Positions 1-64,000 of a DNA stretch of 64,000 nt are shown in pieces. The stretch's first letter is position 1. Each line of letters starts with the position of its first letter. The stretch lies in the NCBI RefSeq assembly GCF_006064855.1, contig NZ_CP040753.1:2046001-2110000 (forward strand), read 5' to 3'. The notes under the pieces were generated by a model. That model was not told the origin of the DNA. It worked only from the letters and a program-made list of their open reading frames with translations, and did no database searches. This DNA is from Sulfitobacter sp. BSw21498 (GTDB lineage: Bacteria; Pseudomonadota; Alphaproteobacteria; Rhodobacterales; Rhodobacteraceae). The translations under genes and the position numbers were made by a program.

Positions 1-1476
1 GGCGCGGATACGCTGGAAAACCGGCTTCGCTTTACGACCGATGTGCTGGACGCCGTGCGCAAACGTGTCGGGCCGGAATTTATTGTTGGCATCCGCTATA
101 CCGCCGACGAGGTTCAGGCGGGCGGCATCACCGCCGAAGAAGGGATCGAAATTTCAAAACTGCTGCGTGATACAGGGCAGGTCGATTTTCTGAATGTCAT
201 TCGGGGCCGTATCCATACCGATCCGGCGATGACGGATGTCATCCCGATCCAGGGCATGCCCTCGGCGCCGCATCTGGATTTCGCCGGAGAGGTCCGGCGC
301 GCGACGGGCATGCCGACCTTCCACGCCGCCAAGATCCAGGATGTCGCGACCGCGCGTCACGCCATCGCCTCGGGCTTGCTGGACATGGTGGGCATGACCC
401 GCGCGCATATGGCTGACCCCCATATTGTGCGCAAGATCAAGGAGGGCCGTGAACATGATATCCGCCCTTGCGTCGGGGCGAATTACTGCCTTGACCGTAT
501 CTATCAGGGGGGCGAAGCCCTGTGCATCCACAACCCCGCGACAGGCCGGGAGCTTTCCCTGCCCCACATCATCAAACCCGCTGCCGACCGTCGCAAGATC
601 GTTATCGTCGGTGCGGGCCCCGCGGGGTTGGAAGCCGCACGCGTCGCCAGCGCGCGCGGGCATGAGGTCGTTGTGCTCGAGGCCGCCAACCGTGCCGGCG
701 GGCAGCTCCTTTTGACAGCGCGCACAAAGCGACGGGCCGAGATGATGCAGATCGTCGACTGGCGCGTTGCACAATGCGAAGCTGGCGGCGTTGACCTGCG
801 CTATAATCTATATGCCGAGGCAGCGGACGTGCTGGCCGAAAGCCCTGACGTCGTGATCATTGCCACCGGCGGCATGGCCAACACCACCCTCTATGAAGGG
901 GACACGCCAGATCACGTCGTATCGGCCTGGGATATATTATCGGGTGATGTAAAACCGGCTGGATCCCTGTTAATCTACGACGAAGCGGGCGACCACAGCG
1001 GGCTGCAAGCCGCCGAGATGGCCGTCGACGCGGGCTGCACCGTCGAAATCATGACCCCAGATCGCACCTTTGCACCCGAAGTCATGGCGATGAACCTTGT
1101 GCCCTACATGCGCAATCTGCAACGTGATGAGGTGACCTTCACCGTCACCAAACGGCTGCGCGGGGTTCTCAAAGACGGCAACCGGCTGCGCGCGATCATC
1201 GGGACCGATTATTCCGACAAGCTGGCGCAAGCGGACTACGACCAGATTGTCGTGAACTATGGCACAATGCCGCTTGATGCGCTTTACCACGACCTGCGGC
1301 CGTCCTCGTCGAATGGCGGCGCGATCGATCAAGCGGCCTTTTTGGCCATCCAACCGCAGACAACGGTCCGCAATACGCAAGGCACGTTCCAGCTTTTCCG
1401 TATCGGGGACGCCGTCTCTGCCCGCAACACCCACGCGGCGATCTACGACGCGCTACGTTTGATGACCGCCGTTTAA
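1..1476 (+). CDS. NADH:flavin oxidoreductase, 2,4-dienoyl-CoA reductase / N-methylproline demethylase type (5' end outside window)
   Basis: The reading frame is open from base 1 to the TAA at 1474-1476, so the N-terminal part of the FMN-binding barrel lies outside the window. About 491 residues are visible. After the end of the barrel comes a cysteine cluster (Cys157, Cys163, Cys175 of the visible part, RPCVGANYC then ALCIHN), then a Rossmann motif IVIVGAGPAGLEAA near residue 200 and a second nucleotide-binding half. This order (barrel, Fe-S cluster, FAD/NAD domains) is that of trimethylamine dehydrogenase, dienoyl-CoA reductase and N-methylproline (stachydrine) demethylases. The cluster motif resembles the demethylase branch as I remember it, but the substrate is inferred only. 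Cytoplasmic enzyme; no partner gene is visible downstream. Confidence 0.85.
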   Translation, partial: GADTLENRLRFTTDVLDAVRKRVGPEFIVGIRYTADEVQAGGITAEEGIEISKLLRDTGQVDFLNVIRGRIHTDPAMTDVIPIQGMPSAPHLDFAGEVRRATGMPTFHAAKIQDVATARHAIASGLLDMVGMTRAHMADPHIVRKIKEGREHDIRPCVGANYCLDRIYQGGEALCIHNPATGRELSLPHIIKPAADRRKIVIVGAGPAGLEAARVASARGHEVVVLEAANRAGGQLLLTARTKRRAEMMQIVDWRVAQCEAGGVDLRYNLYAEAADVLAESPDVVIIATGGMANTTLYEGDTPDHVVSAWDILSGDVKPAGSLLIYDEAGDHSGLQAAEMAVDAGCTVEIMTPDRTFAPEVMAMNLVPYMRNLQRDEVTFTVTKRLRGVLKDGNRLRAIIGTDYSDKLAQADYDQIVVNYGTMPLDALYHDLRPSSSNGGAIDQAAFLAIQPQTTVRNTQGTFQLFRIGDAVSARNTHAAIYDALRLMTAV

Positions 1477-1640
1477 CTCCTAGGGCCGATTGGGGACATT
1501 CATTCAGAACGCGGCCTTGGCAAGGAAGGGTCTGGCCGGACATGCGCAATGTTTGCACAGCAGATCAATGCGACGTAGGACTGAGACAGGCGGCGCCCAT
1601 AGACAGCTGCCTCAGAAATCACGCCCCGTGAAAGGCCCTG

Positions 1641-1994
1641 ATGATGTTACCACAACGTATAAGGGATCACCTTTGTAAGATGGCCCAGGACGCGCTTCCC
1701 GTCACGTATCAGGCACTGGCAAAGACCCTTGGGCTTTCGCCGCCAAATACCATCCACCAGCTTACTGTGGCCCTCGAATGCCTGATAGCAGAAGATGTTG
1801 CCGCCGGTCACCCATTGATCTCAGCACTTGTGATCAGCAAGGCAAGAGGCGGCATACCGGCCCCCGGCTTTTTCGAATGCGCCAAGCGCCATGGGCGTTT
1901 TGAAGGCGATCCGTTAGGCCCCGAAGCGTCCGACTTTTATGCGGCTGAATTCACTGAAGCTGTCAGATTTTGGTGCTCATTATCGGCGAATTGA
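1641..1994 (+). CDS. Conserved hypothetical protein
   Basis: 117 residues starting at tandem ATGATG (1641 or 1644) behind GAAAGG. The N-terminal half reads like a small winged-helix segment (TYQALAKTLGLSPPNTIHQL) and the middle carries LISALVISKARGGIPAPGFF. I recall similar short proteins in Rhodobacteraceae, sometimes misleadingly labelled ribose-phosphate pyrophosphokinase; no such active site is present here. There is no signal peptide or membrane segment, so it is probably cytoplasmic. It stands alone between the oxidoreductase and the IS element. Function unknown. Confidence 0.6.
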   Translation: MMLPQRIRDHLCKMAQDALPVTYQALAKTLGLSPPNTIHQLTVALECLIAEDVAAGHPLISALVISKARGGIPAPGFFECAKRHGRFEGDPLGPEASDFYAAEFTEAVRFWCSLSAN

Positions 1995-2124
1995 ACGGCC
2001 CCCTGCGAACCGAGGCCAAGAAACAGGCACCTGTACCTGCCGCGGTTCGATACCGCTTGACCTGCCCCCCGAAACTTCCCTCAGTTTAATGTAGAGTTTG
2101 CTCAACCTTCGAAGGAGCAAACAG

Positions 2125-2388
2125 ATGCGACAGAGCCGTTTTACTGAAGCCCAAATTATCGGAATGATCAAAGAACAGGAAGCTGGCATGCCGACGGCAG
2201 AGGTGTGCCGCAGGCATGGCTTGAGTCCCGCGTCGTTCTACAAGTTCAAAGCCAAATATGGTGGCATGAACGTTTCTGATACTCATCGCCTTAGATCGCT
2301 GGAGGATGAGAACGCCAAGCTGAAGCGCCTTCTGGCGGACACGATGTTGGACAATGTTGTGTTGAAGGATTTGCTGGGAAAGAACTGA
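2125..2388 (+). CDS. IS3-family transposase OrfA (copy 1)
   Basis: 87 residues from an ATG behind AAGGAG (the in-frame TTG at 2098 is less likely). It begins [19 protein letters not shown], holds the helix-turn-helix [20 protein letters not shown] and ends in a leucine-zipper-like stretch ([20 protein letters not shown]) typical of OrfA proteins that bind the IS ends and multimerise with OrfB. The stop at 2386-2388 is followed at once by OrfB in the -1 frame. A sequence GGGAAAG just before the stop could serve the programmed frameshift that makes the OrfAB transposase. The frameshift is inferred from the family. Confidence 0.93.
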
Positions 2389-2399
2389 CGACACCGAAT

Positions 2400-3284
2400 G
2401 TGCGACGGGCCGCAGCACGCAAGGCAATGCGAGACCATGATATCTCGCAGCGCCGGGCGTGCAGGCTTGTCGGTGTCGATCCCAAGACCGTCCGGCGCGA
2501 TCAGTCACCGGATAATCCAGAAGTTCGCGAAGAGATGAAAGCGATTGCCAGCAAGCGACGGCGCTTTGGCTACCGCCGGATCGGTGTGCTGCTGGAACGC
2601 AAGGGAAGGATCATGAACCACAAGAAACTGTATCGCCTTTATACTGAAGAAAAGCTGGGCGTTAGACGGCGCAGGGGCCGCAAGCGTGCGCGTGGCTCGC
2701 GGACACCAATGCCGGTTGCTTTGCGTCCTGGCGAGCGTTGGTCCTTAGATTTTGTGTCGGATACGTTCGGCGCGTCACGCAAGTTCCGCATGCTGGCTGT
2801 AAACGACGATTGTTGCCGCGAGAACCTCTGCTTGGTGGCTGACACCAGCATCTCGGGCGCTCGTGTCGCGCGGGAACTTGACGCGCTTGTCCGTATTTAT
2901 GGAAAGCCTGCCTGCATTGTCAGTGATAACGGCACGGAGTTTACCAGTCGTGCGATCCTAAAATGGGCCGGTGATAACGACGTTGATTGGCATTACATCG
3001 ACCCCGGCAAACCCCAGCAGAATGGCTTCATAGAAAGCTTCAATGGCAGCCTGCGCGACGAGCTGTTGAATGAGGAAATCTTCGATACGTTGGATGACGC
3101 CCGTCGCAAGCTGGCACTCTGGCGATACGACTACAACAACGTCAGGCCGCACTCATCGCTTGGGAACCAAACACCGGCAGAAGCTCGTCGAGCGCTTGAG
3201 CAATTTGAGGGCTCCGCGCAAGACGCGCTTGCCCAAACTGACGACGAAGAATATGAAACCCAGACCCGCAAACTCTCGTTATGA
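2400..3284 (+). CDS. IS3-family transposase OrfB, DDE integrase domain (copy 1)
   Basis: 294 residues if translation starts at the GTG at 2400; the frame is open further upstream past the OrfA stop, so the natural product is probably the OrfAB fusion. It has an N-terminal HTH_21-like region and the rve integrase core with the acidic triad in context: [19 protein letters not shown] and [17 protein letters not shown]. The C-terminal segment [18 protein letters not shown] is standard for the family. The catalytic residues are intact, and the translated copy 2 at 38922-39806 is the same, so both copies look potentially active and recently duplicated. Confidence 0.95.
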
Positions 3285-3347
3285 ATGAGGGAGCCTCGGG
3301 GGGCAGGTCACCGCCTTTGATAGCAACGGCACCAAAGGAGACTGACT

Positions 3348-3407
3348 ATGGGACTGAAACGGACGGGCGAATTGCGGCAACATGCGGTGCGGATTGCCCT
3401 GACCCGC
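3348..3407 (+). pseudogene. Remnant of a second IS3-family orfA (N-terminus only)
   Basis: An ATG behind AAAGGAGACTGACT opens a frame reading MGLKRTGELRQHAVRIALT, which resembles the first about 19 residues of another common IS3-family OrfA (MGLKRT.EFR..AVRIALTSGL as I recall it). The similarity stops near 3407, ten bases from the 3' end of the convergent DeoR gene. It is too short to function and shows that this spot has been hit by more than one IS element. Confidence 0.5.
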
Positions 3408-3416
3408 GGGCCAAGC

Positions 3417-4211
3417 TCACCCCACTTGATGAAACGTCAAGCGGCCTCTGGCGACTGCCGCTGCGATGGCGCGGGAGGATGGAGCGTCAGATACCAGAAA
3501 ATCGACGTCCGACAGTGAGCCGAGATTCACCAGACCGCGGTGCCCGAACTTGCTGCTGTCCACGGCAAGCAAGACTTTTTGCGATCGTCTCATGGCTGAG
3601 CGCACCGTCTCTACCTCGGCCTGATCATCGTCGCCAAGATCACCGTCGTCGTCGACGCCGGAGACTGACAGGATTGCCAAGTCGAACTTGAAACCCGTGA
3701 TGAATGACTGCGACTGCTCTTGGAAAATGCCGCCATCTACTTGACGCACAAAGCCCCCCGGGACGGCGATGGTGAAATCAGTCACTTCACTGAGGTAGGC
3801 GGCGATACGCAAGCTATAGCTGACCACGCGCAGGTTGCGACGTCGTACAAGGGCACGCGCAACGGCCTCGCAGGTGGTACCCGTGTCAAGAAAGAGCGAC
3901 GCGCCGTCTTCGACAAGGTCCGCCACACATGTGCCAATCTGCTCCTTGGCCTGTGCGTTGCGGATGCGCCGATTACGTAACTCGCTTGGTTCAACGGAAT
4001 TCGAAATCATCGCGCCACCGTGTAGACGCCGCAGTTTGCCAAGGCTCTCCAGTTCCATGATGTCGCGGCGTGCGGTTTGCTGGGTCACGGCAAACCGGCT
4101 CGCCACCTCGTCCAGTGATATGTAGCGCTGAGCCTCAAGTTGTTTCAATAACAGGCGCTGTCTGTGGCTCTTTTTGTCTTCACCGTCCATGTCAGTGGGC
4201 ACCCATCTCAA
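3417..4211 (-). CDS. DeoR/GlpR-family transcriptional regulator
   Basis: 264 residues from the ATG at 4211; an internal Met at 4190 (MDGEDKK) is an alternative start. The N-terminal winged helix (RQRLLLKQLEAQRYISLDEV followed by AVTQQTARRDIMELESLGKL and RLHGGA) is the DeoR signature. The C-terminal sugar-phosphate sensor domain includes LFLDTGTT and AVPGGFVR. Such proteins usually repress sugar or polyol catabolic genes and respond to a phosphorylated sugar. No catabolic operon is adjacent in the window, so the target is unknown. The 3' end abuts an IS remnant but the length is normal, so the gene looks intact. Confidence 0.9.
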   Translation of the reverse strand: MRWVPTDMDGEDKKSHRQRLLLKQLEAQRYISLDEVASRFAVTQQTARRDIMELESLGKLRRLHGGAMISNSVEPSELRNRRIRNAQAKEQIGTCVADLVEDGASLFLDTGTTCEAVARALVRRRNLRVVSYSLRIAAYLSEVTDFTIAVPGGFVRQVDGGIFQEQSQSFITGFKFDLAILSVSGVDDDGDLGDDDQAEVETVRSAMRRSQKVLLAVDSSKFGHRGLVNLGSLSDVDFLVSDAPSSRAIAAAVARGRLTFHQVG

Positions 4212-4259
4212 CCTTGTCTTCAGGTTTTATCGCCTGCAGACCGTTCATTTTCAATCAAA

Positions 4260-4287
4260 AGGCCGCGACAGTCTTCTGTCGCGGCCT
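4260..4287 (-). terminator. Rho-independent terminator of the autotransporter gene
   Basis: A perfect 12-bp stem (AGGCCGCGACAG at 4260-4271 with CTGTCGCGGCCT at 4276-4287) closes a 4-base loop. Read on the minus strand it is followed by TTTTGATTG, and it lies 23 bases after the stop of the autotransporter gene. Confidence 0.85.
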
Positions 4288-4309
4288 CTTTATATTGCTT
4301 TGTGATAGA

Positions 4310-7300
4310 TCAGAATTTCACTTGCAGACTGGCTGCAAGGTTACCGCTACGCCCCGCATCACCAAATTCACCCGTGTAGCCAACCGTCAGGGCCGTGCTC
4401 TGCGTCAGGTCGATACCGACTGAAAGGTTCACTTTGAATACGTCTTTGGCAACATTGGTGCCGCTGACAGTGAACGCATCGCCGCCCGAGAACGCCATGC
4501 CTGCTTGTGGCGCGTTCGCATCAAAGACATGCCGCCACGCTGCACCGCCCGAAAGGCGGATGGGGGTCGCACCTTCGGAGAGGTGCATCTGCCCCCGCAG
4601 GCCCAGTTCGCCCACTGTCGCATCAAATTTATTGCCTCGAACGTTCAGCGCAGCATCATTGCCGTTTTCCGAAGCCGCGTCGGTATTAACGGCAACGTGG
4701 GCGATGCTACCATAGGGTTGAAGGACCGAGGTCCCAACCGCGAAGTCATAAGACGCCTCGGCAAAGATTTGCGTTGTGTCCGCGCCGTAGCTTGATGTCA
4801 GAGTATCAGAAAAGTCTGCAAAAAAGACGCCACGCGTGCTGTCAATTTCGCTGTGGGTCCACGTCGCCCCAGCTGTGATACGGGCCGCGCCGAAATCGCG
4901 CCCGGCAACAAAGCCAAGGTTGGTGAAGTCGCTTTCCGATGTATCGCGTGCGCCATCTAAACTGGCGGACCCTTTGCCAAAGCCAAGCATCGCGCCATAG
5001 ACCCATTCGCTGCCAAGTGCTCCGTTGATCCCAACAAGTGTCCCAAAGGAGGAATGGTTTAGGTCACGCGTTTCTTCGCCGTCGATACTGGCTTGGCCAC
5101 CATAGCTTTGCATCCAGAATGAAGTCGCGTCACCGCCCTTATAACCGCGCAGTTGCGACAATGCAGCGGAGCGCAAGTCGTTGCCCTGATCTGCGAGGGC
5201 CGTCATGCTGGCGGCGTAGATTTCACCCGAAAGAGCGTCGAAGGCTTGGTCCGCAGCCGCCGCATCAAGCATCACGGCCTTATCAAAGAGGGCGTTGCCG
5301 AAGCCGAGGCTTTCAACGCCAGCCGCCGTGGCCCCCCGATTTGCCGTTGTCGCGACCTGATCAAAGGCTGTGTCATTACGCTCAAGGCTCAACGAGACAT
5401 CTTGCACCCCATAGCTCAAGGCTGCGTCGAGAAACGCAAGCGAGGACGTCACACTGTCAAATTGACCTGATACAGCGCCACCAGACTGTAATATGACATA
5501 GTCAGTGAGTGGGGCGTAGTCGCCAGCTGCGGCAAGCGCCACCGCTGTTCCGCCACCGATTGTGATATCTCCTGTCGCCGTGACGACGTCGGAATCACCC
5601 TGAGCATTCACTTCGACTTCGAAGAGTGCGCCAGCATCTATGGTCAAATCGCCGTCAATATTTAACGTGCCGATACTGTTGCCTGCGGCCAAAATTGCGC
5701 CACTGCCTACTGTCAGTGAGCTGACCGTACCACGACCACCGATCGTCGCGCCATACATGAGGCTAACGCCCGAAGATTGGGCGATCGACCCGTTGACGAC
5801 CAAAAGCCCATCCGACACAAGAGTTGCCCCAGTATAGCTGTTATTGGCCTCCAATGTGAGCGTGCCGTCCCCGCGCTTTTCAAGCGCGCCAGTGCCCGAA
5901 ATCTCCTTGAGCGCGGCGACCGTCGTACCGGTGCCCCGGATGTCGAGCCAGCCGCCCTCCGTACCCTCTAGGCTGACCTCACGGTCCAATGTCGCCATTT
6001 GCGTGCCGGTGACTGCGAGGCCGCCGTTGTCGAGGCGCAATGTCGCAGCCGAAGTGCCAAGTGCTGCATCCTCGTCAACGCGCACCGTCCCGCCATCTTT
6101 GACAAGTGTTTCGGAGATAAAGCTGTGGTCGTCGATGCAATAGTCGCTGACAGCTTGGGCAAGACGGGCATCCGCTGTTCCACAGTCCAGCAGGGTCTTC
6201 TTTTCACTTTCGCTGAGCCAATCGAGGATTGGATTTCCGTCAGCATCAGAAACCTGACCCAGATAAACATCTTTACGCATGTTGTTGCGCGTCAGGTAGA
6301 ATTCTCCTTCGCTCTCGTCGAAGACAGCGGCGTCCTCGCTCCACACGAGACGGGTTACTTCGTCATCGTTTTCGTCCAGCTCGTATTCCAGTTTGGGGCC
6401 AATCCAAGCAAGATCATGGGCAACGAGCTCGTGATCCGAATAGGCCTTGCCGTCGGCCGTTACGTCAGTCTGGTCCAAAACGCCTGTATATGGATCATCT
6501 TCCTGATTAACGATTGCCCACCATTTGCCAAAGGGGCGAGACACCATGAAATGATCAATCGCTCCGCGATCCCAGCTCGGCCAAACGTTGGTATGATCCT
6601 CTTCAACCGAGGTCCAGGTCGTGCTGCCATCGGCCAAAATGTGAGGGGCGAACGGCTCGCGCTGCGCTTCTGTCTCAAGAAGGATGAAGTCGTGCTTCAT
6701 CTTATTCATCGTGACAGGCAAGTTGTCTTGGATCGGATACATCTCGTCTGCGAAGAGCGTATCGGGAATGTCGGCAAGCGCGAGGTTCTGCCCGCTGTGC
6801 TCGGAGATGAACTGTGTCATCGCCGCCTGATCAACGGCGTACTGCTCAAGCAAAGTGCCGTAGAAACTGTTGCCCGAACGCAAGTAGTTCTGGAGGATAA
6901 GCTTCTGTTGGCTCGCCCGATTGAGCCCGCGCTCCGAGGTGTCCGCCGCGTTATAGTCGCCCACGAGCACCACTGAGCGATTGGTCGACTTCGCCCATTC
7001 AGCGAGGCCCTCTACTTCGGTCAAGCGTCGCACAGAGGTATCGCGATAATCGAGGTGAACAGACCCAAAGACGGTTTCGGGGATCGCATTGCTGCCGTCA
7101 GTTATCTGATAGGCGACTGAATCGCCCATAGAATTGGTTCCGGTAATGCCCTCCAGGCGGCTGAGAATTCCAGTATCCCCCTTTTTTACATAGGTATACT
7201 CTCCAAGTCCTGCATCGCGCAGACGTTGTTGCAATCCGGTCAAATAGGCCTCGCTCCACAATTCCTGAAAAGCGATCACGTCGTAGCCGCCATTGACGAA

Positions 7301-7501
7301 AAGCGGAGCAATATCATCGAGGTTGTTCCTGAATTGGTCGGCCCATGTATTGAAGGTGAGGACGCGCAGCGCGCCATTGGAATCGGCCACAACTGGCGTG
7401 GTGAATAAGCTGGCGATTGCGACCCCGCTTAGCAGGGCAAGTCTCAGGGAATTTTGCGAATACCGCAGCTTGGACTGCGCTTGGGGGGCATGTTGGGTCA
7501 T
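4310..7501 (-). CDS. Autotransporter with an endonuclease/exonuclease/phosphatase passenger domain
   Basis: 1063 residues. A long signal peptide (core LALLSGVAIASLFTTPVVA) precedes an EEP-fold domain at about residues 42-380 with the family motifs LTFNTW, FQELWS, GDYNAAD and a late SDH (YSDHELVAHDLAW), the set seen in DNase I, sphingomyelinase and phosphodiesterases. Residues of about 480-720 form a beta-helix passenger with an autotransporter-associated strand repeat (GALEKRGDGTLTLEANN). The last about 270 residues form the outer-membrane beta barrel, ending in LQVKF with a terminal Phe. The protein is therefore expected to display or release a metal-dependent phosphodiesterase/nuclease at the cell surface. 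Its substrate (DNA, lipid or phosphoester) cannot be told from sequence. It is a single-gene unit with its own terminator and a striking palindrome upstream. Confidence 0.9.
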   Translation of the reverse strand: MTQHAPQAQSKLRYSQNSLRLALLSGVAIASLFTTPVVADSNGALRVLTFNTWADQFRNNLDDIAPLFVNGGYDVIAFQELWSEAYLTGLQQRLRDAGLGEYTYVKKGDTGILSRLEGITGTNSMGDSVAYQITDGSNAIPETVFGSVHLDYRDTSVRRLTEVEGLAEWAKSTNRSVVLVGDYNAADTSERGLNRASQQKLILQNYLRSGNSFYGTLLEQYAVDQAAMTQFISEHSGQNLALADIPDTLFADEMYPIQDNLPVTMNKMKHDFILLETEAQREPFAPHILADGSTTWTSVEEDHTNVWPSWDRGAIDHFMVSRPFGKWWAIVNQEDDPYTGVLDQTDVTADGKAYSDHELVAHDLAWIGPKLEYELDENDDEVTRLVWSEDAAVFDESEGEFYLTRNNMRKDVYLGQVSDADGNPILDWLSESEKKTLLDCGTADARLAQAVSDYCIDDHSFISETLVKDGGTVRVDEDAALGTSAATLRLDNGGLAVTGTQMATLDREVSLEGTEGGWLDIRGTGTTVAALKEISGTGALEKRGDGTLTLEANNSYTGATLVSDGLLVVNGSIAQSSGVSLMYGATIGGRGTVSSLTVGSGAILAAGNSIGTLNIDGDLTIDAGALFEVEVNAQGDSDVVTATGDITIGGGTAVALAAAGDYAPLTDYVILQSGGAVSGQFDSVTSSLAFLDAALSYGVQDVSLSLERNDTAFDQVATTANRGATAAGVESLGFGNALFDKAVMLDAAAADQAFDALSGEIYAASMTALADQGNDLRSAALSQLRGYKGGDATSFWMQSYGGQASIDGEETRDLNHSSFGTLVGINGALGSEWVYGAMLGFGKGSASLDGARDTSESDFTNLGFVAGRDFGAARITAGATWTHSEIDSTRGVFFADFSDTLTSSYGADTTQIFAEASYDFAVGTSVLQPYGSIAHVAVNTDAASENGNDAALNVRGNKFDATVGELGLRGQMHLSEGATPIRLSGGAAWRHVFDANAPQAGMAFSGGDAFTVSGTNVAKDVFKVNLSVGIDLTQSTALTVGYTGEFGDAGRSGNLAASLQVKF

Positions 7502-7583
7502 TGGATCCTGCTAGATTTGTCTGAACAAAGGGCGGCACCAAACGTCAAAGCGTTGTGGCGTAAAATCCTTCTGACCGATTCTT

Positions 7584-7620
7584 ATGTAACTTATATTACG
7601 TGGTGTAATATAAGTTACAT
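7584..7620. promoter_or_regulatory. Perfect 16-bp inverted repeat upstream of the autotransporter gene (putative operator)
   Basis: ATGTAACTTATATTAC (7584-7599) and GTAATATAAGTTACAT (7605-7620) are exact reverse complements separated by GTGGT. Each arm is itself a smaller dyad of the form GTAA-N6-TTAC (7586-7599 and 7605-7618). The site ends 83 bases upstream of the autotransporter start. It has no T-run and is AT-rich, so a protein-binding operator is more likely than a terminator. I do not recognise the regulator. Confidence 0.65.
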
Positions 7621-7758
7621 TTCACCCCCCTGTGAGACCGGCCGAAATGCCACCTTGCGCAAGCGGGCTCTTGTCCCGCAGTGCAGCCCCTTGCGCGATG
7701 CGAACCAAAGTTCTGCAATCCACCGCCTTGTGTTTAAATGCTGGGTGTCTGTTTAATG

Positions 7759-7998
7759 CTACCGATTGTCCTGCACCCGCTCACGCTCTTGGTTGATCGT
7801 GACGATATCCGCGCCGCCAAGGCCAAAGTCCGTGCTCAGGGATGCGCCTTTCTTATTCTTCCAACCGTTGACGACCACACGCACGATCCAGCGTCGCGCA
7901 CCTGAGGGGCCACCCCCCAGATAGAGCCCACTATCGCCATGCCGCCTACCGCCGAAGCTCTCAACCAGCGTTTTGGCCAATTTGCTGGATAAGGCCAA
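7759..7998 (-). pseudogene. Truncated tyrosine integrase, N-terminal arm-binding domain only
   Basis: 79 residues beginning MALSSKLAKTL and containing GDSGLYLGGGPSGARRWIVR and FGLGGADIVT, which match the N-terminal DUF4102-type arm-binding domain of tRNA-targeting integrases of about 400 residues. The core-binding and catalytic domains are missing. It starts 151 bases from the 3' end of the tRNA-Ser gene, where such integrases normally sit, so it is read as the stump of an older element at the same tRNA, on the side opposite to the present island. Confidence 0.7.
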
Positions 7999-8005
7999 AT
8001 ATTAG

Positions 8006-8080
8006 AGGCGACATTCCATACCACTCAAGGAAAGAATGCAGACACTACCGAAAGGAACTCGAGGCGACAGTAAGGCGACA
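8006..8080 (+). repeat. Three direct repeats of AGGCGACA
   Basis: AGGCGACA occurs at 8006-8013, 8062-8069 and 8073-8080, between the integrase stump and the tRNA-Ser 3' end. Short direct repeats in such a position can be arm-type integrase sites of the lost element; this is inference only. Confidence 0.4.
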
Positions 8081-8106
8081 TCAAGCCGATGAAAAAACAA
8101 GAAAAA

Positions 8107-8123
8107 GGCCGCTTGAAGCGGCC
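8107..8123 (-). terminator. Terminator of the tRNA-Ser gene
   Basis: GGCCGCTTGAAGCGGCC forms a tight hairpin; read on the minus strand it is followed by TTTTTCTTGTTTTTTC and lies 26 bases after the tRNA 3' end. Confidence 0.8.
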
Positions 8124-8149
8124 CATTCAAATCCAACAAAAAGGTATGA

Positions 8150-8239
8150 TGGCGGAGACGAAGGGATTCGAACCCTCGAGACCCTTCCGGGCCTACTCCC
8201 TTAGCAGGGGAGCGCCTTCGACCACTCGGCCACGTCTCC
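8150..8239 (-). tRNA. tRNA-Ser, anticodon GCU
   Basis: The minus strand reads GGAGACGTGGCCGAGTGG at the 5' end, the anticodon arm CTCCCCTGCTAAGGGAG with anticodon GCT, a long class II variable arm, GGTTCGAATCC in the T arm, and CGTCTCC closing the acceptor stem before an encoded GCCA. The total is 90 bases with CCA. The segment from the anticodon loop to the 5' end is duplicated at 42484-42524, so in its present form the gene is a product of the island's integration: its 5' half and upstream promoter side face the island interior. Confidence 0.95.
8199..8239. repeat. Left attachment repeat of the island (within tRNA-Ser)
   Basis: These 41 bases, beginning CCTTAGCAGGGGAGCGCC, are identical to 42484-42524. 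Similarity continues imperfectly into the flank (CGACGCGTATA and CCAAG shared just beyond). Because the intact tRNA lies on this side, the crossover probably fell in the anticodon loop, with the element supplying a replacement 5' half. Confidence 0.85.
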
Positions 8240-8562
8240 ACCGACGCGTATAGCCAAGTAAACATAGTGGTTACAAGGCGAAAAGAACCCTTTTTGAAAT
8301 TTTCCTGTCAGGGGCGAAAAACCCTCAAAATGGCACCCAGAGGCACCGAATGGCACTGGGTCTGGGAAACATTTGGGCAATTTCCCTATCAGGAAAAGCG
8401 CCTTGGGCCTGAGATTGCGGGAACAACAGAAGCGACCCAAAGTGTTCGTCCGCTACTTGACCGACGGTCTCTTGAACTCCCGCCAAACAAGACCAAACTG
8501 CTTCATCAAAAAATTTGTCGCTCCGGTTTCCGCTGCAGACCAAACGCACCGAGGTTCTCATC
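8240..8562. other. Leader between tRNA-Ser and the recombinase operon
   Basis: The first about 25 bases resemble the chromosomal flank at 42525-42550 and would carry the promoter for the minus-strand tRNA. The rest shows no convincing gene. The open frame reading into the recombinase from 8515 is discounted because the ATG at 8563 has the better ribosome site. Confidence 0.5.
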
Positions 8563-11007
8563 ATGATCAAAACCTCAACACCAAAGCTCGACCCAGGCAC
8601 CGCGACGATCGAACAAATTGAAGGCTACTTCGGAATAAAGGGAGACAAACGACGTGAGGTCTTCGCCGCCTGGGGCTTCCCGAGCAACGCCTCGACTGCA
8701 TGGTCTGAAATCTGGGCGGCTATGGGCTTGAACCAAACTCAAGCCAGGAAACTTTGGGCTGATCTTCAAACCCCGCTCTTGGACAACAAGGAAGTCTCCC
8801 GGATTACGGGCATAAGCGTGGGCACGATCAACGACTGGTGCAACAAAGAGAAATACCCCACGTTCTTCCCCCCACCCATCCGTCTTGGCGCGAGGAAGAA
8901 ATTGTGGATTTCGCTTGAGATTCTCGCATTCAAGCAACCAAGCTTGTATTCAGCGCGAGCAAAGGAAATTCGCCGGCAGGCATTTCTCCCAGCATACGTT
9001 AAGACATCGTTCCGTACTTCAAACATTGATCTCAACCCATTGCCCTCTACTCCCGTGATAGAAGAAAATCCTTCGCATCTTGATCGATCGGCCAACCTTA
9101 CTGTTGCCGAACGACAAACGAGGGACACGATGTTTCACACGACGGAAGAGTTGATCTCTGAAATTACTCGCCAAGTGGAATTTTCTGCTTCGTCAGAAGT
9201 GCCTACTATGAATAAAGTTATTGAAGTGCTTGAGGCTGAGATCGAAGCGGGTCATCCGACCAGTTCCCGGAGGCGTGCTCAATGTGCACTCCGCAGCCTA
9301 CTGCGTGCTCGCAAGCTCGCGCCCGAGACTGTTGAGCTTAACATAGATAATTTCGACCGCCTATTCCCTCGCGCTGGTTGGAACCGCGTGAATATGCCAA
9401 CCATGACACAAGCTACATACCTTGATTATCGCAAGCGTGCGCGCGGAGGCGTGGAGAACGCGTTGGGCATCTCAAAACACAAACGCGAATTGCGGGAACG
9501 TGTCGACAACTGGCTGAAGGCTGCTAAATGGCTGAAAAGTCTGCCCAGGTACAGAAAGCGCCAAGTTGACTTGTCATGCGTTGAATCTACGCTGACAATG
9601 TGTGCCAGGGAGAGTGGCTACCAGCCCGTCGATATGACGCAGAGCACGTTCCGCGCTCTATACGCTCGAGCATCCAGCACACAGAAGAAAAGTCTGCGTA
9701 ACGCCGCTCGCCTAATTGCACGATTGCAAGCTGACGTTGAAACAGCCGATGGGATTCGAACCTTCTTTCCTCACCCGATCGCTGCGATCCAAACAACCTC
9801 GCCAAGGCAGCATGAACTACCTTCTCAATTTCAGATCGAAATCGACATGATGACGCAAGTGTCGAGCCGGACCAAATACTCAAAAATTAGAAAAGAATGG
9901 AGGCATTTAGCGAAGAAAACGACGGACAGTCATAAAAAGGCTATGCGCGGAATCATTCATGCTCTGATGAAAGTTGGCCGACTGCACTCCTCTGCAAATA
10001 CGATTAGAATTGCACTTTCAGATCAGGACGCTGTGTTTGAGGCATTGCAGTATGTGCTTTCCCGCGGTGAAATTAAGGCAAGCACTGCAGCTTCGATGGC
10101 CGGATACCTACCTCCAATACTTGAGCGCAACGGAATTAGTCTGCCGGAATTGAGAGATGAAATCAAAGCCATACCGGAATTCAAAATTTCAATAAAGAAT
10201 TCACAGATGGGTTTGGAAACTCAGAACTTGTGCCGGTCTCTCATTGAACGGCTCGACATGCGCGCAGATTTTCTTCTGTCACACGCTCCTTTGCGTCGTG
10301 AAGCCGAAGCCATTATGCGATTGGCCAAAAATGACAGGCGAGGCTTAACCAGAACTGAACGTACACGGGTTCGCCAACTTGGCACCGCAGCACTATTCTG
10401 CGCAATCGAATGTGGCGGGGCTCCGATCCGCGTCGAAAACTTCGTTGAAACAACTGTTAATGTTCCCGATGCCTGGTTGACGGTCGCGTCGAAGAACGAG
10501 TTTCGATTGGTTGTTCCAGAAAGTGAGACCAAAAACAAAAAAGCTATCGACACCCTCATTAGCGCCAGCGCAGAGCTTTATCATGATACGGTGCGATGGT
10601 TCCTCGAAAAGGTTCGTCCGCACTTTTTTAGAAACGATGTCTCAGGAAATATTCATGACGACAAAAGGCAAGAAAAAGCAGCCAAGACCGCTGCACTTCA
10701 GTGCCGCTGGCTAATTCCGGGAGTAAAGAATCAAACAAAAAGCCTTTGCTACAACACTTTTCTCAGCTGGTTTCAGAACCACATGCGAGACTTGGTCGGC
10801 ATTACTTGCAACCCTCATAACTTCCGCCACGGACAAGCCAGTTTGCTCTACCATGAATACCCAGAGCGGATCGACATGATAGCAAAGCGCCTTGGTGACA
10901 CTGTTGAAACCGTTGTTCGATTTTACGCATGGATTCATAACGAGATGCTGATGCGTGAAGGACAGAAAGCGCTCGTTGCACTGCTCCCGGGAGGGCACCG
11001 CACATGA
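8563..11007 (+). CDS. Large tyrosine recombinase with N-terminal helix-turn-helix (first gene of a recombinase pair)
   Basis: 814 residues from the ATG at 8563, behind GAGG. Residues of about 65-110 hold an AlpA-like helix-turn-helix (NKEVSRITGISVGTINDWCN followed by PPPIRLGARKKLWISLE). The C-terminal domain has tyrosine-recombinase features: an Arg in the context GGAPIRVENF, then NPHNFRHGQASLL (HxxRH) and RLGDTVETVVRFYAW with the likely nucleophilic Tyr. The long middle is not recognised. The stop overlaps the ATG of the next recombinase (ATGA at 11004-11007), which implies translational coupling. It lies directly inside the island next to the tRNA. It may act in mobilising the island or be the relic of another element inserted there. 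Confidence 0.8.
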   Translation: MIKTSTPKLDPGTATIEQIEGYFGIKGDKRREVFAAWGFPSNASTAWSEIWAAMGLNQTQARKLWADLQTPLLDNKEVSRITGISVGTINDWCNKEKYPTFFPPPIRLGARKKLWISLEILAFKQPSLYSARAKEIRRQAFLPAYVKTSFRTSNIDLNPLPSTPVIEENPSHLDRSANLTVAERQTRDTMFHTTEELISEITRQVEFSASSEVPTMNKVIEVLEAEIEAGHPTSSRRRAQCALRSLLRARKLAPETVELNIDNFDRLFPRAGWNRVNMPTMTQATYLDYRKRARGGVENALGISKHKRELRERVDNWLKAAKWLKSLPRYRKRQVDLSCVESTLTMCARESGYQPVDMTQSTFRALYARASSTQKKSLRNAARLIARLQADVETADGIRTFFPHPIAAIQTTSPRQHELPSQFQIEIDMMTQVSSRTKYSKIRKEWRHLAKKTTDSHKKAMRGIIHALMKVGRLHSSANTIRIALSDQDAVFEALQYVLSRGEIKASTAASMAGYLPPILERNGISLPELRDEIKAIPEFKISIKNSQMGLETQNLCRSLIERLDMRADFLLSHAPLRREAEAIMRLAKNDRRGLTRTERTRVRQLGTAALFCAIECGGAPIRVENFVETTVNVPDAWLTVASKNEFRLVVPESETKNKKAIDTLISASAELYHDTVRWFLEKVRPHFFRNDVSGNIHDDKRQEKAAKTAALQCRWLIPGVKNQTKSLCYNTFLSWFQNHMRDLVGITCNPHNFRHGQASLLYHEYPERIDMIAKRLGDTVETVVRFYAWIHNEMLMREGQKALVALLPGGHRT

Positions 11008-12466
11008 AACCCGATCATTCACGACTACTAAATTCAAAAGAAATCGTAAAATCGGGCCAGCGCGATACCCGTTCGAGAAGCGAAGTTCTTTCGGGCCAAA
11101 ATTGGACCAAGTTGCTAAGCTTGCCCGCAGTCAAAACGTTGCAAACAAAAAATCTGCGACAAGTGGATAGTTTCTTTGACTATTGTACGCACCGGGGCCT
11201 TACTGACATCGAGGTTGATCATTTTTTGATTTTGACAAGTCGAGCAGTCCAACCAGTCTGCGTCGTCTTAGAGACACTTTACGGTCCATATATGGCCTGC
11301 ATCATCCTATTTCTCATGTAGTAGACCGCGCTCGCCAAATAAGATGCCGCGCTCACCGTTTTAAGCAAGGGCGAACAGGTCAGAGGAAACAGACATCACA
11401 AAGGTTGCGTTGCTCAGTTCCCGTTTGTGAGTTGCCAGGGACTTGGCGAACTATGTTGGATGAACTGGAGGCAGGCCAGCGCGTAAGGGGACGCAGAAGT
11501 TCCGGAGCTACTGTGCGGAATATGCGAAGCTATGCCCGCCAGCTAATATGGTCTGCCCGGAAGGCGGGTTTATCTGATGAAATTAGTATGCAAACACTAT
11601 TAGCTTACGATCAGGATCTATCTCAGCGCGGGCTTAGAGCGACCAGTTGCGCAATGCAGTTTGGTTTCCTTGGCGCGTTGACAAAATTTGTTCAGCCAGA
11701 CGCTTATCTTGAAGATGCCATCAAAGAACTTGTCGCAGACTATACAATTGCTGCGAATGGCTCAGTCAGGCTGAAAGAGGGCCGATATGCAAATCTGGCC
11801 TCCATCGATGTTCTCTTTGATCAGGCTTACGTCCTCTTAGACGAAGGTCTCACTGAGAAACACAAAACTAAAAGAATCTCATTGCTCGTCGACGCCGCCG
11901 CAATCGCCTTCCTCACACTTGTTCCACTGCGCAACGCTGATACGGTGCTGCGTTGGGGAGAACACATATCAGTTGACGCCTCTGGTACAGATGACTGGGT
12001 TTACAGGATTGGCACATCGATTTCGAAAACATTCGCTGATTTCGGTGGAAAATTGCATCCTATACTTAACCCCTTCTTAGAAACTCTGCTATTGCAGGGG
12101 CAGCACCCCGCCTTCCTGCAGCGGCGATTGGCGGAAGCAATTTCCGACCGAGAGCCGGTCTTTCCTTTAAGTAACGGTGACGCGCGCAGCAATAATAACC
12201 TCTCGCGACGCTGGCGGGTTCGCCTTGGCACTGGCAGCCACATTGCACGAACACAGGCCCATACCCTTCTCGGCGCATTAGGTCCAAAAGGCGTTAACTT
12301 CGCACTGGCTTTGTGCGCGCAGCGCTCATACGGGACAAGGGTCCACTACCAAGACAGATCTCTCGACCGCGAGCTTATGTTGGAGAGTCAAAGGAAGCTC
12401 TCCGCGACCTTACCCAGTGATCTTGTTGCGCGGCGATTGGAAGGCCTTGAACCACAGAAAGTTTAG
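11004..12466 (+). pseudogene. Second tyrosine recombinase of the pair, interrupted by a frameshift in a T6 run
   Basis: The first frame starts at 11004 (ATGA overlap) and, after EVDHF, runs to a stop at 11321. A second frame is open from 11219 and continues without stop to 12466. One extra T in the run 11222-11227 would join them into one protein of about 487 residues (...VDHF FDFDKSSSPTSLRRL...). The C-terminal half carries RNADTVLRW, GSHIARTQAHTLLG (HxxR with a second His) and LCAQRSYGTRVHYQ with the presumed Tyr, a pattern I recall from paired recombinase-like proteins on alphaproteobacterial islands. The ATG at 11453 or the GTG-rich region near 11405 could start a shorter protein. A sequencing error or a programmed slip in T6 cannot be excluded. 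Confidence 0.7.
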
Positions 12467-12483
12467 ACTCACATGCGCTCTAA

Positions 12484-12830
12484 ATGCGCATCTCAGGGAC
12501 TGAAAAGAAACCAGCTGAATCCGCAGACGTTAGCGACAGCTATCACAAAGGGCGGAAAGTGTGCATTCGCTGCAAGTGCGAGGTTGCCGTGCGTCGATGG
12601 GGACAGCTGACATTCAATCAGCCACGGAACTGGTGTTTGTGCTGCGGTGCGGAAGGCGGCTTCGAGCCCTTCAAACGAACAAGCAGCTCGACCATTTCGC
12701 AGCCGCAGCAAAATCAGCCGAGAGAGACCGGCCCTTTGCGGACCTTGGCCATGACTTCAAGATGCTGCAGTGCGGCCCGTCATTGCGGCCATTTATTCAT
12801 CGTGCAGCATTCTATTAAGTTAAGCGTCGG
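12484..12830 (-). repeat. Dispersed degenerate repeat, copy C
   Basis: The minus strand carries, in order, GCCGCCTTCCGCACCGCAG, TTGAATGTCAGCTG, TTGCAGCGAATGCACACTTT and CCGCCCTTTGTG. The same order of motifs is found on the plus strand at 17921-18176 and 36279-36430. By eye it is the most diverged of the three. No gene is seen here. Confidence 0.55.
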
Positions 12831-12834
12831 TCAG

Positions 12835-13149
12835 AGGTGTGGTTTCAACGGAGCGCCGCAACACACGCTTCAAATTTCTCTGCGGGGGTTTGATATTGCG
12901 AGGTCTTTCGAGGTCTCTCGTTGAGCAGGCGGGCCACGGCGCTCAGCTCGGCCTGACTAAAGCCCGATATATCAACGCCTTTCGGGAAGTATTGGCGAAG
13001 AAGTCGATTGGTGTTTTCATTACTCCCTCTTTGCCAAGGTGACTGAGGATCACAAAAATAGGCGTCGATCTTTGTCGCCATGGTGAACTTTCGATGGCCG
13101 GCCATCTTTGACTTACGATCCCATGTCAGCGATCGATACAGCTCTTTTG
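12835..13149 (-). pseudogene. IS30-family transposase, C-terminal remnant
   Basis: The frame ending at 12845 reads LYRSLTWDRKSKMAGHRKF, then YFCDPQSPWQRGSNENTN, LLRQYFPKGVDIS and LNERPRKTSQYQTPAEKFEA, the conserved C-terminal part of IS30 transposases, including the catalytic DPxSPWQRGxNE region. A stop lies in frame just upstream near 13150 and the N-terminal two thirds are absent. The end near 12835 (AGGTGTGGTTTCAACGG) may be the old terminal repeat; that boundary is a guess. Confidence 0.8.
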
Positions 13150-13217
13150 ACAGTTACCGCGACAAATAGTTTAACTTACTGCCGATCTGGAATGGGTCGA
13201 GACGCAGCCCGGGTGTT

Positions 13218-13916
13218 TTAAGAACCACCTGCCAACGGCCAAGTTGGGCAACCGAACCGGTATTGCGACTGCACGAAAAGCGAAACGACGATTGGACTAT
13301 ATGATCGGGGTTCATCCGTGTGCCTATCGACATTAAGTCTGACGTCGGCATGTCGCACAGCGTTCAGCTTCTCGATCCAATGGTCTGGCAAATTGTGCTG
13401 GACCGCTCCCTCACGGATCAGAGTGATGTAGCGCAGGGACGGTTTACCGTCCTCGGGCTGGCCGTCGGCGATCAGGCTGAAGGCGCGGAGCCGATTGCCT
13501 GCATGATCCTCGGCATCAAGCCAGATCGGGTAATACCGCCAACCCGGCACGCCTTCGGTCGAATGCAGCCAGACCATATCCCGGCGCGTCATTCGGTATA
13601 GAACGCCCCAAACCTCTTCTTCTGGCGCGGGTTCGATGTTGGCGGGGGCGGACAGCCCACGTGGCCGGCCCTGAAGATTGAAACGCAGCCTGTAGTCTGG
13701 CGCACGTCTCACACGCCATTCCAAAGGCTCCATCTTGCGACGGCCCAGAAAAACGCTGTTGTTCATGTTGGCCCCGAAGGCGAAATACCAGACCTCGTCA
13801 TCAGGATGGCCGTCCAAAGTCAGGCCCCATCCGCGGTACCAGAGCTGAGCGAGCGGCCAATAGCGCAGGATGATCGGCAACCACAGACGTTTCAAGAAAC
13901 GGCGAAAGGCGATCAT
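13218..13916 (-). CDS. Gamma-glutamylcyclotransferase (GGCT/AIG2)-like protein
   Basis: 232 residues. The start ATG overlaps the stop of the MFS gene by four bases. The segment WYFAFGANMNNSVF matches the substrate loop of the GGCT fold and LHSTEGVPGWRYYPI holds the Glu expected at the active site. Enzymes of this fold open gamma-glutamyl compounds such as glutathione to 5-oxoproline, although many bacterial members are uncharacterised. The last about 35 residues (after LNAVRHADV) do not look like the family and may read into foreign DNA beside the IS30 remnant. It is the last gene of the operon that starts behind the mer-type operator, so a role in thiol metabolism during metal stress is a reasonable inference. 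Confidence 0.75.
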   Translation of the reverse strand: MIAFRRFLKRLWLPIILRYWPLAQLWYRGWGLTLDGHPDDEVWYFAFGANMNNSVFLGRRKMEPLEWRVRRAPDYRLRFNLQGRPRGLSAPANIEPAPEEEVWGVLYRMTRRDMVWLHSTEGVPGWRYYPIWLDAEDHAGNRLRAFSLIADGQPEDGKPSLRYITLIREGAVQHNLPDHWIEKLNAVRHADVRLNVDRHTDEPRSYSPIVVSLFVQSQYRFGCPTWPLAGGS

Positions 13917-15175
13917 CTGGAACCCTCCGGCGCAAGGCGCGAGATGCGCAGCAGTAGCAGCAGCTGCGCACCCGCGGCAAGGATGGCAGCGACAAAGACC
14001 GCATGGATCGAGGTCAATGATATCAGACCGGCCCCAAGCAGCGGTAAAAGAGCCGCAGGCGAGGCCAGCGCGTTGAAATACGCCGAATAGGCAGGGCGTC
14101 TGTCATCGGGCGATATTTCCATCAGGTAGCCCAGATAACCAATGGTTACGCCGTTCATCATCGCACCAATCAGCGCGAAAAGCGCCAAGTAGCCCCAGAG
14201 ACCAGCGCCGAGACCCAACAAAACCAGTAACAGCAGCGGCGGCACGATCCGGATAAGCGCCACGGTCTGCAACATCCGCAACTTGCCCGCGCCGTCGCCA
14301 AGTTTGCCCCAGACCGGGTTGGAAACCAGAGCGCCGGCGGTCTGCGCGCCCAACAGCAGGCCGACGTCGGCAACAGTGACACCGCTACCGTTCGCTGCGA
14401 CGACATAAAACGGCAACGCCATCAGGGTCGCGCCGCCCAGCCACTGGGACTGGAGGAATAACCGGAATCGGCTGTCAGTCCTCAGGACATGCCAACCGCC
14501 GCTTAAGAACGCCCGCACATCCTGCGGTGGTTTGCGCCCAACCTTAGGGGGTATTATCGGCGGTTCACCCGCCGAAACGAACAACATCGAAGACAGGACC
14601 ATCAACAGTGCTGCCAATCCGAAAATTAGAGCGTAGGCCTGAAGGTTCGGCAAGATATCAAGCGTTAGCCGCACAAAGGCGGCGACCGCCAGCGCGAAAA
14701 TACCGCCCCCGAAAAACCGCCACGCCAACATCCGGCTGCGCGCCTCTGATGGGATCGACCGCCCGACGATATCGTTATACGGAACCGCGACGACGCCGCT
14801 GACAAAGGCGTAGAGCGTCCATAGCCCCAGAAATACCCATCCCAGTGCGACCGCAGACATGCCAGCACCAAACCAAAGAAGAAGTGCGATCAACCCTGCC
14901 ATCAATGCCCGCCCAAAGGCACCGAAGACGTAGAACGGCATGCGTCTATCTGCGCGTTCAGCCAAGAAACCGACAACAAGTTGTGGTAGAAGCCAGCCCA
15001 GACGCAGCACAGCGCTGGCAAAGCCGACGGCAAACGCGCTGCCCGTCAGTTGAAAAACAAGGCTTGCCACGATGGTCGCGGAATCAATCGCAGCACTTCC
15101 CGCCTGAAAGGCAGCACCTGCACCCGCGATGCGCCAGAAGCGGCCGCGTTCGGTCGTGTGGTCCGACTTCCCCAT
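13913..15175 (-). CDS. Major facilitator superfamily transporter
   Basis: 420 residues from the ATG at 15175 (MGKSDHTTERG); the frame is open much further upstream but that part is neither hydrophobic nor MFS-like. About 12 membrane segments alternate with short loops. The first loop holds FLAERADRRMP, a variant of the MFS motif between helices 2 and 3, and the central loop (residues of about 205-225, PKVGRKPPQDVRAF) is hydrophilic. No substrate can be assigned. It sits third in a four-gene operon: 40 bases after the periplasmic protein and overlapping the GGCT-like gene. Confidence 0.85.
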   Translation of the reverse strand: MGKSDHTTERGRFWRIAGAGAAFQAGSAAIDSATIVASLVFQLTGSAFAVGFASAVLRLGWLLPQLVVGFLAERADRRMPFYVFGAFGRALMAGLIALLLWFGAGMSAVALGWVFLGLWTLYAFVSGVVAVPYNDIVGRSIPSEARSRMLAWRFFGGGIFALAVAAFVRLTLDILPNLQAYALIFGLAALLMVLSSMLFVSAGEPPIIPPKVGRKPPQDVRAFLSGGWHVLRTDSRFRLFLQSQWLGGATLMALPFYVVAANGSGVTVADVGLLLGAQTAGALVSNPVWGKLGDGAGKLRMLQTVALIRIVPPLLLLVLLGLGAGLWGYLALFALIGAMMNGVTIGYLGYLMEISPDDRRPAYSAYFNALASPAALLPLLGAGLISLTSIHAVFVAAILAAGAQLLLLLRISRLAPEGSR

Positions 15176-15215
15176 CACATGGACCCAGCACAGGTTTGTC
15201 GCATACGATCCATGG

Positions 15216-15851
15216 TCATGGCCAATCTGTTCCGTCGGTGGATCGATCGAGCGCTTGTCGCAAAGCCTCGATATCATGCACGCCACCGCTGTCGCGGACA
15301 GCACGATCAATGCGCAGGGCTGCGTTGTACCCTTGGGCTGCCTGCCGGTCGGGTGCGCTGTCATACGCGGCGTGGTAACGCGCTGCGAAACTGTTTGTGG
15401 AGGAGAGCGCATTGCCGGTCCAAATCTCGGCGGGAGGCAGTGCGCCCGGTGTGATGACCAAAGTCGCGTCATCGGCCCTGCGCGACGGTGCAACGTCCGG
15501 CCCGCTGAAATTCACGACCACCGTTGCGGCAGTCGTAGGCGCGCCTTTGAGCCAGATAATGCCTTCCGCAGCGTCTACGGGTTGGACGCGGATAAACAGA
15601 TCGATGCCGCCAAGATGCCCGTCCGAGGTTTCCGCCGCGTGGCTGTCACGCTCACTGGCGGCCACGCGCATACCTTGTATTGCCGACGCCAGATCCAAAG
15701 GCTCTGCCGCCGCAGTTGCATCTAATGTCACGACAAAGCTGTGGGCCGATGCCACATTTGGTGTCGCTGTTAAAACAGCCGTGAGTGCAATACCGACGGC
15801 GGTAACCACCGACCGACATGTCGGCAAAAATCGTCTGCTATTGTCCGGCAT
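15216..15851 (-). CDS. Secreted protein resembling the C-terminal end of an amino-acid-type ABC binding protein
   Basis: 211 residues with an N-terminal signal peptide (VVTAVGIALTAVLTATPNVASA). The C-terminal third, ARYHAAYDSAPDRQAAQGYN followed by IEALRQAL, resembles the closing helices of type I periplasmic binding proteins (F...Y...Y...P...AA.GYDA...L..AL). The total is only half the usual length of such proteins and no ABC transporter is adjacent, so it may be a reduced or partnered binding protein. It overlaps the upstream membrane-protein gene by 14 bases. Exact function unknown. Confidence 0.6.
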   Translation of the reverse strand: MPDNSRRFLPTCRSVVTAVGIALTAVLTATPNVASAHSFVVTLDATAAAEPLDLASAIQGMRVAASERDSHAAETSDGHLGGIDLFIRVQPVDAAEGIIWLKGAPTTAATVVVNFSGPDVAPSRRADDATLVITPGALPPAEIWTGNALSSTNSFAARYHAAYDSAPDRQAAQGYNAALRIDRAVRDSGGVHDIEALRQALDRSTDGTDWP

Positions 15852-16836
15852 GTACGATCTCCTGCTGCCTGCTCCGTATGTCGATACCGGATTGCCACAG
15901 CACGATCAGACCGCCGCCGACGACCACGATGATCGAAATCATCCAGTTGAACAGGATCATCAGCAACGCTTGTTCTTCGGGGACACCCAAAAGGTTGAAG
16001 GCAAACGCCGACCCGATCACAAAGCCACCCGGCACCCGTATGAACCGAGTCAGAACCAAGGAAAATCCGGCAAATACCATCAAGAAGAGATAGTCGAACG
16101 GGGCAAGTACGATGCCGACAGCAAGGCCTGCCCAGACATAATGCGTGGCCGAGATGAGCTTTGCCGCGACGGCACCCAACAGCACGTTCAACCGGTGCCG
16201 GCGTGCCTTGGGCCATACCACCCCATCACAGAGCGAGCCGCGCAACTGTGCACCATTGGCGCGAAACCACTTCGCCACCCAATCGAAAAGGCGGCAAATC
16301 AACGGCCCGTCCTGAGCCAGCAGGGTCCTAAACCGAAACAGCGCCCACAAGAGTCCCCCGAACAAGATGAAATTGATCGCCCCCGCGACCGCAAGCCCAA
16401 GCTCCAGATTGCCACTAACCTGTGGCACCTTGCCCGCCATGGCGACAAGACCCGCGAACAGCGCAAAAACCACACCATCAATGAATCGCGCGATGATCGT
16501 CGTAGACAACACCGTGCCCATCTTCAGGTCTTCCATCCGCGCGATCAGCCACGATCGCACCAGCGGGCTGATGCCCAGCGGCACCAGCACATTGGCCCCA
16601 TACCCGGCAAGCAACGCACCGGTTAGCCGCAAGGTGCGCACCGGCTTGACGTCATGCAAAATCTGACGCCACTTCCAGCCATTAGCGACCTGTTCCAGCA
16701 AGATCGTCGCTGTTAACATCAACACCCAACCAAGATGTGCCTCGCGAAGACCGGTTAGAAAACGGGAGAAATCCAAGTCACGATACAGCCAGAAGATCAG
16801 CGCAAGCGCGACCACGCCCCCAACCAGCGGCGGCAA
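15838..16836 (-). CDS. LPG-synthase-type transmembrane protein (UPF0104 / PF03706-like)
   Basis: About 332 residues, strongly hydrophobic with about eight membrane segments. Segments such as VANGWKWRQILHDVKP and ARFIDGVVFALFAGL fit the flippase-like membrane domain of lysylphosphatidylglycerol synthases; the cytoplasmic aminoacyl-transferase domain is absent. It is the first gene behind the mer-type promoter, with a leader of about 150 bases. The start is uncertain: no ATG is in frame, and TTG at 16836 is given; an in-frame ATT after GGAG at about 16890 would add 20 residues. Family members move lipids or glycolipids. A role in metal resistance is only suggested by the operator. Confidence 0.75.
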   Translation of the reverse strand: MPPLVGGVVALALIFWLYRDLDFSRFLTGLREAHLGWVLMLTATILLEQVANGWKWRQILHDVKPVRTLRLTGALLAGYGANVLVPLGISPLVRSWLIARMEDLKMGTVLSTTIIARFIDGVVFALFAGLVAMAGKVPQVSGNLELGLAVAGAINFILFGGLLWALFRFRTLLAQDGPLICRLFDWVAKWFRANGAQLRGSLCDGVVWPKARRHRLNVLLGAVAAKLISATHYVWAGLAVGIVLAPFDYLFLMVFAGFSLVLTRFIRVPGGFVIGSAFAFNLLGVPEEQALLMILFNWMISIIVVVGGGLIVLWQSGIDIRSRQQEIVHAGQ

Positions 16837-16989
16837 CCAGCGTCGTACAAGGGAACGGGACGGCGGTTTTGGTGAAATGGTGTCGATGATAATCTCCGGT
16901 CGGGGTTGTCAGTGTACCTTCCATTCACCGTCACGAAGGCCAGTGCGTGGGTCTATGGTCGCACTGATGCGGTTGTTGATTCTGGTGCA

Positions 16990-17020
16990 GGTTAACCGCC
17001 GTACCGTGGTACGGTGTCAA
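16990..17020 (-). promoter_or_regulatory. mer-type promoter/operator with 19-bp spacer
   Basis: On the minus strand: TTGACA (-35, 17015-17020), 19 bases, then TTAACC (-10, 16990-16995). The spacer contains the perfect dyad CCGTACC-AC-GGTACGG (16999-17014). The classical mer operator is CCGTAC-N4-GTACGG between TTGACT and TAAGGT with the same 19-base spacing, so both the dyad and the geometry agree. The MerR gene ends 35 bases upstream on the same strand. Confidence 0.85.
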
Positions 17021-17054
17021 CAAAAGTCTTCGTATAACACAACTTTCAGACCGA

Positions 17055-17462
17055 TCACTTCGGCCGCTCGATGGCACCGATGATTGAACAGGCACCAAGG
17101 TCGCCATTTCCGGGGCAGCCGTCGATCAATTCGTCCAGCAGCGTCGCTATCTTTTGCAATCCCTCCAGACGTTCCCAAACCTCGCGTCGTTTTTGAACCG
17201 CCAGCTTACGAACGTCGTGGCAATTGGCGTCAGCACGGGCCCTTAAAGAAAGCAAATCTGCGATCTCGCTAAGAGAAAAACCGATGCCTTGTGCGTCCTT
17301 GATGAACCGCAACCGGCTTACAGATGCAGCATCATAGAGACGCGGGCGGCCATCCACAGGTTTAATCGGCTGTGTCAGTAAGCCGCGGCGTTCATAGTAT
17401 CGGATCGTTTCAACATTCACTTGCGCCGCTCGTGCCGCCTGTCCGATTTTGAGATTTGCCAT
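17055..17462 (-). CDS. merR: MerR-family regulator, mercury type
   Basis: 135 residues. The N-terminal winged helix (NLKIGQAARAAQVNVETIRY followed by YERRGLL) is typical MerR. The metal-binding cysteines of mercury MerR are all present in context: ANCHDVRKLA (equivalent to Cys82) and GCPGNGDLGACSII, where Cys-x8-Cys matches the Cys117/Cys126 loop. Such proteins twist a promoter with a 19-base spacer when Hg(II) binds. The matching promoter lies directly downstream and drives the operon 16836-13218. A minus-strand TTATAAT lies upstream of the start with AAAGG near the ATG. Sensing of another thiophilic metal is possible. Confidence 0.88.
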   Translation of the reverse strand: MANLKIGQAARAAQVNVETIRYYERRGLLTQPIKPVDGRPRLYDAASVSRLRFIKDAQGIGFSLSEIADLLSLRARADANCHDVRKLAVQKRREVWERLEGLQKIATLLDELIDGCPGNGDLGACSIIGAIERPK

Positions 17463-17770
17463 TGTTTCGACCTTTCAATCCTGATCCGTGTTGCAACATT
17501 ATAATCATTATCCACTTTGGGTTATCATGAACTGGACGGGCTTTGTTATTCAGAAAAGCTGCCTGCCGACGCACTTAAACGTCATCGATTCAGTCGGCGC
17601 GCCTACGGTGTGATCGTAATTAGCCCTCCAGCAATGCGCTAATAACTGCGGAATGCGGGGCTGCATTGCCCTTCCGCGTGGCAATCTAAACCATGCCCCT
17701 CCCGACCTAAGCTGACGCTATCTTACAGCAGGGAGTTGAAAGCGGATGTTCAGAACTGGCGGTTCTCTGG
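17463..17770. other. Intergenic stretch upstream of merR
   Basis: Holds the likely merR promoter (about 17495-17515 on the minus strand). Beyond that I see no gene or clear structure. Confidence 0.5.
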
Positions 17771-17900
17771 TTGGCAACGCTTTGACGTGGATCAATGATC
17801 GAGCAACAAATCACCTCCAAGTCAGTTGGAGACCAGAATTTCACATCGCCGAAATACGCGATACCATAGGCCGTACGCATCGCTTACTGCATTGCAGCGT
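17771..17900 (+). repeat. Duplicated promoter-like segment, copy 1, with an FNR/Dnr-like box
   Basis: This stretch matches 20302-20415 in order: TTGGCAACG, a TTGAY-GTGG-ATCAA box (here TTGACGTGGATCAA at 17782-17795), AAATCACYTCCAAGTCA, and CACATCGCCGAAATACGC. Here it does not precede an obvious gene, so it may be a stray duplicate of the EF-hand gene's promoter region or part of a dispersed repeat. Confidence 0.6.
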
Positions 17901-17920
17901 TTGAGACGAATGGGTTCGGC

Positions 17921-18176
17921 TCCGCCTTCCACACCGCAGAAAGAATTTGAATCCGTTACCATTTGAATGTCGGCTGTCGGCGTTGACCCAATTTTATCGC
18001 GCACCTGCGGCGAATTCACACTTTCCGCCCGTTGTGTTTATCTTCGCAAACGGCCCTAACCGGCCTTTGAACCAGCCTTCCAATGCCGCAGCGCGGCTTC
18101 CCCAGACCGGCCGTTCGTGCATCATGCAGCATTTTGTTGACTCAATTATCGGTCGGCGGACTCTGCTGCCTTTCAT
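17921..18176 (+). repeat. Dispersed degenerate repeat, copy A
   Basis: Contains CGCCTTCCACACCGCAGAA, CCGTTACCATTTGAATGTC, CGCGCACCTGCGGCGAATTC and TGTGTTTATCTTCGCAAACG. Copy B at 36279-36430 matches closely over about 140 bases and copy C at 12484-12830 is a reversed, more diverged version. No coding frame is conserved between copies as far as I can see. Confidence 0.65.
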
Positions 18177-18294
18177 GGCATCCGATTAAATGTCTTTTTT
18201 ACGGAAGGCATTAAGTAGCTGCATCTTCTACCAAAGTCCGCCGCCGATAGCCGCAATGAAGGGCTTACTGGTAATCCCAGCACTTATTACACTA

Positions 18295-18813
18295 CTAATG
18301 ATTTCCCTGTCGCGCAGGAATGGCGGTCGTCGTCAACCCGAGAACCAGCCAATCCTGCATACCGCCGCGATAATAATAGATACGCTCAGGCGGAAATCCG
18401 TCGCCTACCATTGTGTGAAACGCGGAGGGACTCTGCGGGCAAGCGGGACCGTTGCAGAACGCCACCACTTTTTTGGCAGAGGAGCAAACCCACCCCTTGG
18501 CGGCTCGTGAACAGCCCAGTTCGTCAAGCCTGTGCGTCACTTCGCTAAATGGAATTGAGATGCTCCCGGGAATGGTTGCCTTTAGGCGCCATTCGGGCTC
18601 TCGCATGTCGACGACGAGAAACTCTGGATCAGCCAGCGCTGCAAGAACCTCGAGTTCTCCCGCAGGGTTAATGCCTGGAATTGGGATTATCGGCTGCAGC
18701 ACCCCAGTGATAAGCTGCATTTCATTCTTCTGACGGATGATTTCGACAGGTCCATCTGCCGTATTGACGACGAGCTTCGTCTCGTCCCCTGTGATCTTGA
18801 GCAGATCAGGCAT
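18295..18813 (-). CDS. Rhodanese-domain protein
   Basis: 172 residues from the ATG at 18813 behind AAAGGAG; the frame is open upstream but that part is not conserved-looking. The rhodanese domain covers about residues 60-165: LVVDMREPEWRLKATIPGSI (the CH2A-like start), then AFCNGPACPQS with the active-site Cys, and YYYRGGMQDW near the end. It probably handles sulfane sulfur or thiol transfer. No signal peptide is obvious. It follows the cytochrome c gene on the same strand after 165 bases and may be co-transcribed. Confidence 0.85.
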   Translation of the reverse strand: MPDLLKITGDETKLVVNTADGPVEIIRQKNEMQLITGVLQPIIPIPGINPAGELEVLAALADPEFLVVDMREPEWRLKATIPGSISIPFSEVTHRLDELGCSRAAKGWVCSSAKKVVAFCNGPACPQSPSAFHTMVGDGFPPERIYYYRGGMQDWLVLGLTTTAIPARQGNH

Positions 18814-18978
18814 GGGCTTACTCCTTTGAGTTTCTCGAGTTCGATTAACGGTGCAACCAATGTTGTCTTCGAAGTCCACGCCCATCGGTAACAGAACTGG
18901 ATCAGGGGCTGAGCGGCATGAGCCTTTCGGCCGCTCAATTCGCGTCGCCAAATGGCGCAGCAGGACAGGCGCATCAAG

Positions 18979-19521
18979 TCAGTTTGCGCCGCCAACGGGC
19001 GTCTTAAGATAGGCGATCAGGTCGGCCATGTCTTCACCGGACATTGACCATCGCGGCATCGCGGGGTCGAGACGCTCACCAGCTGGGTCGACGCCATCCG
19101 TAATTGCGCGGCGAAGCAGGTCTTCGGTATAGCTATCGTGGTCGCCATGATCGTCGCCATCGCCATCTTCGTCCAAATGCACACCGAACAGGGCGGCGGC
19201 GGTCAGATCTGGCGCGGAATTCCAGAATTTCGGCGTCAGACGCCCACCCTTGCGATCGGCACCGTGACAGGCAACACATCCACCCGCCGACATGCTCATG
19301 TGCATTGTCCCGCCCTGGAGTGATATCGGTTGGCCGGATGCGCTCGTCGCAGTGAAATAGATGCGCTCGCCGTTGCTCATAAACTCTGACGGCCAATCGG
19401 CGCGATTGGTCATTGGGCCGAAACCAAGGTTAAGCGCCGCGACCAGCGCAACGCCCAAGACAAGCACGATGCCTCCGAGGCGAACCGAGCGACGGTTAAA
19501 GGGATGCGGTCTTTGAGACAA
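18979..19521 (-). CDS. Membrane-anchored c-type cytochrome
   Basis: 180 residues from a TTG at 19521 with the strong ribosome site GAGGAGG eight bases before it; no ATG fits. One N-terminal membrane segment (GGIVLVLGVALVAALNLGFG) anchors a periplasmic domain with a single haem motif CVACH and a late MPRWSM as likely Met ligand. An Asp/His-rich insert (DEDGDGDDHGDHDS) between haem and Met could bind cations. It resembles cytochromes that carry electrons to oxidases or reductases. It lies upstream of the rhodanese gene and downstream of the EF-hand gene on the same strand. Confidence 0.88.
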   Translation of the reverse strand: MSQRPHPFNRRSVRLGGIVLVLGVALVAALNLGFGPMTNRADWPSEFMSNGERIYFTATSASGQPISLQGGTMHMSMSAGGCVACHGADRKGGRLTPKFWNSAPDLTAAALFGVHLDEDGDGDDHGDHDSYTEDLLRRAITDGVDPAGERLDPAMPRWSMSGEDMADLIAYLKTPVGGAN

Positions 19522-19686
19522 TCAGGGGTCCTCCTCGTCGGGGGCTGGTAGGGCGAAGGAGGACAGAATCCATCCTCGGGCGTGATCAACATGTTTGGCA
19601 GCTCGGCGCTTTAAGCCAACTTTACAAAGTTTTTACCGCTCACGGGGACCGATGTGGGCGCCGGCATCACGCCGACGCAGAAACGC

Positions 19687-20247
19687 TTAGTTGTCAGTTT
19701 TCATGGTGTCGTTATCTTCTTGCTGGTCCTTCATCATTCCCATCTTTGCGCGCATCTTCTCCATGCGATCCATCATTTCCGCTGGTGCGGTCATTTCTTC
19801 AGCCGTAACAGCACCGTCACCGTCCGCATCAAGATGCTGGAACTTATCCACCATCATTTCGCGGATCATCGCGCTGTGAAGAGTTTCGAATTCCGCTATT
19901 GAGAGCGCGCTGTCACCGTCACTGTCAAATTCCGTCAACTTGGCCTGCAGTTGAGTACGCATTTCATCGGGTGTCACGGTGCCGTCGCCATCCGCATCAA
20001 ACATTTGCATCATGTCGCCGCCCATAGGACCCATACTGCCCATCATGCCACCGCCCATCATTTCGCCATGCATCCGTTTCATCATCCCCATCATGCCCAT
20101 CATTTCAGGGCCCCCACTGTGCATCATCCCGGCCTGCTCATTCGATCCGGCTTTACCTTTGTGCCCGTGATGGGTTTCTGCGAAAGCGGCGCCGCCGATA
20201 ACTGTGGCAGCCAAGGTAGCCGCAGCGATAAAAATTTTATGTTTCAT
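19687..20247 (-). CDS. Periplasmic EF-hand protein with a Met-rich segment
   Basis: 186 residues with a clean signal peptide (MKHKIFIAAATLAATVIGGA ending AFA). Residues of about 40-80 are rich in Met, Gly and His (for example MMGMMGMMKRMHGEMMGGG), which suggests copper(I) or silver binding. Three EF-hand loops follow: DADGDGTVTPDE, DSDGDSALSIAE and DADGDGAVTAEE. It is probably a calcium- or copper-buffering protein of the periplasm. Its promoter region contains a perfect FNR-type box 66 bases upstream of the start, so low-oxygen control is likely. The divergent neighbour is a LuxR-type regulator. Confidence 0.85.
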   Translation of the reverse strand: MKHKIFIAAATLAATVIGGAAFAETHHGHKGKAGSNEQAGMMHSGGPEMMGMMGMMKRMHGEMMGGGMMGSMGPMGGDMMQMFDADGDGTVTPDEMRTQLQAKLTEFDSDGDSALSIAEFETLHSAMIREMMVDKFQHLDADGDGAVTAEEMTAPAEMMDRMEKMRAKMGMMKDQQEDNDTMKTDN

Positions 20248-20301
20248 AGTAAGGTAATCCTCATGGATTGGTTACGTGGGGCTACCTATGGCACTACTTC
20301 G

Positions 20302-20415
20302 TTGGCAACGTATTGATGTGGATCAACCCTCGAGTATCAAATCACTTCCAAGTCATTCGGATGCCAGAATCTCACATCGCCGAAATACGCATTACTATGG
20401 GCCGAACGGAGAGCT
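20302..20415 (-). promoter_or_regulatory. FNR/Dnr-type box and duplicated promoter region, copy 2
   Basis: TTGATGTGGATCAA at 20313-20326 is a perfect TTGAT-N4-ATCAA site, the consensus of FNR/FnrL and close to Dnr sites. It lies between the divergent EF-hand gene and the LuxR-type gene, nearer the former. The surrounding about 115 bases are the counterpart of 17771-17900. Confidence 0.7.
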
Positions 20416-20528
20416 TACCGCGCTAAAGGTAAGCTGAGCGTAGTAGCAATGAAGTTACGCCTTTGCGGGGCCGGTTATTCAGCCGGCCCCCATCCCTTTT
20501 ACCTCAACGCAATGATGTGGACAGATCT

Positions 20529-21080
20529 ATGAACAAGCGCGGAAGCATCGCCCTTTGGGTTATCGCAGCACTACAGGCAACCGTAGCGCTCTTCTTTACC
20601 TTCTGTTTCGTTCTGGACGCACTGGGGCTCGAGCCGGCAATCCTGACATGGCAAAGCCATGAGTATCAGCAGACTGTTTTGGCAATCGGGCTGAACTTGG
20701 GCGTGGCTCTGGGCTGGATCGCATTGAAGATGAGCCTGAACCGGGCCCGCCTTGCCGAAGAAAAGATGCAGAGATGCACGTCGGAATTCTCGCAACTCAT
20801 GGCCGCCCATTTCGCCGCTTGGGGCCTGACGCCGGCTGAACGGGATGTGGCATTGTTCCTTATCAAAGGGCTAAGCACGCGCGATATCGCCGAAATCCGC
20901 GGCACGTCGGAAGGCACGATCAAAGCCCAGACCAACGCGATCTATCGCAAGGCTGGCGTGACCGGGCGCACGCAATTGCTCAGCACGTTTATAGAGGACC
21001 TGATGGATGATGCACTGCTACCGGCGGACGATCTGCAGGCCGAGGGTATTAGAAGCCCGGCGATGGCCGCAGTAGTGTGA
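20529..21080 (+). CDS. Membrane-anchored LuxR-type transcriptional regulator
   Basis: 183 residues from the ATG at 20529. Two membrane helices come first (IALWVIAALQATVALFFTFC, then VLAIGLNLGVALGWIAL), followed by a short linker and a LuxR/GerE helix-turn-helix (GLTPAERDVALFLIKGLSTR, then TSEGTIKAQTNAIYRKAGV). No receiver or autoinducer domain is present. Such short membrane-tethered LuxR proteins occur in Rhodobacteraceae; their ligands are unknown. It is divergent from the EF-hand gene and could control it or the genes downstream. Confidence 0.85.
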   Translation: MNKRGSIALWVIAALQATVALFFTFCFVLDALGLEPAILTWQSHEYQQTVLAIGLNLGVALGWIALKMSLNRARLAEEKMQRCTSEFSQLMAAHFAAWGLTPAERDVALFLIKGLSTRDIAEIRGTSEGTIKAQTNAIYRKAGVTGRTQLLSTFIEDLMDDALLPADDLQAEGIRSPAMAAVV

Positions 21081-21169
21081 CCAATGGCCTTCTGAGCACA
21101 ATTTAGTGGAAGGCGCATTGACGCGTAATCCTGACGGGGCTTTCTGAAAGGGCTGTAAGCGGCATCAAC

Positions 21170-21325
21170 TCAGGAGGCTTGGTCGTCCTCCTTGAGCACT
21201 TTCTGTGGATTCTTTGAATCGAACTCTTCGGGCCTGTGAGCGGCTCCCTCGTGATCGTCCTGTGCATTATGCCGCTTGCGGTGCGGCGGGCGCTTTTCTT
21301 TGGCGTAGTCTGGTTCGTTTGGCAT
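21170..21325 (-). CDS. Small hydrophilic protein (51 residues)
   Basis: The minus strand encodes MPNEPDYAKEKRPPHRKRHN and continues to ...VLKEDDQAS before a TGA at 21170-21172. The ATG at 21325 has GGAG seven bases upstream. The product is highly charged with a basic N-terminal half and an acidic C-terminal half, without membrane segments. Start context and composition favour a real gene, but I recognise no family. It lies between the LuxR-type gene and the DUF305 gene. Confidence 0.45.
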   Translation of the reverse strand: MPNEPDYAKEKRPPHRKRHNAQDDHEGAAHRPEEFDSKNPQKVLKEDDQAS

Positions 21326-21572
21326 CGGGTGCTCCGTTCTCTAATAGCGCGCTGAGCCGGCTAATTGGCTTCAGAGGCATCTTTTACCCAGAACTCAAAC
21401 TGTCTGATAAATGTTCCAGCCAAGCCCAGTGCGCCGTGCTTACCTCTCTGGCCTTTTGTTAAGAAGCACATGCTTCAGCGAAAATCTGGGTACGCCTCAT
21501 CCCGTTGCGCAACTTATCCGACCGGAACCATAGCGGCTCTTCCGCGTTGCCAACACTAACCAAAGGAGAACG

Positions 21573-22079
21573 ATGATGACTTCACAGCGCCAAGCGACTG
21601 CAAATTTGGTTCACAATGGAGAATATTCCGATCTACGGTTCGTCAATATGATGTCCGCCCATCATGCGATGGCGGTATCAATGGCCGAGGTTGCGGTGGA
21701 AAAAGGCGAGCACAACGAACTCGTCCAGTTCGCAAAGACCATGATCGAAGATCAGAAGAAAGAAATCGAAACGCTTGATGGCATAATCGAAGACCTTGAT
21801 GGCCCTGATGAAGTCGCGACGGAAACCCATCCCCATGAGCGCAGCATGCTCGGGATGGACAGCCCAGAAGAACTCGCAAAAAAGGCACCCTTCGACAAAG
21901 CATTCATCGATTCACAACTGCCGCACCATGCCTCTGCAATTGAAATGGCAGCGGTCGCTCTGAAACAGAGTTCCAACAGCGACATCAAGAAGCTTTCGAG
22001 GAGCATTATCGATGCTCAGGCCCAAGAGATCGGCAAAATGATCGACTGGCGCCATAGCTGGTACGGTGAAAAAGGCTGA
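21573..22079 (+). CDS. DUF305-family protein (two His-His motifs)
   Basis: 168 residues starting at ATGATG behind AAAGGAG. Two copies of the DUF305 helix pair are present: MMSAHHAMAVSMAEVAVEKG near residue 26 and QLPHHASAIEMAAVALKQ near residue 110. The family is ferritin-like and often linked to copper or other metal stress. There is no signal peptide, so this member is probably cytoplasmic, unlike the exported DUF305 at 35071-35439. It precedes the complex-I-like operon by 163 bases. Confidence 0.85.
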   Translation: MMTSQRQATANLVHNGEYSDLRFVNMMSAHHAMAVSMAEVAVEKGEHNELVQFAKTMIEDQKKEIETLDGIIEDLDGPDEVATETHPHERSMLGMDSPEELAKKAPFDKAFIDSQLPHHASAIEMAAVALKQSSNSDIKKLSRSIIDAQAQEIGKMIDWRHSWYGEKG

Positions 22080-22242
22080 TTTTTGCCAGCAAGATAGCCT
22101 TCCTGTGATCTGGCCTACTGTTTGATGTCACACCCACTGGGCACGCTGGCCTCAGAAAAAGTGCAAGGGTCCAGCGGGAAGAAGGCTTTTATAGTTCGCG
22201 CCGATAGGTAACCTTGCTTGGGCATAAGGGATACCAAAATTC

Positions 22243-22584
22243 ATGACGACATTGATCGCCATCATTTTGATCTTTGCATTCTCAATGCTGTTCACCGCAG
22301 CATTGCGCGCAGGCGGTAAGGGTCCGAGCACCTATCCTCAGAAGCGCCCTATACTCGGGGGCAGTGATCCTGAGACCCATGCATGGCAACGTTTCCACGT
22401 CCGGTACTACACCATGACGCTGCTGTTCGTCGCCTTCGAGATGGAGATGATGTTCATGTATCCTTGGGCCGTGGTTTTTGTAGAGGAAGGCCCCAAGGCG
22501 CTGGCAGAGATGGGTATGTTCTTGGTCATTCTATCGGTCGGGATCGTTTATGGCTGGCGGGAGGGAATATTTCGGTGGGAATGA
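22243..22584 (+). CDS. Complex-I-like subunit A (NuoA family)
   Basis: 113 residues with three membrane helices. The central part HAWQRFHVRYYTMTLLFVAF then EMEMMFMYPWAVVF is the NuoA signature (usual FDVE replaced by FEME). The loop after helix 1, which in quinone-reducing complex I carries a conserved Cys, here reads RPILGGSDPETHAWQ without Cys. First gene of an eight-gene operon; its stop overlaps the next start (ATGA at 22581-22584). A NuoA is not part of Mrp antiporters, which favours a complex-I ancestry for the whole cluster. Confidence 0.88.
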   Translation: MTTLIAIILIFAFSMLFTAALRAGGKGPSTYPQKRPILGGSDPETHAWQRFHVRYYTMTLLFVAFEMEMMFMYPWAVVFVEEGPKALAEMGMFLVILSVGIVYGWREGIFRWE

Positions 22585-23603
22585 GCTGGCTTGCAAAAAT
22601 GGCAGGGCTGGCCGAAGTGCCGGTGTTTGTAGCCTTTGGCGAGGGTGCCCCTGCCGATGCTGCGAGCGTGCTGGCTAAAACCCCCGGATTGCGCGTTGTT
22701 GAGACGCCGCGAGCCGCAGCGGTTTTGTTGGTTGTAGGCACGATACCAGAGGCTCTTATTCCTCAACTACACCGCCTGCATGACCAGTTGCCGCACCCCC
22801 GCGCCAGCGCTCTCTGGCATTCACGGAATGAGTTGCCAGGCGCTACGAGAATAGAAGAAATAGCGAAAATCAGCGTTTTGCTGAGGGCAATTCACAGAGA
22901 TCTGCTGGTTGGCAGTCTCAAGACCGAGCCCGACTTTTTGCCAGATGCCCCGCCAAACGAGTGGCGCGGGATCGGGCCACATGGTCAGGGCGGTAAAGGC
23001 ATGATGGGCGGCACGCCTTTTGGAAGGCCGATGGCGATGACAGCCGCCGATCTGCGGGATGGGCTGGAGCTTGATGCCTACACAGCAGATTTCGGTCCTT
23101 TTCTCCCCATGCTCCCGCCCGGGCTCGTCCTGACCCTCACTCTCCAAGGTGACATGATACAGAACGTTGCGGTTGCGCATCCGCCGTTCGAAACCCAGGA
23201 ACAACGCGGTTGGGTTCTACTCAATCTTCTGGGACTGCCCGCACTGGCCGAACGGATGTTACGCGCCACCAACATCGGCAATGCGACCCTCAAACGGCTG
23301 ATCCGCTTATCGGGCGCGCGGGCAGCAATCCCCGAAGGGTTGGGGCGCACTCATGACGGATCGGACGTACGCACGCGCTTTGATCTGCTGACCGGCACCT
23401 CAGAACCCATTTTTACCCTGCACGTCCAGCAAACAGGCCTTGATGATCTATTGATCGGTCTGGAATGGCACGAAGCCATGCTGGTTTTGAACAGCTTTGA
23501 CAACGCATCGCTGCGCGCCATCTGCGCCAATACCTCTGTTCCTGAGCCCGATGCAATGGCGGGCGGCATGGATCACGGCGTTCATGCAGGGCACATGTCA
23601 TGA
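22581..23603 (+). CDS. Degenerate NuoB/NuoD-like fusion protein of the complex-I-like operon
   Basis: 340 residues from the ATG at 22581. Residues of about 38-75 (ETPRAAAVLLVVGTIPEALI followed by PQLHRLHDQLP) resemble the nucleotide-like fold of NuoB, but the four Cys ligands of cluster N2 are absent. Residues of about 150-200 (PFGRPMAMTAADLRDGLELD, then LPPGLVLTLTLQGDMIQN) resemble the start of NuoD. The quinone-site His and the rest of NuoD are not recognisable. The C-terminus is Met/His-rich (AMAGGMDHGVHAGHMS). The protein would occupy the position of the connecting module without an Fe-S cluster. The homology is judged from pattern only. Confidence 0.6.
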   Translation: MSWLAKMAGLAEVPVFVAFGEGAPADAASVLAKTPGLRVVETPRAAAVLLVVGTIPEALIPQLHRLHDQLPHPRASALWHSRNELPGATRIEEIAKISVLLRAIHRDLLVGSLKTEPDFLPDAPPNEWRGIGPHGQGGKGMMGGTPFGRPMAMTAADLRDGLELDAYTADFGPFLPMLPPGLVLTLTLQGDMIQNVAVAHPPFETQEQRGWVLLNLLGLPALAERMLRATNIGNATLKRLIRLSGARAAIPEGLGRTHDGSDVRTRFDLLTGTSEPIFTLHVQQTGLDDLLIGLEWHEAMLVLNSFDNASLRAICANTSVPEPDAMAGGMDHGVHAGHMS

Positions 23604-24514
23604 GCGTCGCCCTCACCCTGATGATAATGCTCGTATTCATGACCGCCGGCATGCTTATCGCTTCGGTTCTGGACACGTTTTTCTACCGATGGCTGGCCGG
23701 ACGAGCTGGGGGCAGTTTGCTAACGCCGCTCTATGCCGCTGCGGCGGAAGTGTCTCGGCAACGCATTTCGACCGAGGCGCCAGACAGAATGAACTGGTTC
23801 CTGTCCATCTCGGGTTTTCTGACGCTCGGTGCGATTGGTCTCGCTGTCGTACCGCTCGGGCCAGAGTCTGCAGTGATTGGCCTCGAAACCAGTGTAGTAC
23901 TGTGGGGGGCGTGCGAGTCCCTCGTGGTTGTGCTTGTGTTTTTGCACGGCTGGTCACCCAATTCCCCACTCGCCCTGATCGGGGCCTATCGCTACGTCGC
24001 TATTGGGCTGCCGATCATGCTGCTTAGCATGTTTGTCCTGATCGCCGCCGCACTGCCTGCAGAGTCGCTTGATCTACGCGCTATCGTGACGTCGCAAGAA
24101 GACCTATGGAACGTGATCCGCCAACCGCTTGGGCTGCCCCTCTTCATACTGTTGGGACTGTCACTTACGCTGCGCGGACCACTCGACTACGCCGACAGTG
24201 CCGACCTTGCAGGCGGCACGTCCATCGAAGATTCAGGCGCTAATCGGGCTGGTTGGCAGGTGGCAAGAATGTCCATGTTAGTTGGCTTTTCTGCCGTGGC
24301 CGCCTCGGCGTTTCTGGGCGGCTATCTCGGGCCGGTCCTTCCGGGAGTTGTCTGGCTCGCGTTCAAAACACTAACCATCATGATTGTCATTATCGCCCTG
24401 TCTCATCTGCTGGCGCGTATGCCCGTAGCACGGATGCTCGGGCTGATCTGGAAGGTCCTGCTGCCAATTGCCTTCCTGGACTTGTTGCTGGCCGGACTGG
24501 TGGCGCTGGCATGA
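23600..24514 (+). CDS. Complex-I-like subunit H (NuoH family, divergent)
   Basis: 304 residues with about eight membrane helices, starting in an ATGA overlap. The segment RGPLDYADSADLAGGT aligns with the NuoH loop R.PFDLPEAE.ELV.GY, with Glu replaced by Asp or lost; the charged quinone-channel loops are much reduced. The C-terminal helices are standard (LLARMPVARMLGLIWKVLLP). In normal complex I this subunit links quinone chemistry to the proton pumps, so the loss of acidic residues suggests another coupling mode. Confidence 0.75.
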   Translation: MSVALTLMIMLVFMTAGMLIASVLDTFFYRWLAGRAGGSLLTPLYAAAAEVSRQRISTEAPDRMNWFLSISGFLTLGAIGLAVVPLGPESAVIGLETSVVLWGACESLVVVLVFLHGWSPNSPLALIGAYRYVAIGLPIMLLSMFVLIAAALPAESLDLRAIVTSQEDLWNVIRQPLGLPLFILLGLSLTLRGPLDYADSADLAGGTSIEDSGANRAGWQVARMSMLVGFSAVAASAFLGGYLGPVLPGVVWLAFKTLTIMIVIIALSHLLARMPVARMLGLIWKVLLPIAFLDLLLAGLVALA

Positions 24515-25350
24515 CGGATATTGCTTTCTATATCCTCTCGGCGATCGCCATCTGGAGCGGTTGGCGGGTTTTTCGGGTCGACTCGATGATCCGTGCAACG
24601 TTCGCGCTGATGGTTTCGTTCATCTGTGTCGGTGCCATCGCGCTATTGATGTCTGCCGATTACATCGGCGTCGCCACGGTCTTTATGATGGCGGTCGAGA
24701 TGATGGTCATGGGTCTTTTCATGGTGATGTTCATGATGAACCCGGCAGGCCTGAACCCGATGCAGATGGTGCATCAATACCGCCTGTCGATAGGAGCGGG
24801 CATTGTAGCTTTCATCGGCCTCACAGTCGCGGTGCTGGCAACTGACCTACCGCATAATCCCCTGCCTGCGGGCCGGGATACCATGCGTGATCTGGGCATC
24901 AACCTGCTGGGCAGCTCGATGCTGATATTTGAGACCGCCGGGGTGACGCTATTGGCGACCATGCTCGGCGCTGTCATCTTATCGAGCCGCCGTGGCCGGT
25001 TTGGAGTGTCGGACGAGGGTGCTATCCCCCCAGGGCTTCATCCGGGCGGAACGCCTGCGGGGCGCAAGGTGGAGGAAGGCGGTGGCCACGGAGGGCACGG
25101 AGGGCATGGAGGCCACGGAGGGCATGGTGGTCATGACAAGATGACTGACAAGAAGGACGGCGGCCAAGGCATTGGCCATATGGGTCACGAGATGGCCGAC
25201 GACGACACGGCGTTGTCAGCAGAGCATACGGGTCACGTGGGACACACAACCGGCGCTAACCCCGAAGGCGCCGATCCAAAGAAGCCCAGACAAGAGCCTG
25301 CACCGGACCCGCATGAAGGTCACGGCGCCAGGCCGAAGAAGGAGCCTTGA
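24511..25350 (+). CDS. Complex-I-like subunit J with a His/Gly-rich C-terminal tail
   Basis: 279 residues; the first about 170 form five membrane helices with YIGVATVFMMAVEMMVMGLF at the place of NuoJ helix 3. From about residue 190 an unusual hydrophilic tail begins: tandem GGH units (GGGHGGHGGHGGHGGHGGHD), then GHMGHEM, HTGHVGHTT and HEGHGARPKKEP. Such His-rich tracts bind Ni, Cu or Zn. Usual NuoJ proteins have no such extension. The start overlaps the upstream stop (ATGA at 24511-24514) and the next start follows after two bases. Confidence 0.85.
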   Translation: MTDIAFYILSAIAIWSGWRVFRVDSMIRATFALMVSFICVGAIALLMSADYIGVATVFMMAVEMMVMGLFMVMFMMNPAGLNPMQMVHQYRLSIGAGIVAFIGLTVAVLATDLPHNPLPAGRDTMRDLGINLLGSSMLIFETAGVTLLATMLGAVILSSRRGRFGVSDEGAIPPGLHPGGTPAGRKVEEGGGHGGHGGHGGHGGHGGHDKMTDKKDGGQGIGHMGHEMADDDTALSAEHTGHVGHTTGANPEGADPKKPRQEPAPDPHEGHGARPKKEP

Positions 25351-25351
25351 T

Positions 25352-25657
25352 ATGACTTTGACGGCCATATTGATTGTCGCGTCGGCGCTCTTTGGCATCG
25401 GTTTGTTCGGTGCGTTGTCACAGAAATCTTTTGTAATGCTGATGATGGGCTTGGAGCTGATGCTAAATGGCACCCTACTCGCGGCTGTGGGGTTTTGGGC
25501 CTTTACCCTTGAAGGGGCGCCTGAGGGACAATTGCTTGCGATCCTGATCATGGCAGTGATGGCAGTCGAACTGGCAATCGGCTTTGCCTTGGTTGTTGCC
25601 GTCTATCGCAAGCGTCAAGCGGACGTGATTGAAGCGCTCGGGACGCTGAAAGAATGA
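25352..25657 (+). CDS. Complex-I-like subunit K (NuoK family)
   Basis: 101 residues with three membrane helices. The motif SFVMLMMGLELMLNGTLLA carries the Glu of NuoK helix 2 (GLELMLN), and a second Glu is present in MAVMAVELAIGFALVV. Both conserved acidic residues needed for proton transfer in complex I are therefore kept. It starts at an ATG two bases after subunit J and its stop overlaps subunit L. Confidence 0.9.
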   Translation: MTLTAILIVASALFGIGLFGALSQKSFVMLMMGLELMLNGTLLAAVGFWAFTLEGAPEGQLLAILIMAVMAVELAIGFALVVAVYRKRQADVIEALGTLKE

Positions 25658-27564
25658 CGCTTTGGCTACTCCCCCTTCTGCCGATTTTGTCAGGCGTGAT
25701 CATCGCGGTGATGGGTGATCGGTCGCGCGGCCGGCTTGGAGGGTTGGCAGTGACCGTGCTTGGCGGGACTTTCGTCTTGGCGTTAGCTGCCGTCACACAA
25801 GAATGGACCGCGTACTTGATCTGGTCGGATGCACTCCGGCTTACCGCCTCTCTCACGCCGATCTCAGCGGCGGTGGCTCTCATGGTTCCCGCCATAGCAC
25901 TTGCTGTTGTCTTTCACGCCACACAGCATGAACAAGCGCGTGGGCTGGGACGGCTAACTGGCATCATGATCCTGTTCACAGGCGGTATGGAATTGGTTGT
26001 CGTCGCCGATGATCTTTTGACGCTGCTTATCGGCTGGGAGCTAATTGGTGCCTGTTCCTGGGCGCTGATCTCGCACAAGTGGCGCGACATCGAAAATCCG
26101 CGTTCGGGCCTTTATGCTTTCGTAATGACGCGCTTCGGTGACCTTGGACTTTTTGCCGCTGCGATGGCGCTCTACTCCGCCACGGGGTCTTTCGATTATG
26201 CCGGTATCGCAACGCTCGAAGGCACGTTTCAGTGGATCGTGGCCTTTGGAATCCTTCTTTCGGCGGCCTCAAAGGCCGGACAGGTTCCCTTCTCGCCTTG
26301 GCTGTTTCGGGCGATGGCTGGCCCCAGTTCGGTCTCGGCGCTTCTCCATGCGGCGACGCTGGTGGCAGCCGGTGCCTATATCATCGCGCGTCTTGAGCCA
26401 TCCTTGTCCCTCGCTCCCGGGTTTAGCGTCGCGGCGATCTCGATCGGGTTAATCACTGCTTTGGCGGGAGGGGTCACCGGGGTTTTGCAGAACCACGCCA
26501 AACGGCTGCTTGCGGCGTCCACCTCGGCCCAACTGGGATTTATGTTCGTTGCAGTCGGTGCGGGGTATCCGGGGATCGCGGTGCTGCACTTGATTGTCCA
26601 CGCCACATTCAAAGCGCCGCTTTTCCTTTCGGCTGGCCTCGCAGGGGATGCTGCGGGGAGCTACCGCCTGGATAAAATGATGCTGGGCCAATCGATGCCA
26701 ATCGTCGGGGGGCTTACAGCGATAGCAGCCGTCGGGCTTGCCGGGATGCCACCTGCGGGCGGTGGTTGGAGCAAGGAAGAGATCATTAAAGCGGTTGAAC
26801 ATACCGGGTATTGGCTGCCAATCGCAGTGATGCTCGGCGGCGCACTGAGCGCGGCCTATACGACGCGCTTCTTATTGCTGGCATTTAGCTGGCGCGGCGA
26901 TGACGAGCGGTCAATCGAAGTGCCTGGCAGGATGGAAACCCTCGGACTGGGTATCCTCGCTGCATTAACGCTGACAACAAGCCTTCTGTGGTATCCGCCC
27001 CTGGCTGAGGCATTTGCCGCCCTATTGGACATGACGCTCCCCAAAGGCAGCCCTTTGATGCTTGGCCTTTCGCTGAGCTTTGTCGCCGCCGGTGTCTTGG
27101 GCGGCGTCTATCTGGTGCGGCGACACCCTACGCTTGGAACAAGCGGTGCCACTGCTGCCGCCTCAGATTGGCTCGGGCTGTCCAAGTTGATCACCATCGC
27201 CGTTGTGCGACCCATTGATGCGCTTGCCCGTACAGCGGCTTGGATTGACGACACTCTCATTGACGCGGGGCCTCGTGGGGTCGCTTTCATGGGCCGCAAA
27301 GGGGCGGCTTTTATCGCGGAGGTGGACAACCGTGTTGTTGATCAGGGTATCCGCAACACTGCTGCATTTGGCGACTGGCTTGCTCAGGTCAGCGACCGCT
27401 TCGGGGAGACGATCTCTGATGGCATACCCGAAGGCAGTGCGCGCTTGACCGGTATGTTAGGCCGCGACATTCGCCGCCTGCAAACCGGGCTCTCGCACCA
27501 CTATTACGCTTACATTATCGGCGGCGTCATCGCCGTGATCGCCATTCTCGCTGCAGGAGCATGA
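25654..27564 (+). CDS. Complex-I-like subunit L (NuoL family proton channel)
   Basis: 636 residues with about 16 membrane helices. Key residues of the antiporter-like fold are visible: Glu in GWELIGACSWALI, the Lys in LLSAASKAGQVPFSPWLF, and the discontinuous-helix segment AGPSSVSALLHAATLVAAGA. The C-terminal part carries a long amphipathic extension (residues of about 520-610) before a last helix, as in NuoL. It would be a proton-translocating channel. The ATG overlaps the subunit K stop. Confidence 0.92.
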   Translation: MTLWLLPLLPILSGVIIAVMGDRSRGRLGGLAVTVLGGTFVLALAAVTQEWTAYLIWSDALRLTASLTPISAAVALMVPAIALAVVFHATQHEQARGLGRLTGIMILFTGGMELVVVADDLLTLLIGWELIGACSWALISHKWRDIENPRSGLYAFVMTRFGDLGLFAAAMALYSATGSFDYAGIATLEGTFQWIVAFGILLSAASKAGQVPFSPWLFRAMAGPSSVSALLHAATLVAAGAYIIARLEPSLSLAPGFSVAAISIGLITALAGGVTGVLQNHAKRLLAASTSAQLGFMFVAVGAGYPGIAVLHLIVHATFKAPLFLSAGLAGDAAGSYRLDKMMLGQSMPIVGGLTAIAAVGLAGMPPAGGGWSKEEIIKAVEHTGYWLPIAVMLGGALSAAYTTRFLLLAFSWRGDDERSIEVPGRMETLGLGILAALTLTTSLLWYPPLAEAFAALLDMTLPKGSPLMLGLSLSFVAAGVLGGVYLVRRHPTLGTSGATAAASDWLGLSKLITIAVVRPIDALARTAAWIDDTLIDAGPRGVAFMGRKGAAFIAEVDNRVVDQGIRNTAAFGDWLAQVSDRFGETISDGIPEGSARLTGMLGRDIRRLQTGLSHHYYAYIIGGVIAVIAILAAGA

Positions 27565-27565
27565 C

Positions 27566-29053
27566 ATGCTGACACTCGCCATCCTGATCCCGATGCTGGG
27601 CGCTTTGGCGCTGACCGTTCTGCCCAGCCTCGGCCATGCCGCTGCCCGCATCATCGCGGTCGCAACCTCAACCTTATCGTTCTTGCTGCTGCTCATCGTT
27701 TGGTATCAGTTTGACACCGGCGCAGGGGCACCCGCGTTCCAGTCTTATGCCGAGGCCCCCTGGATCCCGTCGCTTGGGGTGTTCTGGCGCGTCGGCGTCG
27801 ATGGCATGTCCCTGTCCCTTTCGTTGATGAGTGGCGTCCTCTTTATCGCTTGTATCGCATGGCCGATGGAAAACCCCGAACGTCCCTGCGCCTACTATGC
27901 ATGGTTTCTGTTTCTGGAGTCGGTGTCGCTGGGCCTATTCATGGTTCTTGATCTACTGATTTTCTATGTCTTCTTTGATCTCAGCCTTGTCGGGATGTTC
28001 TTCCTAATCGGACGGTGGGGCCATGGTGACGCCCAAGGTGCGGCGCTCAAGTTCTTTATCTACACGTTGGCGGGGTCCCTCGCGATTTTGCTGGCGATTA
28101 TCGGGCTGGTGCTGACAGTTGACCCAATCACGTTTGACATGCGCGCCTTGATTGCTGCGCAGCCATTGGCAGGGATGGATTTGCGGGGTGGTTTGATCCT
28201 TTTGGGCTTCGTTCTGGGGTTTGCCGTCAAAGCCCCGCTGTTTCCGGTTCACACATGGTTGCCACCTGCGCACGTCATGGCACCGGGGCCGGTGTCGGCC
28301 ATCCTCGCTGGCGTCTTGCTGAAGATGGGGACCTATGGGCTTGTGCGGATCCCCTTTCAGATGATGCGCGAAACCTTCGCCGATTATGCATTGCCACTGG
28401 CGATCGTGGCACTCGCTTCTATCCTGTGGGGAGCCATTGTCGCCTTGGGGCAGACCGACCTAAAACGGCGCATCGCCTACACTTCGGTCAATCATATGGG
28501 CTATACCGTCTTGGGCATCGCCGCCGCAGGAGCCTTGTTGAACGGCGCAGATGGCGCGCGCGAAATGGCTTTGACCGGTGCGGTGGTCGAAATGGTGGCG
28601 CACGGGTTAATCACCGGCGCGCTCTTCTTGATTGCCGGTGGCTTCTGGGCGCGCAGTGGGACCTATGACATGGATGCTTACGGCGGGCTGGCCAAAGTGG
28701 CTCCTCGCCTGACAACCGCTGCCGTGATTGCGGCCTTTGCCAGCCTCGGGTTGCCAGGGTTGGCCGGATTTGTGGCGGAAGTGCAGATCTTTGTCGGCAC
28801 CTTTGCCGTCTTTCCGGTGATCGCTGCGATTGGTCTGCTGGGCATTCTCATTACTGCCGCGCTCTTTCTGCGGCTGCTGCAACAGGTGTTCTTTGGTGAC
28901 CTGCCAAAAGCGCGCGAGGGGTTTGCCGATGTCAGCTTACGTGAAGGCAGCATTCTTGCAGCGATCTTGGCGCTGGTCATTCTAATCGGCATCTATCCGC
29001 GCTGGTTGCTTGATCTGATCGGCAGCGCCTCCTCTGCCATAATAGGGAGCTGA
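27566..29053 (+). CDS. Complex-I-like subunit M (NuoM family proton channel)
   Basis: 495 residues with about 14 membrane helices. The segment FAVKAPLFPVHTWLPPAHVM then APGPVSAILAGVLLKMGTYG is the NuoM core with its Lys. The Glu normally found in helix 5 (FWE..L.PM) appears here as Asp in YVFFDLSLVGMFFLIG. It starts one base after subunit L and is followed by subunit N after three bases. Confidence 0.92.
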   Translation: MLTLAILIPMLGALALTVLPSLGHAAARIIAVATSTLSFLLLLIVWYQFDTGAGAPAFQSYAEAPWIPSLGVFWRVGVDGMSLSLSLMSGVLFIACIAWPMENPERPCAYYAWFLFLESVSLGLFMVLDLLIFYVFFDLSLVGMFFLIGRWGHGDAQGAALKFFIYTLAGSLAILLAIIGLVLTVDPITFDMRALIAAQPLAGMDLRGGLILLGFVLGFAVKAPLFPVHTWLPPAHVMAPGPVSAILAGVLLKMGTYGLVRIPFQMMRETFADYALPLAIVALASILWGAIVALGQTDLKRRIAYTSVNHMGYTVLGIAAAGALLNGADGAREMALTGAVVEMVAHGLITGALFLIAGGFWARSGTYDMDAYGGLAKVAPRLTTAAVIAAFASLGLPGLAGFVAEVQIFVGTFAVFPVIAAIGLLGILITAALFLRLLQQVFFGDLPKAREGFADVSLREGSILAAILALVILIGIYPRWLLDLIGSASSAIIGS

Positions 29054-29056
29054 CCG

Positions 29057-30469
29057 GTGCCAATCGGCGACGTATCCCCTGAGATCGCGATCATCGTGGC
29101 GGCAGTGTTGGCGCTGCTGTTTGCGGCCTTTGCGCCCCGACGAATGCAGGCCGGATCGGCACTCATCGCCCTTGCAGGCATTGCCGTCGCCATTGCTTTG
29201 GTTCTGGGGCAATTGGGGGAAACCCGGTTCACCTTTTCAGGAACTTGGGCGCTGGACGGAGCGAGCCTTTGGGCGCGATTGATGATCCTGCTGGGCACGG
29301 CCTTTTGTATTCTCCTGGCACCTGGCTGGTTCCGCACCGATCCACGCCATGGAGAATATTATACGATCCTCCTACTTGGTGCGCTTGGGGCTATGGCAAT
29401 GGCCGGTGCCGGAGATCTGTTACAGCTCACTATCGCGGTGCTGCTGTCTTCAGTCACCGGCTACACGCTGGCCGCGTGGCACCGCGACTGGGCGCTGTCC
29501 ATCGAAGCTGGCATGAAATATTTCCTCATGGGCGCGCTGGCAAACGCATTGCTGATTACCGGGGTCACCTTGATGCTGGGACTCTTGGGGAACACCGGAT
29601 ACGCAGATATTGCCGCTTCATTAAGGCTCGGCACTGGGCTTTCTCCGCTGCTCTTCGTCGGATTTGCGCTAACCCTAACCGGCGTCGCATTCAAACTGGG
29701 TGCAGTACCCGCGCATGCATGGTTGCCCGATGTGGCCGAAGGCGCACCGGTCCCTTCAGCCGCATTCCTGACGGTCGTGCCCAAGATCGGCGCGGCCATC
29801 GCATTGGCCCGCCTCGTACAGCTTGTGCCCCCGGAATTTCTTGGCCTGCGCCCGCTGATTGCGATTTTAGCCGCAGCGACAATGACCTTGGGCAATCTGG
29901 CCGCCTTTTGGCAAGATGATATCCGCCGGCTAATCGGCTGGTCCTCGGTGGCACAGGCAGGCTACGTGTTGATGGCCGTCACCGTTCTGGGGCTTAGTCC
30001 AGATGCGCTGAGCGCCCTGCTGGCCTTCATAGCCAGCTATGCGATAGGCAATCTCGCTGCCTTCGCAGTCGTGGCATACCTCCGCGGGCGCACGGCTATC
30101 GCCGACTACGACGGCTTGGCCAAGCGGCGCCCGATCGTGGCGACGGTTTTGGTGATCTCTTTCCTGTCACTGGTCGGGATTCCGCCAACGGTCGGTTTTC
30201 TGGGCAAACTGGCCTTATTCATCACCACGATAGACGGCGGCTATACTTGGCTCGCTGTAGTGGCTGCCGCGAACACCGTTGCTTCGTTGTTCTATTATGC
30301 GCGGGTCATGGGCCGTGTCTATTTCAACAAACCGCCAGAAGATATCGCTGTGCTTGATCGCTCAAGTGGTGTGGCAGTGTTGATCGGCGGCATTTTGGTG
30401 ATCGGCGGAGCTGTGTTGGCCGGAAGCGCGTTCACAGCCTTTCAACTCAGCCAGCTATTGCCGGGATAA
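29057..30469 (+). CDS. Complex-I-like subunit N (NuoN family proton channel)
   Basis: 470 residues starting with GTG. The Lys-bearing segment AFKLGAVPAHAWLPDVAEGA and VPSAAFLTVVPKIGAAIALA match NuoN. The Glu usually seen in helix 5 (GLELLSL) is not found in the corresponding DLLQLTIAVLLSSVTGYTL. Last membrane subunit of the operon. No genes for NuoC, E, F, G or I are present before or after it within the window. Confidence 0.9.
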   Translation: MPIGDVSPEIAIIVAAVLALLFAAFAPRRMQAGSALIALAGIAVAIALVLGQLGETRFTFSGTWALDGASLWARLMILLGTAFCILLAPGWFRTDPRHGEYYTILLLGALGAMAMAGAGDLLQLTIAVLLSSVTGYTLAAWHRDWALSIEAGMKYFLMGALANALLITGVTLMLGLLGNTGYADIAASLRLGTGLSPLLFVGFALTLTGVAFKLGAVPAHAWLPDVAEGAPVPSAAFLTVVPKIGAAIALARLVQLVPPEFLGLRPLIAILAAATMTLGNLAAFWQDDIRRLIGWSSVAQAGYVLMAVTVLGLSPDALSALLAFIASYAIGNLAAFAVVAYLRGRTAIADYDGLAKRRPIVATVLVISFLSLVGIPPTVGFLGKLALFITTIDGGYTWLAVVAAANTVASLFYYARVMGRVYFNKPPEDIAVLDRSSGVAVLIGGILVIGGAVLAGSAFTAFQLSQLLPG

Positions 30470-30514
30470 CTGCATCATGTGGCAAATTTAACAAGTTTTT
30501 ATAGGATAACCGAA

Positions 30515-31381
30515 ATGAAAGACTGCCTCATCATCGGTGGGGGGCCAGCGGGTCTTACCGCCGCACTATACCTTGCCCGCTTTCTGCGCGAGGTCGTGGT
30601 CTTCGATGCGCGCGAAGGACGGGCGCTGAAAATACCCAAGACGCACAATCTCGCTCCCTTTCCTGACGGCATTTCGGGCGAGGACTTGCTTGGTCGGATG
30701 CAATCCCATGCCGAAACTTATGGCGCAGAGATCGTCAATGATGAGGTGCTGGAGGTTTCCAAAACAGATGGCGCATTCCGTGTGACGACCGCAAATGTCA
30801 CCACCACTGCACGGACCGTTATTATGGCCTCCGGCGTGATCAACCATGGCCCGCCACTTTCAAAACAGGATCATGACCTCGGTCTGTCGCGCGGGCTTAT
30901 CCGCTATTGCCCGATATGTGACGCTTATGAAGTTCGCGGCAAAAGGATCGGTGTGTTGGGGCATGGCGAACACGGGCTGGCAGAGGCCCGCTTTATTCGC
31001 AGTTATTCCGACGATGTGACGCTCATCCCACCCGAGGGGTACGTGCCAAATGCCACCGATGATATCGGAGTTTTAGCGTCGCCGATGCGCCGCCTGTCTT
31101 TGACAGACACTCAAGTTCTGGTCGAGGTGGAGACGGGCGAGCAGCATCTGTTCGATACGCTCTATGTGGCCCTCGGCACCAGCCCGCGTTCTGATCTTCC
31201 CGTATCGATCGGCGCAAAGTGCAATGCATCTGGATGTGTCGTCGTTGATGCTAAGCAGGAAACCTCGGTTGCGGGTCTCTATGCCATCGGCGATATCGTC
31301 GAGGGGCTTGATCAGATCGCTTTTGCAATGGGACAAGGTGCGGTGGCCGCGACGGCGATCCATAACGCTTTGCGCAAGTAA
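30515..31381 (+). CDS. Thioredoxin-reductase-like FAD/NAD(P) oxidoreductase
   Basis: 288 residues from the ATG at 30515 (behind AGGATAA); the GTG at 30479 is less likely. The N-terminal FAD motif is DCLIIGGGPAGLTAALYLAR, the redox-active disulfide is YCPICDAYE (usually CATCDG in TrxB), an NAD(P) motif begins at GKRIGVLGHGEHG, and the C-terminal FAD motif is VAGLYAIGDIVEGLDQIAFA. It probably passes electrons from NAD(P)H to a disulfide or another acceptor in the cytoplasm. It lies 46 bases after subunit N on the same strand and is likely in the operon; it is the only electron-input candidate there. Confidence 0.85.
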   Translation: MKDCLIIGGGPAGLTAALYLARFLREVVVFDAREGRALKIPKTHNLAPFPDGISGEDLLGRMQSHAETYGAEIVNDEVLEVSKTDGAFRVTTANVTTTARTVIMASGVINHGPPLSKQDHDLGLSRGLIRYCPICDAYEVRGKRIGVLGHGEHGLAEARFIRSYSDDVTLIPPEGYVPNATDDIGVLASPMRRLSLTDTQVLVEVETGEQHLFDTLYVALGTSPRSDLPVSIGAKCNASGCVVVDAKQETSVAGLYAIGDIVEGLDQIAFAMGQGAVAATAIHNALRK

Positions 31382-31465
31382 AGCTGCGAGACTGAACGCA
31401 CTTTCAACATTTGACTGACTGTGTTAGCTGCTCAAGACATTTTAGATTTTTCCAAACGGGATGAC

Positions 31466-31801
31466 ATGACACAGGCGAGGAACACAATTTTGGTTTTTCT
31501 GCTGGCGCTGACAATGACATTGTCTTCGCTCATGACGCATGCTGCGGGTGCTGCACCCGCTGGTTTGACATCCGGTGAAATGGCTTCTGTTCACACGGCT
31601 TCGATGTGTGGCCTTCCCAGTGGGATGAGTGGCGATGGATGTGCCGCAATGGCAGGCCACTGCCTGATCGCTTCTTGCGATCCCTACACTCTGTCACAAC
31701 CTTCGGCGATCCGCTTTGAGGTCAGCCACCCTGCACTGCACATAAAATCCTACAGAATTTTCGCCACGATCGAGATCCCGCCACCGCGCGCGACAAGCTA
31801 A
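31466..31801 (+). CDS. Small exported Cys-containing protein upstream of copA
   Basis: 111 residues from the ATG at 31466; the frame begins earlier (31421) but the signal peptide TILVFLLALTMTLSSLMTHA favours this start. The mature part has Cys in SMCGLPSG, GDGCAAMAGHCLIASCDP and Met-rich surroundings. Short exported Cys/Met proteins are often encoded beside copA/copB, so copper binding is plausible. No family assignment. Confidence 0.6.
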   Translation: MTQARNTILVFLLALTMTLSSLMTHAAGAAPAGLTSGEMASVHTASMCGLPSGMSGDGCAAMAGHCLIASCDPYTLSQPSAIRFEVSHPALHIKSYRIFATIEIPPPRATS

Positions 31802-31965
31802 AGCCAACGCCTGTTTTTAACCAATCTTAAAGGTCGGTTATCTTTAGACGTGTAACCGCGATCTGAATGCATCCGCGGCTTTTGGCGAACTCACATATAG
31901 ACAAAGAAACTCACGTCGCGTTCTCGCGCGCCGTTCTCATTTGTAAATCATTGAAAGGAATGGAA

Positions 31966-33795
31966 ATGAATTCCATTGCCATGTTCCGCGCGGCCCTTTT
32001 GGGGTTGGCGGTAACCACTTTGGGCGGGCTAAGCGCCTCTGCTGAAACCTATGACATCAGCGTCGACAACATCCGTATCGACACCGGTGACTTCAAGAAA
32101 AAGGGCGTCGGCTATAACAACAGCCAGATCCCTACTGTTCTGCGCTTCAAAGAGGGTGAAAACGTCATCCTCAATGTCAAAAACAACCTGCGCGAGTCGA
32201 CGTCGATCCACTGGCACGGTCTGATCCTGCCGTTCCGCCAAGACGGCGTGCCCGGTATCAGCTTTAACGGCATCAAGCCGGGCACTACCTTCACCTATAA
32301 CTTTCCGATCAAACAGGCAGGCACCTATTGGTTCCACAGCCACTCCGGCTTCCAAGAACCTGACGGAGCTTACGGCGCGATTGTGATCGAACCTAAGGGC
32401 CACGATCCTATCCATGCCGATCGCGATTATGTCGTGCAATTGACCGATAAACACCCCCACAGTGGCAACAAGATTTTCCGCAATGTGAAACGCTCGGCGG
32501 ATTACTATAACCGCTCGCAACGCACGCTTGATGACCTGCTGAACGACGCTCAGGCAGACGGGCTGAAAGCGACCCTCAAAGACCGCAAGATGTGGGGCAA
32601 GATGCGGATGACCCCGACCGACGTCGAGGACATCCAAGGCTTCACCGCCCTGATCAACGGGCAGAGCACCAAACAAAACTGGACCGGCCTGTTCAAAGCA
32701 GGTGAAAAAGTCCGCCTGCGGCTCATCAACTCGTCAGCAATGACCTATTTCGATGTGCGCGTGCCCGGCCTGAAGATGACGGTCGTCCAAGCGGACGGCA
32801 ATAATGTCAAACCTGTTGTGGTCGACGAGTTGCGCATCGCGGTCGCCGAGACCTACGACGTGATCGTCGAGCCGCGCAAAAACATGCCCTACTCGGTGAT
32901 CGCTGAGTCGATGGGCCGCACGGGTCTGGTGCGCGGTACCCTGTCACCGCAGGCCGGACTTGTTGGTGGTGTTCCCCGTTTGCGCCCGCAACCGCTTCTT
33001 ACCATGGCTGATATGTCCGGCATGATGGGCGGCATGGGCATGGATATGAACGGCATGAGCATGGGCGGCATGGACATGGGCGGTATGAAAATGAACCTTA
33101 CCGATACCGGCATGAACGACATGGCCGGAATGGAGATGCCGAAAGCTGGCGCTGATCCACACGCAGGCCATGACATGGCAAACATGGATATGGGCGATAT
33201 GAAGATGCCCAAGAAGAAGGCTGATGCTCACGCGGGGCACAACATGAAGAACATGGACATGGGCGGCAAGAAAATGTCCAAGAAATCCATGGCAGGCATG
33301 AACGACATGAACGGCAAAACTGAGTTCTATGCGCAGGGCAGCGGATTGACGCCCCATGCAGCGAACGGCGGCAAGTTTCTATCCTATGACGACCTGAAAG
33401 CCAGCAACCCGCTGTTTCGTGATCGCAAGCCGACGCGCACGATCGAGCTGCGTCTGACCGGCAATATGGAGCGTTATATCTGGTCGATCAACGGCGTTAA
33501 GATGGAAGATGCCGACCCGATCGTGCTGAACTATGGCGAGCGTGTACGCTTTAAGTTCGTGAACGAGACGATGATGGCGCACCCGATGCACCTGCACGGC
33601 ATGTGGTCCTTGCTTGATACCGGCAAGGGCAAGTGGAACCCCATCAAGCATACCGTCAACATCAATCCCGGTACCACGGTCTATACCGAAACCGAAGTGG
33701 ACGCCTCGGGTCAGTGGGCCTTCCACTGCCACCTGTCCTACCACGCCGAAGCGGGCATGTTCCGCAAAGTCGTCGTTGTTGGTGGTCCGGCATGA
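31966..33795 (+). CDS. copA: Copper-resistance multicopper oxidase CopA
   Basis: 609 residues from the ATG at 31966, which is correctly spaced from AAAGGA (an in-frame ATG at 31960 is too close). The signal peptide (MFRAALLGLAVTTLGGLSAS then A) has no twin-arginine, whereas many CopA proteins use Tat. Copper-site motifs are complete: SIHWHGLILP, YWFHSHSGFQ, HPMHLHGMW and WAFHCHLSYHAEAGM (type 1, 2 and 3 sites). A Met/His-rich insert fills about residues 346-450 (repeats such as GMSMGGMDMGGMKM and DPHAGHDMANMDMGDM), as in CopA/PcoA. It oxidises or sequesters Cu(I) in the periplasm. copB follows after 29 bases. Confidence 0.95.
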   Translation: MNSIAMFRAALLGLAVTTLGGLSASAETYDISVDNIRIDTGDFKKKGVGYNNSQIPTVLRFKEGENVILNVKNNLRESTSIHWHGLILPFRQDGVPGISFNGIKPGTTFTYNFPIKQAGTYWFHSHSGFQEPDGAYGAIVIEPKGHDPIHADRDYVVQLTDKHPHSGNKIFRNVKRSADYYNRSQRTLDDLLNDAQADGLKATLKDRKMWGKMRMTPTDVEDIQGFTALINGQSTKQNWTGLFKAGEKVRLRLINSSAMTYFDVRVPGLKMTVVQADGNNVKPVVVDELRIAVAETYDVIVEPRKNMPYSVIAESMGRTGLVRGTLSPQAGLVGGVPRLRPQPLLTMADMSGMMGGMGMDMNGMSMGGMDMGGMKMNLTDTGMNDMAGMEMPKAGADPHAGHDMANMDMGDMKMPKKKADAHAGHNMKNMDMGGKKMSKKSMAGMNDMNGKTEFYAQGSGLTPHAANGGKFLSYDDLKASNPLFRDRKPTRTIELRLTGNMERYIWSINGVKMEDADPIVLNYGERVRFKFVNETMMAHPMHLHGMWSLLDTGKGKWNPIKHTVNINPGTTVYTETEVDASGQWAFHCHLSYHAEAGMFRKVVVVGGPA

Positions 33796-33824
33796 GCTCT
33801 CATACAAATCTAAAAGGTACTCAG

Positions 33825-34541
33825 ATGAAAAACCTTATCACGTCCGGAGCAGTGGCTCTGGCAACCTTTACCGCAGGCGCTGCCTTAGCAGAGCCTGGTG
33901 TCCCACCGCTGATCTATGGCGTTCAAGTCGAACAGCTTGAATATCGTTTTGGCGAAAATGACGAAGAGCTCCTCGTTTGGGATTTCGACGCCATGGTCGG
34001 CAATGACGAATTGAAGCTCGTATTCAGAAGCGAAGCAGAAATGGAAACATCGTCAAACGACTTCGAGACGCTGGAAAACCAGCTGCGTTTGCAAAAGCCG
34101 ATCTCGGATTTCTTTGATGCCGCTGTCGGCGTGCATGCCAGCACCCCGACCGACGGGCCCGACCGGTATAATCTGGTGGTCGGCGTCAAAGGGCTCGCGC
34201 CGCAGTGGTTCGAGATCGACGCAGATCTTTACCTTTCCGAGCACCCGTTTGGCCGGTTTGAGGCTGAATACGAGGCTCTGCTGACCAATCGGTTGATCCT
34301 GACGCCAAGCCTCGAAGTCAACATGCCGTTCAAGGACGACATCGAAGCGGGCCAAGCGGCTGGCGGTGCAACGATCGAGATTGGCGCACGGCTAAGTTAT
34401 GACCTCGTAGGTCGCGCCATTTCGCCTTACGTCGGGGTGAATTACGAGAAATCCTTTGGCGGCACGGCCGACCTGACCGAGGCTGCGGGAGGCCAAAGTG
34501 ACAACCTTTCCCTTGTGGTTGGCACGCGTCTTTTTTTCTAA
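33825..34541 (+). CDS. copB: Copper-resistance outer-membrane protein CopB
   Basis: 238 residues from the ATG at 33825 behind AAAGG; signal peptide MKNLITSGAVALATFTAGAA then LA. The mature protein matches the CopB/PcoB beta-barrel: YGVQVEQLEYRFGENDEELL, WFEIDADLYLSEHPFGRFEA, and a C-terminal VVGTRLFF with terminal Phe. The Met/His-rich N-terminal region found in longer CopB proteins is missing. It acts with CopA in copper tolerance. A hairpin downstream probably ends the transcript. Confidence 0.93.
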   Translation: MKNLITSGAVALATFTAGAALAEPGVPPLIYGVQVEQLEYRFGENDEELLVWDFDAMVGNDELKLVFRSEAEMETSSNDFETLENQLRLQKPISDFFDAAVGVHASTPTDGPDRYNLVVGVKGLAPQWFEIDADLYLSEHPFGRFEAEYEALLTNRLILTPSLEVNMPFKDDIEAGQAAGGATIEIGARLSYDLVGRAISPYVGVNYEKSFGGTADLTEAAGGQSDNLSLVVGTRLFF

Positions 34542-34558
34542 CGCTTGATTAGTGAGTT

Positions 34559-34588
34559 ACCGTCCCGCTGGCATTACTGCGGGACGGT
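34559..34588 (+). terminator. Hairpin after copB
   Basis: ACCGTCCCGC (34559-34568) pairs with GCGGGACGGT (34579-34588) over 10 perfect bases around a 10-base loop. No T-run follows, so termination efficiency is uncertain. Confidence 0.5.
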
Positions 34589-35070
34589 GCGCCCCGTTGG
34601 CCGGCATGTCTCGTTTAACTTTTAGACTCGTTCGTACTTTGGCTTAGATGATTTGATAGTTCTCATCTGCCGCCTTTTTGCGCTGTGCTATATTGAGCAT
34701 GATCGCGGTAAAACGCTCAGCCCGCCAAACCACAACCTTTCCCCGCACGTTGTTCGGGACTTAGATGGGCAACGCGAATTCGGTGGCGGAATGTCGTGAA
34801 CTAAAGGTCATCTATTGCGGTTGCCGGCGCGAGCCGGCTGCATGCCGCGATCTAACACAAACTTAAAAAATGGGCTCGTCGAAACGATACCAAAATGTTT
34901 CCGCTCTTTGTTGGGTTAATTCAAGAACGGTATTCCGATTTCCTTTTTGTGGTAAGTTAACAAGGATCCGGAACGCACCCATCGGTGCGTTCCTAAGAAA
35001 CTTATCCGAAGGAATATCGTTTTAGAGTGACATGCGACTTTCCGGATGAAGCTGCAATCCTTCTAATCTC
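34589..35070. other. Non-coding stretch between copB and the exported DUF305 gene
   Basis: About 480 bases with no convincing gene. A second hairpin, GGAACGCACC (34970-34979) with GGTGCGTTCC (34984-34993), lies 78 bases past the stop of the DUF305 gene on the minus strand and may end it. The rest looks degenerate. Confidence 0.5.
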
Positions 35071-35439
35071 TCACTCGGATGTAGTGTCGATGCCCATGTC
35101 TTTAAGCATCGCGCGCATGTCCTCGATCTCTGCCTCTTGGGCATCGATCATCGACTGCGCCATTTCCTTCGTCTTTTCGTCGTTGCCGATTTCCAGTTCA
35201 ACCTTAGCCATCTCAACCGCTGACTGATGGTGAGGGATCATCATCAGCAAGAAGTCAGCGTCCGGCTTTCCTGTGGATGTCATTGGCATTGTCGCCATCA
35301 GCTTATCCATAGGTACCATAAACGACTTTACGTCGCCTTCAGCCATCTCAGCCATCGCTGGCATGGCATGATTTTCAGCAAATGAAACACTTCCCGCAGA
35401 TGCAAGCGCAGCAGCCAGGAACAACGATGTAGTCTTCAT
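35071..35439 (-). CDS. Exported DUF305 protein
   Basis: 122 residues with signal peptide MKTTSLFLAAALASAGSVSF then A. One DUF305 unit is present: DFLLMMIPHHQSAVEMAKVE and the helical end SMIDAQEAEIEDMRAMLKDM. The mature part is acidic and Met-rich (MPAMAEMAEG, VPMDKLMATMPM). Exported DUF305 proteins of this size (CopM-like) are known to bind copper in cyanobacteria, so a copper-buffering role next to copAB fits. It is convergent with copB. Confidence 0.88.
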   Translation of the reverse strand: MKTTSLFLAAALASAGSVSFAENHAMPAMAEMAEGDVKSFMVPMDKLMATMPMTSTGKPDADFLLMMIPHHQSAVEMAKVELEIGNDEKTKEMAQSMIDAQEAEIEDMRAMLKDMGIDTTSE

Positions 35440-35894
35440 AATCGGACTCCGATGTTGGGTGAGGACTTCAGCAGATATTCTGCCTCAGTGTTTCTTAACC
35501 AATGTAATAGCTCAAAGTTCCCGCCTAAGATGCACTTGCACATGTGATCGGGTAGCGCTGGCGGTAGAGAATGCGCAGGAAAGGGAAACTACAAAGTCTA
35601 TGCGCATTCCACAGGTTAGTAGTTGGTATCATGCACAGCCAAGAACAGTACCGAGGAAAAAAGCTGGGATGCCAAAAGGCATGATACATGGCACGCCAAA
35701 GCCATCTATCCGCCTTCAGTCTGACTGCGACAGGTATTCGTTTGTAAGCCAGTTTGAAACATCAGGCATGACGTCGAGCGGCCTGCCGCCTCCCCCCCCG
35801 TCATCATGCCGCTCTCAAACAAAAAACCGGTAATGTGGCGATCATTGCAGTGTCGATCAGACCGATGGGTTCGTCGGAGCCTCGGAGATAGCCA
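35440..35894. other. Degenerate intergenic stretch
   Basis: No supported gene. It contains a C9 run (about 35791-35799). Open frames on both strands lack ribosome sites and family resemblance. Confidence 0.4.
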
Positions 35895-36205
35895 CCATCC
35901 ACCAAGGCCGCCATCGAGGCGCGCGTACCCATCGACGGACCACCCAATCTCGAGCTATCTGCCAGTGTGTGGGGCGCTCTACTGGGCATGGCCGCATTGC
36001 CGACGGCACTGGCATACATTTCGTAATTTGCCATTCTTGTTCGAGTTGGGACAGCTAATCCAATGCTGGTCACCCTGCCTATTCCATCTTTCGCGATAGG
36101 CTTGGGGTGCTGTTCCTTGGCTAACGAAGGGGGCCTGAAGCATGGATTAGCTTTGCCATTATCTCATTGGGTTTTGCGGTAGCGGACAGGCATTTAATTT
36201 CCGTT
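35895..36205 (+). pseudogene. Broken EamA/DMT transporter, C-terminal part
   Basis: Pieces of the second EamA domain appear in successive frames: SVWGALLGMAALPTALAYI, then after a frame change FAILVRVGTANPMLVTLPIP, then GVLFLG, a stop, and PEAWISFAIISLGFAVADRH. This is the usual end of a DMT-family permease, with at least two frameshifts and one stop. The N-terminal half is not recognisable. An intact relative, not its copy, lies at 37549-38469. Confidence 0.65.
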
Positions 36206-36278
36206 CTCTCCAGAAAGCCGTCGGCCTAAGCGTTCGCTGGTGCGGATCGCAGCATCCGGTAAATTGGGGTTCAGAACT

Positions 36279-36430
36279 GCCTTCCGCACCGCAGAAGGGA
36301 TCTCTAATTCGTTACCGTCTGAATGTCAGCTGGCGCCTTCGGCCCAATCTTACCGCGCACGTGCAGCGAATGGCTCCTTCCCGCCCCTTGTGTTTATCTT
36401 CGCAAACGGCCCTTAGCCGACCTTGGTGGT
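36279..36430 (+). repeat. Dispersed degenerate repeat, copy B
   Basis: Contains TGCCTTCCGCACCGCAGAA, TTCGTTACCGTCTGAATGTC, CGCGCACGTGCAGCGAATGG and TGTGTTTATCTTCGCAAACG in the same order and spacing as copy A (17921-18176). By eye about four bases in five agree over 140 bases. Confidence 0.65.
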
Positions 36431-36513
36431 GTTTGCAGCGAAAGTCGGCAAAGAGCCCAGTTCGACCGATTTTCTGTCGTGCGGCTAAAGTCTGCTTTCG
36501 GTAAACATGTAAA

Positions 36514-37479
36514 TCACGCACATGTGATTGCAGATTTCGTTTCGTTTGTTTCATCCGTGACCCAGCTGATGAAGTCTCGCACTTCTTGCCTTTCAATTGC
36601 TGCCATGGTCGCCGTGAGATCATAGCCAATATCGGTTTCGACTTTTTCCCGAAGAGGGCGAACCAGAAGTCCTGATAATATGAAATCCTGCATGACAGGC
36701 AAGCTGCCCAGCACGACACCCTGACCAGCGATGGCCGCTTGAACGGCGAGATTGTAATCCCTGAATTTGGTCCCTCGACTGCTGTCAATATGCTCGGCCC
36801 CAAGCCGGTCAAGCCAAGGCTTCCAGCCCATCCAAGTCCGTGTCGCCTTGGCCCAGTCAAGATCTGCTAAGTCCCAATGGATAAGCGGAACCCGATCAAG
36901 ATCTTCAAGAGACCGGATAGCGCCCTCGCCTTGGGTCAGGCTGGGCGCGCAAAAGGCGCAAAGTGCTTCGTCAAATAGCCGCTGCGCGACCAAACCATCC
37001 TCAGGTCTGGCCCCGAACCGGATGGCCACATCTGCCGTGCCCTTGCGAAGGTCGACAAGGGCGAGTGAGGAATCGATAAGCACATCAACATCAGGGAACG
37101 CCCTGCGAAAACGATCTAACCGAGGGACAAGCCACGCCGTAGCGAAGGACGGTTCCGCAGAAATGATCAACCTTTTTCGACCGTCATGTATTCGTATCTG
37201 CGCAACACCGCGCGCGATTTGGTCAAAACCCTTCCCAATGTTGCCTAATCCTGCATGACCAGCCGCAGTCAAACGCAAGCCACTTCCATGCCGTTCTATC
37301 AGCGACGCGTTCAGCGCGCCCTCTAATTTCCGCACGAGCTGTTTTACGGCCGAGGGCGTGACGTGCAGCTCTTGTGCAGCCAGAACAAAGCTCAGGTGGC
37401 GGGCTGTCGCTTCGAAGGCACGCAGCGCATTGAGGGAGGGTAACCAGTCGGGCATAAAAGGAAGATAATCTAACTTCAT
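36514..37479 (-). CDS. LysR-family regulator (GcvA-like)
   Basis: 321 residues from the ATG at 37479; the Met at 37455 (MPDWLPSLNALRAFE) is the more usual family start and the frame also allows a TTG at 37491; no clear ribosome site decides. The N-terminal helix-turn-helix is SFVLAAQELHVTPSAVKQLV and the rest is a periplasmic-binding-like effector domain (AFPDVDVLIDSSLALVDLRK, VAIRFGARPEDGLV). It is divergent from the EamA permease gene with 69 bases between, the usual arrangement for a regulator of that transporter. Confidence 0.9.
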   Translation of the reverse strand: MKLDYLPFMPDWLPSLNALRAFEATARHLSFVLAAQELHVTPSAVKQLVRKLEGALNASLIERHGSGLRLTAAGHAGLGNIGKGFDQIARGVAQIRIHDGRKRLIISAEPSFATAWLVPRLDRFRRAFPDVDVLIDSSLALVDLRKGTADVAIRFGARPEDGLVAQRLFDEALCAFCAPSLTQGEGAIRSLEDLDRVPLIHWDLADLDWAKATRTWMGWKPWLDRLGAEHIDSSRGTKFRDYNLAVQAAIAGQGVVLGSLPVMQDFILSGLLVRPLREKVETDIGYDLTATMAAIERQEVRDFISWVTDETNETKSAITCA

Positions 37480-37486
37480 ATTAAAG

Positions 37487-37501
37487 ATCAAATGAATTGA
37501 T
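37487..37501. promoter_or_regulatory. Putative LysR-binding dyad
   Basis: ATCAA-ATGAA-TTGAT is a perfect 5-bp dyad of the T-N11-A type in the lysR/eamA divergent gap. It is where a LysR protein would bind, but the position so close to the lysR start is unusual. Confidence 0.4.
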
Positions 37502-37548
37502 ATAGGGGCGAGTATGCCGATAGAGACGCAAAATCTAACCTTTGTTTA

Positions 37549-38469
37549 ATGAAAGATGAAGCCATGACAAACACGCAAGCACCGCTTATGGCATCGCTAA
37601 TTGTTGTCTTTACTGGCGCTATTTGGGGGTTTTACTGGATACCCGTAAGGGCGCTGGCCGAGCTTGGCTTGCTGGGGGCTTGGGGAACTCTGGCAATCAC
37701 CGCCGCTGCCGCAATGCTGCTCTCTCCCGTCGCATATCATAAACGCAAACAGCTATTGCAGGCCGATCCACTTGCGCTGGCATCAATTGCTTTGGGCGGT
37801 GCGGCTTTTGCTCTTTATTCGATAGGTTTTGTATATGGACGCGTGGCCATCATCATCCTTCTCTACTTCCTGACGCCGGTCTGGAGCGCCCTTATCGGCC
37901 GTTACGTTATGGGATGGCCCATTTCGCGCCTGCGACTGGCAGCAATTTTGGTGGGCTTGGCTGGGCTTTTTATCATGCTCGGCGCGGAAGGAGAGCTTCC
38001 TCTTCCACGCGGGATGGGAGAATGGATGGCGCTGGCCGCCGGTATCCTGTGGTCGATAGGCACGACGGGCATGCGTGCAAAATCAGATCTGACCCCGGGC
38101 CCCTCCGCATTCATTTTTGCCAGTGGCGCAGCAATCACAGCGCTGATCCTTGCACCTATCTTCAGCCAGTTGCCGAGCGGTGGTGGTGATATCGTAAAAC
38201 CGCTTGGTTGGGCTTTGGCAACAGGTGGCTTGTGGTGGGGCATCTCCATCGCAAGCCTGATGTGGGCGACGGTTCGGCTTGAACCTGCGCGCGTCGGGTT
38301 GTTGTTGATGTCAGAGGTCGTGGTGGGTGCCGCCTCTGCCGCATTGATCGCCGCGGAGCGACTTTCCCCTTTGGAGTTTGTTGGCGGTGCGTTGGTGCTC
38401 TGCGCAGGTGTTCTCGAAATCTGGCCTGCACGCCGACGATGCCAGGACACCGCGATAAGCGGGACATAA
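37549..38469 (+). CDS. EamA/DMT-family permease
   Basis: 306 residues with ten membrane helices forming two EamA domains (FTGAIWGFYWIPVRALAELG at the start of the first; MALAAGILWSIGTTGMRAKS at the start of the second). The ATG at 37564 (MTNTQAPLMA) is an alternative start. DMT permeases export amino acids, metabolites or drugs; no substrate can be assigned. It is divergent from a LysR regulator that probably controls it. Confidence 0.88.
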   Translation: MKDEAMTNTQAPLMASLIVVFTGAIWGFYWIPVRALAELGLLGAWGTLAITAAAAMLLSPVAYHKRKQLLQADPLALASIALGGAAFALYSIGFVYGRVAIIILLYFLTPVWSALIGRYVMGWPISRLRLAAILVGLAGLFIMLGAEGELPLPRGMGEWMALAAGILWSIGTTGMRAKSDLTPGPSAFIFASGAAITALILAPIFSQLPSGGGDIVKPLGWALATGGLWWGISIASLMWATVRLEPARVGLLLMSEVVVGAASAALIAAERLSPLEFVGGALVLCAGVLEIWPARRRCQDTAISGT

Positions 38470-38895
38470 CAGTAGTCGACTCAGCAGAGCTGTTCACCAA
38501 GTTTACGGGGATCGCATGAAGACCCGCCACGGTCTTAATAGGGGCGAAATCCGCCTTTTTTCCGTTGAAACTAAATGCGAGCTTTCGAGAGCAATAGTAG
38601 TGATCTGTCTGCTTAAAAAAATGCCTATTTTACTGATCGAGGAAGCGGACCTTGGCGCGGCCGCTTCGAACGGCAGCTTTGTCCCGCTGAGCAGACCTCG
38701 GCGCAAAACGCAGCGAAGGTCTGGTTTCCGCCCTTCTAACGGCGGCCTTCGCAGCCGCAGCGGAAACCAAGCTAACGCAGCGAACGGCAGGAATGTCCGC
38801 AGACCGACGTTTAAGCGGTGAGTATGCCGCGCGATGCACGAATGGCTGGTTCGACGAGCCGCAGCGCAGCATGTCTGCCAAAGGGTGAAAGGCGG
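38470..38895. other. Degenerate intergenic stretch left of IS copy 2
   Basis: No supported gene. It is rich in short repeated words such as GCAGCG, CGAACGGCAG and TTTCCGC (38640-38880) and resembles the decayed filler DNA around repeats A to C, though I cannot align it to them with confidence. Confidence 0.4.
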
Positions 38896-38921
38896 TGACC
38901 TGCCCCCCGAGGCTCCCTCAT

Positions 38922-39806
38922 TCATAACGAGAGTTTGCGGGTCTGGGTTTCATATTCTTCGTCGTCAGTTTGGGCAAGCGCGTCTTGCGCGGAGCCCTCA
39001 AATTGCTCAAGCGCTCGACGAGCTTCTGCCGGTGTTTGGTTCCCAAGCGATGAGTGCGGCCTGACGTTGTTGTAGTCGTATCGCCAGAGTGCCAGCTTGC
39101 GACGGGCGTCATCCAACGTATCGAAGATTTCCTCATTCAACAGCTCGTCGCGCAGGCTGCCATTGAAGCTTTCTATGAAGCCATTCTGCTGGGGTTTGCC
39201 GGGGTCGATGTAATGCCAATCAACGTCGTTATCACCGGCCCATTTTAGGATCGCACGACTGGTAAACTCCGTGCCGTTATCACTGACAATGCAGGCAGGC
39301 TTTCCATAAATACGGACAAGCGCGTCAAGTTCCCGCGCGACACGAGCGCCCGAGATGCTGGTGTCAGCCACCAAGCAGAGGTTCTCGCGGCAACAATCGT
39401 CGTTTACAGCCAGCATGCGGAACTTGCGTGACGCGCCGAACGTATCCGACACAAAATCTAAGGACCAACGCTCGCCAGGACGCAAAGCAACCGGCATTGG
39501 TGTCCGCGAGCCACGCGCACGCTTGCGGCCCCTGCGCCGTCTAACGCCCAGCTTTTCTTCAGTATAAAGGCGATACAGTTTCTTGTGGTTCATGATCCTT
39601 CCCTTGCGTTCCAGCAGCACACCGATCCGGCGGTAGCCAAAGCGCCGTCGCTTGCTGGCAATCGCTTTCATCTCTTCGCGAACTTCTGGATTATCCGGTG
39701 ACTGATCGCGCCGGACGGTCTTGGGATCGACACCGACAAGCCTGCACGCCCGGCGCTGCGAGATATCATGGTCTCGCATTGCCTTGCGTGCTGCGGCCCG
39801 TCGCAC
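38922..39806 (-). CDS. IS3-family transposase OrfB (copy 2)
   Basis: 294 residues, identical in translation to the product of 2400-3284, with the intact DDE core ([29 protein letters not shown]). The start GTG lies 11 bases after the OrfA stop and the frame is open upstream, as needed for an OrfAB fusion by -1 frameshift. Confidence 0.95.
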
Positions 39807-39817
39807 ATTCGGTGTCG

Positions 39818-40081
39818 TCAGTTCTTTCCCAGCAAATCCTTCAACACAACATTGTCCAACATCGTGTCCGCCAGAAGGCGCTTCAGCTTGGCGTTCTCAT
39901 CCTCCAGCGATCTAAGGCGATGAGTATCAGAAACGTTCATGCCACCATATTTGGCTTTGAACTTGTAGAACGACGCGGGACTCAAGCCATGCCTGCGGCA
40001 CACCTCTGCCGTCGGCATGCCAGCTTCCTGTTCTTTGATCATTCCGATAATTTGGGCTTCAGTAAAACGGCTCTGTCGCAT
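39818..40081 (-). CDS. IS3-family transposase OrfA (copy 2)
   Basis: 87 residues from the ATG at 40081 behind AAGGAG; identical to the copy 1 product, with the helix-turn-helix [20 protein letters not shown] and the coiled-coil end. Confidence 0.93.
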
Positions 40082-40148
40082 CTGTTTGCTCCTTCGAAGG
40101 TTGAGCAAACTCTACATTAAACTGAGGGAAGTTTCGGGGGGCAGGTCA

Positions 40149-40964
40149 TCTCCAGCAAACTGCGGCTCGTGAGCCAATTAGATCTTGGCTGGCGATCACG
40201 ATCCCGTGATGTCGGCCGTTCACTTTAGTTGCTTTTGTCGGTGATTTTTCTCTTCAATCTGCTCCATGCAAACGTTCTCTCTCAATGGCCGAGCGATTAG
40301 GGCAGACTGCAAAAAGTATGCACCTCCTCTTGAGTTTTTTCCATTCTACATCTGGGGGGATTACCCAAAAAGGCCCGCTACAATCTTTCAATAGAGGAAC
40401 AAAGACAAAAGTCTTTTCGCTAAACCTTCCGAAATCCTCGGACGCCGACAAGAGCTTCAGACCATCTTTCTAAAAAGACTTCAGCTTCGCAAGGGCCTGC
40501 CGGGAAAAATGAAAGACCTTCCCTACTTTGGAATTTTAAGTCGACCCCGTTTTTCCCGCGACTTCATCAAGTTGGAAGTTTCCAAACCTTATCGGCGTTC
40601 TTATTGAAATAAATCGGAAATATAGTTGAGAGAGATTTTCGCATCAATACAAACCAGTATGATTTTTCCATATTTTTCATCTATTACTGGCCCGTAAGTT
40701 TTGCACAGTTTGACATTGTTAAGTTCACTTCCAGAAAAACTTTTTCGCGCATGTTTTTTCCTTTTAGAAAAAATGAATTTCCGAGCGCGCGGGATCTAAA
40801 TTTTCCTTTTAGCAATACTGACAATCGCACCGGTTTTTTCCACCACATGTCTGGGCGAATTGTCGACGTTATGAGGTGGGATCCGGTACCAGAAATTTCC
40901 GCCATCGAGGGATTTTATGAAACCTCTTCCTGCAAATACTTCCATCCGTTAGATTTTCTATAAA
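40149..40964. other. AT-rich non-coding stretch before the excisionase/integrase genes
   Basis: More AT-rich than its surroundings, with no supported gene; the open frames here have no family resemblance. It contains the GTTTTTTCCA motif cluster listed separately and probably holds attachment-control sites of the integrase system. Confidence 0.5.
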
Positions 40965-40975
40965 ATGGAAAAAAC
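40334..40975. repeat. Cluster of GTTTTTTCCA motifs upstream of the integrase
   Basis: Exact GTTTTTTCCA at 40334-40343 and 40833-40842, an exact inverted copy at 40966-40975, nine of ten at 40753 (GTTTTTTCCT) and at 40661 (GATTTTTCCA). The two direct exact copies also share CTGGG eight bases further on. Repeats of this kind beside xis/int are typical of arm-type integrase or excisionase sites; that role is inferred. Confidence 0.55.
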
Positions 40976-41180
40976 AAGTTATTCCAAACGATTGCAAGGT
41001 GCACTGCCTTCTTTACAGGCCAACTTTCTTGCGCTTCATCTTGCTCGAGATATCGAGGCGCTTGTCCTTCGACACCGCCAAGTTGAGGAGCCTACTGAAC
41101 CATGCCTACGCATAAAAATCACGACTCCAAGGCCTGTGGCTGCTGCGGGCGTTGGGTTGATTGGACCCATTCTCCGTTAA
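40965..41180 (+). CDS. Possible small protein upstream of the excisionase-like gene
   Basis: 71 residues beginning MEKTSYSKRLQGALPSLQAN. The first about 50 residues look protein-like and helical, but the last part overlaps the next gene in another frame. No clear ribosome site and no known family; it could be a leader peptide or a chance frame. Confidence 0.3.
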   Translation: MEKTSYSKRLQGALPSLQANFLALHLARDIEALVLRHRQVEEPTEPCLRIKITTPRPVAAAGVGLIGPILR

Positions 41181-41479
41181 ATCGCCAACAGGCTTCGCAT
41201 GTTTTGGGCATTTCAATTGGAACTCTATTCAAGATCCGCAAACAATATGGTGCCAGTTACGAAATAGCAGCGTGCCACCGCGGAAACATTGTTTTCTACC
41301 AACACCATATCGAAACCATAAAGGAGATACTTAAATGGGAAAATACGAGAACATCAACGGCTCGCCAGCCTGCTGGCATCCCTTTTGGAAGGAAACCTCG
41401 TGGTGCTACGACTTCTATGTCGAAGGCCACCGTTACCGGAGGTCGACGGGCGTCTGCGATCCAAGCAAGATTAAAATAG
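41102..41479 (+). CDS. Helix-turn-helix protein, excisionase-like
   Basis: 125 residues; ATG about 10 bases after GAGGAG. A Cys pair (SKACGCCGRW) precedes a helix-turn-helix NRQQASHVLGISIGTLFKIR and a wing-like NIVFYQHHIETIKEIL, the size and layout of MerR-like excisionases/directionality factors. The gene overlaps the integrase by 145 bases in another frame; the residues beyond about 78 are basic and low in complexity and may be fortuitous. Its place before int suggests control of excision. Confidence 0.55.
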   Translation: MPTHKNHDSKACGCCGRWVDWTHSPLNRQQASHVLGISIGTLFKIRKQYGASYEIAACHRGNIVFYQHHIETIKEILKWENTRTSTARQPAGIPFGRKPRGATTSMSKATVTGGRRASAIQARLK

Positions 41480-42405
41480 CTAAGCTCGTAGCGGAAGGGG
41501 TTTACGATGCTGCATGGGAGCGGGCGCTCTCCCCACGTCCAACCTTCAGAGAGGCCGCTCAGCTCTATGTCGCAGAATTTGGCGCTCATGAAGAAGAGCT
41601 CAGACCAATCGTCGCTTACTTCGGCGACAACCTACGGGTCGATGAAATTGACCCGTTCCTGATCAAGCAATGCAAAGTGGCTCTTTCAAAACCGCATTGG
41701 AAGGCCGGGACCAAGCGTCGCCAAGTGTCCGTACCGCTGAAGGCGGTACTTAACAACGCATTGGGCCTTCGTCCGGAGGTCCATGAAGACGACGTCCGCA
41801 AACGCATTCTGACGCCGGAAGAAGCCGAGCGTCTCATCAGGGCGGCGGTGAGCCCGCCAGAGACTGTCCGAGATCCGCACCGCCGCCTGTTGAAGATGAT
41901 CGCTTTCCTGCTCGGCAGCGGTGCGACCCCCGGTGAGATGTTCTGCGTGCGCGCGGAAGACGTCAATCGACAGACGGGTGAGGTCTGGATCCGTGGCGAT
42001 GAGGTTGGCGCCGGGAAGACAGCGTACCGCCCCCGCATGCTGCTGCTCCCAGAGAAGGCCTGGGACCTGATGGGTGACCTGCCATCGACGGGACGGGTGT
42101 TCCTGTCCACCAGCGGCAAAGAGGTAATCCCTGACGGACGGCGCGGTAGCACGGTGATCCGACAGTTCCACAAGCTCCGCGAAGCGGCGGGTCTGCCTGA
42201 GGTAGATGCGAACGGTGAGAAGCTTGTTTTTTACAGTTTGAGGCATGTATGGGCCACTTGGTTCAGCGCAATGGTCGGAGATCAGGACCGACTGATAGAC
42301 CGGGGCGGCTGGAGCGATGCTGAGATGGCGCGGCGCTATCGCAAGTATCCGACCGCAGATCTGGGTGACCGGCTGCGGGCCCATGGCTGGGAGTTCAAAC
42401 CATGA
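41335..42405 (+). CDS. Tyrosine integrase of the tRNA-Ser island
   Basis: 356 residues from an ATG behind AAAGGAG. The N-terminal part (CWHPFWKETSWCYDFYVEGH) is a small arm-type domain, then a core-binding segment (PTFREAAQLYVAEFGAHEEE), then the catalytic domain: LGSGATPGEMFCVRAEDV, YSLRHVWATWF and GGWSDAEMARRYRKYP with the likely Tyr. The first catalytic Arg (usually GARPGE) appears as Thr and the first His of HxLRH as Tyr; the latter is common in relatives. It ends 78 bases from the right attachment repeat and is transcribed towards it, as expected for the island's own integrase. Confidence 0.88.
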   Translation: MGKYENINGSPACWHPFWKETSWCYDFYVEGHRYRRSTGVCDPSKIKIAKLVAEGVYDAAWERALSPRPTFREAAQLYVAEFGAHEEELRPIVAYFGDNLRVDEIDPFLIKQCKVALSKPHWKAGTKRRQVSVPLKAVLNNALGLRPEVHEDDVRKRILTPEEAERLIRAAVSPPETVRDPHRRLLKMIAFLLGSGATPGEMFCVRAEDVNRQTGEVWIRGDEVGAGKTAYRPRMLLLPEKAWDLMGDLPSTGRVFLSTSGKEVIPDGRRGSTVIRQFHKLREAAGLPEVDANGEKLVFYSLRHVWATWFSAMVGDQDRLIDRGGWSDAEMARRYRKYPTADLGDRLRAHGWEFKP

Positions 42406-42443
42406 TGGGCAAGATTTGGGAATCTACCCTAAGGGCAACAAAA

Positions 42444-42466
42444 AAGCCGCTGAATTTCAGCGGCTT
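42444..42466 (-). terminator. Hairpin between integrase and the right attachment repeat
   Basis: AAGCCGCTGAA (42444-42454) and TTCAGCGGCTT (42456-42466) form an 11-bp stem. On the minus strand a run TTTTTTGTTG follows, so it would end transcription coming from the truncated tRNA at 42524. Confidence 0.65.
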
Positions 42467-42483
42467 ACCCAGAGTGCCTGCGG

Positions 42484-42524
42484 CCTTAGCAGGGGAGCGC
42501 CTTCGACCACTCGGCCACGTCTCC
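42484..42524. repeat. Right attachment repeat: truncated tRNA-Ser 5' half
   Basis: Forty-one bases identical to 8199-8239: the minus strand reads GGAGACGTGGCCGAGTGG through the anticodon loop, then diverges where the variable arm should begin. The chromosomal tRNA promoter probably lies to the right (42525 onward), so this half-tRNA may still be transcribed. Confidence 0.85.
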
Positions 42525-42710
42525 GTCGACGCGTATATCCAAGAAAACCCGTGGGGCACAAGCGGTAATCTAAGAAAATAGGATGAATTTCGTTATAGCC
42601 GGATGCGGGGGCTATCGCTGCTTGTGGGTGCGCGCAGGGTGATGCGCCCACGTGAGCGCCGATCTGCGCAGATGGTACGTCAGGGGCGGTGCCAGCATCG
42701 TTTCGCAGGG

Positions 42711-42744
42711 AACCGGCGGGCCGTTTGTGACGGGCCCGCCGGTT
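42711..42744 (-). terminator. Hairpin after ychF
   Basis: AACCGGCGGGCC (42711-42722) pairs with GGCCCGCCGGTT (42733-42744) over 12 bases. It follows the ychF stop on the minus strand by five bases; no T-run is present. Confidence 0.55.
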
Positions 42745-42748
42745 TGGA

Positions 42749-43846
42749 TCAGGTGTTGAAAAGGAAGTGCAACACGTCACCGTCCTTGACGGTATAGCTT
42801 TTGCCTTCGGCGCGCATCTTGCCGGCCTCTTTGGCGGGGCCTTCACCACCCAGACCGACGAAATCGTCATAGGCGATGGTTTCAGCGCGGATAAAGCCTT
42901 TTTCGAAATCACCGTGAATCACACCCGCAGCTTTGGGCGCAGAAGTGCCGGCCTTGATCGTCCAGGCACGGGCCTCTTTGGGGCCGACGGTAAAGTATGT
43001 TTCCAGGTGCAGCAGCTCGTAACCCGCGCGGATCAACCGGTCAAGCCCGGCTTCCTCAAGACCCATTTCGTCAAGGAACATGCTGGCTTCTTCAGGCTCC
43101 AGCTGGCTGATCTCCTCTTCGATCTGCGCCGAGATCACGACGTGGCTGTTGCCCTGCGCCGCGGCCATCTCGCCTACTTTGGCGGACAGCGCGTTGCCTT
43201 CTGCGGCCTCGGATTCGCCAACGTTGCACACGTAAAGCACCGGCTTGGAAGTCAGCAACTGCAACAGGCGCCAGGCTTTTGCATCGTCGGCATCTACGTC
43301 GACGGTGCGTGCGGGATTGCCGTTTTCGATGGCGGCTTGCGCGGCGGCCAGCAGGCGGTCTTGTTGCGCTGCGTCCTTGTCGTTGCCCTTGATTTTGCGG
43401 ACCAGACCGGCGCGGCGTTTTTCGATGCTTTCCAGATCGGCGAGCATCAGTTCGGTATCAATGGTTTCGGCGTCAGCCACGGGGTCAACGCGCCCTTCTA
43501 CGTGGGTCACGTCGCCGTCTTCAAAACAGCGCAGCACATGGGCGATGGCGTCTGTTTCGCGGATGTTTGCAAGGAACTGGTTGCCCAGTCCTTCGCCTTT
43601 GGACGCGCCTTTGACCAGACCGGCAATATCGACGAACGTCATCCGTGTGGGGATGATCTGCTTGGACCCGGCAATTTCGGCCAGTTTATCAAGGCGCGCA
43701 TCCGGCACCGCGACTTCGCCGACGTTCGGTTCGATTGTGCAGAACGGAAAATTGGCCGCCTGCGCTGCCGCTGTTTTGGTCAGCGCGTTGAAGAGGGTCG
43801 ACTTGCCGACATTCGGCAGACCCACGATTCCCATCTTAAAGCCCAT
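42749..43846 (-). CDS. ychF: Redox-regulated ATPase YchF (Obg-family)
   Basis: 365 residues from the ATG at 43846, well spaced from AAAGGA. The P-loop is GIVGLPNVGKSTLFNALTK, switch II region FVDIAGLVKGASKGEGLGNQ, the G4 position is altered to the ATP-type (YVCNVGESEAAEG), and the C-terminal TGS domain ends SYTVKDGDVLHFLFNT. YchF binds ATP rather than GTP, associates with ribosomes and takes part in oxidative-stress responses. It is the first core gene to the right of the island. Confidence 0.97.
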   Translation of the reverse strand: MGFKMGIVGLPNVGKSTLFNALTKTAAAQAANFPFCTIEPNVGEVAVPDARLDKLAEIAGSKQIIPTRMTFVDIAGLVKGASKGEGLGNQFLANIRETDAIAHVLRCFEDGDVTHVEGRVDPVADAETIDTELMLADLESIEKRRAGLVRKIKGNDKDAAQQDRLLAAAQAAIENGNPARTVDVDADDAKAWRLLQLLTSKPVLYVCNVGESEAAEGNALSAKVGEMAAAQGNSHVVISAQIEEEISQLEPEEASMFLDEMGLEEAGLDRLIRAGYELLHLETYFTVGPKEARAWTIKAGTSAPKAAGVIHGDFEKGFIRAETIAYDDFVGLGGEGPAKEAGKMRAEGKSYTVKDGDVLHFLFNT

Positions 43847-43905
43847 GACAAGCATCCTTTATAAGTTGGCGTTGTCCTAGGGTTTCAACTGACTTTACGC
43901 AAGTC

Positions 43906-44097
43906 TTAGCGCATCCGCCGGTCCTGCCGCGTCTGATAAATCAGGATCCACGCAAGGATGATGAACATCGGATGGGTCAACCCGCCCGAAAAGATCACAG
44001 CCGGAATCCAGATCAGGAAAACGACAATCGCCGTAAAAATCCGTCCTGTCAGCAGGATGGAAAGCGGCGGCAACAGCAGGGCGAGTACATAATTCAT
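43906..44097 (-). CDS. YqaE/Pmp3-family membrane peptide
   Basis: 63 residues, two hydrophobic helices: MNYVLALLLPPLSILLTGRI and PMFIILAWILIYQTRQDRRM. LLPPLSILL and the short size fit the UPF0057/Pmp3 family, linked to membrane potential and salt or cold stress. The larger open frame that contains it is antisense to trpA; only this last part is a likely gene. Weak ribosome site. Confidence 0.65.
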   Translation of the reverse strand: MNYVLALLLPPLSILLTGRIFTAIVVFLIWIPAVIFSGGLTHPMFIILAWILIYQTRQDRRMR

Positions 44098-44274
44098 GAC
44101 GTTGATGTAGGCGGGGGTGGCGCAATTTAAAGGACCGCGCCTCGCGTAGATGCATAAAAACAGCGCCTTGCCGAGAAGTTTTTCAGAAAATCCCCCAAGC
44201 ACACCCGCGGAGTTGGATTGATTTCCCGCGATATATTCGGCATTGCAGCAGGGTAACGTAAAAAGGCCGCCCTC

Positions 44275-45066
44275 ATGACACGTATCGACGCCAAATTCGC
44301 TGACCTGAAATCCCAAGGCAAGAAAGCCTTTGTTGCCTATGTGATGGCCGGCGACCCAGACTTTGATACATCGCTCGAGATTGTGCGCGGCCTGCCCGGC
44401 GCTGGCGTCGACGTCATCGAACTGGGCCTGCCCTTCACCGATCCGATGGCCGATGGTGCCGCCATTCAGTTGGCAGGGCAACGCGCCCTTGAAGGCGGGA
44501 TGACACTGGATAAGACGCTGGCGCTTGCCGCTGCTTTCCGCGAACACGATGACACGACGCCGATCGTTTTGATGGGGTATTACAACCCGATCTATTCCAA
44601 GGGCGTGGATACCTTCCTTGAAGCCGCCAAAAAGGCCGGCGTCGACGGGTTGATCGTTGTGGATCTGCCACCCGAAGAAGACAACGAGCTTTGTTTGCCA
44701 GCACAAGCCGCCGGAATGAATTTTATCCGGCTTGCCACGCCGACCACCGATGACAAGCGTCTGCCGCGCGTTGTGCAGAACACCTCGGGCTTTGTGTATT
44801 ACGTGTCGATCACCGGCATCACCGGTTCCGCCGAAGCGGACGCGGGCGATGTCGCCCCCGAAGTCGTACGCATCCAAAAAGCCAGCGGCCTACCCGTAAT
44901 CGTCGGGTTTGGTGTGAACACGCCCGCCAAAGCCGAGGCCATTGCAGGTGTCGCGGATGGCGTCGTCGTCGGGTCTGCTATCGTGTCCAAAATCGCAGAC
45001 GGGCTGCCGGTTGAAGACGTGCTGAGCTTTGTCAAATCGCTCGCGGATGGTGCGCATCGGGCCTAA
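44275..45066 (+). CDS. trpA: Tryptophan synthase alpha chain
   Basis: 263 residues. The catalytic Glu and Asp lie in [20 protein letters not shown], followed by [15 protein letters not shown] and the phosphate site [15 protein letters not shown] and [11 protein letters not shown]. TrpA splits indole-3-glycerol phosphate and passes indole to TrpB. Here trpB is not adjacent but lies 6.3 kb away on the opposite strand (51368-52594). Confidence 0.97.
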
Positions 45067-45121
45067 GGCCCCTGCCTGCCGTCCACGTGTCGTAGCGTAA
45101 AGCGATTGATTTCAACGGGCC

Positions 45122-45148
45122 GTATTGGTTAGATCATCTGACCAATAC
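45122..45148. promoter_or_regulatory. Operator-like palindrome before lldD
   Basis: GTATTGGT (45122-45129) and ACCAATAC (45141-45148) are exact inverted arms around an 11-base spacer that is itself partly symmetric (AGATCATCT). TTGGT...ACCAA arms are typical of GntR/FadR-type regulators such as LldR. The site ends 16 bases before the lldD start, so binding would block transcription or translation start. Confidence 0.6.
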
Positions 45149-45164
45149 ATAGGAACCTGCCATC

Positions 45165-46331
45165 ATGCCCGTGATCACAACCATCGATGACCTCAAGCGC
45201 CTGCATGAACGCCGTGTGCCGCGGATGTTCTATGACTACGCGGAATCGGGCAGCTGGACAGAGCAGACCTTCCGCGAGAACACGACCGACTTTGAACAGA
45301 TCCGCCTGCGCCAGCGTGTCGCCGTGGACATGAGCGGCCGCAGCACCAAGACGCAGATGATCGGGCAGGATGTGGCGATGCCCGTGGCGCTGGCCCCCGT
45401 TGGGCTGACCGGCATGCAGCACGCCGACGGAGAGATCAAGGCCGCCCGCGCCGCCGAAGCCTTTGGCGTGCCCTTTACCCTGTCGACCATGTCCATCAAC
45501 TCGATCGAGGACGTGGCAGAGGCGACAACAAAACCCTTCTGGTTCCAGCTATATACCATGCGCGATGAAGATTACGTCGCCCGCCTGATCCAGCGCGCCA
45601 AGGATGCCAAATGCTCGGCCCTTGTGATCACGCTTGATCTGCAAATTCTGGGGCAGCGGCACAAGGACCTGAAAAACGGTCTGTCAGCTCCGCCCAAGCT
45701 GACCGCCAAAACGCTCGCCAATCTGGCAACAAAGTGGAGCTGGGGCATCGGCATGATGGGGGCCAAGCGGCGCAGCTTTGGTAACATCGTGGGCCACGTG
45801 CACGGCGTTGACGATACCGCAGATCTTGGCGCTTGGACGGCTGAACAGTTCGACCCGACGCTCGACTGGGACAAGATCGCCAAGCTGAAGGAACAATGGG
45901 GCGGCAAGGTCATCCTCAAGGGCATTCTGGATGCGGACGATGCCCGGATGGCGCTGAAAGTCGGGGCGGATGCGATTATCGTCAGCAACCACGGCGGACG
46001 CCAGCTGGACGGGGCCATCAGCTCTATCCGCGCACTGCCGTCGATCCTTGATGCGGTCGGCGACCAGATCGAAGTGCATTTGGACAGCGGAATCAGATCC
46101 GGCCAAGACGTGCTCAAGGCCATGGCGATGGGGGCAAAGGGCACCTATATCGGGCGCGCGTTCATCTACGGGCTCGGGGCGATGGGTCAGGCCGGCGTTA
46201 CCTCTGCGTTAGAGGTGATCCACAAAGAGCTGGACCTGTCCATGGCGCTTTGCGGTGAGACCTCTGTCGCGGCGTTGGGCAAGCATAACCTGCTTATTCC
46301 AAAAGGCTTTGAGGGCGACTGGCAGCCCTGA
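45165..46331 (+). CDS. lldD: FMN-dependent L-lactate dehydrogenase
   Basis: 388 residues; ATG after AGGAACC. FMN hydroxy-acid dehydrogenase signatures are present: ALAPVGLTGMQHADGE, DLQILGQRHKDLKNG, and the active-site SNHGGRQLDGAISSI with the catalytic His and Arg; VHLDSGIRSGQDVLKAMAMG binds the FMN phosphate. It oxidises L-lactate to pyruvate and feeds the respiratory chain at the inner membrane. Relatives act on other 2-hydroxy acids, so lactate is likely but not proven. Control by the palindrome just upstream is inferred. Confidence 0.9.
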   Translation: MPVITTIDDLKRLHERRVPRMFYDYAESGSWTEQTFRENTTDFEQIRLRQRVAVDMSGRSTKTQMIGQDVAMPVALAPVGLTGMQHADGEIKAARAAEAFGVPFTLSTMSINSIEDVAEATTKPFWFQLYTMRDEDYVARLIQRAKDAKCSALVITLDLQILGQRHKDLKNGLSAPPKLTAKTLANLATKWSWGIGMMGAKRRSFGNIVGHVHGVDDTADLGAWTAEQFDPTLDWDKIAKLKEQWGGKVILKGILDADDARMALKVGADAIIVSNHGGRQLDGAISSIRALPSILDAVGDQIEVHLDSGIRSGQDVLKAMAMGAKGTYIGRAFIYGLGAMGQAGVTSALEVIHKELDLSMALCGETSVAALGKHNLLIPKGFEGDWQP

Positions 46332-46342
46332 TCCGTACGCCA

Positions 46343-46392
46343 CCCCTTCCACATACACGTGCCCCCGTTGCTATGCGGGGCGCGTGAAGGGG
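46343..46392 (+). terminator. Long hairpin after lldD
   Basis: CCCCTTC ... CACGTGCCCC pair with GGGGCGCGTG ... GAAGGGG with a small internal bulge and a loop near 46366-46376. It starts 11 bases after the lldD stop; no T-run follows. Confidence 0.45.
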
Positions 46393-46558
46393 GGCGCAGA
46401 TAGCCGGAGGTGCTGCCCGCCAAGGTCGCAAACCACGTCACACTTGCGCAAAATCGGCGTTTTAGCCTTTTCCGCAAGCCAAAACCCGTCTATATGCGCG
46501 ACTTCACGCGGACATACAGCCTTGGAGGATGTCCGCCCTAAACATATTGGAGATTATA

Positions 46559-47206
46559 ATGGCTGGCGAGATTCCTGATCTTGAAGCTTTCGAACGTACG
46601 GGGACAGGCAAGGGCGCCGCTCGTCAAGCACGGCGCAACGGCATGGTTCCTGGTGTTATTTTCGGCGGTGACCTTGATCCCATGCCGATCAACCTGGACT
46701 TTAACAAGCTGCTGACCAAGCTGCGCGCAGGCCGCTTTAAGGCGACACTGTTCAACATGAAAATCGAAGGCCAAGAAGACGTCCGCGTCATCTGCCGCGA
46801 TGTTCAGCGTCACGTTGTTAAAGACCTGCCAACGCACGTCGACTTCATGCGCCTGAAGCGCACCACCCAAATCAACCTCTTCATCCAGGTTGAAGTCGAA
46901 GGCGAAGAAGTCAGCCCCGGCATTAAAAAAGGTGGCGTTCTGACGCTGGTCCGTCCCGAGGTCGAACTGGTTGTGACCGCAGGCGATATCCCTGATCACA
47001 TCACAATCGACGTTTCCGGTCTGGAAATCGGCGACAGCGTGACCATCTCGAGCGTGAAGCTGCCAGACGGTTCCAAGCCGGTCATCGACCGTGACTTTGT
47101 GATTGCTCAGGTTTCCGCACCTTCCGGTCTGGCGAGCCAGGACGACGAAGAAGACGAAGACGTTGCAGCAGACGAAGTGCCAGCAACAGAAGTCAAAGAA
47201 GACTGA
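46559..47206 (+). CDS. rplY: 50S ribosomal protein L25/general stress protein Ctc
   Basis: 215 residues from the ATG at 46559 behind GGAG. The L25 N-terminal domain includes [20 protein letters not shown] and [11 protein letters not shown]; the Ctc-type C-terminal domain follows ([20 protein letters not shown]) and an acidic tail ends the protein. It binds 5S rRNA in the large subunit. A strong terminator lies downstream, before pth. Confidence 0.97.
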
Positions 47207-47248
47207 TACTGCTATATCCGCCGCGCCAACGGGTGCGGCTGGATCGAG

Positions 47249-47277
47249 ACGGGGTCGCCATGGGCGGCCCCGTTTTT
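47249..47277 (+). terminator. Rho-independent terminator after rplY
   Basis: ACGGGGTCGCC-ATG-GGCGGCCCCGT forms an 11-bp stem (one G-U pair) followed by TTTTT at 47273-47277. Confidence 0.88.
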
Positions 47278-47358
47278 CGTTGGGGCGTTATTTCGTTTGG
47301 CTCTACGGTCTGTTATCCTTGGCCAAACAAACGTTTCTATCCATCATAAGGGGTCCGC

Positions 47359-48081
47359 ATGAAACTGATCGTAGGGCTTGGCAATCCGGGCGCGAAATAC
47401 GCGGGCAACCGGCATAACATCGGCTTTATGGCGCTGGACCGCATCGCGCAGGACCACGGTTTTGCCGGATGGAAAACCAAACATAACGGGCTGACGGTCG
47501 AAGGACGCATTGGCGCGGATCGTGTGGTCTTGCTCAAGCCCGAAACGTTCATGAACAACTCTGGCCAGTCGGTGCAGTCGGCGATGCGGTTTCACAAGCT
47601 TGAACCGGCGGATGTGATTGTGCTGCATGACGAGATCGACCTCGCCCCCGGCAAGGTAAAATGCAAGACTGGCGGCGGGCATGCGGGGCACAATGGCTTG
47701 CGGTCGATCCATGCGCATATCGGCCCCGACTATGACCGCGTGCGCCTTGGCGTGGGGCACCCCGGACACAAGGATGCCGTCCCTGGCTATGTGCTGCGCG
47801 ACTTTGCCAAGGCAGACCAGGACTGGCTGGATGATGTTTTGCGCGGTATCAGTGACGGTGCAGCCGAACTGGCACGTGGCGACACTGCGAAGTTTATGAA
47901 CGCCGTCGCCCTGCGCGTCGCCCCGCCACGATCTGGTACCGGCACGAAGAAACCGGCGGCTGCGCCGGCCAACCCCCAAGCCGCAGCGCCAAAGCCCCCA
48001 CAACCAGCGGCACACCCCGAGCCTGCCGCCAAATCAGACGAGCGCAACCCGATGCAAAAGCTACTGGACCGGTTCAAATGA
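47359..48081 (+). CDS. pth: Peptidyl-tRNA hydrolase
   Basis: 240 residues. The signature IVGLGNPGAKYAGNRHNIGF holds the catalytic His in GNRHNIGF; Asn and Asp of the site are in KPETFMNNSGQSV and VLHDEIDLAPG. It recycles tRNA from dropped-off peptidyl-tRNA. The C-terminal about 45 residues are an Ala/Pro/Lys-rich tail (PAAAPANPQAAAPKPPQPAA) not needed for catalysis. The stop overlaps the next gene by four bases. Confidence 0.97.
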   Translation: MKLIVGLGNPGAKYAGNRHNIGFMALDRIAQDHGFAGWKTKHNGLTVEGRIGADRVVLLKPETFMNNSGQSVQSAMRFHKLEPADVIVLHDEIDLAPGKVKCKTGGGHAGHNGLRSIHAHIGPDYDRVRLGVGHPGHKDAVPGYVLRDFAKADQDWLDDVLRGISDGAAELARGDTAKFMNAVALRVAPPRSGTGTKKPAAAPANPQAAAPKPPQPAAHPEPAAKSDERNPMQKLLDRFK

Positions 48082-49112
48082 CACTGCAAGCCGCCTTTGA
48101 ACAGCAGGCAGACCATTGCATCGCATTAGACTCTCCCTTCATGGGGCAGCTGATGCGCGTGCTGGCGCGGGACTGGCCCGCAGAAACAGCCCTTGGCCGC
48201 AAATTCGCAGCTTTTGAGGGGGATATCGGGCCCTCTGGTGCCTCGCTGCCGCTGCGCATCGCCGGCGGGCTGCATGCATTGGTGTTGAAACGCAAAGCGC
48301 CTGCGCTGATCGCCGTTTACCCGCCCCATAAGGCCAGCGACGCCGCCTTGTCAGAGGCCGTGCGCGACGCGATCACCACGCACGAAGCCTTCCTGCTTGA
48401 CTGGACCGACAGCGCGCCGCAGACGAACGAGGTCCGACGCTCTGCCGCGTTGATCGCGGGTGCCCGCGTCGCTGCGCAGCATTTCAACCTGCCGATCCGG
48501 CTGTCCGAACTGGGGGCCAGCGGCGGGCTGAACCTGATGTGGGACCACTTCGTGCTTGAGATCGACGGGCACCGGTACGGTCCGAATATGTCAACGATCC
48601 TGCTGTCTCCGGACTGGAGCGGCAAGCTGCCGCCAGCGATCACGCCGCAGATAGAAAAGCGCAAGGGCGTCGACCTGAACCCCCTTGATCCCACGCGGCC
48701 CGATCATTTGCTGCGATTGATGTCCTATATCTGGGCGGACCAACCCGACCGGCTGACGCTGACCCGGACGGCTGCTTCGGTCATGGCGGCGCAGGTGCAA
48801 GGCGGTGATGCGGTAGACTGGCTGGCGCGCACGCTGCCCAAATCCCCCGAAGGCTGCCTGCATCTGATCCAGCACACCGTCGCTTGGCAATATTTCCCCA
48901 AGGACGCACAGGCCCGCGGCAAGGCCCTGATAGAGGCCGCCGGCAAACGCGCCACACGCAACCGCCCGCTGGCGTGGCTGTCGATGGAGCAAGACGGCTC
49001 GGGCCTGAAAGGGGCCGCGTTGACCCTAAGGCTCTGGCCTGGTGACATCACCCTGCCCTTGGCGCGGGTCGATTTTCACGGCCGCTGGATCGATTGGACC
49101 TACACCGGCTGA
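48078..49112 (+). CDS. DUF2332-family protein
   Basis: 344 residues starting in the ATGA overlap with pth. Family features include LYVLLP-like RIAGGLHALVLKRKAPALIA, then QTNEVRRSAALIAG and LSELGASGGLNLMWDHFVLE, typical of DUF2332 proteins common in alphaproteobacteria. The GASGGLNL turn recalls a nucleotide or SAM-binding loop but no activity is established. Cytoplasmic; probably co-transcribed with pth. Confidence 0.9.
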   Translation: MTLQAAFEQQADHCIALDSPFMGQLMRVLARDWPAETALGRKFAAFEGDIGPSGASLPLRIAGGLHALVLKRKAPALIAVYPPHKASDAALSEAVRDAITTHEAFLLDWTDSAPQTNEVRRSAALIAGARVAAQHFNLPIRLSELGASGGLNLMWDHFVLEIDGHRYGPNMSTILLSPDWSGKLPPAITPQIEKRKGVDLNPLDPTRPDHLLRLMSYIWADQPDRLTLTRTAASVMAAQVQGGDAVDWLARTLPKSPEGCLHLIQHTVAWQYFPKDAQARGKALIEAAGKRATRNRPLAWLSMEQDGSGLKGAALTLRLWPGDITLPLARVDFHGRWIDWTYTG

Positions 49113-49179
49113 CGCCAAGTTTATCTGGCACCACCGCAGCCTTCGTGCTTGGGTACCCCCGCATATCAGGGAGGATTTC

Positions 49180-50352
49180 ATGCGCACATTCGGGAAGTGG
49201 CTGGGCCGTATTTTACTGGCTCTTGTCGTGGCTATGGTCGTTGTGGGACTGTGGAAACGCGAAGAGATCACGCGGCTGCTGGCGGTGAATTCGCTCTTTG
49301 CCGAAGACAAGATCGTGCATAACTTCAGCCATATGGACGCGGCCTTTCTGTCCAAACCCCTGTCGCGCGGCGATGGCCCCACGGCAGAGCTGTCTTACGG
49401 TGCCGAATACGCGCCACCCGCCGAGGTCAACGATTGGATCGAGGCGCGGGATGTGACGGCATTGGTGGTGCTGAAGGACGGGCAGATCGTCTACGAGAAC
49501 TACTTTAGGGGCACCCAGCCAGATGACCTGCGGATCAGCTGGTCGGTCGCCAAAAGCTACCTTTCCGCCCTTGTAGGCATCCTGTTGGACGAAGGGGCCA
49601 TCGCCTCGATTGAGGATCAGGTCACGACCTATGCGCCCAACCTGAAAGGCACCGCCTACGACGGGGCGACCCTGCGCAACGTGTTGAACATGGCCAGCGG
49701 CGTCACCTTTGACGAAGACTATCTGGACCCGGATTCGGACATCAACAAAATGGGCCGCGCCCTCGCACTTGGCGGAGAACTGGACGACTTTACCGCAGGC
49801 CTCAAGGATACGTTTACCACACCGGGCAGCCAGTGGCAGTATGTGTCGATCGACACCCACGTCATCGGCATGGTCGTGCGGGGGGCGACGGGGCGGTCTG
49901 TCACCGATCTTTTGTCGGAAAAGGTCATCACACCTATGGGGCTGGAACACGCCCCCTATTACGTCACCGACGGCGCAGGCGTGGCGTTTGTGCTGGGCGG
50001 ATTGAACCTCACCACCCGTGATTATGCCCGCATGGGGCAGATGTTCCTGCAAAACGGGCGCTACAACGGTCAGCAGATCGTGCCAGCGGAATGGGTCGCC
50101 GCCTCTACCGCGCCTTCGGCCCCGACGTCAGAGGGACAAATCAGCTATGGCTACCAGTGGTGGATCCCCCAGGGTGCGACAGAGGGTGAATTCATGGCCC
50201 GCGGTGTGTATGGTCAATACATCTACATCAACCGCGCCGACGGGGTGGTGATCGCGACAAATGCCGCCGACCGCAAATTCCGCGAGGCGGGCGTCAGCGA
50301 TCAGAACATCGCCATCTTCCGCCAGATCAGCGCAGCCTTGGGGGGCAAATGA
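49180..50352 (+). CDS. Membrane-anchored serine hydrolase of the beta-lactamase/PBP4* type
   Basis: 390 residues from the ATG at 49180 behind GAGGA; longer open frames upstream overlap the DUF2332 gene. One N-terminal helix (WLGRILLALVVAMVVVGLW) anchors it in the inner membrane, with the domain in the periplasm. The SxxK motif is SWSVAKSYLSALVG; the second motif appears as YVSIDTHV in place of Tyr-x-Asn. Class C beta-lactamase-like hydrolases of this kind include esterases and peptidases; substrate unknown. The stop overlaps the next gene. Confidence 0.9.
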   Translation: MRTFGKWLGRILLALVVAMVVVGLWKREEITRLLAVNSLFAEDKIVHNFSHMDAAFLSKPLSRGDGPTAELSYGAEYAPPAEVNDWIEARDVTALVVLKDGQIVYENYFRGTQPDDLRISWSVAKSYLSALVGILLDEGAIASIEDQVTTYAPNLKGTAYDGATLRNVLNMASGVTFDEDYLDPDSDINKMGRALALGGELDDFTAGLKDTFTTPGSQWQYVSIDTHVIGMVVRGATGRSVTDLLSEKVITPMGLEHAPYYVTDGAGVAFVLGGLNLTTRDYARMGQMFLQNGRYNGQQIVPAEWVAASTAPSAPTSEGQISYGYQWWIPQGATEGEFMARGVYGQYIYINRADGVVIATNAADRKFREAGVSDQNIAIFRQISAALGGK

Positions 50353-50738
50353 CACCTGACCACAGCATCAATATCCTTGGCGGCCCGCTGGCCGTCTGTG
50401 GCACCGACCCTGTGACGGGCTTTTTCCGCGACGGGTCATGTAATACCTGTGCCGCCGATCAGGGCAGCCACACGGTCTGCGCGATCATGACGGCCGAGTT
50501 TCTGGCCTATTCCAAATATGTCGGCAACGACCTGAGCACCCCGCGCCCCGAATTCGGCTTTGCCGGACTGTCTGCGGGGGATGCGTGGTGCCTATGCGCG
50601 GGACGGTTCCTGCAGGCCGCCGACGAAGGGTGCGGGCCATTGGTCCATCTTGAGGCGACCCATCAGCGCGCGCTGGATATCGTGCCGCTGCGCGTGCTGC
50701 AGGCCCATGCGCTGACCTCTGAGTCAGGGGGCAACTGA
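50349..50738 (+). CDS. DUF2237-family protein
   Basis: 129 residues in an ATGA overlap with the hydrolase. Characteristic segments: GTDPVTGFFRDGSCNTCAAD, HTVCAIMTAEFLAYSKYVGN and GDAWCLCAGRFLQA, with several conserved Cys. The family is widespread and small; function unknown. The neighbouring genes suggest a loose pth-to-DUF4893 transcription unit. Confidence 0.93.
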   Translation: MTPDHSINILGGPLAVCGTDPVTGFFRDGSCNTCAADQGSHTVCAIMTAEFLAYSKYVGNDLSTPRPEFGFAGLSAGDAWCLCAGRFLQAADEGCGPLVHLEATHQRALDIVPLRVLQAHALTSESGGN

Positions 50739-51319
50739 TGCTGCGGTATGCCTTGACCCTGACCGCGATGCTGGGGGCACTGCCCGCAATTGCGCAAGAG
50801 GCGCTGCGCCCGCAGGAACAACTCCGTCTTGACCGGCTCGAAGCCGTCGCGGGCAACGCCTTGCTGCAAGCGCTCCAGAGCGCCAGCGCGGAGGACCTCT
50901 CCGCGCTGGCGGGCGCACTTTCCGGCACGCCGCAGGTCGCCTTTGACGAAGGGCTAGCAGGGGATTGGTCCTGCCGCACGATCAAGCTGGGGGGAATGCC
51001 GGCGCTGGTGGTCTATAGCCCGTTCAAATGCCGCCTGACCTTTCAGGGCAACGGTTATTTATTCGAAAAGCTCAGCGGATCGCAGCGCACTATGGGGTTC
51101 ATCACGTTGCGGGACGGGCAAGCGATCTATGCGGGCGTGGGTTACGTCGCGGGGGAGACGCCCCCCGCTTACAACGCGCTGCCACCCGAGTTTGCCGGTG
51201 ATGGCACGGTGCAGCCTGATGTGGCGGTGTTTGAACGCGTCAACAACCAGCGTGCGCGGCTGATGTTTCCTGCACCTGTGGTCGAAAGCGATTTCGATAT
51301 TCTGGAACTGACCCGCTAA
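50738..51319 (+). CDS. DUF4893-family exported protein
   Basis: 193 residues with signal peptide MLRYALTLTAMLGALPAIA. The mature part has DWSCRTIKLGG, SPFKCRLTFQGNGYLFEKLS and GSQRTMGFITL, matching DUF4893 proteins of alphaproteobacteria. Two Cys could form a disulfide in the periplasm. The start overlaps the upstream stop by one base (TGATG). Function unknown. Confidence 0.85.
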   Translation: MLRYALTLTAMLGALPAIAQEALRPQEQLRLDRLEAVAGNALLQALQSASAEDLSALAGALSGTPQVAFDEGLAGDWSCRTIKLGGMPALVVYSPFKCRLTFQGNGYLFEKLSGSQRTMGFITLRDGQAIYAGVGYVAGETPPAYNALPPEFAGDGTVQPDVAVFERVNNQRARLMFPAPVVESDFDILELTR

Positions 51320-51337
51320 AGGCAGCCCAAAAAGCAA

Positions 51338-51359
51338 AGGGGGCGATGAACCGCCCCCT
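51338..51359. terminator. Bidirectional terminator between DUF4893 gene and trpB
   Basis: AGGGGGCG (51338-51345) pairs with CGCCCCCT (51352-51359). Read on the minus strand a TTTGCTTTTT run follows, so it serves the trpB side best. Confidence 0.75.
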
Positions 51360-51367
51360 CTGATCGC

Positions 51368-52594
51368 CTAGATTTTCATGTCAAAACCAAGCGCCTTGGC
51401 GACGGTAAAGATGTCTTTGTCGCCGCGCCCACACATGTTCATGCAGATGATATGATCCTTGGGCAGCTCTGGCGCGATCTTCATCACATGCGCCAGCGCG
51501 TGGCTGGGTTCGAGCGCGGGGATGATCCCTTCGAGCGCGCAGCTCAGCTGGAACGCCTCAAGCGCTTCTTTATCGGTGATCGACACATATTGCGCGCGGC
51601 CAATGTCGTGGAGCCAGGAATGTTCAGGCCCGATACCGGGGTAATCTAGACCCGCGGAGATAGAGAAGCCTTCGAGGATCTGCCCGTCGTCATCCTGCAA
51701 CAGATAGGTGCGGTTGCCGTGCAGCACGCCGGGGCGGCCACCGGTCAGCGACGCGCAATGCTCCATTTTTTCGTTCACACCCTTGCCGCCTGCTTCGACG
51801 CCGATGATGTTCACGTCTTTGTCGTCAAGGAACGGATAGAACAGCCCCATCGCGTTCGACCCGCCGCCAATCGCCGCAATCAGCGTATCGGGCAGACGGC
51901 CTTCGGCGGCATCCATCTGTTCGCGCACTTCCTTGCCGATGATCGATTGGAAATCGCGGACCATGGCGGGATAGGGGTGCGGGCCGGCAACTGTGCCGAT
52001 GCAATAGAAGGTATCGCGCACGTTGGTCACCCAATCGCGCAGCGCGTCATTCATCGCGTCTTTCAGCGTGCCACGCCCAGACGTCACGGGGATCACTTCG
52101 GCCCCAAGCAGACGCATGCGGAACACGTTGGGGGCCTGACGTTCAACGTCATGCGCACCCATATAAACGACGCATTGCAGACCGAACTTGGCGCAGACGG
52201 TCGCAGTGGCCACACCGTGCTGGCCCGCACCGGTTTCCGCGATGATCCGTTTTTTGCCCATGCGACGCGCCAGAATGATCTGGCCCAACACATTGTTGAT
52301 CTTATGCGCGCCGGTGTGGTTCAGCTCGTCCCGCTTCATATAGACTTTGGCACCGCCCAGATGATCGGTCAGACGCTCTGCGAAATACAAGGGGCTGGGG
52401 CGACCGACGTAGTGGGTCCACAGGTCGTTCATTTCAGCCCAAAAGATGTCGTCCGTCTTGGCCTTTTCATATTCCGCCTCGAGCTCGAGGATCAGCGGCA
52501 TCAGGGTTTCCGACACAAACCGCCCCCCGAAATCGCCAAAGCGGCCATTTTCGTCAGGGCCGGTCATGAAAGAGTTGAAAAGATCATTGTCCAT
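51368..52594 (-). CDS. trpB: Tryptophan synthase beta chain
   Basis: 408 residues behind GGAG. The PLP Lys lies in [40 protein letters not shown] and the glycine loop [17 protein letters not shown] are standard. It condenses indole with serine. trpB stands alone here: no trpF upstream and trpA 6.3 kb away, facing the other way, so the synthase genes are split. Confidence 0.97.
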
Positions 52595-52753
52595 GGAGGT
52601 GCTCCTTGCGCTTGGCGACCAGCCTTAACGCCCCCGCCGCGGCAGGTAAAGACGGGGCGCGGGCGGCAACGTGTCTGCGCCGCCCGCCACCTGCAAAACG
52701 CTGCGGAAAAGCGCGTATCTCGTTGACGTTTCCGACCGCCGAGGCATCTGCCC

Positions 52754-54706
52754 CTAGTCGAAGAGCTTGAACAAACCGCGCCGCAGCTCGTCTTCGACTT
52801 TTTGCTTCAACGCATCCTCGACCGATTGCCCGTCCTGCCGCGACACGCCAAGCTCCTCCTCAAGTTTTTCGTTCAGCTTCTGGCGGGCCTTTTCTTTTTC
52901 TTTGGCAAAGTTCATGTCGACCGCCGCCTGCAAATCCGGCTTGATCCGGGGCGCGGCCCACGGCCCGAAGATGCGCACCGGAATGGCCAGACCGCGATCG
53001 CCGTTTACCTGCAGCGCCTTGGGTGTAACGGTATAATCCAGTGTCTGTGCCCCCAACCCCACCTGCCCCGTTCCCGTGGCGGTAAAGTTAGGCAGCTGCA
53101 TTAGCAGGTCATCATTGCGCAGCACGCCCTGATCCATGTCGAATGTCGCCGCAAGTGAATCAAACACAGTCGTCCCGCCCTCGGCATCAAAGTTCCCCAT
53201 CAGCGCGTCCAGATCGATGCCGTCGATATGGCCACGCCCGACATTCACCGCCCCCGATCCGCTGAGCGAGCGCATGATCGCGTTCAACGACGCCCCAGAG
53301 CCAAGGAAGGATACTTCGGCATCGCCCGCCCCATGGAACCGGCCCAGCCCAGCGGTTTGCTGCAGCAACGGCTGCATGGCGATGGATTGCGCATTCAACG
53401 CGCCGCCCACAGACAGGCCATTGCGGTTGTTGATCACGAACTCGCCGCTGATCACACCGGCATAGGCTCTGATCTCGCGCAGTTCGGCCACCAGTCGTGA
53501 CCGGTCGTTGCGCAGCAGCACACGCGTTGCACCAAGTGACAGCGTGCCCAGATCAATGCTGTCCGCCCGCAGCGCGATTTCGCCGTTAAACCCCGCCAGC
53601 GCGGAGGCATCAATCGGCGCGGTTGACCAGCCCGGCGACGATGCAGGCGCAGGTGCTGCAGTGCCCGATGCCGGCGCGGGACTGCCGCTGGTGTCGCTTC
53701 GTGCAAATCCGGTCAGGTCCAGCGTGCCCACGTTGAATTGCGCGTTCACATCCGGCGTGCCGTTCAGCGTAATATCTGCCGCACCTGTCAACGCATTGCC
53801 GCCCAGATCAGCCACCACATCGCGCAGGGCCAAACGCCGGTCCGGCGTCAGCGTCAAGTCGAGCTTTATATCAGTCGTTTTTCCCAGGCCTTGCGGCAGC
53901 GCGACGGCACCTGCCCCTAAAGCAGCAAGGAAGCGCTCTGTATTCGACGTCTTGAACCACAAGTCACCTGCAACCGCCCCGCTCAACCCCGCCCGACCGG
54001 CCAGCGTGACGCCACCGCCTTTGGTGTCGACACGGGCGCGCAGCGGGCGGATGTCGCCGTTGAGGAATTGGTCAAAGCGGTCAATCGTCGCTTCGATCGT
54101 CACGCGATCCGCAGCAGGGCGCAGCGCGGCCTTGATCACGGCCTTGCCCGCACGTTCAGGCCAATCGAGCGACAGGTCGACGCCTGCGAAACGCACCAGA
54201 TCGGCACCTTCGGCATCATAGATCAAGGTCGCGTCGGTAATATCGAGCCGCTGGATCGTCAGCGGGCGCGGGCTGCGGGCGGGGGCTGTGGGCGCGGTTT
54301 CGATTGACGCGGCACCGCCGCCATCGCTGAACTGCCAGCTCGCGCGGCCGTCACGCCGCTGCTCAAGCCGGATCGTGGGGCTTTGGGCTTCGATGTTAGT
54401 GATCTTGATCTCGCCCCGGAGCAGCGCCATGGCATCGACGCCAATCGCCGCATTGGCCGCAGACAACATCGCCCCGTCTTTGGCCCAATCTGCGTTGCCG
54501 ACTTCAAGCCCGCCTGCGGTCACCCCCAGCACAGGCCAGAACGTCAGGCCTACATCGCCCGTAATCGTGACCTCGCGGCCGGTCAGGTTGTGCAGTTGAT
54601 CCGCCGCGATTCGCGCAATGCGATCGGCAGGCAAAAGAAACAGCGACCCCGCGGCCACCGCTAAAATCAGCAACAGAATGCCAATTGCCCGAAAAATCCA
54701 CTTCAT
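52754..54706 (-). CDS. AsmA-family protein
   Basis: 650 residues from the ATG at 54706 behind AAGGAG. An N-terminal membrane anchor ([20 protein letters not shown]) and the AsmA start ([40 protein letters not shown]) are followed by a long beta-rich region with a Pro/Ala linker ([18 protein letters not shown]) near residue 340. The C-terminus [20 protein letters not shown] and [17 protein letters not shown] is typical. The family transports phospholipids or influences outer-membrane assembly. It is divergent from rimO. Confidence 0.93.
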
Positions 54707-54770
54707 TGCCCGTCTCCTTGCCCGATGCGAGGCCTTTCCCAGACCCTTTGCATGGCTTATAGCGCAGTTC

Positions 54771-56141
54771 ATGAGCACAAACCCACCAAATCTACGCCCC
54801 GATCTTGCGCCCAAAGCACAGATCAGCAATCCGTCCCGCCCCGGCCAGCCGACCATCGGCATGGTATCGCTTGGCTGCCCCAAGGCGCTTGTCGACAGCG
54901 AACGGATTTTGACGCGCCTGCGTGCCGAAGGCTACGGCGTGTCGCCCGATTATGCCGGCGCAGATGCGGTGATCGTAAATACCTGCGGGTTCCTTGATTC
55001 CGCCAAGGCCGAAAGCCTTGATGCCATCGGCGAGGCGTTGAAGGAAAACGGCAAGGTGATCGTGACCGGCTGCCTTGGGGCCGAGCCGGATTATATCCGC
55101 GAACATCACCCCCGCATTCTGGCCGTCACTGGCCCGCACCAATACGAACAAGTGCTGGACGCCGTGCATATGGCCGTGCCGCCGTCGCCCGATCCGTTTA
55201 TTGACCTGCTGCCAGCGCAAGCCGTCAGCCTGACGCCGCGCCACTACAGCTACCTGAAGATTTCCGAAGGCTGTAACCACAAGTGCAAGTTCTGCATCAT
55301 CCCCGACATGCGGGGCCGCCTGCAGTCACGCCCTGCGCACGCGATCCTGCGCGAGGCTGAAAAGCTGGTGCAGAACGGCGTGAACGAGCTGCTGGTGATC
55401 TCACAGGATACCTCGGCTTACGGCGTCGATATCAAACACGCCGAAGACCGCGGTCACCGCGCGCATATCACCGATCTGGCGCGTGATCTGGGCTCGCTTG
55501 GGGCATGGGTACGGCTGCATTACGTCTACCCCTACCCCCATGTACGCAACCTCATTCCCTTGATGGCCGAAGGCTTGGTGTTGCCCTATCTCGATATTCC
55601 GTTCCAGCACGCACATCCCGATGTGCTCAAACGCATGGCCCGCCCTGCGGCTGCGGCGAAAACGCTGGATGAAATCGCCGCGTGGCGCGACACCTGCCCC
55701 GACATTACCCTGCGGTCGACTTTCATCGTCGGCTATCCGGGCGAGACCGAGGCCGAATTCCAGACCCTTCTGGACTGGCTCGACGAGGCACAGCTTGATC
55801 GTGTGGGCTGCTTTCAATACGAGAACGTCGCTGGGGCGCGGTCGAACGCATTGCCGGATCACGTGCCGGACGAGATTAAGCAGGACCGCTGGAACCGCTT
55901 TATGGAGAAGGCGCAGGCCATCTCTGCCGCCAAGCTTGAAGCCAAGGTCGGCCGCCGCATGGATGTGATCATCGACGAGATCGATGACGAGGCCGCCACC
56001 TGCCGCACCAAGGCCGACGCGCCAGAGATTGACGGCAACCTGTTCATCGACGAAGGCTTTGAAAACCTGAGCGTTGGCCAGATCGTGACCGTCGAAGTCG
56101 AAGAAGCCGGCGAATACGATCTTTGGGGGCGCGTGGTCTAG
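54771..56141 (+). CDS. rimO: Ribosomal protein S12 methylthiotransferase RimO
   Basis: 456 residues from the ATG at 54771. The N-terminal UPF0004 domain carries [23 protein letters not shown] and [10 protein letters not shown] (three Cys of the auxiliary cluster); the radical-SAM motif is [13 protein letters not shown]; the C-terminal TRAM domain ends the protein. It adds a methylthio group to Asp88 of S12. Divergent from the AsmA-family gene with 64 bases between. Confidence 0.97.
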
Positions 56142-56316
56142 GCCACCGCGCTTATCCCTACACGATTGGAACAGGCGAAGCGCTTTGGCGTTCCTGTTGG
56201 CGTTGCTATACCCCACCGCGACCGCACCCTATATTGTGGACAGCCAACAACATCGCCCTACATATAGACATGTAACAGCGCGGAAAGAGCGTTGCTCTTG
56301 AAAAAGCATCAACGAT

Positions 56317-56331
56317 GTTCTATATATGTTC
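56317..56331 (+). promoter_or_regulatory. SOS (LexA) box, alphaproteobacterial type
   Basis: GTTC-TATATAT-GTTC is an exact match to the direct-repeat SOS box GTTC-N7-GTTC of alphaproteobacteria. It lies 26 to 40 bases before the ATG of the next gene, and its AT spacer could double as the -10 region. Confidence 0.75.
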
Positions 56332-56356
56332 CAACCAGAACAAGGGGGTCCACACG

Positions 56357-56734
56357 ATGTCCTACCAACCGCAGTTTCCCGGCATGTTCGATCCCGGCCA
56401 AGGGGCCGTACCTGCCCAGACAGAAGATTCCGCCCGCGACGCGCGCGCAACATTGCCGCCAACGGAAAAGCAGATGCACTACGCTGCGTCGCTAAGCCTC
56501 AAGACCGGCGCGCCGGTGCCAAAGCAGGTGCAAAAGAACCGCGCCGCATTGTCTGAATGGATCGATGCCCACAAGCCCAAGCCGGTCGAAGGGCCGTTTT
56601 CGCAGTACCCGTCGTCAAAGCAGGTTGCCTTTGCCGAACGCATCGCGCGGCTAAAGCGGCGCGATATCCCGCAGGAATGTTTTCGCGACAAGACGATGAT
56701 GTCACGCTGGATCGACGGAAACAAACCCCGTTGA
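56357..56734 (+). CDS. Small protein with two repeated motifs, probably LexA-regulated
   Basis: 125 residues; ATG after AAGGGGG. After a Pro/Gln-rich start, two similar units of about 40 residues follow: PTEKQMHYAASLSLKTGAPV ... ALSEWIDAHK and PSSKQVAFAERIARLKRRDI ... MMSRWIDGNK. Each has KQ..(Y/F)A and ends in a (S)(E/R)WID motif. The units recall DUF3072-like helical repeats. The protein is basic overall. An SOS box is placed to control it, so a role after DNA damage is likely, but no function is known to me. Confidence 0.75.
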   Translation: MSYQPQFPGMFDPGQGAVPAQTEDSARDARATLPPTEKQMHYAASLSLKTGAPVPKQVQKNRAALSEWIDAHKPKPVEGPFSQYPSSKQVAFAERIARLKRRDIPQECFRDKTMMSRWIDGNKPR

Positions 56735-56858
56735 TCCGGCTGCAAGCCAATCGTCTTGTGGCGGTGCCTATACCATTGGATAGGGCGTGATACCAAAGTG
56801 ACGTGATTTAGGTGAAATCGGATATTGGAATGACATAATCCAGTGCTAGATTTGTTTC

Positions 56859-57479
56859 ATGGCTTATCCGCACCCCACCGCTGACACCCTCGCCGACGGC
56901 ACGATCCACGTGCTGGGTTTGGGGTTCGCCATACCCGCAACGATCTTACTGACCACCGATGTCGCGGGTCAGGGGGGTGCGCTTACGCCGACGCTGGTCT
57001 ATGCGGCCTGCTTCGTCATGTCGCTTCTGGCATCTGCGATTTACCATCTTGTGCCCTTTGACCGCCCCCGTGCCCTGTTGGGGCGGATCGACCATGCGGC
57101 GATCTATTTCAAGATCGCGGGCACCTACACCCCTCTCGTCATGTTGATTGGGACGGGTTTCGCCTATGGCATTCTTGCGGTCGTCTGGGCGCTTGCCATT
57201 ATCGGGGCCATCGCCAAACTGTCGTTCTGGAGCACGGAATCCAAAGCGTCGCTGTATCTGTACCTTGGCATGGGGTGGCTGTCTGTGCTGCTGGTCTGGC
57301 CGATGTGGCAAAGCCTGCCCCCTATGGCGCTGACGTTGATTGGCGCTGGCGGGCTGATCTATTCGCTGGGGACCGTGATTTTTGCCCACCCCGGCATGCG
57401 TTTTCAGAATGCAATCTGGCACAGCTTCGTGCTGACAGCGTCCATCTGCTTTTTCGCAGCGATCTCTATCAGCCTGTAG
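56859..57479 (+). CDS. Hemolysin III / PAQR-family membrane protein
   Basis: 206 residues with seven membrane helices. The family metal-site pattern is visible: SAIYHLVPFDRPRALLGRID then HAAIYFKIAGTYTPLVMLIG, and a late His in AIWHSFVLTASICFF. PAQR proteins may act as membrane hydrolases (ceramidase-like); the hemolysin name is historical. It is convergent with the yigZ-like gene. Confidence 0.92.
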   Translation: MAYPHPTADTLADGTIHVLGLGFAIPATILLTTDVAGQGGALTPTLVYAACFVMSLLASAIYHLVPFDRPRALLGRIDHAAIYFKIAGTYTPLVMLIGTGFAYGILAVVWALAIIGAIAKLSFWSTESKASLYLYLGMGWLSVLLVWPMWQSLPPMALTLIGAGGLIYSLGTVIFAHPGMRFQNAIWHSFVLTASICFFAAISISL

Positions 57480-57485
57480 CCCGCC

Positions 57486-57839
57486 TTAGGCTGCATCCAG
57501 ATAGGCGCGCACACAGGATTGCACATGGCGAAAACGGTCGCCGCCGAGATGTTTGCCGCCATACCAGCGGGTGACCACGATCAGATGATCTTTCAGACCT
57601 TCGCGCTCCAACATGCGGATGATGACCATCCCCGCACCGGATTCCCCGTCATCGCCTTTTAGCGGGCCGCCGTCTGACAGCAGCACCGCCCAGGTGTTAT
57701 GGGTCGCTTTGGCATAGCTTTTATCGCGCTTAAGCTCTTTCAGCGCAGCATCCACCGCAGCGCGATCAGATGCGGGGCAGCCCGACACGGCATACTTGGA
57801 CCCGCGGTCCGAAAGTATCTGGCCAAGCTGCCGCATCAA
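57486..57839 (-). CDS. YigZ/IMPACT-family protein (short form)
   Basis: 117 residues containing the UPF0029 core: GSKYAVSGCPASDR, THNTWAVLLSDGGPLKGDDG and the signature VVTRWYGGKHLGGDRFRHVQ. The C-terminal RNA-binding-like domain of full-length YigZ (about 200 residues) is missing, as in some alphaproteobacterial forms. The function is probably related to translation regulation or proline peptides; unproven. The M48 protease gene ends six bases upstream on the same strand. Confidence 0.88.
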   Translation of the reverse strand: MMRQLGQILSDRGSKYAVSGCPASDRAAVDAALKELKRDKSYAKATHNTWAVLLSDGGPLKGDDGESGAGMVIIRMLEREGLKDHLIVVTRWYGGKHLGGDRFRHVQSCVRAYLDAA

Positions 57840-57845
57840 GTGTCG

Positions 57846-58553
57846 TTACATCCCTGCCGCTGTTCGGCGCACCGTATCCAGACGCGACGCGTTGGGCGGG
57901 TGAGTTCCGAGGAAACGGTCGCCGGGATCAGGGATACGGGTAAAGAATTCGGCCCCCCGCAGCGGATTATAGCCGGCACGCGCGGTGATGATGGTGCCCA
58001 AAGCATCTGCCTCAAGCTCGAAATCCTTTGAATATCGCCGCGCCCCCACCTGTGCCCCAAGTCGTTGCGCCGATTCGACCGCAGTCGGATCGCCACCGCT
58101 GAGTGTCGCAAGACCGGCAAAAATCACCGCACCGGCCACCGCGTTTTGTTGCTGGCGCGCAATATGGCCTTCGATGTGGTGGGCGGCTTCGTGCCCCATG
58201 ACAAAGGCGAGCTCGTCCTCGTTCCGCGCATCCGCAATCAGCGCGAGGGTAAAGGCAATAACGGGACGCCCCGCCTTGTCTTCGGTCTGATAGGCGTTGG
58301 CAGGCTGGCCCGGACGGTCGTCTACCACAATGTTGAAATCGCAATTGACTTGCGACGTGCGCGTCCGACATTCGCGTTCCGCGACGGGTTCGACGGTTCG
58401 CAACACGCGGATAAAGCTGCGTGCCGATTCATTGGCCGAAAAGCCTGCGGGTTGCCCCTGATCAGGTTGGGTGGTGACAGGTCCCGACAGTGTTGTCGGT
58501 TCACACGCGGCGATGAATGCCACTGCGGCCAGAGCAAAACAGTATCTCAACAT
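57846..58553 (-). CDS. M48-family metalloprotease, lipoprotein
   Basis: 235 residues from the ATG at 58553. A signal with lipobox (ALAAVAFIAAC) indicates a lipid-anchored envelope protein. The zinc site is VMGHEAAHHIEGHIARQQ (HExxH), with the third ligand Glu in YSKDFELEADALG, and the C-terminal FLGTHPPNASRLDTV. It resembles periplasmic quality-control proteases such as LoiP/BepA without TPR repeats. It is likely co-transcribed with the yigZ-like gene. Confidence 0.93.
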   Translation of the reverse strand: MLRYCFALAAVAFIAACEPTTLSGPVTTQPDQGQPAGFSANESARSFIRVLRTVEPVAERECRTRTSQVNCDFNIVVDDRPGQPANAYQTEDKAGRPVIAFTLALIADARNEDELAFVMGHEAAHHIEGHIARQQQNAVAGAVIFAGLATLSGGDPTAVESAQRLGAQVGARRYSKDFELEADALGTIITARAGYNPLRGAEFFTRIPDPGDRFLGTHPPNASRLDTVRRTAAGM

Positions 58554-58677
58554 TACGTAACGTATCCTCAAAAGGGCACCGAATAGAACTACCACTGGTT
58601 TAACGTGGCAGCGCTGATTTGAACAGACGGTGCAGTGCTGCTCTTGCATTGGACCGCCGAAAGAATACTGTGCCGGC

Positions 58678-58914
58678 ATGTTTACGATTGAACACGAATT
58701 CGATGCCAGTGTGATCACGCTGATCGACGAAGGCAAAGCACCCTTGCGTGAAGACGTGACGGTGCAGGCTTTTGCCAGCGTCATCACAATCGAGCAGTGG
58801 GACCCGCGCACAAACTCTGTTTCCAAAATCAGCCTCTCGCCAGAGCAGCTGAATGATCTGACAGCTGCGCTGAACCTGCCCGAAGGCATCTACCGCACCG
58901 CGCCCAAGCGGTAG
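58678..58914 (+). CDS. Conserved hypothetical protein upstream of the branched-chain aminotransferase
   Basis: 78 residues from the ATG at 58678. Beta-rich start (MFTIEHEFDASVITLIDEGK) and a C-terminal helix (SPEQLNDLTAALNLPEGIYR). No signal peptide or known motif. It lies 14 bases before the aminotransferase start and is probably in the same transcript. I recall similar small proteins in Rhodobacteraceae. Confidence 0.7.
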   Translation: MFTIEHEFDASVITLIDEGKAPLREDVTVQAFASVITIEQWDPRTNSVSKISLSPEQLNDLTAALNLPEGIYRTAPKR

Positions 58915-58928
58915 TTAAAGGAAAGAAA

Positions 58929-59795
58929 ATGGCCACCGGCACACATATCAAGACGTACTTCGAAGGCAGTTGGCACGAGGGCGACATCTCTGTCATCAAG
59001 GCCGCTGACCACGGCGCATGGCTGGGCACGACCGTGTTCGACGGCGCCCGCCTGTTCGACGGACTGAGCCCGGATCTGGAGGCCCACTGCGCCCGGATCA
59101 ACCGGTCTGCCAAGGCGCTGATGATCACCCCCACGGTCGAGACAGACGATATGATCGAGATGGTGCGCGAAGGTCTGAAAAGCTACCCCAAGGACGCCGC
59201 CGTCTATATCCGTCCGATGTACTGGGCGCTGGCGGGCGATGAATTGGGCATCGTGCCACTGAAGGACGCGACCGGTTTCGCCATCAGCCTTGAACAGATC
59301 CCCATGGCCGCACCCGATGCAGCCACCACCCTCACGCGGACTCGTTTCCGGCGTCCCGTGCTCGAAGATAACGTGGTAAACGCCAAGGCGGGATGTCTGT
59401 ATCCGAATAACGCGCGTATGATGGTCGAGGCGCGCTCCAAAGGGTTTGGCAACGCGCTGGTGGCTGACGCGATGGGCAATGTTGCGGAATCGGCCTCTGC
59501 CAACGTGTTTATGGTCAAGGATGGCGAGGTTTTCACCCCGATCCCCAACGGCACGTTTCTGGCAGGTATCACACGCGCACGGCACATGGCGAACATGCGC
59601 GCCGACGGGATCAAGGTGCACGAAACCGTCCTGAGCTTTGATGATTTTCACGCCGCAGACGAGGTGTTCTTGTCCGGCAACATGATGAAGGTCACGCCGG
59701 TAAAGGCCTTTGATGACACCCAGTACGACATCGGCCCCATGACCCGCCGCGTGCGCGAGATGTATTGGGATTGGGCGGCCTCTGACCGTGGCTGA
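58929..59795 (+). CDS. ilvE: Branched-chain amino acid aminotransferase (class IV)
   Basis: 288 residues behind AAAGGAAAG. Class IV aminotransferase features: GAWLGTTVFDGARLFDG at the start, the PLP Lys in VVNAKAGCLYPNNARMMVEA, and EVFLSGNMMKVTPV near the end. It converts branched-chain 2-oxo acids to Leu, Ile and Val with glutamate. D-amino-acid or aminodeoxychorismate activities occur in the same fold, so the substrate is likely but not certain. Confidence 0.88.
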   Translation: MATGTHIKTYFEGSWHEGDISVIKAADHGAWLGTTVFDGARLFDGLSPDLEAHCARINRSAKALMITPTVETDDMIEMVREGLKSYPKDAAVYIRPMYWALAGDELGIVPLKDATGFAISLEQIPMAAPDAATTLTRTRFRRPVLEDNVVNAKAGCLYPNNARMMVEARSKGFGNALVADAMGNVAESASANVFMVKDGEVFTPIPNGTFLAGITRARHMANMRADGIKVHETVLSFDDFHAADEVFLSGNMMKVTPVKAFDDTQYDIGPMTRRVREMYWDWAASDRG

Positions 59796-59827
59796 TCCCG
59801 CGCCCCGCTGCTTTGCAGGAGAAAGCT

Positions 59828-60286
59828 ATGCGTAAATTTATGGTCGTGCTGGATGACAGCCGCGAATGCCTGAATGCCATGCGATTTGCCGCGATGCGGG
59901 CGTCCAACTCTGGCGGCGGCGTCGTTGTGCTATCGGTCATCCCGCCGGATGAATTCAACCACTGGATTGGTGTGGCCGAGGTCATGCGTGACGAGGCCCG
60001 CGAACGGATCGAGGTGCATTTCGAGGTCTTCGCGAAATGGATGCGGGACCGGCTGAACGTGGAACCCACTTTGGTCATTCGCGAAGGTGTGATCGTGGAC
60101 GAGATCATCAACCAGCTGGACGAAGACCCCCAAGTCGGCGTGCTGGTGCTCGGCGCGGGTACGGATAAGAAATCCGGCCCCGGCCCCTTGGTCACCCAGC
60201 TGTCGCGCAACGCAGGCTCGCTGCCGGTACCGATTACGATCGTTCCCGGCGACATGAGCAAAGAGCGCCTAGAGATGATTACCTAA
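59828..60286 (+). CDS. Universal stress protein (UspA family)
   Basis: 152 residues from the ATG at 59828 behind AGGAG. The UspA fold starts KFMVVLDDSRECLNAMRFAA and ends with LVTQLSRNAGSLPVPITIVP; the nucleotide loop GAGTDKKSGPGPLVTQL has the G-x2-G-x9-G type spacing approximately. Cytoplasmic stress protein. It follows the aminotransferase gene by 32 bases. Confidence 0.93.
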   Translation: MRKFMVVLDDSRECLNAMRFAAMRASNSGGGVVVLSVIPPDEFNHWIGVAEVMRDEARERIEVHFEVFAKWMRDRLNVEPTLVIREGVIVDEIINQLDEDPQVGVLVLGAGTDKKSGPGPLVTQLSRNAGSLPVPITIVPGDMSKERLEMIT

Positions 60287-60311
60287 GGCGGCACGGCAAG
60301 CCTCCGCCAAC

Positions 60312-60358
60312 TTAGAATCGTTCCAAACCTTGACTTGGCCGCATTCAAGTCGCATATC
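60312..60358 (+). promoter_or_regulatory. Iron-control-like (Irr/ICE) box and promoter of nfuA
   Basis: TTAGAATCGTTCCAA at 60312-60326 differs by one base from the Irr iron-control pattern TTAGAA-N3-TTCTAA. It is followed by TTGACT (60330-60335), 17 bases, and CATATC (60353-60358), a plausible sigma-70 promoter. A box just upstream of the -35 suggests regulation by iron status of the Fe-S protein gene. Confidence 0.55.
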
Positions 60359-60384
60359 TGCATCAACCCTTTGAGGAGCATGTG

Positions 60385-60945
60385 ATGTTTATTCAGACCG
60401 AATCCACGCCCAACCCCGCAACGTTGAAATTCCTGCCCGGTCAGACCGTGCTGGAAATGGGCACTGCCGATTTCCCCGCCCCCGGAGCAGCAAGCGCATC
60501 GCCCTTGGCCACGCGTCTGTTCGCCGTCGAAGGTGTGACCGGCGTGTTCTTTGGCACTGATTTCGTGACCATCACCAAGGCCGACGGGATCGAGTGGGAC
60601 CACCTGAAACCCGCCCTGCTTGGCGCGATCATGGAGCATTTCCAATCCGGCCAGACCGTGATGGAAAAGGGCCATGACCACGCATCGGGCCACGCAGAAC
60701 ACACCGGCGAAGACGGTGCGATCGTGGGCCAGATCAAGGAACTGCTGGACAGCCGCGTGCGCCCTGCTGTTGCCCAAGATGGCGGCGATATTACTTTCCA
60801 CGGCTTTGAGCGCGGTGTTGTATACCTTCATATGCAAGGGGCCTGCGCTGGCTGCCCATCGTCCACATTGACGCTGAAAATGGGCATTGAAAACCTACTG
60901 CGTCACTACATCCCCGAAGTGACCGAGGTACGCCCGGTTGCCTAA
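60385..60945 (+). CDS. nfuA: Fe-S biogenesis protein NfuA
   Basis: 186 residues; ATG at 60385 after GAGGAG. N-terminal Nfu domain MFIQTESTPNPATLKFLPGQ, then the NifU C-terminal domain PAVAQDGGDITFHGFERGVV with the cluster-binding GACAGCPSSTLTLKMGIENL. It carries a 4Fe-4S cluster to target enzymes. tsaB overlaps its end. Confidence 0.96.
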   Translation: MFIQTESTPNPATLKFLPGQTVLEMGTADFPAPGAASASPLATRLFAVEGVTGVFFGTDFVTITKADGIEWDHLKPALLGAIMEHFQSGQTVMEKGHDHASGHAEHTGEDGAIVGQIKELLDSRVRPAVAQDGGDITFHGFERGVVYLHMQGACAGCPSSTLTLKMGIENLLRHYIPEVTEVRPVA

Positions 60946-61594
60946 GACGCCTCTTATCCTGGCGTTTGATACATCGGCCGCACATTGTGCGGCCGCTTTG
61001 CTGTCAGACGACCAGATCATAGCCAGCGTTCAGGAACCCATGAGCAAGGGCCAGGGCGAACGTCTGCTTGGCCTTTGCGCCGAGGTTCTGACCAGCGCGG
61101 ATGTGACCTATGGCGATCTGACCGCGATCGGCGTCGGCGTCGGGCCGGGGAATTTCACGGGCATCCGCATCGCCGTCTCCGCCGCACGCGGGCTGGCGCT
61201 TGGACTTGGGGTGTCCGCGATTGGCGTGTCGCATTTGCAGGCGCTGGCCTATGGGCATGACGGTGTGGTCATCAGCAGCATCGATGCCCGTCAGGACAAG
61301 CTGTTCGTGCAGGTATTCGGCACCATGGACGACCGCGAACCGGTGATGTGCAGCCTTGATAATTTGCCCGCAGTGCCATCGCGTGCCGACCCTATCTGTG
61401 TGGGGCATCAGGCTGACCTGATCGCAGCGCTGTGCAATGGCACCGCCCTACCCCCGCGCAGCCCCGTGGCAGAGGCGACGGCGCATATCGCGAGGGCCCG
61501 CTTGGGCACGCAAAACCCGCGCCCTGCTCCGCTATATCTGCGCCCGGCCGATGCCGCCCCCGCCCGCGACAAGCCGCCAACGATCCTTGCATGA
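60938..61594 (+). CDS. tsaB: tRNA t6A modification protein TsaB
   Basis: 218 residues starting at a TTG that overlaps the end of nfuA by eight bases; no ATG is available nearby. ASKHA-type ILAFDTSAAHCAAALLSDDQ, then GPGNFTGIRIAVSAARGLAL are the TsaB signature. It works with TsaD and TsaE in making N6-threonylcarbamoyladenosine on tRNA. The rimI-like gene overlaps its stop (ATGA). Confidence 0.95.
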   Translation: MPKTPLILAFDTSAAHCAAALLSDDQIIASVQEPMSKGQGERLLGLCAEVLTSADVTYGDLTAIGVGVGPGNFTGIRIAVSAARGLALGLGVSAIGVSHLQALAYGHDGVVISSIDARQDKLFVQVFGTMDDREPVMCSLDNLPAVPSRADPICVGHQADLIAALCNGTALPPRSPVAEATAHIARARLGTQNPRPAPLYLRPADAAPARDKPPTILA

Positions 61595-62007
61595 CCCCGC
61601 AAACCATGGCGCAGATCCATGCTGCCGCTTTCATCCATGACCGCAGCTGGGGCGCGCAAGAGTTTGCTGATCTGCTAAGCTCCCCCTTTGTGGATCATCT
61701 GGCAGAGCCGCACGGCTTTGCCCTGACCCGCCTGATTGCGGGCGAAGCAGAGCTTTTGACCCTCGCCGTTGATCCCGCGGCACAGCGTCAGGGCATTGGC
61801 CGCAGGCTGTTGCAACGCTGGCTGGACGGGCTCGAGGGGCGGGCAGAAACCGCCTTTCTTGAGGTCGCCGCAGATAACGCTGCCGCCATCGCGCTTTATA
61901 CGGCGGCGGGGTTTAGCCAAACGGCCAGCCGACGCGGGTATTATCTGCGTAAAGATACGCCGCCAGTTGATGCGTTGATCCTTTCGCGATGCTTTACGCA
62001 GGGTTAA
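61591..62007 (+). CDS. GNAT acetyltransferase, RimI-like
   Basis: 138 residues from the ATG at 61591 in an ATGA overlap with tsaB. The acetyl-CoA loop LAVDPAAQRQGIGRRLLQRW and AADNAAAIALYTAAGFSQT are typical. tsaB-rimI adjacency is common in bacteria and supports an S18-alanine N-acetyltransferase role, but RimI-like GNATs vary, so no symbol is forced. Confidence 0.88.
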   Translation: MTPQTMAQIHAAAFIHDRSWGAQEFADLLSSPFVDHLAEPHGFALTRLIAGEAELLTLAVDPAAQRQGIGRRLLQRWLDGLEGRAETAFLEVAADNAAAIALYTAAGFSQTASRRGYYLRKDTPPVDALILSRCFTQG

Positions 62008-62167
62008 CGCGCAATATCATCTGCCCTCGCTTGAGAATCCGGTTGACCCCACCCATGGGCTACGCAGTATCGTACATCTGATCAACGGAGCCGTGCACAA
62101 GTGCGGACCTGCGACCGGGCAAAGGCTCCTTGCTTGCGCCCCAACACAATAAACCGGGAGACATTCC

Positions 62168-63163
62168 ATGACCCTTATGACCAAATTCCTCGGCGCCGCT
62201 GCGGCAACCGCGCTTAGCGCCGGTGCTGCTTTGGCCGAACCTGCCCTGATCTTCGACCTTGGCGGCAAATTCGACAAATCCTTCAACGAAGCCGCCTTTG
62301 CCGGCGCGCAACGCTGGGCCGAAGAAACCGGCGAAAGCTTCCGCGAGATTGAACTGCAGTCCGAAGCGCAGCGTGAACAGGCCCTACGCCGTTTCGCCGA
62401 AGCGGGCTCCAACCCCATCGTGATGACCGGCTTTGCCTTTGGTGATGCCCTTGGTCAAGTGGCCGGCGATTACCCCGACACCGATTTCGTCATCATCGAC
62501 ATGGTTGTCGATGCGCCGAACGTTCGTTCCGTGGTCTTCAACGAGCACGAAGGGTCCTATCTGGTTGGCATGATGGCGGCGATGGCGTCCGAATCCAACA
62601 CGGTCGGCTTTATTGGCGGCATGGATATCCCCCTGATCCGCAAATTCGCCTGTGGCTATGCCCAAGGTGTTCTGGCCGTGAACCCCGACGCGACCGTGAT
62701 CTCGAACATGACCGGTTCGACTCCTGCTGCATGGAACGACCCCGTAAAAGGGTCCGAACTGACCAAAGCGCAAATCAGCCAAGGTGCTGACGTTGTGTAT
62801 GCGGCTGCTGGCGGCACAGGCGTCGGCGTTCTGCAAACCGCCGCTGACGAAGACATCCTGTCGATCGGCGTGGACAGCAACCAAAACCACCTGCACGCAG
62901 GCAAGGTCCTGACCTCGATGATCAAACGCGTGGATAACGCTGTGTATGACGCGATGTCCGACGGCCCCGGCATGGAAAAAGGCTTTAACGTCATGGGCGT
63001 GGGCAACAAAGGCGTGGGCGTTGCGATCGACGAACACAACAAGCCGCTTATCACAGCTGAAATGCAAGCCGCTGTCGACGAAGCTTCGGCCAAGATCGCG
63101 GACGGGTCGCTTGAGGTACATGATTACATGTCCGACGACAGCTGCCCGAGCCTGAGCTTCTAA
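62168..63163 (+). CDS. BMP-family ABC transporter substrate-binding protein
   Basis: 331 residues with signal peptide (LGAAAATALSAGAALA). The BMP/PnrA fold begins ALIFDLGGKFDKSFNEAAFA, with FNEHEGSYLVGMMAAMAS and GFIGGMDIPLIRKFACGYAQ. Such proteins bind purine nucleosides or related compounds in the periplasm. The ATP-binding subunit follows two bases after the stop. Confidence 0.95.
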   Translation: MTLMTKFLGAAAATALSAGAALAEPALIFDLGGKFDKSFNEAAFAGAQRWAEETGESFREIELQSEAQREQALRRFAEAGSNPIVMTGFAFGDALGQVAGDYPDTDFVIIDMVVDAPNVRSVVFNEHEGSYLVGMMAAMASESNTVGFIGGMDIPLIRKFACGYAQGVLAVNPDATVISNMTGSTPAAWNDPVKGSELTKAQISQGADVVYAAAGGTGVGVLQTAADEDILSIGVDSNQNHLHAGKVLTSMIKRVDNAVYDAMSDGPGMEKGFNVMGVGNKGVGVAIDEHNKPLITAEMQAAVDEASAKIADGSLEVHDYMSDDSCPSLSF

Positions 63164-63165
63164 GC

Positions 63166-64000
63166 GTGAGCACTCCAACACAGACGGAGCGGCAGGAAAC
63201 TGCCGCTCCGGCGATCGAGCTGAAAGGCATTTCCAAGGCCTTTGGTCCGGTACAGGCCAACAAAGACATCTCTATCCGCGTCATGCCCGGTACAATCCAC
63301 GGGATTATCGGTGAAAACGGTGCGGGCAAATCGACGCTGATGTCGATCCTTTACGGATTCTACAAAGCGGACAAAGGCGACATTTTTATCGCCGGCAAAA
63401 AGACCGATATCCCTGACAGCCAGGCCGCGATTGCCGCAGGCATCGGGATGGTGTTCCAGCACTTTAAACTGGTTGAAAATTTTACGGTTCTGGAAAATAT
63501 CATTCTGGGGGCCGAAGACGGACGGCTGCTGAAACCGTCGCTCGCCAAGGCGCGCAAGTCGCTGTTGAAACTGGCGGATGATTACGGGCTCAAGGTCGAT
63601 CCCGATGCGCTGGTACAAGACATCGGCGTGGGCATGCAGCAACGCGTAGAGATCCTCAAGGCGCTGTATCGTCAGGCAGATATTCTCATTCTGGATGAAC
63701 CCACCGGCGTGTTGACCCCTGCCGAAGCGGATCAATTGTTCCGCATCCTCGGGCGTCTGCGCTCTGAGGGAAAGACGATCATCCTGATCACCCACAAGCT
63801 GCGCGAGATCATGGAAACGACCGACACCGTATCCGTCATGCGCCGTGGCCAGATGACCGCCACCGTCAAAACCGCCGAGACCTCGCCCGCCGAACTGGCC
63901 GAGCTGATGGTCGGCCGCAAGGTCCTGCTGCGTGTGGACAAAAAACCCGCCGCCCCCGGCCCTGTCATTCTGGATATCGAAGGGTTGCGCGTCGTTGATG
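63166..64000 (+). CDS. ABC transporter ATP-binding protein for the BMP system (3' end outside window)
   Basis: A GTG start at 63166 opens a frame that runs to the window end (278 codons visible). Walker A is GIIGENGAGKSTLMSILYGF, the signature region reads VGMQQRVEILKALYRQAD, and Walker B is ILILDEPTGVLTPAEADQLF. A second ATPase domain is expected beyond the end, as in sugar/nucleoside-type ATPases with two fused halves. It energises the importer whose binding protein is the preceding gene. Confidence 0.95.
   Translation, partial: MSTPTQTERQETAAPAIELKGISKAFGPVQANKDISIRVMPGTIHGIIGENGAGKSTLMSILYGFYKADKGDIFIAGKKTDIPDSQAAIAAGIGMVFQHFKLVENFTVLENIILGAEDGRLLKPSLAKARKSLLKLADDYGLKVDPDALVQDIGVGMQQRVEILKALYRQADILILDEPTGVLTPAEADQLFRILGRLRSEGKTIILITHKLREIMETTDTVSVMRRGQMTATVKTAETSPAELAELMVGRKVLLRVDKKPAAPGPVILDIEGLRVVD

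Follow-up and report, generated by a model that had tools for sequence, protein, structure and literature searches.

Positions 22243 to 30469 of the 64-kb window (the whole 64,000-nucleotide stretch of Sulfitobacter sp. BSw21498 DNA that was analyzed) code for a NuoA-like protein, a NuoB/NuoD-like (B/D) fusion protein, and NuoH-, J-, K-, L-, M-, and N-like proteins, with C, E, F, G, and I missing from the operon (Table 1). An eight-gene set of this composition had been described in the initial annotation, and profile matches together with an identical gene order at 71 of 80 related loci confirmed it as a recurrent system. Pfam and NCBIfam profiles identified the A, H, J, K, L, M, and N arm as homologous to the complex I arm, and the M-like subunit exceeded the TIGR01972 (NDH_I_M) cut-off. 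The system is rare, being found in 1 of 385 genomes of the host's class, and a check for a complete nuo operon, proposed in the same annotation, located one at another place in this genome. Carriers were often marine or saline, judged by name or source line. The window's own clade is referred to as clade 1 (79 to 81 family rows per subunit, unthinned), and the sister clade, with members in Marinobacter, Alcanivorax, Halomonas, roseobacters, and Rubrobacter, as clade 2 (n = 16; 12 plasmid loci and 4 others, near-identical sequences included).

Table 1. Features of the complex-I-like operon and its surroundings (window positions)
Feature	Position	Strand	Profile or comparison
MerR-family regulator	17055..17462	-	PF13411/PF09278
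DUF305 protein, directly upstream of operon	21573..22079	+	
NuoA-like subunit	22243..22584	+	PF00507 (1.1e-23); family of 81 vs 30 canonical NuoA
A residues 52-72, conserved His/Met/Glu block HVRYY...FEMEMMFM	22396..22458	+	
NuoB-like/NuoD-like fusion, 340 aa, no conserved Cys	22581..23603	+	
B/D residues 128-154, loop of strong conservation and low confidence, containing Met141/142/151/153	22962..23042	+	
NuoH-like subunit	23600..24514	+	PF00146 (6e-35)
NuoJ-like subunit, Met/Glu-rich TM3, long His-rich C-terminal tail	24511..25350	+	PF00499
J residues 59-88, MMAVEMMVMGLFMVMFMMNPAGLNPMQMVH, occupying position of canonical TM3 (...VYVGAVAVLFLFVVMML...)	24685..24774	+	
J His-rich C-terminal tail, HGG repeats	25078..25347 (start approximate)	+	
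NuoK-like subunit, Met29 and Met70 added, Glu35 retained	25352..25657	+	PF00420
NuoL-like antiporter subunit, TM5 Glu129 and TM7 Lys207 retained	25654..27564	+	PF00361
NuoM-like antiporter subunit, Asp138 as TM5 acid; Lys222, Lys253, Glu405 retained	27566..29053	+	PF00361
NuoN-like antiporter subunit, Leu129 in place of TM5 Glu, three Lys retained	29057..30469	+	PF00361
TrxR-like flavoprotein with CPIC, adjoining N but not a conserved partner	30479..31381	+	
Multicopper oxidase, CopA type by neighborhood	31867..33795	+	PF07732/PF07731/PF00394
Copper resistance protein B (CopB)	33825..34541	+	PF05275 (5.7e-61)

No NuoE, NuoF, or NuoG was found in the operon or at the 80 homologous loci (up to 10 kb). 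At the same 80 loci, a single 21-bit NuoI match was the only hit to NuoC, D, E, F, G, or I. Among the part of the window's ORF set that was scanned with Pfam, no misplaced NuoB, NuoC, or NuoI was found. Across 81 clade 1 B/D proteins no conserved Fe-S cysteines could be identified, the top Cys column reaching 32 of 81 at an insertion. The earlier statement that the operon has no NADH or Fe-S input was thus upheld.

A NuoB fold and a NuoD-like domain were recognized in the B/D protein, the D part by VIA ranks with modest Z. Foldseek returned nothing below an E value of 0.001 for the D-like domain alone, so its NuoD identity rests on the VIA ranks and on PF00346 in clade 2. B/D proteins from clade 2 copies L166, L165, and L167 matched the HMBD profile PF19335 (E values, 5.6e-27, 2.3e-28, and 2.5e-28, respectively) and PF00346 (3.3e-7, 1.2e-15, and 7.6e-15), all three over the cut-off, and both domains occurred in 119 of the 120 relatives listed, out of 728. 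A CxMHP motif was present in 12 of 12 clade 2 plasmid copies. Clade 2 B/D proteins also bear His-rich stretches and matched the copper ATPases 8ovl (1.9e-8) and 3rfu (1.1e-6) in the PDB, over a stretch that is itself partly His-rich. The HMBD motif was found in 0 of 81 clade 1 B/D proteins, which carry the conserved Met loop instead; this loop lies at the B/D junction, the same place that holds the heavy-metal-binding motifs of the sister clade.

The initial annotation proposed that quinone chemistry had been lost, and the state of NuoH agrees with this: at least 75 of 79 clade 1 sequences, and 4 of 4 from clade 2, have gaps in the GPN columns of its QxRRGPN quinone-site segment. Asp196, Asp199, and Asp202 of H lie at E-channel positions, and two further canonical E-channel acids are gone. 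In the antiporter-like subunits, the TM5 acid and TM7 Lys were both present in 76 of 79 L sequences and, with Asp as the acid, in 75 of 75 M sequences. In N, none of 75 sequences had the TM5 acid, whereas 72 of 75 kept the TM7 Lys.

Added methionines cluster in A, J, and K and in the B/D loop. The canonical Cys loop of NuoA is missing from A, where His52 takes the place of D in FDVRFY and Met67, 69, 70, and 72 surround the acids at 66 and 68, Met70 being found in clade 1 only. One joint alignment identified residues common to both clades and not found in canonical Nuo: His52, Met67, and Met69 in A; Met26, 59, 60, 64, 67, 71, 75, 76, 84, 86, and 137 together with Glu63 in J; and Met29 and Met70 in K. 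These were present in 78 to 81 of 79 to 81 clade 1 sequences, 16 of 16 from clade 2, and 0 of 30 canonical sequences, the canonical set for each subunit being the 30 best-scoring Nuo loci from 60 genomes; the comparison is with canonical Nuo only. Because the register of J TM3 shifts by about one residue between two alignments, single canonical counterparts are uncertain there. A register-free count of columns with at least 95% Met gave 7, 13, and 5 for clade 1 A, J, and K, against 1, 2, and 1 in the canonical subunits. Conserved Met numbered 2, 5, and 2 in L, M, and N, and four of the five in M were also Met in the Sulfitobacter genome's own NuoM. A helical wheel test for placement of the J methionines on one face was not significant (R = 0.32; P = 0.23), and a methionine-lined pore is therefore not established. 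The J tail was His-rich (five or more His among the final 40 amino acids) in 61 of 79 family members; by the same criterion none of A, H, K, L, M, and N were, and 8 of 81 B/D proteins were.

Copper genes were overrepresented around the system. Within 20 kb of 55 copies, CopB was found at 10 (0.35 expected), DUF411 at 13 (0.99 expected), multicopper oxidase at at least 22 (1.18 expected), and Cu-ATPase at at least 13 (2.4 expected). At least 30 copies had any of these four markers, against approximately 4.9 expected by simple summing with contig ends ignored; among the matches listed, 25 of the 55 had none. The 55 copies came from 57 places, after exclusion of a 45-bit fragment (G403:C14) and of G425:C22:124431, another piece of a gene already represented. 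For CopB, 30 of 31 rows were used, one being below the cut-off. For the oxidase, the count took in 104 of 105 listed places scoring 60 bits or more; the exception, G387:C43:42252, is 1.4 kb away from a copy that had been counted anyway. Rows with lower scores, a large share of them second domains, did not enter the count. Cu-ATPase places on the contigs of copies were selected by eye. Copper or heavy-metal genes flanked 16 of the 18 plasmid copies read, the commoner neighbors being cueR, CopB, CopC/D, multicopper oxidase, and plastocyanin-type genes. For L178 and L180, the stretch read held no metal gene beyond the operon itself. L176 had a CusA/CzcA-type RND gene only and L177 a heavy-metal P-type ATPase only, neither of which need mean copper. 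From hand-thinned loci, 208 neighbors were scanned in total; the 99 scanned downstream were mixed (three MerR, two E1-E2 ATPase, and one CopB). Overall, copper is probably part of the system.

Other neighbors recurred at some loci. A DUF305 gene also lies directly upstream in plasmid copies from Martelella (L094 and L182) and Rubrobacter marinus (L174), and a K+ or ion-channel gene lies between cueR and the operon on Acuticoccus and Martelella plasmids. Cupredoxins, cytochromes c, and multicopper oxidases were seen in several neighborhoods, and arsenic genes and CusA/CzcA-type RND genes near some copies. A CueR-like dyad (CCTT-N10-AAGG) ends 13 bp before the ATG of A in the window, which holds six such dyads against four expected; it was ruled out as a feature of the system, occurring in 2 of 79 homologous upstream regions and 69 of 3950 random stretches.

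The TrxR-like gene begins 9 bp past N in the window, and the initial annotation suggested that redox or metal stress, handled by this flavoprotein and the copper genes, may drive the complex or its use in reverse. The copper-gene link held and the flavoprotein did not: at the 80 homologous loci TrxR gave a single 21-bit match, at a locus edge, and none was annotated at the 18 plasmid loci read. The partnership was therefore ruled out, and a drive through the flavoprotein is very improbable. In this survey, the eight Nuo-like genes recurred together and the TrxR-like gene did not. The conserved A, J, and K methionines and the heavy-metal-binding B/D protein of clade 2, neither foreseen in that annotation, point instead to metal handling by the complex itself.

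A literature set with few subscription papers and no bioRxiv preprints gave one relevant match (PMC8233155, 2021) and no measurement of copper transport, binding, or tolerance for the system. According to the part of that paper available, Marinobacter atlanticus has a seven-gene cassette, six of its genes nuoADHJKL-like, within a copper operon, and on an electrode at 160 mV its expression rose along with that of the copper genes, the induction being by electrode potential and not by added copper. Complex-I-like genes thus stand with copper genes there as well, in this case inside a copper operon and co-expressed with it (PMC8233155), a likeness drawn from the description; M and N are not reported in the portion available. 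The same portion does not mention HMBD or a methionine pattern, and under the NuoJ gene it lists a "Ni,Fe-hydrogenase III large subunit" (PMC8233155), which is also the name carried by an HMBD-NuoD fusion of Marinobacter salarius. Its authors proposed either a drive by copper redox or cofactor replenishment.

Overall, this eight-protein complex I relative may be an unrecognized copper transporter. On the sequence evidence, there is close to an even chance that it is a complex-I-derived membrane transporter in which quinone redox chemistry has been exchanged for Cu(I), perhaps also Ag(I). A fuller version, held slightly more tentatively, is that the system, as a Cu(I) exporter driven by proton motive force, adds a functional class to the complex I superfamily. 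Its quinone site and E-channel would have turned into a path for metal, lined by methionines and supplied by a copper-binding B/D protein, and it would have moved with copper-resistance plasmids through the Proteobacteria and as far as Rubrobacter. In either version, the B/D protein and the J tail would gather cytoplasmic Cu(I), which would then enter the former quinone cavity and cross the membrane via a Met/Glu-lined path through A, J, and K. Since the E-channel of complex I runs mostly in the membrane plane, a transmembrane route for copper must be assumed. Protons flowing in through L, M, and possibly N would power export in a reversal of complex I coupling, the direction not being fixed by sequence, and a periplasmic multicopper oxidase and CopB, where present, would handle the copper afterwards.

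Copper could instead be signal and not cargo, with the B/D and J tails sensing it and gating proton flow through an Mrp-like proton/cation antiporter that protects pH or membrane potential under metal stress. The HMBD and His-rich stretches could serve as such sensors, the antiporter residues are retained in L and M, and the K+ or ion-channel gene beside cueR would fit; however, the strictest new feature is Met within A and J, not just in cytosolic tails, and HMBD is missing from clade 1, which makes this reading unlikely, if still a serious one. That the operon encodes an ordinary marine-bacterial antiporter for Na+ or K+/H+, merely traveling with metal-resistance genes and using Met structurally or as an oxidant shield, is quite unlikely. 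The provenance of many carriers and the 25 copies with no copper marker among the matches listed agree with it, but clade 2 has HMBD within the complex's own B/D protein, the added Met fall mainly in A, J, and K and in the B/D loop, and A, H, and B/D, dispensable in Mrp, are retained.

Methionine is a ligand of Cu(I), and Met-rich sites favor this ion. This weighs against an ion pump in which Cu(I)/Cu(II) cycling takes over from NADH and quinone. No acceptor site for such a pump was seen either: the 81 clade 1 B/D proteins have no conserved Fe-S cysteines, the NuoH quinone segment is partly deleted, and the operon has no electron-transfer subunit. Such a pump, one of the two ideas of the M. 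atlanticus authors in the part of their paper available (PMC8233155), is improbable, even with the co-expression reported there and the cupredoxins, cytochromes c, and multicopper oxidases of several neighborhoods in its favor. It is more doubtful still that another soft or heavy metal (Ag, Hg, Zn, or Co) is the cargo and the copper genes mere neighbors: HMBD is named for heavy metals generally and arsenic and RND genes accompany some copies, but copper-type genes are the commoner neighbors.

A long-standing question is how, in complex I, quinone-site events are coupled to distant proton movement in the membrane arm. A natural variant with the arm kept and quinone chemistry replaced by apparent metal handling would pull the two halves of this problem apart, since the event in its cavity must equal quinone reduction mechanically or electrostatically. 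It would also add a further copper efflux route, hidden by current annotation: most of the genes are labeled NADH-quinone oxidoreductase, and respiratory predictions from genomes could therefore be misled.

In structural terms, with a homologous arm and a NuoB-/NuoD-like connecting module, the system is a member of the complex I superfamily. It shares A, B-like, D-like, H, and J to N with respiratory complex I in the same relative order but lacks C, E, F, G, I, and the N2 cysteines, has the NuoH GPN deleted, Met added in A, J, and K, and the TM5 Glu of N gone, and is separated from 30 proteobacterial Nuo by a branch of 2.9 substitutions per site in a J+K tree. Mrp Na+/H+ antiporters, which have L-, M/N-, and K-type subunits, likewise have no redox part; to our knowledge they have no A, H, B, or D homologues, whereas the present system has A, H, and B/D. 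Membrane-bound hydrogenase, MBS, and formate hydrogenlyase carry a B/D-type module on an antiporter arm, and MbhL matched the clade 2 D-like part (1.2e-7), with the MBS large subunit among the fold matches of the D-like part. These are, however, redox enzymes with Fe-S or NiFe sites, whereas clade 1 B/D proteins have no conserved cysteine. Among Cu(I) exporters, represented by the P1B ATPase CopA and by CusCFBA, HMBD relatives occur in copper ATPases, and CusB matched HMBD weakly, below its cut-off, but the transport machinery is unrelated in both cases, the present operon having no ATPase or RND part.

A genome scan with the NuoB-like/NuoD-like fusion protein (BD) of the complex-I-like operon found 117 relatives, of which 80 were kept as homologous loci; their titles place them in Alpha-, Beta- and Gammaproteobacteria, apart from one bin labelled Actinomycetota. 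This neighborhood survey, of the kind called for in the initial annotation, showed that the genes recur as a unit, with the order A-BD-H-J-K-L-M-N exact in 71 of 80 loci. Among the other nine, six lacked downstream genes (five at contig ends; L029 looks truncated) and three had all eight genes, with frames split or oddly placed. The NADH module was likewise missing from the homologous operons, as the NuoC, D, E, F, G and I sequences of this genome gave one match only across the 80 loci (NuoI, 21 bits). The TrxR-like flavoprotein gene directly after N, previously put forward as an operon partner, was dropped as a recurring one, with a single 21-bit match at a locus edge. Distribution was patchy: the window's own genome was the sole carrier among 385 of its class, which was taken to be Alphaproteobacteria, and the closest J sequence was from a Sulfitobacter (98%). 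In two Martelella plasmids the operon was cut short, with an ISL3 transposase gene after the fusion gene.

Alignments indicate that the redox ligands were lost and the proton arm retained; residue positions are from alignment, and proton-path, E-channel and quinone-site residues are named for their roles in complex I. L kept the TM5 Glu and TM7 Lys in 76/79 sequences, M the TM5 acid (Asp), both Lys and the TM12 Glu in 75/75, and N its three Lys in 72 to 74 of 75. In N, Leu replaced the TM5 Glu in all 75 sequences of the window's family (clade 1) and in 4/4 members of its sister clade (clade 2), so pumping by this antiporter unit may depart from the usual mode. In NuoH, the GPN of QxRRGPN was lost in at least 75 of 79. 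E-channel positions 220, 223 and 227 (numbering of this genome's NuoH) were Asp in 57, 73 and 71 of 79, respectively, position 213 was hydrophobic (Leu, Ile, Met or Val) and position 225 was a gap; position 223 was Thr in clade 2.

Subunits A, J and K join the former quinone cavity to the arm, and it is here that potential soft-metal ligands were gained. The three were compared jointly across clade 1 (79 to 81 members), clade 2 (16) and canonical proteobacterial Nuo (30). J Met26, 59, 60, 64, 67, 71, 75, 76, 84, 86 and 137 were present in 95/95 family members versus 0/30 canonical sequences, and Glu63 in 94/95 versus 0/30. The same held for A His52 (canonical Asp), Met67 and Met69, the latter two adjoining conserved Glu68 (97/97 versus 0/30), and for K Met29 and Met70 (95/95 versus 0/30), with Glu35 kept. 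The joint alignment set J Met60 opposite a canonical Tyr and Glu63 opposite Ala; another alignment, about one residue out of register, paired Tyr with Ala61, Gly with Glu63 and a canonical Met with Met75, so single canonical counterparts are uncertain. Independently of register, columns with ≥95% Met numbered 7, 13 and 5 in clade 1 A, J and K versus 1, 2 and 1 in canonical Nuo. L, M and N had 2, 5 and 2 conserved Met, four of the five in M also being Met in this genome's NuoM, so the enrichment is not a general bias. A His-rich tail was found in 61/79 J and 8/81 BD proteins and in none of A, H, K, L, M or N; arginines after TM1 and TM5 of J, judged by eye under the positive-inside rule, suggest a cytoplasmic location for its tail. 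When the J methionines were tested for clustering on one helix face, the outcome was not significant, and a lined pore is thus a proposal, not a result.

The sister clade carries heavy-metal-binding motifs in BD. Searching J against 293 genomes of the order of a Halomonas locus gave nine with a match, five strong and four divergent. Divergent fusions comprised a NuoB-like part, two HMBD domains (PF19335) with His-rich stretches and a NuoD-like part, the last above the PF00346 cut-off in 3/3 scanned. Among solved structures, the HMBD stretch was closest to copper ATPases (8ovl and 3rfu). The D-like part retrieved 728 relatives; both domains were present in 119 of the 120 listed, which carry names from Marinobacter, Alcanivorax, Alloalcanivorax and Halomonas. 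All 12 plasmid clade 2 members, including two from the actinobacterium Rubrobacter, had CxMHP motifs (one to five each). At the same junction, clade 1 has the loop GPHGQGGKGMMGGTPYGRPMAMT (F for Y in the window), one of the most strongly conserved segments of its BD protein, with low confidence in the structure model.

The operon is linked to copper genes. For 55 copies in 49 whole genomes, markers within 20 kb were counted against expectation from marker density: CopB lay near 10 (0.35 expected), the copper marker DUF411 near 13 (0.99), multicopper oxidase near at least 22 (1.18) and Cu-ATPase near at least 13 (2.4). At least 30 had any of the four (about 4.9 expected); the other 25 had none among the matches listed. 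Of 109 genes scanned at the two positions closest upstream, the commonest families were multicopper oxidase (6), MerR (5) and EF-hand (4), followed by CopB, CusF, cation efflux, AcrB-type and DUF305 (3 each) beside unrelated families; downstream neighbors (99 scanned) were a broad mix. Annotated plasmids gave seven records matching the fusion and 12 matching clade 2 J, of which 18/19 were read (the one left out, H6, had the same length and match values as H5). Copper or heavy-metal genes, such as cueR, heavy-metal P-type ATPase, multicopper oxidase, CopB, CopC, CopD, plastocyanin and CusA, occurred in the stretch shown at 16/18 loci, L176 having only an RND gene and L177 only a P-type ATPase; the stretches shown for L178 and L180 had none.

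Several further genes were seen. In Halomonas KO116, egtB/egtD (ergothioneine) directly follow the operon, and on Acuticoccus and Martelella plasmids a potassium- or ion-channel gene lies between cueR and the operon, where it might keep charge balanced in the event of cation export. Near clade 2 plasmid operons, shortened genes of varied length annotated as proton-conducting transporter membrane subunits, perhaps remnants of an L/M/N-type gene, adjoin a DUF6629 gene. In the window, a 1,063-aa protein joining Exo_endo_phos and autotransporter beta-domains is a possible surface-displayed nuclease or phosphatase. Three consecutive ORFs (830, 353 and 146 aa; no Pfam match at E 1e-4), downstream of an integrase-core (rve) gene, were not called by a codon-based caller and so may not be genes. 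Neither Pfam nor NCBIfam matched a 126-aa ORF that separates the TrxR-like gene from that for the multicopper oxidase.

Positions of features in the window and at related loci
Feature	Stretch	Position	Strand
rve gene	window	2400-3284	
Exo_endo_phos/autotransporter protein	window	4310-7501	-
Three ORFs	window	8515-12924	+
DUF305 and MerR-family genes	window	upstream of operon	
N	window	29057-30469	+
126-aa ORF	window	31421-31801	+
Multicopper oxidase and CopB	window	downstream of operon	
egtB/egtD and channel genes	L092; L093; L094; L182	22102-24374; 12789-13193; 12168-12584; 8168-8584	
Shortened transporter subunit	L171	4286-5509	-
Shortened transporter subunit	L179	1152-1955	-
Shortened transporter subunit	L180	3276-3791	-

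We propose that the complex would export Cu(I) from the cytoplasm at the expense of proton inflow; import is disfavored by the neighbors, which serve efflux and oxidation. The closest competing reading is an ion transporter gated by copper. A drive by copper redox chemistry was suggested for Marinobacter atlanticus in PMC8233155, although no electron acceptor site is visible here; a second idea there is replenishment of redox cofactors under metal stress. The expression evidence in that paper was obtained on an electrode at 160 mV rather than by copper addition, with all seven genes significantly up and only one meeting the fold-change cut-off.

In a maximum-likelihood tree of J+K (75 sequences: 29 sampled from clade 1, 16 from clade 2 and 30 canonical), the three groups separated with support of 100, 97 and 100, and a branch of 2.9 substitutions per site led to the canonical set. 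This tree bears on the relation to proteobacterial Nuo and, as Fpo, Mbh, Ech and cyanobacterial NDH fall outside it, not on the origin. No relevant description besides PMC8233155 was found in the open literature, and neither there nor in the accessible parts of that paper did we find the HMBD fusion described as part of such a complex, the A/J/K methionine pattern or a distribution that spans Proteobacteria and Rubrobacter. The scaffold of the operon is complex I, and PMC8233155 had recognized that a copy within a copper operon of Marinobacter resembles complex I and is expressed together with copper genes.
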